Shown piece by piece: positions 1-41,595 of a stretch of 41,595 nt of DNA (the stretch's first letter is position 1; each line of letters opens with the position of its first letter). Source of the DNA: a virus; IMG/VR virus record IMGVR_UViG_3300025132_000092, positions 1 through 41,595 of that record. One strand, given 5' to 3'. Made by a program: the position numbers and the translations under genes. The notes under the pieces are model-generated. The model saw nothing but the letters and a program-made list of their open reading frames with translations. It was not told the DNA's origin and did not search any database.

Positions 1-2
1 CC

Positions 3-152
3 GTCGAAGAGGCCGTCGAAGAGGATTCATTCGATGCGTCCATGACTCGCGCTCAGATGATGGCGTGGTGCAAAGAGCACGGCATTGAAGTCACGACCTC
101 AGACACCAAGGCTATTCTGACCGAGAAGGCACAGGAATACCTCGGGGCGTGA
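3..152 (+). CDS. C-terminal end of a virion-module protein with SAP/HeH-like tail (5' truncated)
   Basis: Only the last 49 residues lie in the window; the open frame runs in from the left edge and stops at TGA 150-152. What is visible is a short acidic stretch (VEEAVEED) followed by about 35 residues with two predicted helices, from MTRAQMMAWCKEHG to KAILTEKAQEYLG. The pattern helix, turn (IEVTTSDTK), helix resembles small SAP/HeH-type helical motifs that bind nucleic acid or protein. A similar acidic linker plus SAP arrangement occurs in the gene at 6610-6975. The gene lies 4 bases before the next start, so it belongs to the same transcript. The body of the protein, which could be a capsid-related protein given its position before the connector genes, cannot be identified from this fragment. 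Confidence 0.6.
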   Translation, partial: VEEAVEEDSFDASMTRAQMMAWCKEHGIEVTTSDTKAILTEKAQEYLGA

Positions 153-156
153 AAAC

Positions 157-750
157 ATGGCAACCCGTGCTGAAACGGTCTTTGACGGCGAGGCACGATA
201 TGCCGGTCGCACCCGCGTGAACCGGCTCGTCTATGAGTTCACCCAAGCCGACTTGGCCGGTCAAACGACCGTTAGCGCAGACGTTCAACTGAACGGCGAA
301 ATCCACAACATCCTTCTTGATGCTACGCGCTCGTCATTGACCACGAATAGCAACGCTACGGTTCATGGTGGTTCATTTCAACTGCTTGCCGCAGATCTCG
401 TGGACGGCGCAGGCTCACCCCTGCAATACCCCTACCACGAAGTCATCAGCAACCTCGACTTCACGTCCGCTTCCCCCCGACCATACCGATTTCAAACCGC
501 AGAAGGAAGTGCGATGCAGGCCCCTCCGGCGGCTCAGGCAAACGCTCTCGTTATCCGCGCAGGTGTAAGTGGGCATTCCTCGGCCCCTGAAGCCCCCAAG
601 GTCCCCAACGCAGCGGGAACTGCCACACTTGTGGACGAATTGTTCCCGTGGACTGGACGTGTCTGCGGGTCTATCCGAATCGAATTGAAAAGCGGCACTG
701 CTTGGAAGGCGGACACGGGTTCGATTTTCGTCGTCATCGTCTACAATTGA
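157..750 (+). CDS. Probable minor virion / head decoration-like protein
   Basis: A 197-residue protein with no signal peptide or membrane segment, dominated by alternating hydrophobic/polar beta-type sequence. The last 30 residues (GRVCGSIRIELKSGTAW to the terminal VVIVYN) have the look of a closing beta-sandwich strand pair. That pattern is common in small phage structural proteins encoded between capsid and connector genes. The start ATG follows a GTGA motif overlapping the previous stop. The following gene (805-1152) is another small beta-rich protein. I do not recognise a named family; the virion role is inferred from position just upstream of the head-tail connector and from composition. 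Confidence 0.6.
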   Translation: MATRAETVFDGEARYAGRTRVNRLVYEFTQADLAGQTTVSADVQLNGEIHNILLDATRSSLTTNSNATVHGGSFQLLAADLVDGAGSPLQYPYHEVISNLDFTSASPRPYRFQTAEGSAMQAPPAAQANALVIRAGVSGHSSAPEAPKVPNAAGTATLVDELFPWTGRVCGSIRIELKSGTAWKADTGSIFVVIVYN

Positions 751-804
751 GCACAAATCACGCAACGGATAAATAGGGGATAGGCATACGGACAGGTGAG
801 CGAC

Positions 805-1152
805 ATGGGACTAACAGTCACACAACTCGGACGAAACCAAGTGAGCGGTAGCCGAATCACGGCAACCTTGAAAGTGACCTTTGACGCTTCCTACGCCACG
901 GGCGGTGGAGAAGCCCTGAACCTCACGCAATACGTTCCCAAAATCGAGAGCGTTCTCATCGACCCCTCGGCTGCAACCGGCCATGTTTTCCAATACGATC
1001 GCACCAACGGGAAATTGAAGGCGTTCATCCAAAAGGACCCTGCCGACTCCGGCGGTGGCGACATCCCCCTCCCCGAAGTGGCCGGTGTCGGACCCATCGG
1101 TGCTCTCAACGGTGAAGTCGTCTACATCACGGTGACGGGCACCCGTGCTTGA
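805..1152 (+). CDS. Small beta-rich virion structural protein
   Basis: A 115-residue protein. The ATG at 805 is preferred over the in-frame GTG at 796 because GGTGAG at 795-800 then sits at normal ribosome-binding distance, as for many genes here. Visible features are a Gly-rich turn (YATGGGEAL) after two beta strands, then VPKIESVLID and a YDRTNGKLKAF segment, and a C-terminal beta strand (NGEVVYITVTGTR). The pattern 'beta strand, YATGG, yD..ngKl.a' is frequent in small phage proteins encoded near capsid genes, thought to be minor capsid or decoration proteins. The 54-base gap before it is the largest in this part of the block and contains an AT-rich GGATAAATA stretch (767-775). Confidence 0.6.
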   Translation: MGLTVTQLGRNQVSGSRITATLKVTFDASYATGGGEALNLTQYVPKIESVLIDPSAATGHVFQYDRTNGKLKAFIQKDPADSGGGDIPLPEVAGVGPIGALNGEVVYITVTGTRA

Positions 1153-1175
1153 GCGTCACCAAGGGGTGACGCAAC

Positions 1176-1511
1176 ATGGCACGGATGCAAACCGACGCGA
1201 TGGACCTTGACCTGTCCATTGATCTTCAACGTCGCCGCCAAATGCGAATGGCTGAAATCAAACACGCCTCTCGCTCTTCTTTTGCTGAAGACGAGTCCAT
1301 CTTCAGCAAAGACAACATGGATAAATTCTCCACCACAAAGCGCGTTGAAATCAAGCGCAGTGAACGGAAAGACTTCCAGTCTATTGGCTCAGGCACTCGC
1401 TGCCTTTCATGCGGAATGCTTCATTTCTGCTACACCCCTCGCTGCGGCATGTGCGGTGACGCCATGCACTACAACATGGGTTCGCACAGTGTTGGTCGGC
1501 AGGTGGTCTGA
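1176..1511 (+). CDS. Small protein with C-terminal Cys-rich zinc-finger-like region
   Basis: A 111-residue protein with a charged, helical N-terminal two thirds (rich in R, K, E, with LQRRRQMRMAEIKHASRSS) and a C-terminal Cys cluster: CLSC, then C at YTPRC, then GMCGD, with nearby His residues. Four to five Cys with CxxC spacing suggest bound zinc. The start ATG follows GGGGTGACGCAAC, a good ribosome binding site. Its TGA stop overlaps the ATG of the connector gene (1511). A role in head completion or as a scaffold is possible from its place between small capsid-type proteins and the connector, but no family is recognised. Confidence 0.6.
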   Translation: MARMQTDAMDLDLSIDLQRRRQMRMAEIKHASRSSFAEDESIFSKDNMDKFSTTKRVEIKRSERKDFQSIGSGTRCLSCGMLHFCYTPRCGMCGDAMHYNMGSHSVGRQVV

Positions 1512-3124
1512 TGCCACGGGCCTTTTCGCCGGGGCATCGTCCTGACGCACCCCTTTATCCCGACGAATTGGTCTACACCACGGTGGATGAAATCGCAGAC
1601 TTTCTGCAACTCCCCCTGCCCGATCCGGTGGCTCTTTCCGATGACTCGGTTATCGACGGCTCCAACATCAAGTTCCCTATCACGGGAGCCAATTACCGAC
1701 GTTGGGGCTACGCCGCAAATGACACCATCCTCGTTTATGATGATGCAGACGCCATGGGAAAGACCTACACGATTACGTCTATTGCATCCGTTGGAAGCGG
1801 TGGCAAGATTTACCTTGTCGCCGCCAAGGAAGGTTCTGAGTCTTTCACCACGGCAAACAACGCTTACGTCCAAATTCAAAGTTCAATCACCAATTCGCGC
1901 GAGCGCGGGATTAAGAAGTCCGCGGTCGAATCCCTCATCAAGAACCGCCAAGACTACATCGATAAGGTGACGCGCCATGCTTGGCGACCACGCATCGTGG
2001 CTGAAGAATATGCCAACTTCACCACGTTCAAGCCCTTCCGACGCCGATACTACACGGATTACGTCGGTGCCGTGTTCTTGAAGCGCGGTGGCATTCAACG
2101 TATTTTGAAAATGGGCGCATGGCAGGGAGACTACTATCGTGAAATGGCCTGTGCTCGTGTGGGCATTATCGTCAAAGACCACACCGTCCTTAGCGGTGAA
2201 TCCATCTATTTGTGCCCCGGTGCGAACGGAGTGGCTGCCTTGACCGAGGGGGACACGGCTACGAATTGGCGGGCTGATTTCGATCATAAGTCAGCAGCCG
2301 AGAACATCGGGGCGTTGGTGAACAAAGACCCACAATTCAACAAATCTGCAATTCAGATTGGCTCCCTAACCGTGGAAAACCGAACCAGTTCTGCCGCGAC
2401 TCTTAGTGTCCACGATGAGTTCTTGGCGTCAGCCAATTCGGACAACGGGGACGGCGTGGTGGAGATTTCGTCCATGCGTAGCACAGAAGGTGGCGAAAAC
2501 GCAACGGTAGCCGTGACGCACAATACGGCACTTGACTACGCAGGGAACAAATACACGGAAACGACGGCGACCGTCACGGGCGTGACAGGCTCTCCCGCCA
2601 CGTCGTTCACCGTGAACAACGAGTCGGGCTTTGTGAAAGGCTATGGTATCGTCTACATCAAGAGCGGGACGACGAACCGCATCGCCCTATGCAGCCGCAC
2701 AGGAACCACCTTTACTGTCGTGTCCGATCTTAGCGGGGACTTTGACGGGAACATCGCTCAAGACGACGTGGTGTGTCAAGTGCGCTTCAAGTGTGACATC
2801 ACGGACGAAGAGCGGCAGAAGTCGTGGTGGAGCATTGAAGAGAACGGCATGGTCGCCTTCAACAACGAATACCCCTTCTTTGAGAACCATTCGTTGCGTT
2901 TTGCCTACATCTACGGGGAGCGTTATGTGGACAAGTCCATTCACGAAGCCTGCCTCAAATTGGTGGTCATGGACATTCTGATGTCTGACGACTACACCGT
3001 CATGTTCCCCGAGGGCTCGCAGAACATTGACATCACCGCAAAACATCAGAAATTGGAGGCGGAAGTGCAGAAATTGCTCGTGCCCTTCCAAGAGTCAATC
3101 ATTGTCGCAGGGATGGGTGGCTGA
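1511..3124 (+). CDS. Head-tail connector (adaptor) protein with inserted beta-modules
   Basis: A 537-residue protein. The N-terminal part (VYTTVDEIADFLQLP, residues ~16-30) and the segment around residues 120-160 (KSAVESLIKNRQDYIDKVTRHAWR) follow the pattern of HK97 gp6-type adaptors, where helices carrying an 'IdkvTrhaWR' motif form the ring under the portal. The C-terminal ~80 residues (GERYVDKSIHEACLKLVVMDIL to the end) are the conserved 'A..kLvv.dil.sd.y..m.peG' helix region of the same family. Such proteins are usually 100-250 residues; the excess length here is beta-rich sequence at about residues 45-125 and 350-430, similar to modules in the tail genes. It starts with an ATGA overlap with the previous gene. 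Confidence 0.7.
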   Translation: MPRAFSPGHRPDAPLYPDELVYTTVDEIADFLQLPLPDPVALSDDSVIDGSNIKFPITGANYRRWGYAANDTILVYDDADAMGKTYTITSIASVGSGGKIYLVAAKEGSESFTTANNAYVQIQSSITNSRERGIKKSAVESLIKNRQDYIDKVTRHAWRPRIVAEEYANFTTFKPFRRRYYTDYVGAVFLKRGGIQRILKMGAWQGDYYREMACARVGIIVKDHTVLSGESIYLCPGANGVAALTEGDTATNWRADFDHKSAAENIGALVNKDPQFNKSAIQIGSLTVENRTSSAATLSVHDEFLASANSDNGDGVVEISSMRSTEGGENATVAVTHNTALDYAGNKYTETTATVTGVTGSPATSFTVNNESGFVKGYGIVYIKSGTTNRIALCSRTGTTFTVVSDLSGDFDGNIAQDDVVCQVRFKCDITDEERQKSWWSIEENGMVAFNNEYPFFENHSLRFAYIYGERYVDKSIHEACLKLVVMDILMSDDYTVMFPEGSQNIDITAKHQKLEAEVQKLLVPFQESIIVAGMGG

Positions 3125-3125
3125 C

Positions 3126-3389
3126 GTGGATGAAGCGTTGGTAGCCTATTTCAAGCACCTGAAGGATGCAGCGAAGCAATTGAGTGAAGCGGTGCTCTAC
3201 GAGGTCGGCAACGAAGGTCCTTATCTTGAGGCCATGGAAAACGCAGAAAAGGACATGGCGAAGCAGGATGGGTTGCCTTTGGACGAAGAATATCTGTCAT
3301 TCACCATGAAAAGCCATAAGGCATCCTCCCCCATGCGTCAAAACAGGGACGCGGCGCTCGCAGCGCACGACGAGGTGTTGAAGTCATGA
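3126..3389 (+). CDS. Small unknown protein between connector and tail-completion genes
   Basis: An 87-residue, mostly helical and charged protein. The GTG at 3126 lies just after the connector stop, and no upstream start is needed. The N-terminal half (LVAYFKHLKDAAKQLSEAVL) is an amphipathic helix; the C-terminal half ends in KASSPMRQNRDAALAAHDEV. Its stop overlaps the ATG of the next gene (ATGA at 3386). Position between adaptor and tail-completion genes is where head-closure and stopper proteins are normally encoded, but the sequence is too short and plain to assign to either. It could also be a neck chaperone. Confidence 0.55.
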   Translation: MDEALVAYFKHLKDAAKQLSEAVLYEVGNEGPYLEAMENAEKDMAKQDGLPLDEEYLSFTMKSHKASSPMRQNRDAALAAHDEVLKS

Positions 3390-3820
3390 CGGACGCAATC
3401 GAGCACGTTCGGGCCATGCTCGACGGTGATTGGTCAATCAGTCCGAAGCCCTCCATTCTCGACATCGCAAACATTGAGGCGGGAGAAGGCAAGCGCACCC
3501 GTCTTCAGGATCACGACGTTATCCGTATCTTTGAAACGGCGCACAATGAAGCGCAGCCCGAACTCTTCTTCGACTTCGTGAATGAGCATATCAATCTCAC
3601 AATTGACGTGCGCACCATGCGTAGCAGAGAACGGCTCAGTGCTCTCCGCGACGAGATTCGACGTATTCTTCACAAGAACCGTAAGGGTGACGGAGTGAAC
3701 GCGGATAGGGTCATCTTCAAAACAAGGACCGACCTGTCCGACCGGAGCAAGCGTCTGTTTCGCTACACCATCCAAGCCGAAGTCGTGAAGTTCGCCCAAC
3801 CCCTCCCCCTCGTGAGTTGA
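3386..3820 (+). CDS. Probable tail completion / tail terminator protein
   Basis: A 144-residue protein. The pattern 'I.l.i.vrTmrSreRLsaLrdEirRIL' (residues ~70-95) followed by 'aDrvifktrtDlSDrskrLFRytiqaEv' (residues ~107-135) matches the small alpha/beta proteins that cap the tail tube in siphoviruses, as found in haloarchaeal tailed viruses. The gene lies directly before the tail tube gene, which is the usual place for a tail terminator. Start and previous stop overlap as ATGA. The functional name is inferred from pattern and order and could equally be a neck protein of the same fold. Confidence 0.6.
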   Translation: MTDAIEHVRAMLDGDWSISPKPSILDIANIEAGEGKRTRLQDHDVIRIFETAHNEAQPELFFDFVNEHINLTIDVRTMRSRERLSALRDEIRRILHKNRKGDGVNADRVIFKTRTDLSDRSKRLFRYTIQAEVVKFAQPLPLVS

Positions 3821-3824
3821 AAAC

Positions 3825-6023
3825 ATGTCCGTGAATACCGTCTTCAAAGGTGATTTGGTCGAGGTGACTCTCGGCAAGGAGACTGGACTCTATGGTCAGG
3901 GAACCGGCTCCAATTCCGGGAGTGGTGGGTGGGACACCACAAACGGCACAACGGACAATGCCTCCGTCATCAACGTGGGTGCTAATCTGTATTTCAAGGG
4001 CGAGGTGCCCAAGAATATGCTCGTCGGGGCGACGGTCAAGTTCTATTCGGCGGCAGGCAATTTCACCGCCGACCACTTCCCGACCACTAAGCGCACCTAC
4101 TACGTCACGGCGAACACCGACTCCACCATCACCATTCAACCGCGCCTTTCGACCGGCGTTGCGACGGGAGCCGCTGCCGATTACTTCATCGTGGAGGCAC
4201 TGCGCATCCCGACCATTGAAACGGCCATGACTTACGGGACACCTGACGATCGCGTGAAGACGGACCAATTCATCGGTTTGCTCAATTCGTTCGCTTTGCC
4301 CGAGCCTGAAATTGATGTGCGAAAGCAGCACATTGTTGGCATGGGGCGTGACGTGAACGTGCTCACAAGTGGCCGCGAAACGCTCAGTGGTGGATCGTTT
4401 GAGGTGAACGCTCACAACCTACGTTGGCTTCGCTATGGCCTCGGCGGTCACACCGCGCTTGGTTCCGGTGAGATGGCTCACCGCACCACAGGAACCACCA
4501 TTCTCACTGACGCCCCCCTTAACATCAAGGACGCGACGGCCACCTACCGTGGTCAGCAATACGGCAGCACCAACGCCGACGACATCAGCGAAGTGAGCGG
4601 AACCACCGCGACCGGCCTGTCGAACGTCGCTACCAATTCTGACTTTTTGCTCGGTGCAAAGACGGCTTCGGGGTCTTCCTCGACCATCAATCTCGCCGCG
4701 AGCAATTACAACGCAACGCACGAGAGTGTGGGAACCGCAGGTGTTTTCAAGACACTTTCTGCCGACGGTGCGAGCGTCCTGTATGGCTCTTACTCGGGAG
4801 CAAGCGGAACAACCCTGACCGGGGCCGACATTACGTCCGGTGCGCTCGCCCGTGTGCAGACCGCGGGTGCGGTTGCCTATCTGCTCGCTGAATTGAAGGC
4901 CGACATTTCGCATGGCGACATTCGCGTCAATGTCGGAAACACGATCGCCGGACGCCTATCCGTCGGAGAATACCTGCAAATTGTGGACAAGGACACCGTG
5001 CAAATCCCCGGTGCCGATGCTGAACTCCCCACCATCAACAAGCACGAAATCCGCCGTATCGTCGCAATTGGTTCTGCGGGCGGCAACGACCAAGCATACG
5101 TCTACGTTGAGGAACCGTTCTGCCTGACGCACACGGCTGCCTCCTGTGGCGTAGACCGCATCATCCTCACCCACGATTCGTCACAGGGTTCGACACGCCG
5201 TGGTAGCCCCGCGATTACGTCAAGCACCGGACAATTGCACTACGGCATCGAGCACACTTTCTACGGTGGCTCCGCGCTCCCTACATTCACCATTGAACAG
5301 TCTTTCCGTCGCACGGATGCTACACCCGGTGCTGACGCTCTCGTGCGTCTGTTCTCGGGATGCAAGGTGAACTCGCTGACCTGCACCGCCGACACTGAAG
5401 GAGAGTTCAAGGTCAGTGGCGACTACGAAGCCACACGCATGTTCACGGACACCGAAAGCAGGTTTGCTACCCCGCACCGCCTGTTTGAGAACACCGCCTC
5501 AACGAACATCACCCGTCGTTCGTCAGGAATTGCGGTGGGTGGCGAAAAACCATACCTGTTCCAACACATTACGTTCAGCGCGTTCGGCAGCCCTGTTTTG
5601 CGGGCAACCAACGTGGAGTTCCAAATGACCAATTCAAACACCGCTCGCTACTACATTCGCGGCACGGACGGCACCTACTCGTCCACCGATCAAGTCAGTG
5701 AAGCCGCCACGCAATACGCAACGGAGATTACGGAAGCGCAGCGTGAATACACGCTGAAGTTCCAAGCGATTGTCGAAGACGACCGCTTCTTTGAGGAATT
5801 GCGTCAGCGGAAGCACCACATCAATGAGAACGACATGACCCTCACCTTGTTCAAGCCGGGTTCGGCCTCGACCCGTCAGCGGGCTACCGTGACTCTTGAG
5901 GACTACACCGTAGTGAAGGCCGAGATGCCCGTTCCCGACGACAAAGGGCCGGTGACGGCTAACGTCGAATTGATTGTGCGCCACTTGAAGGTCACAGAAC
6001 ATAACCCCTATCCAATCCTATGA
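3825..6023 (+). CDS. Major tail tube protein, enlarged
   Basis: A 732-residue protein. A core tail tube pattern is visible in two parts. The first is around residues 140-210: PDDRVKTDQFIGLLNSFA, then PEIDVRKQHIVGMGRDVNVLTSGRE and GGSFEVNAHNLRWLRYGLGG. The second is residues ~480-735: LPTFTIEQSFRRTD, LVRLFSGCKVNSLTCTAD, GEFKVSGDYEA, then a C-terminal beta region. This corresponds to the archaeal/phage tube family in which a subunit-specific loop and 'folding of the polymer' strand alternate. Ordinary tube proteins are 150-350 residues; the surplus here is beta-rich insertions (residues ~45-125 and ~210-440) likely displayed on the outside of the tail. GTGAGTTGAAAAC precedes the ATG. The tape measure and chaperone genes follow in normal siphovirus order. 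Confidence 0.75.
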   Translation: MSVNTVFKGDLVEVTLGKETGLYGQGTGSNSGSGGWDTTNGTTDNASVINVGANLYFKGEVPKNMLVGATVKFYSAAGNFTADHFPTTKRTYYVTANTDSTITIQPRLSTGVATGAAADYFIVEALRIPTIETAMTYGTPDDRVKTDQFIGLLNSFALPEPEIDVRKQHIVGMGRDVNVLTSGRETLSGGSFEVNAHNLRWLRYGLGGHTALGSGEMAHRTTGTTILTDAPLNIKDATATYRGQQYGSTNADDISEVSGTTATGLSNVATNSDFLLGAKTASGSSSTINLAASNYNATHESVGTAGVFKTLSADGASVLYGSYSGASGTTLTGADITSGALARVQTAGAVAYLLAELKADISHGDIRVNVGNTIAGRLSVGEYLQIVDKDTVQIPGADAELPTINKHEIRRIVAIGSAGGNDQAYVYVEEPFCLTHTAASCGVDRIILTHDSSQGSTRRGSPAITSSTGQLHYGIEHTFYGGSALPTFTIEQSFRRTDATPGADALVRLFSGCKVNSLTCTADTEGEFKVSGDYEATRMFTDTESRFATPHRLFENTASTNITRRSSGIAVGGEKPYLFQHITFSAFGSPVLRATNVEFQMTNSNTARYYIRGTDGTYSSTDQVSEAATQYATEITEAQREYTLKFQAIVEDDRFFEELRQRKHHINENDMTLTLFKPGSASTRQRATVTLEDYTVVKAEMPVPDDKGPVTANVELIVRHLKVTEHNPYPIL

Positions 6024-6032
6024 GGTGAACAA

Positions 6033-6335
6033 ATGACTGAAGCGTTTCATGTAGCGTTCGGGGTCCTCAAGGAGATGACTCGGGAAGAGAGGATGGAGGC
6101 GAGCGGAGCCATGCCTACCCCCGGTCTTCGGGAAGAACACAAGCAATACTACGCTTTTTTGCTCGGTTTGGAAGAGTCGGGAGTTCCAATGACCATGATG
6201 CGATACGCCCCACATCTGATGCGACGGTTCCCTGAATTGGACGAACAAACGGCTATCGAAATCATCCAAGTCTTTTTCCAATACTACGATTACATCGACA
6301 TCGCCCTACGCGGCGATCGGGACGGACTGAGGTGA
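6033..6335 (+). CDS. Small helical protein, first of a tandem paralogous pair
   Basis: A 100-residue, helix-rich protein beginning MTEAFHVAFG, with a strong GAGGTGAACAA ribosome binding site. It shares a clear pattern with the next gene: EAF..AFG at the N-terminus, then REEHKQYYAFLLGLEESGV, a PHLM segment, then a helix with 'l.e.ta.e.i' and an aromatic-rich end (FFQYYDYIDIAL). This points to a tandem duplication. It lies between the tail tube gene and the tail chaperone/tape measure genes, so a role in tail assembly is likely, but no known family is recognised. Confidence 0.65.
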   Translation: MTEAFHVAFGVLKEMTREERMEASGAMPTPGLREEHKQYYAFLLGLEESGVPMTMMRYAPHLMRRFPELDEQTAIEIIQVFFQYYDYIDIALRGDRDGLR

Positions 6336-6339
6336 GAAA

Positions 6340-6576
6340 ATGAGCGAAGCGTTTGAAAGAGCATTCGGCACAATCCGAAAGGCCGGTCCTATCCGTGAGC
6401 AACACATGGATCATTATGCCTTCCTCTTCATGCTTCAGGAAAGTGGTGTGACGAACATGTTCGGGGCCGTCCCATATTTGATGGAGCACCAAGATTTGGG
6501 TGATCGCGAAGCAACAGAAGTGCTTGGGACGTGGATGGACAATTACGCTGAAATCAAGGCCATGATGGGCCGATGA
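6340..6576 (+). CDS. Small helical protein, second of a tandem paralogous pair
   Basis: A 78-residue protein starting MSEAFERAFG after AGGTGAGAAA, four bases from the previous stop. It aligns along its whole length with the 100-residue neighbour upstream: EAF..AFG, REQHMDHYAFLFMLQESGV, PYLM, then DREATEVLGTWMDNYAEI. The main difference is a deletion of about 15 residues near residue 15. The duplicated pair suggests a hetero-oligomer or two variants of one tail assembly factor. Function unknown. Confidence 0.65.
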   Translation: MSEAFERAFGTIRKAGPIREQHMDHYAFLFMLQESGVTNMFGAVPYLMEHQDLGDREATEVLGTWMDNYAEIKAMMGR

Positions 6577-6609
6577 CTTCATATGAAAAGACCAACAGGA
6601 GTGAGATGA

Positions 6610-6975
6610 ATGGTGAGGCTGACAGGGTGGATTACCGTCGAGGGGCGCAAGGTGCCGCTTGACTGGACTGTGACGGAAGAAGGAATTGTGAGCGCAAGCG
6701 TGCTCTCGGCTGCTGAAGTGAGTGTTCATCACGACGCACCGGCTCCTGAACCCGTGACCCTACCTGAGCCCGTCGAAGAAGCGACCTCCGAGGAAGAAGC
6801 GCCTGCGACCACCGACTACGAGAGCATGAACAAGACCGACCTCATGGTCCTGTGCAGCCAACGCGGCCTCTCGCAATCGGGAACAAAGGCGGAAATCATC
6901 GAACGGCTCGTGGCTGACGACGCGGCATCAACCTCCACCACGGAGGGTGAAGACGATGCCGACACAACCGAGTGA
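6610..6975 (+). CDS. SAP-domain protein with acidic linkers in the tail module
   Basis: A 121-residue protein in three parts. Residues 1-45 form a small beta-rich head (LTGWITVEGRKVPLDWTV). Residues ~46-75 are an acidic, Pro-rich linker (PAPEPVTLPEPVEEA). Residues ~78-105 form a SAP-type helix-turn-helix (MNKTDLMVLCSQRGL, then SGTKAEIIERLVADD), followed by an acidic tail. SAP motifs usually bind DNA, RNA or act as small protein-interaction helices; in virion genes they are seen on minor structural proteins. GTGAGATGA precedes the ATG. The 3' end overlaps the next gene by 20 bases, and the acidic tail codons also supply its GGAGGGTGA ribosome binding site. Confidence 0.7.
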   Translation: MVRLTGWITVEGRKVPLDWTVTEEGIVSASVLSAAEVSVHHDAPAPEPVTLPEPVEEATSEEEAPATTDYESMNKTDLMVLCSQRGLSQSGTKAEIIERLVADDAASTSTTEGEDDADTTE

Positions 6976-7315
6976 TTTCTACTTGAGTCCTGATACGACG
7001 ACGCAACACATGATCGATACACCGTTTGGTGAATTGCGAGTGTGGGTGCGCGAACTGACGTGGATTCAGCGGCAAAACGCCCTCACCCAATTTGTGTCGT
7101 TCAAGGCGAACGGTGACGGCGACCCCACGCCATCCATTGACTTCGGGGGCTATTGGTCCTACATGCTCACAAATTGCATTGAGCGAACGGAGCCTTCGCT
7201 CACGAAGGAGCAATTGCTCAACGTGCGACCGGAAGTCGGTGATGAACTGGCGAAAATCCTCCCGTCGTTTGATTCGCTCGTAAGCAGCCTTTCCGCGTCC
7301 GGCCCTTTGGGCTGA
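6956..7315 (+). CDS. Tail assembly chaperone, short (G-like) form
   Basis: A 119-residue protein located two frames before the tape measure gene, the standard place for the lambda G-type tail chaperone. ATG 6956 is chosen over the in-frame GTG 6947 because GGAGGGTGA (6942-6950) lies at the right distance. The sequence FGELRVWVRELTWIQRQNAL, then DFGGYWSYMLTNCIERTEPSL and PEVGDELAKILPSF, fits viral tail chaperones, which are small, charged and helical after a beta hairpin. The last codons contain a slippery heptamer (CCCTTTG, 7303-7309) immediately before the TGA. The alternative product would continue into the downstream frame as a fusion of about 229 residues. Confidence 0.75.
   Translation: MPTQPSDFYLSPDTTTQHMIDTPFGELRVWVRELTWIQRQNALTQFVSFKANGDGDPTPSIDFGGYWSYMLTNCIERTEPSLTKEQLLNVRPEVGDELAKILPSFDSLVSSLSASGPLG
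7303..7309 (+). other. Programmed -1 ribosomal frameshift site (slippery heptamer)
   Basis: In the reading frame of the upstream chaperone the bases are C CCT TTG, an exact X XXY YYZ slippery heptamer, followed by GGC and the TGA stop at 7313-7315. A one-base slip back gives CCC TTT and then GGG CTG ACG CTT, continuing without a stop into the downstream open frame to 7644. The position, four bases before the stop and inside the gene pair ahead of the tape measure gene, is that of the G/GT frameshift of long-tailed phages. A weak possible stem (AAGAC 7322-7326 with GTCTT 7341-7345) lies 12 bases downstream. Confidence 0.7.
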
Positions 7316-7644
7316 CGCTTGAAGACGTTCGGGCGTTCATGTCTTGGGACGGAAAAAGCGATCCTCCTATTTCACCACCAAAGATGGCCGTTTTGCTTGG
7401 AGCCGTCCCGACGTTTTTTCTCGGGCACTTCTTCCACTGCTCGCCCCATTCGTGGGACCATTTGCCCCCCGAACGAGTCATGCTTGACTACTATATGCTC
7501 TCCGTCTTCAAGGAAATGGAGGGCAAAGAGATGGACAGATTGAAGCGCGAACAGACCATGGGAGGAAACAAGGGGCGTGCGGTGAACACGACGAGCCATG
7601 TGGGGAGCGACTTCTTCGACACGATGAATGAACGGATGCGGTGA
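7309..7644 (+). CDS. Tail assembly chaperone, frameshift extension (T-like part of GT form)
   Basis: An open frame in the -1 phase relative to the preceding gene. It is open from 7273, and its first natural residues after the slip read GLTLEDVRAFMSWDG. The first ATG is 7339, but no ribosome binding site precedes it (GACGTTCGGGCGTTC), whereas almost every other gene here has one, so translation by frameshifting is the better reading. The extension adds 111 residues, with a hydrophobic middle (AVLLGAVPTFFLGHFF) and a charged helical end (MLSVFKEMEGKEMDRLKREQ). In the lambda system the T part recruits the tape measure protein. The stop lies 2 bases before the tape measure ATG. Confidence 0.7.
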   Translation, partial: GLTLEDVRAFMSWDGKSDPPISPPKMAVLLGAVPTFFLGHFFHCSPHSWDHLPPERVMLDYYMLSVFKEMEGKEMDRLKREQTMGGNKGRAVNTTSHVGSDFFDTMNERMR

Positions 7645-7646
7645 AA

Positions 7647-9110
7647 ATGGCGGACGGTAGCAAAACGATTCTCGGCGTGGATCAGTCCCTCCTTGACTTC
7701 GTTCAAACGCTGAATCAATACAACGATGTTCTCCTACGATTGCCCACAAAGCATCAAATCTTGATGAAGACGCTTGGGCCTTTATACACGACCTACCTCA
7801 AAATGGACATGGGTTTGAAGAGCGTAAGCAGCGTTATGACCAAGACCGATAAAGCCACAGGGAAATTGGCAAAGGCCACAAAATTGCTCGCCGTCCCTGC
7901 CGTCGTCGTCGCAGGCGCATTCACAAGCATTCTCAGCACCATGTTGCCGTTGCTTGGCATCGTATTCGGTGTCGTGGGCGGCCTCATGCTTCTCACGGCA
8001 GCGTTCGATCAAGGAGGGGGCTCTCTCCGAACTTGGTTGGAGGACATGCCCATTCTTGGTGAGATTTTCACTGTCGTGCAAACAGGAGCAGATGCCGTAA
8101 GAGCAGGGTTAAGCGGTGAGGGAGGTCCCTTTGGTGGTTTGATTGATGGGCTGAGATCTGTTGTGGCCTTCTACGCCGAGTTCTACACCATCGTGTTTCT
8201 CGGCTTAATGGATTTCATCACCATGCTTGCAGATTCAGGCATCTTCACGACGATTCTCGACGGCCTCACAACGGTTGGGGACGAAATCATGGGCCTTTGG
8301 ACGGTCATCCTCTCCATCTTTGGAGACGGGGGGACAGACGAGTTCTTCGCCAAATTGGAAACCCTGATTGGTTCCATTCTTGGTTGGTTGGAAGGTATCG
8401 GTATTTTCGACTACATCAACGCGATAGCCGAAGTCGGCTACGAACTGCTCGCAACCGTCATCTTCCTTGTTGCTCAAATCATCAAGGTCACGCTCGGCAT
8501 CATCCGCTTTCTCGCGCCTATCATCGCTCCATATGCGAAAATCCTCATCAATTACTTCGGCATTCTCTATTCGGTGTTTGTGGGGGTCGTCACCACCGCG
8601 CTGAAATTGATTGGTGCTGCATTGGCCGTCCTTCGTGGCGACTTCGGGCGGGCAAAGGAACTCATTACGGACATCGGGTCCGTTTGGGTGAACACGTTCA
8701 ACCGGGTGAAAATGTTCACGGAGAATATCTTCGCCGCCATCATGCAATACATCCAACCCGTGCTCGATGCGTTGAGCACCGTGGGTGACTTCGTAGGAGG
8801 GGCAGTGGGTGGTGTCGTAGGCGGCGCTACCGGCCTGCTTGGCTTCTCAAGCGGCGGCGTTGCGACCGGCCCGAAAAGTGGCTACGCGGTGGCTTTGCAC
8901 GGCACAGAAGCCGTCGTGCCTCTTCCCGATGGACGGTCTATTCCTGTGACGATTGAGAGCATGGGCGGGGGAGGCGGGGCTACCACCGTGAACATTAACG
9001 TCAGCGGGGCAAATGGCGATCCGCAACGTATTGCTCGTGCCGTAAGCGAAGAAGTGGGACGCTTGTTCCGTAGCCGTGCAAACAACGGCGGTATCAGCCG
9101 AGGGGTGTGA
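7647..9110 (+). CDS. Tape measure protein (short)
   Basis: A 487-residue protein. ATG 7647 is taken as start; an in-frame GTG at 7641 lies inside the GGTGA site. The N-terminus is helical (residues ~1-75), followed by very hydrophobic stretches at about residues 78-118 and 260-330 typical of tape measures, which span the tail lumen and insert in the membrane. The C-terminus has the familiar tail-lysis-free ending: GLLGFSSGGVATGPKSGYAV then HGTEAVVPLPDGR, Gly-rich linker and a TTVNINVSG strand. No lysozyme or peptidase motif is seen. With the usual ~0.15 nm per residue the length would predict a tube of roughly 70-75 nm. It lies directly after the chaperone pair. Confidence 0.85.
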   Translation: MADGSKTILGVDQSLLDFVQTLNQYNDVLLRLPTKHQILMKTLGPLYTTYLKMDMGLKSVSSVMTKTDKATGKLAKATKLLAVPAVVVAGAFTSILSTMLPLLGIVFGVVGGLMLLTAAFDQGGGSLRTWLEDMPILGEIFTVVQTGADAVRAGLSGEGGPFGGLIDGLRSVVAFYAEFYTIVFLGLMDFITMLADSGIFTTILDGLTTVGDEIMGLWTVILSIFGDGGTDEFFAKLETLIGSILGWLEGIGIFDYINAIAEVGYELLATVIFLVAQIIKVTLGIIRFLAPIIAPYAKILINYFGILYSVFVGVVTTALKLIGAALAVLRGDFGRAKELITDIGSVWVNTFNRVKMFTENIFAAIMQYIQPVLDALSTVGDFVGGAVGGVVGGATGLLGFSSGGVATGPKSGYAVALHGTEAVVPLPDGRSIPVTIESMGGGGGATTVNINVSGANGDPQRIARAVSEEVGRLFRSRANNGGISRGV

Positions 9111-9113
9111 CGT

Positions 9114-10370
9114 ATGCCGAAAATTCAATTGATTCGACGCGACGGGAAAGTCATTGAATTGGACGCTACTGACGTGGCCTTTGACGTGCAACGCGGCGTT
9201 CAAGTGTGGCCCATTCCTGTGTTTGGTGTTCGTGCCGCGCTCGACCTCAACACGAACGTGATGAGCATTCGTGTCTCAGGTGTTCTCACAGATGATTCGG
9301 AAACGACAGGTTCTAACGGAGCCGCAGCAGTTCTTGACCTCTCAGCCCCAACCGGACTTTACGACTCGTGGTTCAAGCAGCAGCAGGCCATCGGGAACTC
9401 AACCATTTCTGCAATCGTGACGGCCCTTCACGGGAAAGAGTTCCTTTTCCGCTCATCTACGCAAATCGCCTCCGGCTCGGGCGAAGACATCGTGCTTCGC
9501 TTTTATGCCTCAGCCCTTCCCTCAGCAACCGTGGCGACTCGCAGCATCATTCCGGTCAATCTCACGGGTTCCATCTTGAACACGGAAGACATCGCGGACG
9601 CTATCGTATCTGCCCTTTCCGGTGCAACCATCAAGGAAGATGGGTCGAACGTGTCCTTCACTACGGCTTTCACAGTCACACAAGCAGCGGGACAGAAATC
9701 CAATAGCGGTGTTCATCAAGGTGCAGGAACCCTCACCGGAGAGAAAATCACCATCACGAACCGAACGCTTAGTGCAAACGGCAACACCCCACTTTCCAAG
9801 CGCGGTGATGCCACGGTCAGTGGTTCGCAGGATTGGACGGGCTCATTCTCAGCGTCCACTGCCTTTACAGGAGGCGTGAGCGGCAGCCGCCTGAGCAAAG
9901 GTGACAAGGTGCAAGATTTGCTCAACATGACCGTGAACGCCTCTCCGGGTGGCGGCCTTATTTCTCCGCAATCCTTCACGGGAGATCTTATCGAGATGCC
10001 TGATTCCCTTTCGTCCTTTGATGTCGGCAAATTGTTGCGCATTGACCAAGCCGAGAACGTGAAGAAATACATTGTCGGATTGAGAGTCCCCTACGAATCC
10101 ACGGTGACGGCGACCGGCTTTGAAGAAGTGACTCGTCAATTCACCATCCCAACCGGACCGGGCACCAATACCTCGGCTGAGAGCAATACGGTGTCCTTTG
10201 ACCCCGTGGATGTGATTTCCGGCGAAGCCGTGCGACCAAACCCCTTCCTTCGACAAGGCGTTGCCATCAGCGGCGTTGTCACGCAGTTCAGTCCTAAATA
10301 CGCAGCAGGTGACTCTGTATGGACGTATGAACTCGGCTTCTCCGCCGTTGAGCAATTGTTGGGGATTTGA
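9114..10370 (+). CDS. Putative distal tail / baseplate protein
   Basis: A 418-residue protein encoded immediately after the tape measure gene, where siphoviruses place the distal tail protein that starts the baseplate. The N-terminus is beta-rich (KIQLIRRDGKVIELDATDV, then FGVRAALDLNTNVMSIRVSGVL). The middle (residues ~170-300) is Gly/Ser/Thr-rich and looks like an inserted beta domain. The C-terminus (QGVAISGVVTQFSPKYAAGD to VWTYELGFSAVEQLL) is again a beta hairpin with a terminal helix. No family is certain. It could also be a second tail-tube-like protein. Confidence 0.55.
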   Translation: MPKIQLIRRDGKVIELDATDVAFDVQRGVQVWPIPVFGVRAALDLNTNVMSIRVSGVLTDDSETTGSNGAAAVLDLSAPTGLYDSWFKQQQAIGNSTISAIVTALHGKEFLFRSSTQIASGSGEDIVLRFYASALPSATVATRSIIPVNLTGSILNTEDIADAIVSALSGATIKEDGSNVSFTTAFTVTQAAGQKSNSGVHQGAGTLTGEKITITNRTLSANGNTPLSKRGDATVSGSQDWTGSFSASTAFTGGVSGSRLSKGDKVQDLLNMTVNASPGGGLISPQSFTGDLIEMPDSLSSFDVGKLLRIDQAENVKKYIVGLRVPYESTVTATGFEEVTRQFTIPTGPGTNTSAESNTVSFDPVDVISGEAVRPNPFLRQGVAISGVVTQFSPKYAAGDSVWTYELGFSAVEQLLGI

Positions 10371-10371
10371 G

Positions 10372-13300
10372 ATGCCGATTCGGACTATCTACTCCAAGGC
10401 CGTTCGTCTGAACGGTTTCAGCGACGGCATGGTTGTGCCTACTGGTGCCTTCCGCGAAAGCGGCGTGGACATGTTCGCTGCCGATCACAGTGAAAAGACG
10501 GGTGCGACGAACAAGGTTTCGTCCTATGAGAGTGATGACCCGAAGATGGGACGGAAGCACTTCCCAATGGAAGGAAACGCATTGAACAACATGGTGGGTG
10601 CATTCACGATTGAGGCGTTCGTGGTGCCCGACCACGGGGGCGTGGTCGTTCACAAGCCTGATTGCTTCACGCTCAAAGTGGGGACGCCATTTGCACCGGG
10701 TCCTGCGGTGTTTGAAGTGACGACACGGGACGCGGCAGGCAACATCACCGGAGAACGCCTCTCAACCTCTCGCAATTTCCCACAAACCACTGAAACATGG
10801 GGAACGTATGCTGATGGGAGCAGCAAACCGCACGATCTCGCCCTTCCATCCCGCGAATTACTCTATCTCAACGCACAGTTCACGTCGAGCCGTATGCTGC
10901 TTTACATCAATGGAGATTTGGTGGGGAAGCACGACTTCAACGGTGACGACCGCCTGATTCGGACGGCATCATCCGACCTCTTCCTCGGTGGGCAGGGGGG
11001 AGAATATCGCGGCGTCATTGAAAGCGTGCGGGTCAGCCGTGGGACTATTGAGCCTCAAATGCAACCCTTCACGGCTACCGGAGAAACGGTCGGTCTATGG
11101 GACTTTGAGGATGAAGACGATATCCCCGACCTTTACTTCTTCAACAATCGCAACCCTGCTCACCCGCAGCAGGGCAAAGATGGCGTCGGGAAGGCCGAAG
11201 ACGGTCTTATGCCCGTTCCCATGGTTTGCATCGGTTATGACTTCAGGAATGTTGAGGTGGGTGGCGCAGGCATCACCAACCCCTTGACGCTGACCGAAGG
11301 CTACAATTACGGCACGTTCAAAATCCGCGACTTCCCAACAGGCGTAGCGGGGACCGAACGCCCGACCGCGCTTGAATTGCTCGCCTCAACCATTCTCGCA
11401 ATCCCCGTGAATGAACTCCGTTTTCAATCATGGTGGGACAGTGGGCATCTCGACATCTCATCAGTCGTCACGAAAGCCACATATCATTCAGACGGTATTC
11501 CTGTGACCAACCTCAACGCGGTGGTGAATGCCTCCGGCACCAACCCTGTGACCGGCGGAAGTGTGTCACCCTTCACCTACTATCGGGAAACAAGCACCGC
11601 CCCGTATTCGCCTGAAGGCGGTATCAATCTCGATCCTATGGTGAATCCGATTGAGCGCGTTCGCATCGTCGCAATTGACTTCACCAACGACAATGTGGTT
11701 ATCCAATCCACGCTACTGCGTTCCGATACGAATGCACCGAAGACGCAGGGTTTTCTGTTCGGGCACCCCGATAACACTCCTGTGTGGTTCACCCTTGGCA
11801 ACGCTGACTTGGTGGTGGACCCCGGCAAGGCAGAAGCGCGACCGCGCGGTCAAATGACCCGTGCCCGTTTCTCGCAAAACCAACGCTTCACTGATAGGAC
11901 AGGGCTCGGCAACGATGCCTATTGGATTAGCACGAAGTCACGAATGACGGAAGCCATGCGAGACAAAACCACGGCGGTTGGGGGCATGTCCTACGCATAT
12001 GAGCCACCGCACGGGGATGATTTGCTCGTTTGGCTCGATTCAAGCGACAAAACCGTTCTTTTGCGTGACGATGGCTCAGCGGTCGTGACAAACGATGAGT
12101 TCGTGTTTTGGTGGAAAAACAAGGCACGCATTGGCCCGAACACCGACAGTGGCGAAATCGGTGAAACGGTCGCTCAAAACGACTTTCATTTCTACTCGTG
12201 GGGCAACGGGTGGCGTTGGAAGCAAAATTGCGGTCGCGCGAACAATCGTGCCGGTTTGGTGGCGGCAGGTCCCACAGAAGCCATCCTACACCCATCGGGT
12301 GGCTACTCGTGGCCCGGAGGGACACCCACAGTCAAAAGTGGCGTCGTCATTCCAAACTACCCCTCCGGCGTCACATACTATGACGGATCGTCATGGGTGA
12401 ATGGTGTGGGCAAAGCCGCGTCTGAGGAAAACCGCGTCAATTATCCAACGGGGCTGAACATTGAACCCATCCATACCGGCATGGCTCCTATCAAAAGTGG
12501 ACTTGCCCTGTGGCTCCGCGCCGATAGCCTCGCTGCAACCCTCAGTGATGGCGACTCCGTTTCTCAATGGAATGATGAAAGCGGCAATAACCGCCACGTT
12601 TTGCAGGGCACATCATCTTCCCAACCTACTTACCGAGCGAGCCCAACCGGCTATAACGACCGCCCTGCCGTCCAATTCGACGGCGGCGACTCTTTGGCGA
12701 TGGCTGCCTTTGACGCAGGAATGAACACCAACGAGTTCACTTCGTTTGTTGTCACCTCACCGAGCGTAGACAACGCCACCTACGAAGGGATCGTGTCCGC
12801 GAGAGAGGGGTCAGGGACGCCTGCTCGCCAAGGTTTCAACCTGTATGCCGACATGACTGGAACGGGCAACCGATACGAGTTTTGGTTTGGAAGGGACTCA
12901 TCTTTTGGTGCAACCCAAGCGTTATCGGGAAGTGCCGTTTTGAATCAAGCAACCATGGTCCGAATCGGTGTTTCGGGCGGGGACGGGGCAGGCGCGACGG
13001 CTACCACTTCCATTTCAGTTGATGGTGCTACGACGGTGACTGGAAGTCACGCCTACTACAAGCAAACGTCTGCGGGCGGCGGCGAACCATATTCCATCGG
13101 CATTGTCCCAAGCATCTACATGTTGGATGGGCATGTTGCTGAGGTTTTGCATTATGACCGTGTGCTGACGGCTGCTGAAATTGGAGTGGTGGAGCGTTAT
13201 CTGACGGCCAAATACGGCATCACGCACGCGACGGGTCTAAGCGCATATCCGCAATCTATCTACACCCTGTGGGATGATGGGGCTACTGAAGGCGCTGCAA

Positions 13301-13815
13301 CCACAGATGGCGACTGGTCATTTTACGTCGCTTTGACCCCCGCATACGAGGACCACGACGTGCTCGGCCTTATCCATTCAGAAGGGAACGATGGGCTGCA
13401 AATCCGTGCCGACGGCAGCGGCGTTTTGACTGGAACAACCGCAATCGCCGGACAGGCTGCGGTAAATGGAACAGTCAGACCCGACGCAGGAAAGCCATCG
13501 CTTATCGCAGTGCGCATTGACGAGTCTGCCGCGAAGGCGTATTGGCTCACGCGAAGCGATAGAGGGAGCAGCAGCAGCACGGCTACTGCTGCTTGGGCTT
13601 CAACTAACCCGTTGGTTTTGGACAATATCGTGGCTCAAACGGGCGGTATGGAATTGTTCGGTGAAATGACCGACGCCGGTTCGGGGCAAAACGCTTTGAC
13701 GAACATGGCGCAGAACGGCCTCATCGTCCACGAAGTGCTCATTTATCCGAAGTTCCTGAGCGATACTGAGCACGCTGACGTGATGCAGTGGTTTGAGGAC
13801 CGATTCGGGGTGTGA
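10372..13815 (+). CDS. Large baseplate/tail-tip protein with several LamG/concanavalin-like domains
   Basis: A 1147-residue protein. ATG 10372, just after the previous stop, is preferred over an in-frame GTG at 10261 that would overlap the previous gene by 110 bases. At least three LamG-like segments are visible. The first is at residues ~70-230 (AFTIEAFVVPDHGGVVV to FLGGQGGEYRGVIESVRVSRG). The second is at ~707-950 (SGLALWLRADSLAATLSDGD, WNDESGNNRHVL, VQFDGGDSLAM, ending GHVAEVLHYDRVLTAAEIG). The third is at ~980-1147. A weaker fourth start is LLVWLDSSDKTV near residue 548. These sandwich folds bind carbohydrate or protein, so a receptor-facing baseplate role is inferred. The stop overlaps the ribosome binding site of the next gene. 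Confidence 0.7.
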   Translation: MPIRTIYSKAVRLNGFSDGMVVPTGAFRESGVDMFAADHSEKTGATNKVSSYESDDPKMGRKHFPMEGNALNNMVGAFTIEAFVVPDHGGVVVHKPDCFTLKVGTPFAPGPAVFEVTTRDAAGNITGERLSTSRNFPQTTETWGTYADGSSKPHDLALPSRELLYLNAQFTSSRMLLYINGDLVGKHDFNGDDRLIRTASSDLFLGGQGGEYRGVIESVRVSRGTIEPQMQPFTATGETVGLWDFEDEDDIPDLYFFNNRNPAHPQQGKDGVGKAEDGLMPVPMVCIGYDFRNVEVGGAGITNPLTLTEGYNYGTFKIRDFPTGVAGTERPTALELLASTILAIPVNELRFQSWWDSGHLDISSVVTKATYHSDGIPVTNLNAVVNASGTNPVTGGSVSPFTYYRETSTAPYSPEGGINLDPMVNPIERVRIVAIDFTNDNVVIQSTLLRSDTNAPKTQGFLFGHPDNTPVWFTLGNADLVVDPGKAEARPRGQMTRARFSQNQRFTDRTGLGNDAYWISTKSRMTEAMRDKTTAVGGMSYAYEPPHGDDLLVWLDSSDKTVLLRDDGSAVVTNDEFVFWWKNKARIGPNTDSGEIGETVAQNDFHFYSWGNGWRWKQNCGRANNRAGLVAAGPTEAILHPSGGYSWPGGTPTVKSGVVIPNYPSGVTYYDGSSWVNGVGKAASEENRVNYPTGLNIEPIHTGMAPIKSGLALWLRADSLAATLSDGDSVSQWNDESGNNRHVLQGTSSSQPTYRASPTGYNDRPAVQFDGGDSLAMAAFDAGMNTNEFTSFVVTSPSVDNATYEGIVSAREGSGTPARQGFNLYADMTGTGNRYEFWFGRDSSFGATQALSGSAVLNQATMVRIGVSGGDGAGATATTSISVDGATTVTGSHAYYKQTSAGGGEPYSIGIVPSIYMLDGHVAEVLHYDRVLTAAEIGVVERYLTAKYGITHATGLSAYPQSIYTLWDDGATEGAATTDGDWSFYVALTPAYEDHDVLGLIHSEGNDGLQIRADGSGVLTGTTAIAGQAAVNGTVRPDAGKPSLIAVRIDESAAKAYWLTRSDRGSSSSTATAAWASTNPLVLDNIVAQTGGMELFGEMTDAGSGQNALTNMAQNGLIVHEVLIYPKFLSDTEHADVMQWFEDRFGV

Positions 13816-13817
13816 CC

Positions 13818-16800
13818 ATGACGGCGATGACGGAAGCCATCGTGCTCACGGGCTTTGGTATTGACCAAGCGTCAGCCATTACTCAACTCAACGCCATGCT
13901 TGACGCAATCGCTCGTGGTGATCCGGTAGTCACCGTCCCCGCCTTCCCCGGCTATGTCGGGCCAATCACAATCGCCACGGGAGAGCAGGCAGAGAGCCTG
14001 TGGGCTGCGGTTCGTCGGATGGTCACTAATGGTGGTGTGTCGGGTGGCACGCTCACCACAAACGTGCTCGCACAATTCGCGTCTAACCCCGCAGCCCCTC
14101 CTTCTGCGACCCTTACCGATTTTGATGTCTACTTGACGCAGCCTGTCTATAACGCAGGAGTCCCGCCACTTTCAGTCGGTGATGTTCTCGCCGCCTTCAG
14201 CGGTGTCCCATCCATCACGACATATGGTAGCGGCAACCCACCCGCTACGGGAACTGAGTTTGGACTCATTACCGGCGAATTGGGAGACGTAAGCGACGAT
14301 ATGCCCGGTATGAGCGGCCTGACGACGTATAATCGCGTCGAGGGTCACTTCTTCCTGAAGAGTCTACCCGAGCCAAAATTGGAGAGTGTCACGCGCACCG
14401 TGCAGGGACTCGCAGATCGCTTTGAGTCACAATTCACCGACCCCGGCGTTGGCTCCATGCTGAAGCCGAATGAGCGTGTTCGGGTCACGGAAACGGTCTT
14501 TCAAGGTGAAATGCTGAGCGTGCAGACCCAATCACGGATAGCCACCTACACCGCATCGGGTGTTGCGAAGCACGCCATCGTTGCACAAGGTGGGGACTCG
14601 TTCAATGACACAACATACGGGAACGTGGCTTCATCATCCCAAGACACCATGGTAGCCGTCGCGGTTGAGGACATTCGCCTCTTTGCATTGAAGGGACTCG
14701 ACACTGACGAGGAAGCCTTGTTTGACCTTGTGAACCCAACCAAGCCGACGAACGAGAACTACGTCCGCCACCTGACCCCTGAGTCCGAAACTCGTGTTGC
14801 CGTATTGGAAACACCACAGGCACTTCGGGATGCAGGCGGGCCCCCGAAGATTCTGATTTACTACGACGCCATCGACCTGACCGGCGAAGTCGTGGCCGGT
14901 TGGAAAGGCAAATCGTGGTTCACCGCGGCCAACCACGCTCAGACTTACCGCAACGACATGGACGCAATCACCACCATGAGCAAAAAGGGGTGGTTGGTGG
15001 TGAAGCGCACAGTTCCCGACACCAATGCGGTGTTCGTAGACACTTCGGCGGGCTATCCAATTTATCGAAGTGTGCTCGATTGGCTACGCAGGCCATACAC
15101 TGCGTCCCAATTCTCTTCGCCGCCTTCATGGGATCCGATGACCATTCACGCTCCCGGTGGCCTCATCACCATACCCGCAAAAGAACTGCGCGGCGAACGA
15201 CATAGCCATTGGATGAGGGCGAATCCGACGGGTGATTTGACGGGTTCGCCGTTCGTGAATGTGGAGGATTGTGCCCACACCGTCATTCAGGAAACAATCG
15301 CGGGCTCACGGCATAGAAATGACGCTTATGGGCCACCACGAGCCCTTCCAAACACACGCAGCCCCGTTGAGAAGAGCGAATCGGCCTATCACACGCTCTC
15401 GATTCGCGCATCTACGGGCGAAGACGTTTCGGGGGGCTCGTCCACGCTCTCCACGCTGCAACCCGTGAATCTTGAGCAATTCGACATCATCGATAACCTC
15501 ATCGAAGCAGACCGCCACCTGCTTCTCATCCATCCGTCGAACAGGGAGCGGGCAAAGACGCTCTCAACGCTCCGCACCAAGCAAGATTCACCCACCAATT
15601 ACCACGAATGTTCCATCGAACTGTCCCTGATGCGGGCGCGGGTGGAGGAAATCGCACCGTCGAGCGGTGAAATGCAGGGCGGCGTCGTTCTGCGCGGTCG
15701 TTCTCAACTGCTCGACATCAATGACCGCCTTTCCGAGCGTGACTTCGACCTCAACGAAGGCCACCCACTGAAGGAAATTGGCGACCTCGGCACACCCACC
15801 GTCAGCGTCACGCTTGGCGGTCTTGGGCAGGGTGGAATTGACGTTGCAGCCGACCGCACCGAGCATTCGTTTTTGCCGGTTTGGAAAGATCGTGTGGTCG
15901 GCACGGGAAATCCGTCCGTGCGCAACGATCGGCAGACTTCGACCTACTATGCCTCAACACGAGCCTTGGTTGAGTTGCCCCTGTTCCCATCGACGTTCTT
16001 TGACATTGAGCAACGGCTTCCGAGCAGCACGAACAAGCGTAGCCCGAATGCCTCCGACCGTAGCATGGAGTTCGTAGTGGATTGCACCATGACCGCATCC
16101 AACAGGCCGCAAATGGGACGTTATGAAAACCGTTGGTCCATTGATTGGGGGCTGCGTGATGGCGTGTCTGCCCTGCGCATTCACGACTACGCCGCAGTGG
16201 TCGGGAAAACGCGCGTGCGATTCATGCGGGACAATGCAGCGACGTTCGCTACGGGCGTGAGCAGTGGGACCACGTTTAACGCGACATACATCGAAGTCGA
16301 TAGCATCAACCCATTCATCAACGAAGGTGGGTTTGACGCGCCTGCTGAGTCGAGCGGCGTCCGCACGTTTGCGGCGGCTGCGGACCACACAGGCGCATTC
16401 ACCCCATCTTCGGAGGCTTTCGTCGTGACTGTCGGTGAAGGCATCCTCAGTGATGGGGGCATCCGTCTGCACGTCTATAAAACCGAAGTTTCGGGAAGCA
16501 GCCACCGCCTGTATTTCGACGCATTTCACGATTGGTCGGATGAGAACGCTACTCTTTCAGCGGTCAAAACGGCCATCACTTACGGTATGCCGGTTGTGAT
16601 GGGAGCATGGCTCTCTGATACGCAAGAAGATGGGAACGTGTGGCCCTTGAGCGAACTCAAAGTGTCTGCGGGCACGTCAAACGCCACCATGGCTCAGAAC
16701 TTTGTGGACCCGATGCGCTACACGATGGCGTTTGGGCGCATGGCGGATTCAAAGACGGCTATTTCCATCGACCCCGAAGACGAGGCAACCCTGCTCATTC

Positions 16801-19361
16801 GCAACGGCCCAACCATGGAAGGTTTCGTTTTCGATCCAGCCAACCACCTGTTTAGCGACGACGACTTCCCGCTCCAAGCCCCCGTTGAATGCCGCACCGG
16901 CTACCTTTCGCTGAAAGGCAAGCGGAGCGACGGCACGCTCGACTACGTTCGCCCCCTACGCCTTAATGCAGGCGACATCGCTTCTTCGGGCAATGTCAGC
17001 AATTTCAAAGAAGCGGTGCATGAGTTCATTCGACGCATCAATCAAGCAGGGCATCCCAACGCGAGCAATACGGCAGGTGGAAGTGCCTTCAACCCACCCC
17101 AATTGTTCACCACAAGTGACGGAACAGAAACCGTTTCGTCGTCGGACACTGGTTCGCACATGGGATATGTCCGAGCCTTCCTCGGTGGTGAGGTGGAAAG
17201 CAGGGACGGTGAAGGCGGCTTGTCTGTCGTCATCCATTCCACCATTCCCGGTGCAACGGGACGCAATTTCGCCGTGTGGATGCACAACCATTCTCTATAT
17301 CCATACCGCCCCGTTCAAGCGGTCGGTCACGGTGGGCTGCTCGCCACCAATAGTCGGTCCTATCAGGCATCGTCTTTCCCTGCCCCTCTTCCCGTCGGCA
17401 TGGACGGCGAAACGCACATTCCGATTACTACATTTCAGGGCGGAGTTCATGGACGTGTGCAAGATGATGCAGGGGGTCTGCGGACATATGCGGGTATTGG
17501 TGGTCAAACCGTGCTCAAGACCGTGCGCGGAGCACGCCGTTTCAACAACATAGCGTGGCCGAATTACGACAGTCGCGCTTTCCCACATTTGGCGGTTGAA
17601 AGGTCAGTCATGGATCTCATCACACGCATGGGCCGACGTATCACCGAGGAAAGCCCCGGCTACATTTTGGTGAATGATTCACTGTTCGGCACCTTCACTG
17701 ACATTGGCGGTGGTATTGGGGCGACTGACTGTATGACGGAGGGCCCCGGTGCCTGTGCCTTCCTTCTCAACGTGCAACCGCTTGAAGGCGTTGCGAAACA
17801 ATGGACGGAGCAGTTCGTGAACAACGAAGGAGAAAGTGTCGAGGCTTCTGTTCGCATCCTCTACCCACTGCCCGACGCTCACGGCATTCTGTTCTTTGGA
17901 GGTGGGCACACCGGCACCGTCTTTGACATCAGCGACGGCACCGCCAACGATTACTCCGACTTCTACACCCACCACTACTCACAGGGGCCGAGCGGTTATG
18001 CGGGCTTTCAAAATCTTGAGGAAGTGCAAACATCTGCCGCCGTTCTCGACTTCACCCAAGTGCGCAATAGGGACACCGTGAAAGACAACACCTATCGAGG
18101 GCTACACGGTGTGATGACCGTTCCTATTTCCAACGTGAGCCCAACTCTTGCCTTCACCCCCTCTCGCTCGTGTATCTTTTATCTCCGCCTCAACGAAAGC
18201 GCAATCAACAACGTGGCGCTTGGAGCAGGAAAAGAACTTGTGCTTGAAACACTGCATGACCGAAAGGCGCTCGCACGCGGGACGTTTGCGAGCACCATGT
18301 CGTCACCTGCGCCTTTATCCGGCGATCCTGAAAGTGCAGGTGTTGATTTTGCAGCGTCCACGGACGCGGGTATTGCTCTCCACACCATTCAAAGTGAAGG
18401 GGGGCAAATTGCCCGTTTGCTTGTTCCCGGCGTCGATAATGCTCAGGGAAGCGGCGCAACGGGGAACTACACCATTTCATTCTTTTTCAGCGCAGAACCG
18501 AACGTGGGCCCTTGGTCAAGTCAAGGCTACGGCAACGGTCCGGTCATCCATGGAATTGACCAAAACGGTGCAGGCTACGGTATTTCGATTGAAACGAAAC
18601 AAGGAACAAACCCCGCAGTGATGGATATTGCCATCATCGCTCGCGTCAGGACCGCTTTAGGAGTTGACCACGACGAACGACTAACCCTTACCGATCAACC
18701 AAAGAATGGTTGGTATCACGTCATTTACGCGCGTTTGGCGGGTTCGGGTGGAGCCCTTTACGTCAATGGTGCTCTTGTGTCCGCCACACCGCTTGTTCCT
18801 GCGGCAAACGCCGACTTGGTAGATCAGGGCTCATATAACGCCGGAACAATCGCCAACACCCCTCATTTGCCACAAGGCGTGGGAGTCGGGACACTTTCGG
18901 CCTCCGGCGTTCTTGTGAACAAAGGCGGCGGCTACACCGCAGGAAGCACGTCGAGCATTGTCGTGGACACTGTGGCTGCATCTTCGCACTTCTCGGTGGG
19001 CGACCACATCTTCACCAACGCGGGAGTCCTTCTCGGTGAAGTGCTCTCGTTGACTGACACGAACATCACCCTGACTCGCCCCATCCTCGCCGCATTGGCA
19101 AACAATGAGAACTTGAAGAAGTCAGGTGCCCTGAGCAGTGGATTTTACGGACGTGACGTGAACATGCTCACTGTCGGCATGGCTTTGCACACCGTCACAC
19201 CAACCGCCGGATTCTACTACGGAAAGCATCACGGTGGTGCATCGAACGCCTATGACCCCATCTATTTCAATGGGGCCTTGTCGGAAATCGCTATGTGGGA
19301 CCATACCTTCGATGCAACAGAGGCCGCCAACCTCTACAACGCTCGGACGGTGTGGGACTAA
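13818..19361 (+). CDS. Giant baseplate/tail-tip protein, LamG at C-terminus
   Basis: An 1847-residue protein. ATG 13818 follows GGGGTGTGACC; the in-frame GTG 13812 is a less likely start. Most of the chain is unrecognised beta-rich sequence without membrane segments. The last ~300 residues (from about 18,460) form a LamG-type sandwich (NYTISFFFSAEP, KNGWYHVIYARLAGSGGALYVNG, then YFNGALSEIAMWDHTFDATEA). This sandwich is split by a ~65-residue beta-module at 18,933-19,128. The final TAA shares its last base with the ATG of the next gene. Location between two other giant tail genes points to the tail tip or side fibres. No enzyme motif was found. Confidence 0.65.
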   Translation: MTAMTEAIVLTGFGIDQASAITQLNAMLDAIARGDPVVTVPAFPGYVGPITIATGEQAESLWAAVRRMVTNGGVSGGTLTTNVLAQFASNPAAPPSATLTDFDVYLTQPVYNAGVPPLSVGDVLAAFSGVPSITTYGSGNPPATGTEFGLITGELGDVSDDMPGMSGLTTYNRVEGHFFLKSLPEPKLESVTRTVQGLADRFESQFTDPGVGSMLKPNERVRVTETVFQGEMLSVQTQSRIATYTASGVAKHAIVAQGGDSFNDTTYGNVASSSQDTMVAVAVEDIRLFALKGLDTDEEALFDLVNPTKPTNENYVRHLTPESETRVAVLETPQALRDAGGPPKILIYYDAIDLTGEVVAGWKGKSWFTAANHAQTYRNDMDAITTMSKKGWLVVKRTVPDTNAVFVDTSAGYPIYRSVLDWLRRPYTASQFSSPPSWDPMTIHAPGGLITIPAKELRGERHSHWMRANPTGDLTGSPFVNVEDCAHTVIQETIAGSRHRNDAYGPPRALPNTRSPVEKSESAYHTLSIRASTGEDVSGGSSTLSTLQPVNLEQFDIIDNLIEADRHLLLIHPSNRERAKTLSTLRTKQDSPTNYHECSIELSLMRARVEEIAPSSGEMQGGVVLRGRSQLLDINDRLSERDFDLNEGHPLKEIGDLGTPTVSVTLGGLGQGGIDVAADRTEHSFLPVWKDRVVGTGNPSVRNDRQTSTYYASTRALVELPLFPSTFFDIEQRLPSSTNKRSPNASDRSMEFVVDCTMTASNRPQMGRYENRWSIDWGLRDGVSALRIHDYAAVVGKTRVRFMRDNAATFATGVSSGTTFNATYIEVDSINPFINEGGFDAPAESSGVRTFAAAADHTGAFTPSSEAFVVTVGEGILSDGGIRLHVYKTEVSGSSHRLYFDAFHDWSDENATLSAVKTAITYGMPVVMGAWLSDTQEDGNVWPLSELKVSAGTSNATMAQNFVDPMRYTMAFGRMADSKTAISIDPEDEATLLIRNGPTMEGFVFDPANHLFSDDDFPLQAPVECRTGYLSLKGKRSDGTLDYVRPLRLNAGDIASSGNVSNFKEAVHEFIRRINQAGHPNASNTAGGSAFNPPQLFTTSDGTETVSSSDTGSHMGYVRAFLGGEVESRDGEGGLSVVIHSTIPGATGRNFAVWMHNHSLYPYRPVQAVGHGGLLATNSRSYQASSFPAPLPVGMDGETHIPITTFQGGVHGRVQDDAGGLRTYAGIGGQTVLKTVRGARRFNNIAWPNYDSRAFPHLAVERSVMDLITRMGRRITEESPGYILVNDSLFGTFTDIGGGIGATDCMTEGPGACAFLLNVQPLEGVAKQWTEQFVNNEGESVEASVRILYPLPDAHGILFFGGGHTGTVFDISDGTANDYSDFYTHHYSQGPSGYAGFQNLEEVQTSAAVLDFTQVRNRDTVKDNTYRGLHGVMTVPISNVSPTLAFTPSRSCIFYLRLNESAINNVALGAGKELVLETLHDRKALARGTFASTMSSPAPLSGDPESAGVDFAASTDAGIALHTIQSEGGQIARLLVPGVDNAQGSGATGNYTISFFFSAEPNVGPWSSQGYGNGPVIHGIDQNGAGYGISIETKQGTNPAVMDIAIIARVRTALGVDHDERLTLTDQPKNGWYHVIYARLAGSGGALYVNGALVSATPLVPAANADLVDQGSYNAGTIANTPHLPQGVGVGTLSASGVLVNKGGGYTAGSTSSIVVDTVAASSHFSVGDHIFTNAGVLLGEVLSLTDTNITLTRPILAALANNENLKKSGALSSGFYGRDVNMLTVGMALHTVTPTAGFYYGKHHGGASNAYDPIYFNGALSEIAMWDHTFDATEAANLYNARTVWD
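18933..19128 (+). repeat. Recurring virion beta-module, copy inside a LamG domain
   Basis: The encoded segment reads YTAGSTSSIVVD, then FSVGDHIFTNAGVLLGEV, then TNITLTRPIL. It shares order and spacing with segments at 19,826-20,052 and 27,371-27,570: a TAGST start, a VGD-like turn, a glycine-led strand and an I/V-TL strand. It interrupts the LamG-like domain that ends the 1847-residue protein. Similarity is at protein level; no long nucleotide identity is visible. Confidence 0.5.
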
Positions 19362-22300
19362 TGGTGATTCGGACTTATCCTCAGCGGGAATATCCCGCCG
19401 ATCGTCGGACTTTCGGGTCCGATGAAGGGAGGCCCGCGAGCGGATATTTTAGTCTACACTTCACCTACCCCGATACCGAATACGATGACGCCACGGTAGT
19501 GACGTGGGCAGGTGGTTCATCGGCCAACGACCTTGGAATGCACTTTCTCGTTCGCACGCCCCTTGCGACGAGCAGCGCACCTGCAAACACAGACAATTTT
19601 TTCGTCATTGATTTGAAGACCGCGGGATTCAACCTTGGAACTGAAAGCGCGGCTCGGATGATTGCTGCCGCTATCAATTCGTCCCGTGACCACCAAACAG
19701 GGGCGCACAGTCGTGGGCGCTACCTGCGAGCGAAATACCAACGCATGAGCGGCAAAGCATCCTACACCGGAAAGAACGTCAATTCCAACAGACTGTCCAC
19801 TGGCGATCTGAAAACCACGAGCGACTACACCGCGGGAAGCACCAACACCCTGTCACTTACCCAAGTCCCGGTCCCTGCGAATTACGAATACTACGTTGGT
19901 GACTCGCTTTACACGGCGGGGGCCAATTCGCGCTACATCGGGACCATTCGGGACGTGTATTCGGGCGCAAACCCGTGGACGGTGGTTCTCGATGCGCCTA
20001 TCGCAATCGACCTCCCCTCAAACACCCTCATTCGCAACGACAGGCTTCACCTCAATTTTCAAACCGTCACTGATGTGCCGACGCACCACCTACCCACCGA
20101 CATTCCACAACAGGGGACCATCACTGACTCATCGGGCAACACCCTGCGGTATGATGGGTGGTCGATTGTGCAGACGTTCACGTTCGATAACCCCACGACA
20201 CAGGGTGGTGAAATTGTGTTCCGTGTGGTGGACTACGATACGGCAGCAAACATCACCGGAACTGCATCATTCACGATTAACAACGAGGTGGAGCAGCAAC
20301 ACACTGTTGTGGTGACGTGGGAAAGTGACACGCCAACCGGCGGTGGGTATTGGGGAACGGCAAACGGCGGCCCTATCATTCAGGGGCTCGGTGCGCCTAT
20401 TCCCGTGTGGCACATGGCGGCTAAGCCGATGGACGGGGGCAACATGGGCTTGCCGGACGTTGGGCACGAATCACGGGGTGCTCAACCTTCTGCGCTTAGC
20501 GGGCATGGCTACTCGCGCTTTAGCATCGAAGGGCTCAATTCGTGCTATCTTCCGTCGCTACCACCGCCTGATATGCCCTTTGATGGGCCATCTATCATGG
20601 GTGAAGCCGCCGCCGACCCGTTCCAATGGACCGGCCTCAACGATCAGCGAAATGCCGTCGAAAGTGATGAACTGCTCATTGAGGAACCCGAGTTCGGTGT
20701 CCGAATGGACGACCGGAACGTGATTACCACGGATTGCATCGTGAGCACGAACAACGCATCGGGCCTCGGCGTCGGAACCACCGAGGTGAAGGTGTTGGCC
20801 CCCAACACTGATTTCCGAACACATTTCGATGTAGGGGATGTCATTTACTCGTCTGAGGGGGAGGCAATCGGCACCATCAGCGCAATTGAGGAAACGCATG
20901 ACACGTCGTTTGACGTGTTGGGTCCGCGCGAAAGGGACAGTGGTTGGCTCTGCAATACATCCACGAGCACTTCAACCCCGAACCTTCCGGTGGACAAAGA
21001 CCCTACTTCCGATCCTTCACCTTGGGCCGTGGGTGATGTGGTATTGGACGAAAGAGGGCACGAATACGGAATCATTTCCGCCTTTGCCTCATTCCAAATC
21101 ACCCTCAGTGCCAATCTGACGAAGAACATAGCCGCCGGAACGCGCCTATATCGTCGTCAAGCCCTAACAACACCCGCCTCTTCGGGCCTTGCATATACGC
21201 AAGAAGACTTCGATGACGGGCGGCAGGTTTTGCTCTATAACGCAGGAGGTCTGAACATCACAGACAAGGAATCGTTTGGTGATGGAACGTCATTTGACTC
21301 CTACGCGACCGACAATCACCCACGACTCATGGTCAGCGATGCGGGGGACAAATATGCAAAAATCACCCTTCCTACCGCCTACACCGGCCTTGCTTTGTCC
21401 GGCAATTTTGGGACCATGAAGGTCACGAACTTCTATGGTGAAATCCCTGCAAATCAAAGCATTTACCGCGCCTGCGTCAAAATCACCATCAGCAGCAGCA
21501 CCATTGTTCTCAGGAATGGTCAGTCGCTTTTCAAGGCCCCACCCAACGCCGATTGGGCGGTGGCGTTGGAGAATGGGCACCAAATACCGGGACGATTCGC
21601 CACGTTCTCCAATGCTCATGATGAACGACATGCTCAGATGGGCAATCTACGCGCATCGTCGGTCAATGCCGCAAAAGCAGTGGGGAAGTTCGGGCTAAAA
21701 AGCGAAAAGGCGACTATCACCACCGCATCAGATTCATTCACTGGTGCGCAGGGCTATGTTTGCCGCCCATTCCGAACCACTCGCACGGTGAACACAGAAC
21801 GGGTGCGCGGCCTCATCATCCCTAACGAGGAAATGGTGTGGGAAAACCTGTCCGTTGTTGATGATAAGGGGCAGGAACTTGTGCTTCAGGGTGGGTCGCC
21901 ATTCGGAACGGTCATCAAGGATTACACACACAATGCGAATCGGGTCAATCCCGCAACCGGCACTGAAACGCCCCTCCCGTCCACTGTCGGAAGCGGGGTT
22001 GATTCCAATCTTAGCATCAATCTGCCTTCGCAGGACGCCATTCCGGGGAACATTCTCGTTCGCTCCGGTCACGATCGTGTGCAGGCGTGGAGCAATCTGT
22101 CGTGGGGGATGGGTGGCCTAAGCGCACCCACCACCGAAGAAGCCGGTGTCCGAGAAGCCAACAACCAAACCACGTCGTTCGACACACACGACCGCGTTCT
22201 CCATTTCCACCCCGTTCGCATTTTGCATGACGACATGGCGTCCAAGTTTGGGCTGACCCCCAACACCACACCCGGTGCCGTCCCAAGTGGGACAACGCGC

Positions 22301-25300
22301 CTGTATGCCGCCCATCGCTTGAGCGATCATACGGAGCGTGGTTCTGTCCTCAAGGAAACGCAAAATGGGGTTGAACAAACCTACACCCATCCGCACCACC
22401 GCATCCGCTTTGGTCGGCAGGGACACCACTTCATCACACCACTGACCACAAGAGGGACACCGAAAGCCCTCCGCCGACAACTGCACCGTTCGCACGGTTC
22501 GGCCTACACCCTACTCTTTGAGGCTGAATCTGAGCACAAGCATTGGGGCTTTCAGTCAGTCTATAACGGCGGTAGTGCCCCACCATCCTCCACGCTCTAC
22601 TACCTCGACTCTTTGGAAGTCAAGAGCGAGACATACAACACTGGCTCATTTGCTTCCGACGGCTTTCCAATGGGTGAAATCGAAGGACGGGGCCTTCCAA
22701 ATTGGCGTCGTTATGACGGCACTGCGCCACAGGAACAAATCGACGTTCTCTTTGCGCCGGGTCAAGTCCACACGAAGGTGGAAGGTGCAACCGAGCAGGC
22801 GCGTTGGGTTAGCGCATACACCGGCAAAGATGGGAGCGGTCCATATTCGGCTGCACTGACGCAGGGGCCCGTTTCCATTCAAGTTTCAGTCGCTCGGACG
22901 GTGAACAACCGACACAATGCAGGCGAAGAGTTCGCGCTCAATGGATTCATGGTCAGCAACTACCTGTTGATGGGTGGTCGTCCTCCGCCCGCATGGGTAG
23001 ACCATGCTCATGAGGATTCGGGCAGTGACCCCTTCGTCTATTCCACAATGGGGCTTGCTCCGGGTTGGCGCACACCCCGCGTAGCGACTGAAATTGCCAC
23101 TGTGCCTCCGCTGCTCACCCATGACCCCGATTTGGTGAATGCCTCAGCCGTCCCTGTGGCGAGCGACGATACGGGTTCATCATTCAACGCGACTGATGCG
23201 CACCAAGACCTCGCGTTGCTTGGACCATCTGACACGAACTCAGGGGCTACCCCCGATGCCTTCCTTTGCACATGGACCGCCGAATATGCACATCCTGCCT
23301 TGCTCGGCACAGTCCGCGAGCAATACATGACGTTCAGATACCGACAGGCGGGAATGCCCAATGCCGTTCAGCAACCCTCAGTGCGTGGCCTATATCTCCG
23401 CAACGCTCACGAAACCGCTTCGTCGGGTATCGATCACGGGATGGCCTTTGAGCGAATTTACGCATTCCAATGGCTTCAGCAATACGGCTACAACGGCCTG
23501 AACGCAGGCGGTCACGGGACCAATTGGGGCCAAAGAGCCGCAGGTGCGGTTCTCATGGGTCATTCGGGGTTGCGTGAGGCGAACGGCACGCTTGAACTTC
23601 TTCCGCAATTCACCACAACCGGTGAGTCGCATCGTTTCAGCCGTGGTGAAGGTATTGGTGATGGACTGAGCCCCCGAAAGGTCCCAACCCGTCGTGTGCT
23701 CGACAGTGATGGGACACAGGATTGGAACGTGGTCGTGGCCGTCCATGACCCCCTCGTCGCCATCGATTGGAGTCGTCGTCTTCCCGTCCGCGCATTTGGC
23801 TTCCGCAACGCCAGTGACGCATTGAACATGCTCGCAGGCGATCCTGCCGAAACATCTACCTCAATGGACGCTATTCTTCGCTCGGCTCGATTTGACGGCG
23901 GCAAGCACGATTCTCTGAATGACCTGCCGACGGGTGGAGATTGGCCGTGGGCTACGGGAACGACATACACGGGTGTTGAGCGAACGGCACCTATTGGCTT
24001 CGTCGTCAGTCAGCAGACGAACGAAGCACATGATGGGCAGGGTTTCAACCGCCTGTCGAATGCCCCGTGGGCGCAGGGCGAACGTCGCGTGGGCATGGGG
24101 CGTGTGCTTCAGCACGAAATGCTCGGTGTTGTGAACCCACGAGCCATGCCCGCAGGGCTCATGGATGCGCACAGGACCGAGTTCGCCACCATCACGGGCT
24201 CAAGTGCTAAGTTCATGGAAGCGAAGTCCGTGAATACTGGCTCGGACCCCATCATCGGACTGAACCACCATTCGGGGGACAAAGCAAAGGCTGCTGATTC
24301 GGTGGAAGCGGTGCTCCAAGCATCCGAGTTCGGGGCCTCAGTGGGCAGTGAGTTCTACCATCACAAAGGCTCCAATCTCCATCTCAACGCCCACCCCGTG
24401 GATGTGAAAACGGCCACCCAAGAGCACTTCCCCGCCGTTGGATGGGGAACGAGCAAAAACATGCCCGACACTACCCAAGCCGAACGAGGAACGCTGCCCA
24501 TCCCACTGCACGAAATTGCAGACCACAGGCAGGTTCAGTCAGATTTGTCCCCGCGTCTTGGCCTGAATGTCGAAACGGAAACGGAGCGTTCAGAAGGGCG
24601 CAACACCGACTACATGGTGACGAGCACCAAAGCCGTGTCCCTGCATTCGGACCTCGCGGTTGGTCAAATCTTCCCCATCACGCCTTCATGGGTCCAAGAA
24701 ACACGTTGGACCAAAACAGGGGCGTCGAAGGGCAGCATCACAACCACTGCGGCTCGCCCCAACGAAACCTACGGTGGCCGGTCCGACCCTAACCAACGCA
24801 ACGCCAAACCCAAGTGGACGTTGAACGAGGACACTGACCTCTCAGCCCTTTCCAACCCCTTCAGTGACGATATTCAGCAAGCCAATGGTGCAGGCATCCG
24901 TGACCATTGGGCCGTGCGCGGATCAGCGGACCTGCCCCCATGGGGCGGTGTGTTCATTCTGCGCAAAACGTGGCTTGAGCGGCGTGAAGAAGGCGACCTT
25001 CTCCGAACAAGGCAGGGTGGGACAAACGCCACTGCAAAGGCGCAAATCGCGCAGCCTGTTCGCCGTTATGCTGACTACATCGTGCGCATGGTTCGCCCCT
25101 TGAAGGTGTTCGGCTACACCTCCGAAAACGATTCGGACGGAACCCTGATGAATCAGGATGGGTGGTTGCTCGGACCATACGCAACCATCACTGAAGCAGG
25201 GTCGAAGGACCAACCGTTCACCCGCGACAAGCGGTATGGGATGTTTGAATCTTCGACCAATTCGCAAGGAGGGGACATTCAGGGCATTTCATCTCCCTAC

Positions 25301-27619
25301 GACACCGCCCCGACCATTGAATGGCCGGACGCAAATGAACGCGATGTCGTGTGGCACCTCATTCCCTCGGCCAACATGCTTCAGCACTTCAAGTCCGATG
25401 CGGCCCGTCGCGATCGCAACGGCGTGCTGAATGCCTTCGTGGACGCACGTTATTCACAAAGCACCCACCCCGGCGGTGGCGAGTCCATATCTCAAACAGA
25501 AACGGTGTATGCCACCGACGACACCTTCGCCCTTGACCCCTACTTCCGGCGCGATAAGGACGTTGAGGCGGTCAGGAAACAACCGGACTACGCTCTTGCC
25601 GCCCTTGGACCCCGAACCACCATCAAGTTCGACACAGGGACCGCGCTTATTGTGGAAGACGCTACGGCCTTCTCCAAAACCGGCTACCTCGTCATCATCG
25701 GGCTGACCGGCTCAGTGCGCTATTCGTCACGAACAGAAACGAAGTTCACCATCCTTTCAGCGACGGGACAGTGCAGTTCAATTGCAGATTTGGCGGGCTA
25801 CGAATTGCGTCAGGGCGTGGCTGCTTCTACGGAAGTGGCGACTATCGCTCATCTGACACCGCCTATCGTTCCCCTCGTCGTGCTTCCGTCTTTGGTGGAC
25901 AACGCGGTGAGCGTCGGCATGGTGCTGAGCGACAAATGGGATGCGACAAGCAGCGACGACTCAGCGAATTATGCGACAAATATGGCCTACCGCGGTATCG
26001 GCCACTACAACCCCTCAGACTTCATCATGCTTAGCCCTCAGCGTTTCGTGCTGAGCGACGGGCAGAATGGCGGGTTCGTGTCCTATCGTCACGCACCGGG
26101 CACAGGCGGCCTTCTCACACCATATGTGGACGGGCGACCGATCAACACCTTTTCGCCCCCCTATCTAATCGATGAGATGCAGCAGCGTTGGAGGGTTGCA
26201 GGGGTTCGCAACGACGACGACACAGAAGTTCTCTTCCGCAATCTGAACGCAGAAACGCTCAGTGCAGCGGGTATGGGCATTGGTGCGGTGCGCTTTGGTC
26301 AGCACATGGGCGTTGGTGTTCGCACCAGTGACGCTGCACTCATGTTGCTCAACGACTTGGCTTCCGCTATCCCCGGTGCAGACCTCACCATCTTCAACAT
26401 TCAACACGAACAAGCCACAACGGACGCGGGCGTTTATGCCGACTATTCGTCATCAAACATGAGCCTGACCGCTGCTCGCACGGCCTTCCTATTCAGTCAC
26501 CCGTCACTACGCGACATGCTCATGCACAGTGCCTCTTTCATCAGCCGAAAGGGCCGAGGCATTGGTGTCATGGATATTCTGCGCGATCTGTCGCGTATCG
26601 ACGGACACCAATTGTCCCTCAGTGAAAACGGTTTGCTCATCTATTCACCGGAAGTGTTCACGGGCAAGGAACGACGTGTGGGAACGAGCAGCGGCCCGCG
26701 AAACATCACTGTCAGCACAATGCTTGAGATGGCGAACCGTGTTATCGTGGAGGGCGATGCGGTGGCTCAGAATGAGGTTATCCGTGGTGACGTGCGCGAC
26801 ACCGAGAAAATGCGCGAAATGGGTGGTCCGGGCGGTGAAGAAGGTGTTGAGCGCACCATGAAAGTCACCGTTCCGGGTGTGCGGGAGCGGAATGTGGCCC
26901 TTCGGCTCGCCAAAGGATTGCTGCGTCGTTCGACGCAGGGCTCGTCCCTCATTCGTGTTGAAGGGTTGCTGCAATCTACCGACATCCGACCCGGTGAAAT
27001 CCTCAACGTGGACTTTTCGATGGAGAACATTCGGGGTGAGTTTGCCGTGTTTGAGGTGCGGCACGACTACGCCACGGGTATGACCGACCTCATCATCGGG
27101 CAATACGAAAAGGGAATTGAGGGGCTGATTGCCGACCTTCAGTCATCTACGGCCTCCGTGCAGGAAGAAGATCCAACGCGCACCAAAGAGCAATTCTCAA
27201 TCTCACTCAACGCTCCTATTCGCGTGGTGTCGGCTCAGCGCGTTCTGACGCGATTTGTGAACGGCACACGTTTCTTGATTGGGGCGCGGCACCGTGGTGA
27301 GCCAACGACCCACCAATTGGGAACCATTGGTGTGCGTGGAGGGCGCACAGGCGTGACGAAAAATGGCGCAGTGACCGCAGGTTCCACAACCAACTTGGCC
27401 GTGAACGGAACCGACGCTACGTTGCGCTATTCACAACACGATGCCGTGTTGAATGATGCACACGCTTTGGTCGGCTTTGTTTCGTCGGTGGCGGCGACCT
27501 CCATCACCCTCTCGGCAAACAACATCGTGGCTATTGCAGATGGGGATAATTTGCGGGTAGCATCAAAAAGGATGGACCCCGTGGGTCACTCAAAGAGCGT
27601 TTTCTACGAGGTGCGTTGA
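19361..27619 (+). CDS. Giant baseplate hub / tail spike protein
   Basis: A 2752-residue protein, the longest gene of the window. ATG 19361 overlaps the preceding TAA and starts MVIRTYPQREYPADRR; an upstream in-frame ATG at 19295 would overlap the previous gene. The first ~2250 residues are unrecognised beta-rich sequence with several copies of a small module (near 19,826, 20,750, 20,985 and 25,620). The last ~480 residues look like a tail hub core: LRDLSRIDGHQLSLSENGLLI, then STMLEMANRVIVEGD, then LLQSTDIRPGEILNVDF and EVRHDYATGMTDLIIGQYEKG. This order resembles gp27/late-control-D type hubs, which close the tail tube. A final beta-module (27,371-27,570) follows the hub. The next gene starts on the base after its stop. 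Confidence 0.65.
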   Translation: MVIRTYPQREYPADRRTFGSDEGRPASGYFSLHFTYPDTEYDDATVVTWAGGSSANDLGMHFLVRTPLATSSAPANTDNFFVIDLKTAGFNLGTESAARMIAAAINSSRDHQTGAHSRGRYLRAKYQRMSGKASYTGKNVNSNRLSTGDLKTTSDYTAGSTNTLSLTQVPVPANYEYYVGDSLYTAGANSRYIGTIRDVYSGANPWTVVLDAPIAIDLPSNTLIRNDRLHLNFQTVTDVPTHHLPTDIPQQGTITDSSGNTLRYDGWSIVQTFTFDNPTTQGGEIVFRVVDYDTAANITGTASFTINNEVEQQHTVVVTWESDTPTGGGYWGTANGGPIIQGLGAPIPVWHMAAKPMDGGNMGLPDVGHESRGAQPSALSGHGYSRFSIEGLNSCYLPSLPPPDMPFDGPSIMGEAAADPFQWTGLNDQRNAVESDELLIEEPEFGVRMDDRNVITTDCIVSTNNASGLGVGTTEVKVLAPNTDFRTHFDVGDVIYSSEGEAIGTISAIEETHDTSFDVLGPRERDSGWLCNTSTSTSTPNLPVDKDPTSDPSPWAVGDVVLDERGHEYGIISAFASFQITLSANLTKNIAAGTRLYRRQALTTPASSGLAYTQEDFDDGRQVLLYNAGGLNITDKESFGDGTSFDSYATDNHPRLMVSDAGDKYAKITLPTAYTGLALSGNFGTMKVTNFYGEIPANQSIYRACVKITISSSTIVLRNGQSLFKAPPNADWAVALENGHQIPGRFATFSNAHDERHAQMGNLRASSVNAAKAVGKFGLKSEKATITTASDSFTGAQGYVCRPFRTTRTVNTERVRGLIIPNEEMVWENLSVVDDKGQELVLQGGSPFGTVIKDYTHNANRVNPATGTETPLPSTVGSGVDSNLSINLPSQDAIPGNILVRSGHDRVQAWSNLSWGMGGLSAPTTEEAGVREANNQTTSFDTHDRVLHFHPVRILHDDMASKFGLTPNTTPGAVPSGTTRLYAAHRLSDHTERGSVLKETQNGVEQTYTHPHHRIRFGRQGHHFITPLTTRGTPKALRRQLHRSHGSAYTLLFEAESEHKHWGFQSVYNGGSAPPSSTLYYLDSLEVKSETYNTGSFASDGFPMGEIEGRGLPNWRRYDGTAPQEQIDVLFAPGQVHTKVEGATEQARWVSAYTGKDGSGPYSAALTQGPVSIQVSVARTVNNRHNAGEEFALNGFMVSNYLLMGGRPPPAWVDHAHEDSGSDPFVYSTMGLAPGWRTPRVATEIATVPPLLTHDPDLVNASAVPVASDDTGSSFNATDAHQDLALLGPSDTNSGATPDAFLCTWTAEYAHPALLGTVREQYMTFRYRQAGMPNAVQQPSVRGLYLRNAHETASSGIDHGMAFERIYAFQWLQQYGYNGLNAGGHGTNWGQRAAGAVLMGHSGLREANGTLELLPQFTTTGESHRFSRGEGIGDGLSPRKVPTRRVLDSDGTQDWNVVVAVHDPLVAIDWSRRLPVRAFGFRNASDALNMLAGDPAETSTSMDAILRSARFDGGKHDSLNDLPTGGDWPWATGTTYTGVERTAPIGFVVSQQTNEAHDGQGFNRLSNAPWAQGERRVGMGRVLQHEMLGVVNPRAMPAGLMDAHRTEFATITGSSAKFMEAKSVNTGSDPIIGLNHHSGDKAKAADSVEAVLQASEFGASVGSEFYHHKGSNLHLNAHPVDVKTATQEHFPAVGWGTSKNMPDTTQAERGTLPIPLHEIADHRQVQSDLSPRLGLNVETETERSEGRNTDYMVTSTKAVSLHSDLAVGQIFPITPSWVQETRWTKTGASKGSITTTAARPNETYGGRSDPNQRNAKPKWTLNEDTDLSALSNPFSDDIQQANGAGIRDHWAVRGSADLPPWGGVFILRKTWLERREEGDLLRTRQGGTNATAKAQIAQPVRRYADYIVRMVRPLKVFGYTSENDSDGTLMNQDGWLLGPYATITEAGSKDQPFTRDKRYGMFESSTNSQGGDIQGISSPYDTAPTIEWPDANERDVVWHLIPSANMLQHFKSDAARRDRNGVLNAFVDARYSQSTHPGGGESISQTETVYATDDTFALDPYFRRDKDVEAVRKQPDYALAALGPRTTIKFDTGTALIVEDATAFSKTGYLVIIGLTGSVRYSSRTETKFTILSATGQCSSIADLAGYELRQGVAASTEVATIAHLTPPIVPLVVLPSLVDNAVSVGMVLSDKWDATSSDDSANYATNMAYRGIGHYNPSDFIMLSPQRFVLSDGQNGGFVSYRHAPGTGGLLTPYVDGRPINTFSPPYLIDEMQQRWRVAGVRNDDDTEVLFRNLNAETLSAAGMGIGAVRFGQHMGVGVRTSDAALMLLNDLASAIPGADLTIFNIQHEQATTDAGVYADYSSSNMSLTAARTAFLFSHPSLRDMLMHSASFISRKGRGIGVMDILRDLSRIDGHQLSLSENGLLIYSPEVFTGKERRVGTSSGPRNITVSTMLEMANRVIVEGDAVAQNEVIRGDVRDTEKMREMGGPGGEEGVERTMKVTVPGVRERNVALRLAKGLLRRSTQGSSLIRVEGLLQSTDIRPGEILNVDFSMENIRGEFAVFEVRHDYATGMTDLIIGQYEKGIEGLIADLQSSTASVQEEDPTRTKEQFSISLNAPIRVVSAQRVLTRFVNGTRFLIGARHRGEPTTHQLGTIGVRGGRTGVTKNGAVTAGSTTNLAVNGTDATLRYSQHDAVLNDAHALVGFVSSVAATSITLSANNIVAIADGDNLRVASKRMDPVGHSKSVFYEVR
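19826..20052 (+). repeat. Recurring virion beta-module, copy in the N-terminal part of the hub protein
   Basis: The encoded segment reads YTAGSTNTLSLTQVPV, then YYVGDSLYTAGANSRYIGTI, then WTVVLDAPIAIDLPSNTLIRND. It has the same layout as the copies at 18,933 and 27,371: TAGST, VGD turn, 'iGti' strand, hydrophobic strand with L at every other position, and a closing 'l..ndrL' strand. It is one of several such modules in this gene. Confidence 0.5.
27371..27570 (+). repeat. Recurring virion beta-module, copy at the C-terminus of the hub protein
   Basis: The encoded segment reads VTAGSTTNLAVNGTDATL, then LVGFVSSVAATSITLSANN, then GDNLRVASK. It follows the hub core directly and ends 16 codons before the stop. 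The 'vgfVssv..tsITLsann...i.dgdnLrv' pattern closely matches the segment at about 20,985-21,165 in the same protein (FASFQITLSANLTKNIAAGTRL). Confidence 0.5.
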
Positions 27620-27961
27620 ATGCCGGTGCTTGATGGGATTAAGGCGGAATTGGCGGCTCACCTGCAAACGCTTGTCACCAAGATGAGCCTTGGGACGATC
27701 GGCGGACGGGCTACGAGCCGTGACGGCGGGGCAGGAAACGTCGCATTCAGTGTGACGCCCACCGTTCAGCGCATTGACGATAGGGCAGTTTCCATCACCG
27801 GCATTTTCGACACGCAGCACATCGCCTCAAACGACGTGAAAGAAGTGGTGTTGCATGGGGCAACTCCACTCGATAGTCCTGCTTTTCGTGCTTCCTTTAT
27901 CCCTATCAGCAAGAACGCAACCAATGAGATTCGCATTGATGTGGTCATGGAGGTGCGCTGA
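27620..27961 (+). CDS. Small baseplate/tail protein, unknown
   Basis: A 113-residue protein starting MPVLDGIKAELAAHL, immediately after the hub stop. An N-terminal amphipathic helix (residues 1-22) is followed by beta-rich sequence (GNVAFSVTPTVQRIDDRAVSITGIFD) and a C-terminal strand pair (NATNEIRIDVVMEVR). Small proteins of this type often follow the hub gene in archaeal tailed viruses, but no family is recognised. Its stop overlaps the start of the next gene (TGATG), which suggests coupled translation. Confidence 0.6.
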   Translation: MPVLDGIKAELAAHLQTLVTKMSLGTIGGRATSRDGGAGNVAFSVTPTVQRIDDRAVSITGIFDTQHIASNDVKEVVLHGATPLDSPAFRASFIPISKNATNEIRIDVVMEVR

Positions 27962-29061
27962 TGGGGACAACGGGGATTGGTGAAGGTCACGAAAAGACGG
28001 GCACAGGAGCCACATGGCAGGCGGATGGGCTGCGCGACACCGACGTTCTCTCGACGGCCACCTTAACCGGCTTCCTTGAGCGAGGGCTTGGGAACGGCGT
28101 TGTGCCCGTCACCATGACCAATTATGGCTCTGACGCCTCTCGCAACAACCCGATTAGTGGAAATGCCTGCGTCCGCCCAAATACGGGAGGCGCGTCCAAT
28201 TCTATTTTTGTGGACACTGGTGTGGTGTGCCTCGATGGGGCTTTCTACAACGTCGGAAGTGCCTCGGCATTCAATTTCAACACATCTTCCTACTACAACG
28301 CACGCTTCAACGCGGGAGGCATGGTCCTGCCTTCTGCGCTGAATGAGGAATGTTGGGTGCTCGTGATTGTGGACCCTGAACTCACAGGGACGAACAACAT
28401 TGGTTTGGTTTGCGGCACCGTCGTGAACACTTCAACGGGCATCTATCCGCAGATGCCGTCGAGCCACCTCATCAAACAATCGTGCATCCTCGCAGCCATT
28501 CGCGTCACCTACGGTTCGCCTCTTGTCGTCGCCTCGGTCGAAGACAAGCGTGTTTTCATTCGCGGGGGTCCGTTGCCCCTAACGGCACTGTTCAACAGTT
28601 CATCCGCAGGGACAGACCCGCTCAACGACTATGGGACGAGCCCTACCCTAACGGCAGGCAACCTACCCATCACCAACTTAGGTCTGCTTTATGCACGCGA
28701 TCCGGGCGGGTCACTCCCCGGTGCCGGTCAGACGCACCTCTATTTTGCTGACGACCAAGGAACGGCGCACCAAATCACCCCTCTTCCAAGACAGGACAAA
28801 CAAACCATCGCCTACACGGGTGTTGGCAGTGGTGGAGCACTCACCTACACTCCGATTGCTGCACCATCCACGGGTGGCGAGCACGTCATCAGCGCGGTTT
28901 GGTTTGGCTCTGGCTCGACAAAGATGTGTCCTCTCCGCGAAGTCATCCACTACACGGTGTCAGGGAAAAACATCGTTTTCACAGATCTCGCAACAACCGT
29001 CGCTTCCCCCCTCGGTCCCCTCGGCATCGGTGAAGTGGTTTTCACCTACATGTATGGGTGA
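27961..29061 (+). CDS. Putative baseplate or tail fibre protein
   Basis: A 366-residue protein, preceded by GAGGTGCGCTG. Residues 1-100 are Gly/Asn/Thr-rich with a VDTGVVCLDGAFYNVGS segment. The middle has beta strands (ECWVLVIVDPELTG, then GLVCGTVVNTSTG) and a VEDKRVFIRGGPLPLTAL motif near residue 190. The C-terminal ~90 residues (QTIAYTGVGSGGALTYTPI to VIHYTVSGKNIVFTDL) look like a beta-sandwich tip. Such a mix is common in baseplate-attached fibres. Location downstream of the hub supports a receptor-facing role; there is no catalytic motif. Confidence 0.55.
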   Translation: MGTTGIGEGHEKTGTGATWQADGLRDTDVLSTATLTGFLERGLGNGVVPVTMTNYGSDASRNNPISGNACVRPNTGGASNSIFVDTGVVCLDGAFYNVGSASAFNFNTSSYYNARFNAGGMVLPSALNEECWVLVIVDPELTGTNNIGLVCGTVVNTSTGIYPQMPSSHLIKQSCILAAIRVTYGSPLVVASVEDKRVFIRGGPLPLTALFNSSSAGTDPLNDYGTSPTLTAGNLPITNLGLLYARDPGGSLPGAGQTHLYFADDQGTAHQITPLPRQDKQTIAYTGVGSGGALTYTPIAAPSTGGEHVISAVWFGSGSTKMCPLREVIHYTVSGKNIVFTDLATTVASPLGPLGIGEVVFTYMYG

Positions 29062-29067
29062 TTTAGC

Positions 29068-29262
29068 ATGAAATACCGTTCTAAGGTCGAACAGACCTGT
29101 CCCGGTTGCAGCGAGGCAGTTCTCGCCGTGCGTATCAACGGCTTTTACGCAGGTTCCCGCGACCGTATCTTCATATGGGAATGCCCGACGTGTGGTGAAC
29201 TGTGGAAGAAGGCACGACCCCGCCTGAAGACCGAGCCTTTGGGGTCGGTTGGTCTGTCGTAA
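29068..29262 (+). CDS. Small zinc-ribbon protein
   Basis: A 64-residue protein with two CxxC knuckles, CPGC (residues 11-14) and CPTC (residues ~39-42), separated by two beta strands (AVLAVRINGFYAGSRDRIFIWE). This is a classic zinc ribbon. The C-terminus is basic (LWKKARPRLK). GGTGATTTAGC lies before the ATG. It may bind nucleic acid or a host transcription component. It overlaps the next gene by 61 bases in another frame. Confidence 0.65.
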   Translation: MKYRSKVEQTCPGCSEAVLAVRINGFYAGSRDRIFIWECPTCGELWKKARPRLKTEPLGSVGLS

Positions 29263-29477
29263 AGGGCAAGTTCCGCGGTTATTCACGCAACCCCATGGAA
29301 GGGCGTGCTGAACGACAGGCGAAGCGGCGTTCCTATTCCGTTTCACGAAAAAACAAGGAAAAGAGGACTCGGGCTCGCTATTCTCGCGGCAAAAAGCGCG
29401 GGTCAGGTAGTGGCGCTCGCCCAAAGATGCGACGGGATCTTGGCGCGGGTGGCGGTCGTGTAGCCCGCGATCGCTGA
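29202..29477 (+). CDS. Very basic small protein overlapping the zinc-ribbon gene
   Basis: A 91-residue protein. The GTG at 29202 is preceded by GGTGAACT, a plausible ribosome binding site. An alternative ATG at 29295 would give 60 residues and no overlap. From residue 32 on the chain is extremely rich in Arg, Lys, Gly and Ser (AERQAKRRSYSVSRKNKEKR, then RGKKRGSGSGARPKMRR), with no acidic cluster. It is probably disordered and binds nucleic acid. It could neutralise packaged DNA or act as a small nucleoprotein. It is the last gene of the + strand block and ends 15 bases before the facing gene. Confidence 0.5.
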   Translation: MEEGTTPPEDRAFGVGWSVVKGKFRGYSRNPMEGRAERQAKRRSYSVSRKNKEKRTRARYSRGKKRGSGSGARPKMRRDLGAGGGRVARDR

Positions 29478-29492
29478 GCAATTCGTCACAAG

Positions 29493-30677
29493 TCAGAACA
29501 GTTTCGACTGTGTGTCTGTTGGGATATTGCGCGTAGCGATAACCTCGACCTGTGGATTTTTGTTGCCCTTCGGCTTACGCATCCATGGGTGGATGGTGTA
29601 GCCGTATTCCTTCATGGCGTCGATGTAATCATCCAAAGGCTGCAAAGTGTTCTTGTCGTAGAGGTAGTTCGACAAAATGACCGGCCCCTCGTGCTCAGCA
29701 CCAATCCTTAGCGTTTCCATTTGCAGATCGTCGAGGGTTTTTCCTGCTCCCTGTTCATCCGAGCCACCATAATTGATATCGCGGCTGATGTAAGGTGGGT
29801 CGAGATAAAGCAGGTGCTCGTCCGTCAGGTGACGAGCCGTATCAGTGATACTGCCGGTGTGAATATCCACGTTGGCGAGTCTTTCCGCATACGGTCCGTA
29901 ATCAAGCGAACCTACCTCCCAAGGCATCACGCGATAATTGCTTCCGGTTCCGGCTCGGCGGAATGAGGGCTTCTTGATGCGGCCTTCTGTGTAGCCCGCC
30001 GTTTCGCTTCCCCAAGGCTCGTATTGGAACAAACCGTTGCGTTGCTGAAGATTTGTGCCGAGCAACAGACGTGCGAGTTCCTGCGATTGATGACCTGCGA
30101 GTCTTTGCCCGTCCACGTCGCGCCGTTCCCGCAATTCGTTCATGCGATCTACCATTCCCTGCATTTCTTCGGGGTCGCCGGGAAAGCGCACTTCCCCAAT
30201 GCCCTGTTTGAGATTCTGCATGAGGTTTGTGAGGTCGGGGTTGATGTCAGCATACAGGCCGCGAGCCTGTGGGTCATTCATGCCGAAAATGAATGAGCCG
30301 CTGCCGCCAAACAATTCAGCAGGTATGAAGTCGCCATCGAGTTCCTGTCGGATGCCTCGCAAGTGAGGCATGATGAGAGTCTTCCCACCAATCCAATTCA
30401 GCGGGGCCGGAAGCATGTTGCCTTCGGGGTTGGCGAATCCCTGAAGGTCCGAAAATCCAATTCCTTTATCGCGCACGGCTTTCCAAGGAACCTTCGTCGT
30501 TTTCCCCTCCTTCCACGGAAGAGAGGGCAATTGTGTTCCGGGCTTGTATTGGCTCAAAAGAGATTGGATTTCGGGGTCTGCTTCCCTGATGTCGGAAAAG
30601 GCCCTACCTCCCCATACGCCCGATTTCAAGACGGACCACCCGCCCGTCATAGCCTCGGTGTGGCCCCACACGTTCAT
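29493..30677 (-). CDS. D12-class (Dam-like) DNA adenine N6-methyltransferase
   Basis: A 394-residue protein that transfers methyl from S-adenosylmethionine to adenine in DNA. The family order is clear: NWIGGK (residues 94-99), ELFGGSGSF (121-129, cofactor loop), ADINPDL (143-149) and the catalytic DPPY (293-296). Between these lies a target-recognition region. Compared with typical Dam enzymes (260-300 residues, NWxGGK near the start) there is an extra N-terminal segment of about 90 residues with tryptophans (GGWSVLKSGVWGGRAF). The last five residues are QSKLF, resembling a clamp-binding peptide. It is the last gene of the replication block. The recognised site cannot be told from sequence; protection from host restriction is a usual role. 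Confidence 0.85.
   Translation of the reverse strand: MNVWGHTEAMTGGWSVLKSGVWGGRAFSDIREADPEIQSLLSQYKPGTQLPSLPWKEGKTTKVPWKAVRDKGIGFSDLQGFANPEGNMLPAPLNWIGGKTLIMPHLRGIRQELDGDFIPAELFGGSGSFIFGMNDPQARGLYADINPDLTNLMQNLKQGIGEVRFPGDPEEMQGMVDRMNELRERRDVDGQRLAGHQSQELARLLLGTNLQQRNGLFQYEPWGSETAGYTEGRIKKPSFRRAGTGSNYRVMPWEVGSLDYGPYAERLANVDIHTGSITDTARHLTDEHLLYLDPPYISRDINYGGSDEQGAGKTLDDLQMETLRIGAEHEGPVILSNYLYDKNTLQPLDDYIDAMKEYGYTIHPWMRKPKGNKNPQVEVIATRNIPTDTQSKLF
29498..29511. terminator. Short UUCG hairpin at the convergent gene junction (weak)
   Basis: ACAGT-TTCG-ACTGT forms a five-base-pair stem with a UUCG tetraloop in + strand RNA. It begins 21 bases after the end of the last + strand gene and lies within the 3' end of the facing methyltransferase gene. 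There is no run of T after it, so a factor-independent terminator is uncertain. It may only slow or protect the 3' ends of the converging transcripts. Confidence 0.25.
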
Positions 30678-30680
30678 GAC

Positions 30681-30863
30681 TCACTCCACTCCCCAATGAA
30701 TTGTTCGCTTCCTCGGCTTCTCCTTGGGAACGGGTTCGGGGGGTTGCGGATCTGCGTCATAGCAGCGTTTTGAGATGCAGCCTCCCGAGTTGCACCTTGG
30801 TCGCTTAGCGATAGACCACTTCAGTTGTCCACAATTCGTGCATTCGACCCAACGCCAAGGCAT
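30681..30863 (-). CDS. Small Cys-rich zinc-binding-like protein
   Basis: A 60-residue protein. The ATG at 30863 follows GGAGGAAGAATA and overlaps the TAA of the gene before it. A longer in-frame extension to 30977 would overlap that gene heavily and lacks such a site. Visible features are CTNC (residues ~8-11), then CNSGGC and C in KRC, about five Cys in 25 residues, then a Pro/Lys/Glu-rich tail (PQPPEPVPKEKPRKR). A single zinc site with a basic disordered tail is likely. The function is unknown. Confidence 0.6.
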   Translation of the reverse strand: MPWRWVECTNCGQLKWSIAKRPRCNSGGCISKRCYDADPQPPEPVPKEKPRKRTIHWGVE

Positions 30864-31441
30864 TATTCTTCCTCCGTGCTCAACCAGTCCACTTCTGCGT
30901 GGGCCTTCTTTCCTGTTTGTGGATTGGGAAAGCGAAGTCGCTTTTTCTTGGCGACCGCGTGGAACAGACGGCGGCAAGCCCCCGCAGTGCTGAGAGCCGT
31001 CCTCGCCATCAAAACATGCCTGCCGCTTCGGAACATAGCGAAGGTCTGCAAATAGCCAACGATGGAGTAGAAACGGTATGCGTCGAGGGTGATGTTCGCG
31101 GCGACCAATTCAGTGAGAGAATATCTCTTGCCTTCGTTTTGAAGGACTTCTGCGCTAACGCTCTTCGCCTCCTTCAGAATGTCGAATGTGTCGTTTGCGG
31201 GGAACTTCTCGGGTAAGTTGTGCCCGACGTAAGAGAGGTCGGGGTCAAAGGATGAGAGGCGGAGGATCTCGCATTTCAGAACGCGCTCTATGTGCCGCGC
31301 CTTCTCATCGCTCCACATGTCCGTGTAAATCGTGTGCCGGTCGCCAACGACGGCAATAAGGATGATTTCGGCATCACCACGATAGCCTGCCGCTTCGATG
31401 TTCGCATCGAATACGGCGCAGACTCCTTCTCTTTGGTTCAT
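30863..31441 (-). CDS. RNase H/DEDD exonuclease-fold protein, probably inactive
   Basis: A 192-residue protein. The ATG at 31441 overlaps the TGA of the AAA+ ATPase gene (ATGA) and follows GGGGTGCTTCGTC; upstream extension is not needed. The order of segments matches stand-alone RNase H-like (DEDD) exonuclease domains related to the PolB exonuclease: VCAVFDANIE, ILIAVVGDRHTIYTD, YVGHN, FDILKEAKSV, NEGKRYSLTELVAANI, and an ending LRFPNPQTGKKAHAEVDW. The acidic residues normally required are mostly changed: the first motif reads FDAN, and the 'Y(C)..DV' helix reads TALSTAGACRRLF. It may therefore act as a structural subunit. The assignment is by pattern and is moderate. Confidence 0.5.
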   Translation of the reverse strand: MNQREGVCAVFDANIEAAGYRGDAEIILIAVVGDRHTIYTDMWSDEKARHIERVLKCEILRLSSFDPDLSYVGHNLPEKFPANDTFDILKEAKSVSAEVLQNEGKRYSLTELVAANITLDAYRFYSIVGYLQTFAMFRSGRHVLMARTALSTAGACRRLFHAVAKKKRLRFPNPQTGKKAHAEVDWLSTEEE

Positions 31442-32967
31442 GACGAAGCACCCCACGAAAGGCTCACGAAGTTCCGCCCACCTTTGCCGGACTTCACAAT
31501 CTTGACTTGGTGACTGTTCTTCAATTGCTTGAAACGGCGTTGGGCGGTGATGTTGGCGATGCACTGCTGCGTAGCATAAACCTCAAGCAATTCTGTTTGC
31601 ATAGCCCGTTCCACCCCGTCGCGCTCATCGACGTATTTCCTGCACGCACCATAGGCAGACTCCCACGCACCGCGCTCAGCGGCAATCCTCTTCTTGTCGG
31701 TGACGTTCTGCTTTTGCTCAAGCCAAATGATGAGGTTATGGAAATTGTCGTAGATGATTTCCGAGGCCATCATCACATGGTCTTCCGTGATGACGGGCGA
31801 GCGCATGATGATCGCAATCAGGTTTGCGAAAATGAAGGTGTAATTCTCAATGTTGGGAATGAAGGTCATGGCCGTTTCTCGGACGTTCTCGTTGGTGATG
31901 CCGTGGACGAGCGCGTAGTAGTCGTCATTGGCGTTGAGAATGGCGGCGTGGTAGCCGGGAGAGACATTGAAAATGTCGTATGCGTGGTCCATGGCGGCCT
32001 GCTCTCGGTCTTGGTCAGACATGCGATTCCACAATTCATCACGACTGACCGTGAAGACGGCGACGTTGCCTTCCTCGTCACGTCGTTCAGCGATTTCGTC
32101 CACAAGGCCCATGGCGTCAAAGAGGCGATTCTTCATCAGGTCCACGCACTCGGTGATGTAGCCCGCGAGCGTTTCGTAGTCCATGATGCGCTCATCGGGA
32201 CGCACATACGCACCTGCAACGCGGTGCTCACTGACCGTCTGCCGTTGCTCGGCGGTGATGTCGTTTTGGAAGAGGAAGACGCGCTGAAAGAAACCCTTGT
32301 CGAGAACATGGTGCATGATGTCCTTTGGGGGGAACGTCGTCATCCACAGGGACACGCCGGAGGGCGTGTAGACCGAACCCCCGACAAGGTGCTTCACGAG
32401 CACGTTTGTGCGTGACCCGAGAGGGGCCATGGCCTGCTGCAAATACAGAATTTTGTCGCTAAAGTAGGACTTCTGATCGTTGAGTAGCACGCTCGCCTCA
32501 TCGAAAAGCATGGTCTTGTAGCCGTTCAACAAACCCGGAATGACGATGTGGTCCATTTCCCCCGTCGGGCGACCGTTCTCATCAATGACGGGGCGGTCCT
32601 CAATGGTCCCAATCAATTTCGCGTCGGAACCGGCGGTGAAGGTTTCGCTTTCGATGCCGAGGGCTTCAAGCAGACGGTCGGTGAACTCCCATGCAATTGA
32701 TTTCCCCGTTCGGGATTGCTGAATCCAATAGGTGTGGACCCGACAGTCGATGAAGGTTCCGTGGATAGGGATGCGCAAGAATGGCGCAGCGGCTTGGCCG
32801 GTGACGAAGAAAAAGGATAGGAGGCCCGCGAACTCGTTGAAGAAAGAAACGGTGTTGAATCGTTCGATATAGCCGCGAATGAAGCGTGCTCCGTCATTGT
32901 CGGCATTCACGACCATGTAGTCGTCCCATTGACGGTTGGGCGTGACGTTGGTTTCCAGTCCAAGCAT
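31438..32967 (-). CDS. AAA+ ATPase, probable replicative helicase
   Basis: A 509-residue protein. ATG 32967 is chosen because GGAGGTTTGGAA lies before it; an in-frame TTG at 32973 is inside that site. Motifs visible are a Walker A-like WIQQSRTGKS (residues ~82-90), Walker B KTMLFDEASVLL, a polar sensor-1 strand (GVSLWMTTFPP) and a likely arginine finger (KGFFQRVFLF). The C-terminal ~120 residues are helical and basic (AQRRFKQLKNSHQVKIVKSGKGG), like a winged-helix DNA-binding tail. In archaeal virus replication blocks an ATPase of this type normally serves as MCM-like or primase-associated helicase. It sits between nuclease and primase genes, which supports that. Family assignment beyond AAA+ is not secure. 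Confidence 0.65.
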   Translation of the reverse strand: MLGLETNVTPNRQWDDYMVVNADNDGARFIRGYIERFNTVSFFNEFAGLLSFFFVTGQAAAPFLRIPIHGTFIDCRVHTYWIQQSRTGKSIAWEFTDRLLEALGIESETFTAGSDAKLIGTIEDRPVIDENGRPTGEMDHIVIPGLLNGYKTMLFDEASVLLNDQKSYFSDKILYLQQAMAPLGSRTNVLVKHLVGGSVYTPSGVSLWMTTFPPKDIMHHVLDKGFFQRVFLFQNDITAEQRQTVSEHRVAGAYVRPDERIMDYETLAGYITECVDLMKNRLFDAMGLVDEIAERRDEEGNVAVFTVSRDELWNRMSDQDREQAAMDHAYDIFNVSPGYHAAILNANDDYYALVHGITNENVRETAMTFIPNIENYTFIFANLIAIIMRSPVITEDHVMMASEIIYDNFHNLIIWLEQKQNVTDKKRIAAERGAWESAYGACRKYVDERDGVERAMQTELLEVYATQQCIANITAQRRFKQLKNSHQVKIVKSGKGGRNFVSLSWGASS

Positions 32968-33022
32968 TTCCAAACCTCCGGTTCTCTCCCATCCAACACC
33001 ACGCCATAAAGGAAGGGGGCGC

Positions 33023-33820
33023 TCAGGCCGTCCCCTTCTTGACTCTCTCTTTCACCACAGGCTGCTCACTTGTGAGGCCAGTATGGATGGCTTCAGCGCG
33101 GACCTTGCCGATGCCGTCTATGGTCATCAATTCCTTCTTGGTCGCCGCGCTGATTTCGATGATGCACCCGAACACGGCGAGCAGGGACTTAGCCTGTGCT
33201 TCACTACACCCAACGGCCCGCAGGGCATCGACGCGAACGTCCTCAGATGCGGTCCTGCGTAGGGTGCGGGTGCTGCTCGATCCGACAGTCCCGTCCTTCT
33301 CACAACGCTTCACAATCCAACGAGCGGCGGCAGAAGTGCTTGGGAAGTGCATGATGGTCACATCGTAGTCCACATCGAAACGAGCAAGCGCCCCGATAAA
33401 TTGGGCCTCAATGGCCGCATACGGAATCTTTCGCCCACGTCGCTTAATGCCTGCAACGTATTTGTCCAATGTCCCATGTATGACGAGGGCGTAGCGCGTG
33501 AGGTTGTCGTCCATATTGTCCAATTGGCGGGCGAGATGCCCACTGTGAAGAGACTGAAAGAAGTCCTCCATGGTCTTAGCCTCGATGCCGACTTCACCGA
33601 AGGAGTAGTCGCTGAGTAGGTTCTCTTGCACCTCGCAGGCAATTTTGGCCTTTGCTGCGTGTTTCATCACCAATTTCTCAAGACCGGACCTCTCCCGATT
33701 GTCGATGAAAATTGTCTTTCCCGTCACTGCTTCACCTCCTGATGCGCTCTCCGAATACACGTCAAACAAAGGCCGCGGAGCGGGTGAAGGACGTTCGTGG
33801 TCTTCCCACATTTTCGACAT
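33023..33820 (-). CDS. XPF/ERCC4-type structure-specific nuclease with helix-hairpin-helix
   Basis: A 265-residue protein that would cut branched or flapped DNA. The ERCC4 nuclease residues are in order: IDNRE (D40, E43), LSDYSF (D71), and GIEAKTMEDF (E80, K82, D86), a variant of the usual ERKxxxD. A C-terminal double helix-hairpin-helix follows (residues ~195-250: ALRAVGCSEAQAKSLLAVFG, then LMTIDGIGKVRAEAIHTGL). There is no helicase part, unlike Hef. The length is that of short archaeal/viral XPF homologues. Four bases separate it from the gene before it, and GAGTGAAGA lies before the ATG. Confidence 0.85.
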   Translation of the reverse strand: MSKMWEDHERPSPAPRPLFDVYSESASGGEAVTGKTIFIDNRERSGLEKLVMKHAAKAKIACEVQENLLSDYSFGEVGIEAKTMEDFFQSLHSGHLARQLDNMDDNLTRYALVIHGTLDKYVAGIKRRGRKIPYAAIEAQFIGALARFDVDYDVTIMHFPSTSAAARWIVKRCEKDGTVGSSSTRTLRRTASEDVRVDALRAVGCSEAQAKSLLAVFGCIIEISAATKKELMTIDGIGKVRAEAIHTGLTSEQPVVKERVKKGTA

Positions 33821-33823
33821 TCT

Positions 33824-34144
33824 TCACTCTTCTTTGGCATCGTCCTCACCCCTGTGCAACGTCAATTCCTCCAACCGCGCTCGGTTGAGCAAATCGGTGA
33901 CGAGCATGGCGAATTGCGGATCTCCCGTCAGGGCCACCGTATGTCGCTTTTGGCAAATGTCGAAAGCACCCGGCATATCCTGACTCTCACGGAATCCCCA
34001 CTCGGGTTCATCGTAGCCAAAATCTTCCCACGAGAACTCACGTTGCATAGCATGGATTTCTTCTACCTGCTCCTGAACTGCGTTCGCCTTCTCTTGAAGT
34101 TCTTTCAGTCGTTTGCGACGAATTGCCTCGATGTCTTCGCTCAT
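33824..34144 (-). CDS. Small coiled-coil protein, N-terminus PDCD5-like
   Basis: A 106-residue protein, acidic overall. Residues 1-40 form a charged helix (EDIEAIRRKRLKELQEKANAV), strikingly like the N-terminal helix of the archaeal PDCD5/TFAR19 DNA-binding family. Residues ~80-98 (MLVTDLLNRARLEELTLHR) recall the 'ARerL..l.Lv' helix of that family. The middle is different (FSWEDFGYDEPEWGF), so homology is not established. Start and stop of the neighbouring primase overlap (ATGT/TGA at 34141-34144). Otherwise of unknown function. Confidence 0.55.
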   Translation of the reverse strand: MSEDIEAIRRKRLKELQEKANAVQEQVEEIHAMQREFSWEDFGYDEPEWGFRESQDMPGAFDICQKRHTVALTGDPQFAMLVTDLLNRARLEELTLHRGEDDAKEE

Positions 34145-35190
34145 GTTCCCGCGCTCCCGTCATAAAACGGACATTTACCGAGGCAGTAGCCTCGCTCATA
34201 TAGGGTTCGGCACGTTGGTGTTTGGTAATAGCGCCTAACACCGTGTTCGGCGTGCATTCGTGTGATTTGGGGGTTATAGTCAGACCACTTCAGGTCCTCA
34301 ATGAAAGAGCAAACGCTCTCCACAATGCTTTCGTGGGAAACGGGGGAAGAACGCGGTGGCCGCGCAAATGAGCGCAACCTATCCATGAGAAACATCATCA
34401 AGAACGCCCTCGGCTCGTGAGGGGGGTTTGCTTGTTCGCAAGCAGCCTCGGCCAAGCAGGGCAAGACGTTCATCGAGCCCACGCGCTTCATGTCGATTTC
34501 CACGGGCTGCGCGTCGAACTCCACGTCGTCCTGCACCTTGATGTCGAGCAAGAGTCCGTTTGTGCCGTATGGGAACATTCCCCCGTGCGGGTTGGCAGCA
34601 CGGTCGAGGAAGTCTTTCCATGAGAGGGACAGGTCCTCGGTGGACACGGGGAAACCCCAAAGGCCACGCTTGAAATTGAACGAATTGGGGATGCGGATAT
34701 GCCGGTCGGGGCGGAAGGACACGACAGGATCGAGCGTGCTCAGGTTGAACTCCTTGACCCACCCATCCACAATGCGTCGTCCTGTCCGCATCAAGTCGGA
34801 CATACCGCGCCCGTCGGGGTAATGTGTCTTGTCGAGCGACACCCAAGTGTGCAGGCCACCACCAGTGAACCACATAGCGTGGCGAATGTTGTTGCTCAGC
34901 AGGTGGTGATGAAGCATGGAGGCTTCTTGGATGCACCTATCTCCTGCCTCGGAGTCTGTTCGCCCGTTCACCTTGGCTCGCTCGTAGTCCATGTCGATAA
35001 CGAAATGGGGCACAATGGCGGTGGCGTATTCGCCGCGCTTTCCGGTGCCCTTCAATTCACGAAAGCCATACACCGTCGTGGTGATGTTGTCTGCCCCGTT
35101 GGTCGCAGCGACATACCGCTGCAATTCCTCCATCGAATGGACAACCTTCCTTTTCCGCATATCCACCTCGCGGGGGAAATGACGGAACAT
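34141..35190 (-). CDS. Archaeo-eukaryotic-type DNA primase with C-terminal Cys region
   Basis: A 349-residue protein. ATG 35190 is preferred because GGTGAGTCAC precedes it; GTG 35202 and ATG 35160 (after GAGGTGGAT) are alternatives. The AEP primase motifs are present: VIDMDY (metal ligands D66, D68), WFTGGGLHTWVSL (catalytic H114) and RHIRIPNSFNFKRGLWGF (R163 onward, substrate binding). The C-terminal ~90 residues are helical and carry Cys at VCSF and then CRTLYERGYCLGKC, the layout seen in PriL-like Fe-S primase tails ('Y.tpsC..l...G.C'). It would thus be a single-chain primase with both functions. It lies in the PolB-clamp gene block. Confidence 0.8.
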   Translation of the reverse strand: MFRHFPREVDMRKRKVVHSMEELQRYVAATNGADNITTTVYGFRELKGTGKRGEYATAIVPHFVIDMDYERAKVNGRTDSEAGDRCIQEASMLHHHLLSNNIRHAMWFTGGGLHTWVSLDKTHYPDGRGMSDLMRTGRRIVDGWVKEFNLSTLDPVVSFRPDRHIRIPNSFNFKRGLWGFPVSTEDLSLSWKDFLDRAANPHGGMFPYGTNGLLLDIKVQDDVEFDAQPVEIDMKRVGSMNVLPCLAEAACEQANPPHEPRAFLMMFLMDRLRSFARPPRSSPVSHESIVESVCSFIEDLKWSDYNPQITRMHAEHGVRRYYQTPTCRTLYERGYCLGKCPFYDGSAGT

Positions 35191-35210
35191 GTGACTCACC
35201 ACAAATCACC

Positions 35211-36680
35211 TCAGAAATCGAAAAGGCTCCGTTGTGCCCGTTGCTCACGGATGACCACTTCTTTCTCTTCTACCCAATGAGTGATGCGCCTTCGGGCGAT
35301 GTCGATGTAGTCCTCTTCCATCTCAATGCCGATGAAGCGGAAGCCCTCATTTGTCGCAGCAATACCCGTCGTCCCGCTCCCCATGAACGGATCGAGAACG
35401 ACGCCACCGGGCGGCGTGATGAGGCGGCACAGATAGCGCATCAAATCCACAGGCTTCACCGTGGGGTGGTGGTTCTTTGCGGCGGGAGCGGTCCTTGATT
35501 CACGAACCAATTCGCCGCCACACTTCGGGCACACAGAATCCTGTTGCGGACACTTGCGCCCACAATCTCCACATTCGTTGGTCCACTGAGTCTGACCCAC
35601 CAATGTTCGTGCGCTTTCCTCCAATTCCTCAAGACCTGCGTTGCGCTCAGCCTTAGACGGCTTAGCACAATAGAAGAACTTGGATGCGCCGGACAATCCA
35701 TCAAACACGCCGTTGTCGTCCCCTACATTCTTTGACGAGGTGGACCACGAATTGCCCGTGCCGCCTGTTGTGTCCGTCTTTCGTTCCGACGAGAAGGCGT
35801 TGCCCACCGATGGAGCCTGCTCATCAAGAATCGCGCCCGCTTCTTCGTCAAAAATCACGTTGGCGGGCCACCGGCCTTTGCGCAATTCCAGTATTTCATG
35901 TCCCGTCCTCGCCCAATTGTCGCTTCGATCTTCTGTTCCATCGGGGTTCTTCGGATATTCGGCTTGACTCCCTCTTGAAGTGCCTCCGTCTTGACCGACA
36001 CGGCAACCGTCAATGTTCAAGCCACCTGTGCCATGCTCAAGCACGTTTTCAGCCACCGTTCCAATGAGGGGCTTTCGTGCTAAAACACACGGCTCATGGG
36101 CGGGCTTGAGAGCCGTTCCCCACCCGCCCCATGGGGCTGCGGTGTCGGAAAGGGCCCTCACCTCCCGCTCCTGTTTCATCTGTTGCCGTCCGGCGTGCAT
36201 ATTTCCACCCTGCATCCCGACATCCACAACCTCGGTGCCGATGACTTCGCCGGTATGACCTGCGGCTTTGTCAATGGCCTTGCTCACGTTGAGGGACTTT
36301 GGAAAGCCGGTCCCATAGAGCCACATGATTTGGTCGCGGATTTCAAAACCGGCGTCTTCGATAGCACAGGCCATGCGGTGATAGGTGCGGGATCCCGCGA
36401 ACGAGATGATGTGACCCCCCGGCTTCAGGACGCGAAATGCCTCTTTCGCCCAAGCCTCGGTCCAACGCTGAAACTTCACCATATCCACATCGACATAGCC
36501 GCGGGTGTGTGTTCCGGGCGTCCCCCATTCGATTTGACCCGCCATTTTGGAGGGGTCGTCCCAATCCTTTCCCATGAAGGACAGACCGTATGGGGGGTCC
36601 GTGACTATCGAGTCTACGGAACCGTCTTCCATGCCTTCCATGACTTTGATGCAATCGCCATTGATGAGTTCGTATGTCAT
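35211..36680 (-). CDS. Beta-class DNA methyltransferase with zinc ribbon and clamp-binding-like tail
   Basis: A 489-residue N4-cytosine or N6-adenine DNA methyltransferase. The order of motifs is circularly permuted: catalytic TDPPYG first (residues 27-32), SAM-binding VLDPFMGSGTTG last (residues ~428-439), followed by FIGIEMEEDYIDIA. In between are a long target-recognition region and a Cys cluster (C370, C373, C377, C384, C387) consistent with a zinc ribbon. The chain ends QRSLFDF, which fits a PCNA-binding QxxLxxF peptide. GGAGGATTAAAT precedes the ATG. Together with the D12 enzyme it gives the virus two modification activities. The specificity is not visible. Confidence 0.85.
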   Translation of the reverse strand: MTYELINGDCIKVMEGMEDGSVDSIVTDPPYGLSFMGKDWDDPSKMAGQIEWGTPGTHTRGYVDVDMVKFQRWTEAWAKEAFRVLKPGGHIISFAGSRTYHRMACAIEDAGFEIRDQIMWLYGTGFPKSLNVSKAIDKAAGHTGEVIGTEVVDVGMQGGNMHAGRQQMKQEREVRALSDTAAPWGGWGTALKPAHEPCVLARKPLIGTVAENVLEHGTGGLNIDGCRVGQDGGTSRGSQAEYPKNPDGTEDRSDNWARTGHEILELRKGRWPANVIFDEEAGAILDEQAPSVGNAFSSERKTDTTGGTGNSWSTSSKNVGDDNGVFDGLSGASKFFYCAKPSKAERNAGLEELEESARTLVGQTQWTNECGDCGRKCPQQDSVCPKCGGELVRESRTAPAAKNHHPTVKPVDLMRYLCRLITPPGGVVLDPFMGSGTTGIAATNEGFRFIGIEMEEDYIDIARRRITHWVEEKEVVIREQRAQRSLFDF

Positions 36681-36682
36681 AT

Positions 36683-37639
36683 TTAATCCTCCAAGTGTTG
36701 TCTGAAGCGAGGGCAGAAGTCTTTCACCTTACACCATGGCTCGCAAATGCGGCTTTGCCGACCCCGCGAAATCAATGGGAAGGAAGGTCCCTGTTCGCTC
36801 CCATCGTGCTTCCTGTGTGAACGAATGAGGTTCTGCACGTCGCCCATCATCAGACCCAACTCGCGGACGCGCACAGGCTCTACGAAGCGAAACACCTCAG
36901 CGTCTTCAGTGTCCGTGTCTACGACGCCTCGCGTGTGGTCCCAACCCCAATGAGTGATTCGTGCTGAATCGTTCGACTTCCTGAGAAGCCAAACGTAGAA
37001 CGCCATTTCCTTCCTCATGGACTCGTATTTGTATTCCTTGTCCTTCCATGCACCCGTCTTCAATTCATGCAGGTGCAGCGAACCGTCGGGGTTCTGAAAG
37101 ATGCGGTCAATGACGCCAATGAAGTGAACGCGCTGCTTTACCCCATCAAGGTTCATCTCAAATACGAGACTCAATTCCAATTCGTTGCCCCACGGGAGGA
37201 AGTGCTGCGGTTCACTTGCTGCGAAACGCTGAGCCTCGACCTCAACCAAACGGTCAATGTGCAAGTCCTCGTCAAGCATGAAATGCTCCTTGGGATTCCT
37301 CGGTATCTCCATCGGGCCGGGAAATTGTGATTTGAAATAGCGGCGTAAATCCTGCGGATCGTCCAACTGCCCTGCCTTCTCGATATCCACGGCATCGTAG
37401 AACAACTCCAAGCATTCGTGGACGTTCACCCCCCGAATCATGTTGTCGTTGGCAGGCTCCTTCATCCCAAGAACGCGCTTGATGAAGTATTGTTGTGAAC
37501 AGAAGGTGTAATCGGCCCACGAGGATTTGCTGATGCGCAAAATGTGGTTGTCGGGAGCACCGGGCCACCAATCGTAGCGTGAGAAAAGGTCGTCGTGCCC
37601 CTCAATGGGGATGGGCCGTGGTGCTTTGTGTTCAATCAT
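36683..37639 (-). CDS. Cas4/RecB-like PD-(D/E)XK nuclease with Fe-S cluster
   Basis: A 318-residue protein. ATG 37639 follows GTGGTGATTCT; a longer in-frame extension would run into PolB and has no site. The order fits Cas4/AddB-type exonucleases: Cys47 (TFCSQQYF), His74 (RGVNVHECLE), D178 (VIDRIF), the HELKTG triad (E192, K194), then the MAFYVWLL helix, and three C-terminal Cys, C299, C303, C309 (ICEPWCKVKDFC). Four such Cys normally bind a 4Fe-4S cluster. The enzyme would resect DNA ends in viral replication or recombination. No CRISPR array is present, so a CRISPR role is not implied. Confidence 0.85.
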   Translation of the reverse strand: MIEHKAPRPIPIEGHDDLFSRYDWWPGAPDNHILRISKSSWADYTFCSQQYFIKRVLGMKEPANDNMIRGVNVHECLELFYDAVDIEKAGQLDDPQDLRRYFKSQFPGPMEIPRNPKEHFMLDEDLHIDRLVEVEAQRFAASEPQHFLPWGNELELSLVFEMNLDGVKQRVHFIGVIDRIFQNPDGSLHLHELKTGAWKDKEYKYESMRKEMAFYVWLLRKSNDSARITHWGWDHTRGVVDTDTEDAEVFRFVEPVRVRELGLMMGDVQNLIRSHRKHDGSEQGPSFPLISRGRQSRICEPWCKVKDFCPRFRQHLED

Positions 37640-37643
37640 AGAA

Positions 37644-39896
37644 TCACCACAGTGCGACAGGTCTTGAGGCGTCCGGCGTAGGTTCACTCCATCCCATGGC
37701 CTCGTAGATAAGCGAAATGGGTGAGATAATCTGCTTCTCAATAGTGGCCGTGAGGTCAAGCGTCAGCGCCTCCCTTTCCTCGTCCGTGCGGAACGCCTCA
37801 ATGCCCCTGACGGTGTAGAGGTGGGGCACACCATCGCCCTTGGCGAACTTGTGCTGCGCCGTCAGATTATATCGACGGGCTGCCCCCTGAAACCCACCTG
37901 CGTTTTCGTATGCTTCCGGTCTTTGGCCGAGGCGCGAACGCATGGCGAGATCCTGACGGGGGGCCTCGCCGCTTTTGACGCGGTGAATGTGCTTGAACAC
38001 GATGGCGTCGATTTCATCGCGCGTAGCGTTGTCGCGCGTCAAAGCAACGAACGCCTCACCCTGCACGTCTTTGGTGATTTGTGATGCGTTGCTCTTCTTG
38101 AACTCAAAGCCCGTGCAGTGCAGGTCCGTTTTGGGCCACACGACCCACCCGAAATTGCGGTTCTTCTTCGCAGCCACCCAAGACACCATGAACTTCTCAA
38201 ACTCAACCACAAAGCGATCGGTGTCGAACTCCTTCTGAATGCGCTCAGTCAGTTCGGTGGCGATTTTCTCACCGTCGGCTTCTCCAATGGAAATGTAGGC
38301 ACTGTCCGTATGCCCCGCGAGCGCAGTATAACCCATATCGTCGCATAATTCCATGAGGCGCGACACAAGAGCACGGCCAACGTAGGTGATTGTCTCGGCA
38401 ACCTTCCTGTGTGATTCACCATGACCTGTGTGTCCCATGAGCCCATACACACTGGCGGCGGCTCGCTTGAAGGCCAATTGCAGGGTGTTGAATCCTGCGT
38501 ATTCGGATGAGCCGGGAGCGTGCATCTTCATCTCCGTCTTGGCTGCATTCCTCGCGTCCGCGAGGTCGATCTGCAACTGTGGGAGAACGCCCATAGAGCG
38601 TTGGTCCCAATGGGTGTCGTTCCCAACAGTGCGCGTATGTTCATCCGGCTCCTGCCGAATCGTCTCAGGAGAAATGTTGTTCCCGCGTTGGATTTCTGCA
38701 TACATGGCTCGGAAGTCGAACACCCCAACGTGAGGGTGGCGGCCTGTGATTGGCTCAGCGACGAATCCTCCCGCGTATGATTCCTTGACGCCCTTCACGC
38801 CAGTAGGCGCGGCCCACGTCGCGCGACGGCGCAGGAGGCCACGGGCAAACGCGCTCACCGTGAAAACGGAGGAAAAGGAAACGCCGCACACGCGCTGAAG
38901 TGCCATGAAGAAGCGGCTGACATGGTAGGATTGGTCGATTCGGTCGGTGAGTAGGATGTCACCACGGTGGTAATGCAGAAAATCCTCCCAATGGTCCATC
39001 CACAATTCGTGGTGAGTTCTACCCTTCATGTCTACCTTCCACAGTTCAGGCTCATCGGGCCACAAGAGGCGACCGACCGAGGCGAGGCGGCGGTCAGACA
39101 ATTGCCCGTTCCCGCCGTCTTTCCAAACACGCTCAAAGCCGTGGTTCCTGTCGGCAAGATCGAGGGTGAGGCGACCGAGAAGGACTTGTGTTCCTTCCTC
39201 ATAGAAGCCGCTTCGTGGCAGATGCTTCATCGGAGGCGACGTGGTGTCCTGAATCGGCGTAGCCCAATCGAGAGCGAGGCCACAGGCGCGGTATCGCTCG
39301 TAGACCTTGGGCCAATCCGCACGGTTCCCCGCCCATGTAGTCACGAGGTCGGGGTCCAATTCAACGAACCGTTCTGCAAAAGCAGTAAGCATGTCTGACT
39401 CAGCGTGACATTCCCCATGAACGGGGTGCCATGCGAATTGCTCAACGTCTACACCGTTCGTGGTGAACCCCATGGCCGTGATTTCGCCCTGCTCATTCCA
39501 TTCCATGTCGAAGCCACCTGCCCGCACGACGTGCGAATACCAATCGGGCCATTCCTCCACAGTGATATTGTCGATGCAAAAGCGGTCAGCATAGCGAATA
39601 TCCGCCTCCCACGAGTCACCGCACATTTTGGACATGGCGCGAACGTCGGAGGGCTCGTTTGCCTCCACCTGCACCAAGTGCCGCCCATCGAGGGATGTTG
39701 CGGTCTTCTCTCCGATTGACCACCCGAAGAAGCGTTGATCGAACATCTCGGAAAGACGGTCCGCCTCATCCCTCTCCAAGAACAGGTAATGCCTGAACGG
39801 CACCGAGCCCTGAACAAGCGACCCGTCTTCGGGGTCACGGTATCGGAGGAAGATTGCCTGTTTTCCCTCTTCTGTGACGAACGGCTCAACAATCAC
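37644..39896 (-). CDS. polB: Family B DNA polymerase with 3'-5' exonuclease
   Basis: A 750-residue replicative polymerase. Exonuclease motifs: Exo I GGFDMEW (D130, E132), Exo II TWAGNRADWP (N191, D194) and Exo III YHRGD (Y309, D313). A YAGGF link (374-378) precedes the polymerase part. Polymerase motifs: A FDFRAMY (D394), B KRAAASVYG (K477, Y484, G485) and C AGHTDS (D531). Two positions differ from the common pattern: motif B has Ala where Asn is frequent, and motif C has His for the first Asp of DTD. The metal-binding Asp residues are kept, so activity is expected. GTG start overlapping the clamp stop (GTGA), with GGGGGAG upstream, suggests coupled expression with the clamp. Confidence 0.92.
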   Translation of the reverse strand: MIVEPFVTEEGKQAIFLRYRDPEDGSLVQGSVPFRHYLFLERDEADRLSEMFDQRFFGWSIGEKTATSLDGRHLVQVEANEPSDVRAMSKMCGDSWEADIRYADRFCIDNITVEEWPDWYSHVVRAGGFDMEWNEQGEITAMGFTTNGVDVEQFAWHPVHGECHAESDMLTAFAERFVELDPDLVTTWAGNRADWPKVYERYRACGLALDWATPIQDTTSPPMKHLPRSGFYEEGTQVLLGRLTLDLADRNHGFERVWKDGGNGQLSDRRLASVGRLLWPDEPELWKVDMKGRTHHELWMDHWEDFLHYHRGDILLTDRIDQSYHVSRFFMALQRVCGVSFSSVFTVSAFARGLLRRRATWAAPTGVKGVKESYAGGFVAEPITGRHPHVGVFDFRAMYAEIQRGNNISPETIRQEPDEHTRTVGNDTHWDQRSMGVLPQLQIDLADARNAAKTEMKMHAPGSSEYAGFNTLQLAFKRAAASVYGLMGHTGHGESHRKVAETITYVGRALVSRLMELCDDMGYTALAGHTDSAYISIGEADGEKIATELTERIQKEFDTDRFVVEFEKFMVSWVAAKKNRNFGWVVWPKTDLHCTGFEFKKSNASQITKDVQGEAFVALTRDNATRDEIDAIVFKHIHRVKSGEAPRQDLAMRSRLGQRPEAYENAGGFQGAARRYNLTAQHKFAKGDGVPHLYTVRGIEAFRTDEEREALTLDLTATIEKQIISPISLIYEAMGWSEPTPDASRPVALW

Positions 39897-40690
39897 GCTT
39901 CTCCCCCGGCATCTTCCTGCCGCGGGGCAATCACGACCGTGGTTCCCGTTTCAGCACCGCTCTCTTCGTCGGAGAAATGGTGACGCATCACGAGAGGACA
40001 GTCGTTTCCTCCGTGAAGAGTAATCGTTCCGCTTGAAGGCATGGCCTTGATTGCGTCCGAAAGCCAACTGCCAAACCATTGGCTGATGGTATCGTCCACT
40101 TCAGTAAGCAAAGTTTCTGGATCGAGCGTGTGCTCCACGCGCACACTGTCGCGCAACACCGTGTAGGTAATCTGCTCTTCCTCGCAAATGATGGCGTAAA
40201 GCGCACCCTTGGAAATGCCCGAGCCAACCGAGCGGAGAACGCGGAAGTCGGACGCGGTGAATCCGGCCTCGTAGTCGAACGTGCCGTTCGTGCCGAAGGA
40301 CACCCAACCGCCCCTTTCCGCTTCTTGAAGCATGTTGGACACCGCTTCGACACCTGCCACCGAAGTGGCCGCGGCGAGAACCGGCAAACGGAAGAAGCCC
40401 TTTGGTCCCGTGAACGTCACGTTGTCGCCATCGGATTCGACCGTAATGGGCACGCTTCCGTCACCAAGCCCCTTCAGGAGAGAGAGGACAAGGGAGATTT
40501 GACCAAGCGTGATCGAACCTTCCTCGTTTTCTGTTGCGGTGGTGTTCCATCGTTCGATGTAAAAGGCACGCTCCATGGTTCCGGCGGCTGAGATGTGTTC
40601 ATCGGCCACCGTGACCACGAGGTCGTCCATTGAAGCGAACGGTTTCAAGAAGGCCGCGAGGCGGTGTTGTGGGAGCGTAAAGGACGCCAT
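39893..40690 (-). CDS. pcn: PCNA-like sliding clamp
   Basis: A 265-residue protein of PCNA length. ATG 40690 sits at good distance from GGAGGTGAGCAGTG; an in-frame GTG at 40693 is less likely. PCNA features: an N-terminal helix plus strand (FLKPFASMDDLVVTVADEHI), a middle linker, and the C-terminal ITLHGGNDCPLVMRHHFSDE followed by TTVVIAPR, the counterpart of the conserved 'l...fPl...y' and 'lAPr' segments. Sequence is divergent but the order is right. It lies between the RecA-like gene (TGATG overlap) and PolB, which fits a polymerase processivity factor. Two methyltransferases in the same block have tails that may bind it. Confidence 0.8.
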   Translation of the reverse strand: MASFTLPQHRLAAFLKPFASMDDLVVTVADEHISAAGTMERAFYIERWNTTATENEEGSITLGQISLVLSLLKGLGDGSVPITVESDGDNVTFTGPKGFFRLPVLAAATSVAGVEAVSNMLQEAERGGWVSFGTNGTFDYEAGFTASDFRVLRSVGSGISKGALYAIICEEEQITYTVLRDSVRVEHTLDPETLLTEVDDTISQWFGSWLSDAIKAMPSSGTITLHGGNDCPLVMRHHFSDEESGAETGTTVVIAPRQEDAGGEA

Positions 40691-41583
40691 CACTGCTCAC
40701 CTCCTTCCTCTTCAACGTCAAAGTCGCCAACCTTGAGCCCGTCCCATCCGAACCACTTTCCGCCATCAGGACCCTGCTCAAACAAGAGAACACGACCACC
40801 CGCGCTGAGAGATGTGCGGTTCGACACGACTCGTGCATACGCGCGGGTCACGCCCGTGGGAGCACCGTCTTCATCGCGCTCTTCTTCAGTTTCGGTGTAG
40901 ACGACTTGCTGCAAATGGCCTTCCGTGTCTCGGAGCCACTTTGCGGAGTCCTGACCAACCAATTCGTTGCCGTTGGAATCGTATGCGGGTTTCATGTGGG
41001 TGATGATGTAGCAGTGGACGCCACCGCGGCACAATTCACGGAGGCCAATCATGGCGGTCTGATACCGCGTGGCCCGAATGTTCCAATTGAAGCGGCCAAT
41101 CTGCGTCGTAGCCTTCTTCCCCGCCACGTCGATACCGTCAGCACCGAGTCCGAGGTCGTCCACCTTCATGCACGTTTCCGTGATGTGGAGCCAATGGTCC
41201 GCACCGTCGAAGATGACGCTCTTCAGGTAAGGATTGGGCATCTTCCCATGCTGCTCAAAGTGCGCGTTCTGCTCTTGCATTTGCGCCTGAGCGGCCTTGA
41301 GGATGTCCACCGTTTGCTGAAAGGTCGCCGGGAAGTCGTAAGGCACCCGTGCGTCTTCCGCGTAATTGAACACCCACGGATTGATGACGACGATGTTCGC
41401 GGCCTTGTCCTTGTGATGGGCGGCCTTCGTCGTTTCGCCACCAAGATCGAAGTCAATGTGCCAAATCTCAGCACCCGCCTTGATTTCCTCCGGCGTGAGC
41501 GAGTCAAGCACCATGCCGGTCTTTCCTGTCTTGGGATGTCCGGCGATGCCGCACATGACGTATTGAAGGTCACGAGTAGCCAT
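40690..41583 (-). CDS. RecA/Sak4-like recombination ATPase
   Basis: A 297-residue RecA-fold ATPase. Walker A is GHPKTGKTG (residues 15-23) and Walker B KSVIFDGADHW (D126). HCYIITHMKP is the strand after it. The type (short RecA core, no DNA-binding N-terminal domain) is that of viral Sak4/AAA_24 proteins, which promote single-strand annealing, and of short RadA homologues. The ATG at 41583 is close to the window edge, with only 12 bases beyond, so its ribosome binding site cannot be judged. It overlaps the clamp gene start. The C-terminus is acidic (FDVEEEGGEQ), as in single-strand binding partners. Confidence 0.75.
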   Translation of the reverse strand: MATRDLQYVMCGIAGHPKTGKTGMVLDSLTPEEIKAGAEIWHIDFDLGGETTKAAHHKDKAANIVVINPWVFNYAEDARVPYDFPATFQQTVDILKAAQAQMQEQNAHFEQHGKMPNPYLKSVIFDGADHWLHITETCMKVDDLGLGADGIDVAGKKATTQIGRFNWNIRATRYQTAMIGLRELCRGGVHCYIITHMKPAYDSNGNELVGQDSAKWLRDTEGHLQQVVYTETEEERDEDGAPTGVTRAYARVVSNRTSLSAGGRVLLFEQGPDGGKWFGWDGLKVGDFDVEEEGGEQ

Positions 41584-41595
41584 GGCCCGCGCGGC

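Follow-up and report, generated by a model that had tools for sequence, protein, structure and literature searches.

Frameshifting in tail assembly chaperone genes is well known in bacterial viruses, and the locus studied here raises the question of whether the two overlapping chaperone frames of a tailed virus with a very probably archaeal, marine host are joined in the same manner, or whether the second frame is a gene of its own, a fragment of a broken gene or the result of slippage during transcription. The window, meaning the whole stretch of 41,595 nucleotides that was analysed (IMG/VR record IMGVR_UViG_3300025132_000092), almost certainly carries in its tail module, judging from its sequence and from that of its relatives, a programmed -1 ribosomal frameshift like that of lambda G/GT.

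Slip site and reading frames at the junction

The junction is made up of the following features.

6942..6950, + strand: Shine-Dalgarno sequence GGAGGGTGA of the zero-frame chaperone, seen in the sequence 5 nt before the ATG at 6956
6956..7315, + strand: predicted zero-frame product, a gpG-like tail assembly chaperone of 119 aa that ends at TGA 7313-7315; matches to phrog_25860, HCTV-2 gp40 and HHTV-2
7303..7309, + strand: slippery heptamer C_CCU_UUG, seen in the sequence and identical in 63/63 distinct homologous junctions
7313..7315, + strand: zero-frame stop TGA, one codon past the heptamer, at the same place in 63/63 junctions
7309..7644, + strand: predicted -1-frame C-terminal extension (gpT-like) that adds 111 aa past the slip and ends at TGA 7642-7644; an open frame with -1 homologues in 63 distinct junctions and conservation from PFG onwards

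The zero-frame codons read GGC CCT TTG GGC TGA, which places an exact C CCT TTG in frame at 7303-7309, as the initial annotation had stated. Its claims of a -1 frame open from 7273 to 7644 and of a fusion of about 229 residues hold as well: the frame opens after the TGA at 7270-7272 and runs from 7273 to the TGA at 7642-7644, and the predicted product measures 118 + 111 = 229 residues. The only -1-frame start before the conserved part is the ATG at 7339, where no Shine-Dalgarno match was found, in agreement with the claim that the downstream frame has no ribosome binding site before its first ATG. Where the window has GGAGGGTGA, most relatives have a sequence of the GGTGA type.

The window contains 5 copies of CCCTTTG, where chance predicts 5.95, and at such a frequency the motif alone proves nothing; its count was therefore rejected as evidence for frameshifting. 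In-frame X_XXY_YYZ sites amount to 0.29% of codons, corresponding to about 0.04 expected in the 13-codon overlap, and in frame within the main genes of the window CCCTTTG is found once, at 7303-7309. A second heptamer, TTTGGGC (7306-7312), overlaps the first and is not conserved among relatives. In E. coli, C_CC.U_UU.G is one of the motifs at which -1 frameshifting in vivo exceeded 0.10% with no stimulator present (PMC4066793).

Conservation of the junction in relatives

Three proteins served as queries against IMG/VR (the tail tube and the products of the zero and -1 frames), and the loci recovered were collapsed to 63 distinct junctions. Since these queries relied on protein similarity and the heptamer was not used, relatives lacking CCCTTTG could have been found. 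The initial annotation had proposed that the heptamer and the frame relation should be conserved in related viral genomes, and this is what we observed: all 63 distinct junctions have CCCTTTG and a second frame at -1, and in each of them exactly one codon, a GNN, separates the heptamer from the zero-frame stop. The stop is constant in place and varies in identity (TAA in 57, TGA in 4 and TAG in 2); that of the window is TGA, while nearly all relatives use TAA. Among the IMG/VR loci, no relative was found in which the heptamer was lost with both frames kept and a good ribosome binding site before the second, which had been named as contrary evidence, nor any with one continuous frame. Thus, a heptamer that is weak evidence by its chance frequency becomes a settled observation by its conservation in relatives.

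Within the first set, 33 of 62 junctions were less than 80% identical to each other, and in these genes CCT accounts for 33% of Pro codons and TTG for 27% of Leu codons. As judged from these sequences, the invariance of the heptamer far exceeds codon drift; we attach no formal probability to it, given the common descent of the junctions and the constraint that each frame places on the other. In the aligned relatives, the T frame is conserved from P-F-G onwards, and these three residues, encoded by CCC TTT GGN, are invariant. A fused -1 protein alone would let the third bases of CCN and TTY vary, and neither does. A two-frame coding constraint on PL/PFG alone could freeze the eight bases, and such a constraint already implies that both frames are translated.

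The alternative that fares best is a separate gene starting at ATG 7339, reached by ribosomes that re-initiate once they have terminated in the zero frame, or used as a weak start. This ATG lies 23 nt past the zero-frame stop and an in-frame ATG at codon 13 is found in several close relatives as well; however, it comes without a ribosome binding site, and the 12 codons preceding it are also conserved, including the invariant PFG. The T start is itself not conserved, the first possible one wandering from codon 4 to codon 114 across the junctions. No -1-frame start was present upstream of CCC in the 62 junctions checked, and in four junctions (L086, L089, L091 and L107) a -1-frame stop stands immediately before CCC. 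The extreme case is L178:420-788, where the first ATG, GTG or TTG of the 123-codon T frame comes at codon 114, so that T could hardly be translated except via the zero frame. The absence of an upstream start, the wandering first start and L178 together mean that independent translation of T is not a general option; the second frame, on this comparison, is in general not startable on its own, and a separate gene is very improbable.

Equally, one gene broken through an error of sequencing or assembly, or by a real disabling mutation, would account for adjacent frames that jointly encode one conserved protein. However, the 63 distinct junctions, drawn from many independent metagenomes, all show a -1 break at one identical base, and a stop that is conserved in place but varied in identity speaks against either error or disabling mutation. 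This conservation of the break across the 63 junctions refutes the split gene, to which we assign next to no probability.

RNA structure around the slip site

One further feature was located by its folding z directly downstream of the slip site.

7315..7336, + strand: candidate stimulatory hairpin with a 9-bp stem and a GACG loop, separated from the heptamer by a 5-nt spacer

In the window, the folding z is -3.4 for 7315-7339 and -2.2 for 7310-7365. Across 33 divergent relatives it peaks sharply 5 nt past the heptamer (mean -2.2, with 55% below -2), compared with about -0.8 to +0.1 away from the site in the same relatives, and the first helix mostly starts 6-7 nt downstream of the heptamer. 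Folding downstream is also stronger than in T frames recoded with synonymous codons (mean z -2.0). Most lineages carry some stem downstream of the heptamer, lineage by lineage. A single conserved stem was considered and rejected: RNAalifold gave no common stem for one group and a weak one for that of the window, and the pairs differ between lineages.

A Shine-Dalgarno-like stretch upstream of the heptamer is strong in most relatives, with a mean of -8.0 vs -3.2 kcal/mol in controls. As an internal Shine-Dalgarno, an optional stimulator of the bacterial type, it may or may not play a part: the window lacks it and synonymous recoding reproduces its strength, so that in the relatives it may simply follow from a Gly-rich linker.

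Transcriptional slippage would likewise yield two products from one gene, but it is known to require long homopolymers, the runs at the slip site are merely CCC and TTT, and downstream RNA structure at a spacing of 6-7 nt fits ribosomes, which leaves this last explanation with a negligible probability.

The chaperone and its neighbours in the tail module

A programmed -1 ribosomal frameshift of this type would be expected to serve a tail assembly chaperone, and such an identity, put forward in the initial annotation, is supported by Foldseek, PHROG and HCTV-2 matches. The zero-frame protein matched phrog_25860 (tail assembly chaperone, E 4e-4) and, by hhalign, HCTV-2 gp40 (E 2e-6); the phrog_25860 profile has the length of HCTV-2 gp41 (322 aa), so these two matches are perhaps not independent of each other, whereas the fold match is. 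Its AlphaFold model (mean pLDDT 74) matched the HHTV-2 chaperone in Foldseek (E 9e-7), as well as chaperones of Bacillus phages and FS-gp41 of phage Mu; a PDB fold search with the same model gave no match. For the T part, neither homology to the HCTV-2 T part nor a known fold in the viral library was detected, and a direct search against named phages gave no match.

The flanking tail genes are as follows.

3825..6023, + strand: tail tube protein, 732 aa, from the family-alignment hhalign match to HCTV-2 gp39 and its place before the chaperone pair
7647..9110, + strand: tail tape measure protein, 487 aa, matching phrog_58 (E 2e-11) and other tape-measure families

The alignment of the tube family matched HCTV-2 gp39, which is annotated as Tail Tube, with an hhalign probability of 95% and an E-value of 4e-8. 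The order of tube, chaperone pair and tape measure that had been described is therefore present and recurs in relatives, yet tube and chaperone are not adjacent, as three small ORFs (starting at 6033, 6340 and 6610) lie between them. The first two, at 6033-6335 and 6340-6576 (+), are neighbours sharing 34% identity, a local duplication. The third, at 6610-6975 (+), encodes a SAP-domain protein (PF02037, E 1e-8), overlaps the chaperone start and is conserved in relatives; a putative nucleic-acid-binding domain of this kind is odd inside a tail module. Downstream of the tail module lie two very long ORFs on the + strand, 13812-19361 (1849 aa) and 19295-27619 (2774 aa), which may encode tail fibres or adhesins; the 1849-aa ORF had no PHROG match. 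In one relative (L044:8994-10500) the tape measure is split between two frames, probably through an assembly or sequencing error.

Virus family and host

An archaeal-type virus had been suggested, and the gene content agrees with it. The best full-length matches of the family B polymerase of the window are haloarchaeal viruses, the window encodes an ERCC4/Hef-like nuclease and a PD-(D/E)XK nuclease, and its structural and replication modules run in opposed directions. Two DNA methyltransferases, of the D12 class and the N6_N4 type, are found in the replication module at 29493-30677 and 35211-36680 (-). An archaeal host is well supported by these sequence features, and Poseidoniales are the likely host.

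PolB, an ERCC4-type nuclease, a PD-(D/E)XK nuclease and opposed modules make up the gene content described for magroviruses (PMC12999244, PMC10160649). The window has all four in common with Magrovirales (viruses of Poseidoniales, among them Aoguangviridae and Apasviridae), as judged from these published descriptions, and its predicted gene content thus fits magroviruses. An aoguangvirid genome also carries a labelled tail assembly chaperone (PMC12999244, PMC10160649, PMC10768690). Nevertheless, Aoguangviridae are described with PCNA and GroEL/GroES (PMC10768690), whereas among the 20 relatives examined PCNA was found in 0/20 and TFIIB at sub-threshold level only; a PF00118 (Cpn60/TCP1) chaperonin was present in 14/20, and the three that were typed are group II thermosome subunits rather than GroEL. 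The chaperonin-bearing relatives include L200, L202 and L203. Two scans of genome contigs for relatives in cellular genomes found none.

Proposed mechanism

The sequence elements of the junction, their conservation, the frame relation and the homologies are established. From these, and by analogy, we infer that slippage occurs, how efficient it is and which roles G and GT have in assembly. Most ribosomes would stay in the zero frame, terminate at 7313 and release chaperone G with its 119 residues. In a minority held up by the hairpin beginning 5 nt downstream of the heptamer, tRNA-Pro and tRNA-Leu would move back by one base from CCU UUG to pair with CCC UUU, and translation would continue in the -1 frame, giving a 229-residue G-T fusion with the junction ...SASGPL/GLTLEDVR... 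A tandem slip would leave the junction peptide ILPSFDSLVSSLSASGPLGLTLEDVR, and a slip before UUG decoding would place F instead of the junction L. By analogy with lambda, G and GT would coat the tape measure while T recruits tube subunits.

Perhaps, although we consider this doubtful, the arrangement is a fixed cassette in marine archaeal viruses, composed of C_CCU_UUG-GNN-stop and a stem-loop about 6 nt downstream and tuned to the archaeal ribosome, in which the invariant heptamer and the stop one codon on would both belong to the signal and keep the G:GT ratio constant. If this is true, it would contrast with bacterial phages, whose slip site varies freely. The comparative data set is of value here, as slip site, stop spacing and downstream RNA structure all look selected, and with these data from one family it becomes a directly testable question whether archaeal and bacterial ribosomes share a -1 signal. 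For annotation, the chaperone pair in dozens of marine archaeal virus genomes can be treated as one frameshifted gene.

Comparison with known systems

The remark in the initial annotation that frameshifting is rarely documented for archaeal viruses is right, yet precedents exist in HVTV-1, HCTV-1, -2 and -5 and HSTV-2. A 2021 review counts one reported -1 case in an archaeal cellular gene and a handful predicted in haloarchaeal viruses (PMC8211752). In the reviews PMC8211752 and PMC5009743, -1 frameshifts are predicted in the chaperone genes of HVTV-1, HCTV-1, HCTV-2 and HCTV-5, and a +1 frameshift in HSTV-2; as described in those reviews, HVTV-1, HCTV-1, HCTV-5 and HSTV-2 have the same gene pair with the same inferred purpose as the window. 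The -1 sites given there for HCTV-1 and -5 are G_GGA_AAC and G_GGA_AAG, whereas dozens of divergent genomes in the marine family all use a single heptamer. A literature search, with several primary papers outside its scope, found no report of CCCTTTG in an archaeal virus and none of frameshifting linked to Poseidoniales; the papers on Aoguangviridae and Apasviridae (PMC12999244, PMC10160649, PMC10768690) report no frameshift. What is already known is therefore the predicted -1 frameshift in HVTV-1 and HCTV-1/2/5, and what would be new is an unusually well-conserved case with a heptamer that we did not find reported for archaea; it appears to be among the best sequence-supported cases of a tail-chaperone frameshift in archaeal viruses.

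HCTV-2 (Saparoviridae, host Haloarcula californiae) likewise has the order of tube, chaperone pair and tape measure, and its gp40/gp41 chaperone is already annotated as a joined -1 frameshift product. In both viruses a stop lies right at the slip site, directly after the heptamer in HCTV-2 and one codon on in the window, but the heptamer is A_AAA_AAC in the former and C_CCU_UUG in the latter. Close overall relatedness to Saparoviridae, as represented by HCTV-2, was not found: the homology is remote and confined to tube and chaperone, the T part being not detectably related.

With the type of lambda G/GT and phage Mu FS-gp41, the window shares the place before the tape measure, the overlapping -1 frames and an X_XXY_YYZ site near the end of the first frame. 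As in that type, the long fusion would be the putative minor product, and the predicted chaperone fold is similar to that of Mu FS-gp41. It differs from lambda in its very probably archaeal host, in the heptamer C_CCU_UUG and in a candidate stem-loop downstream.
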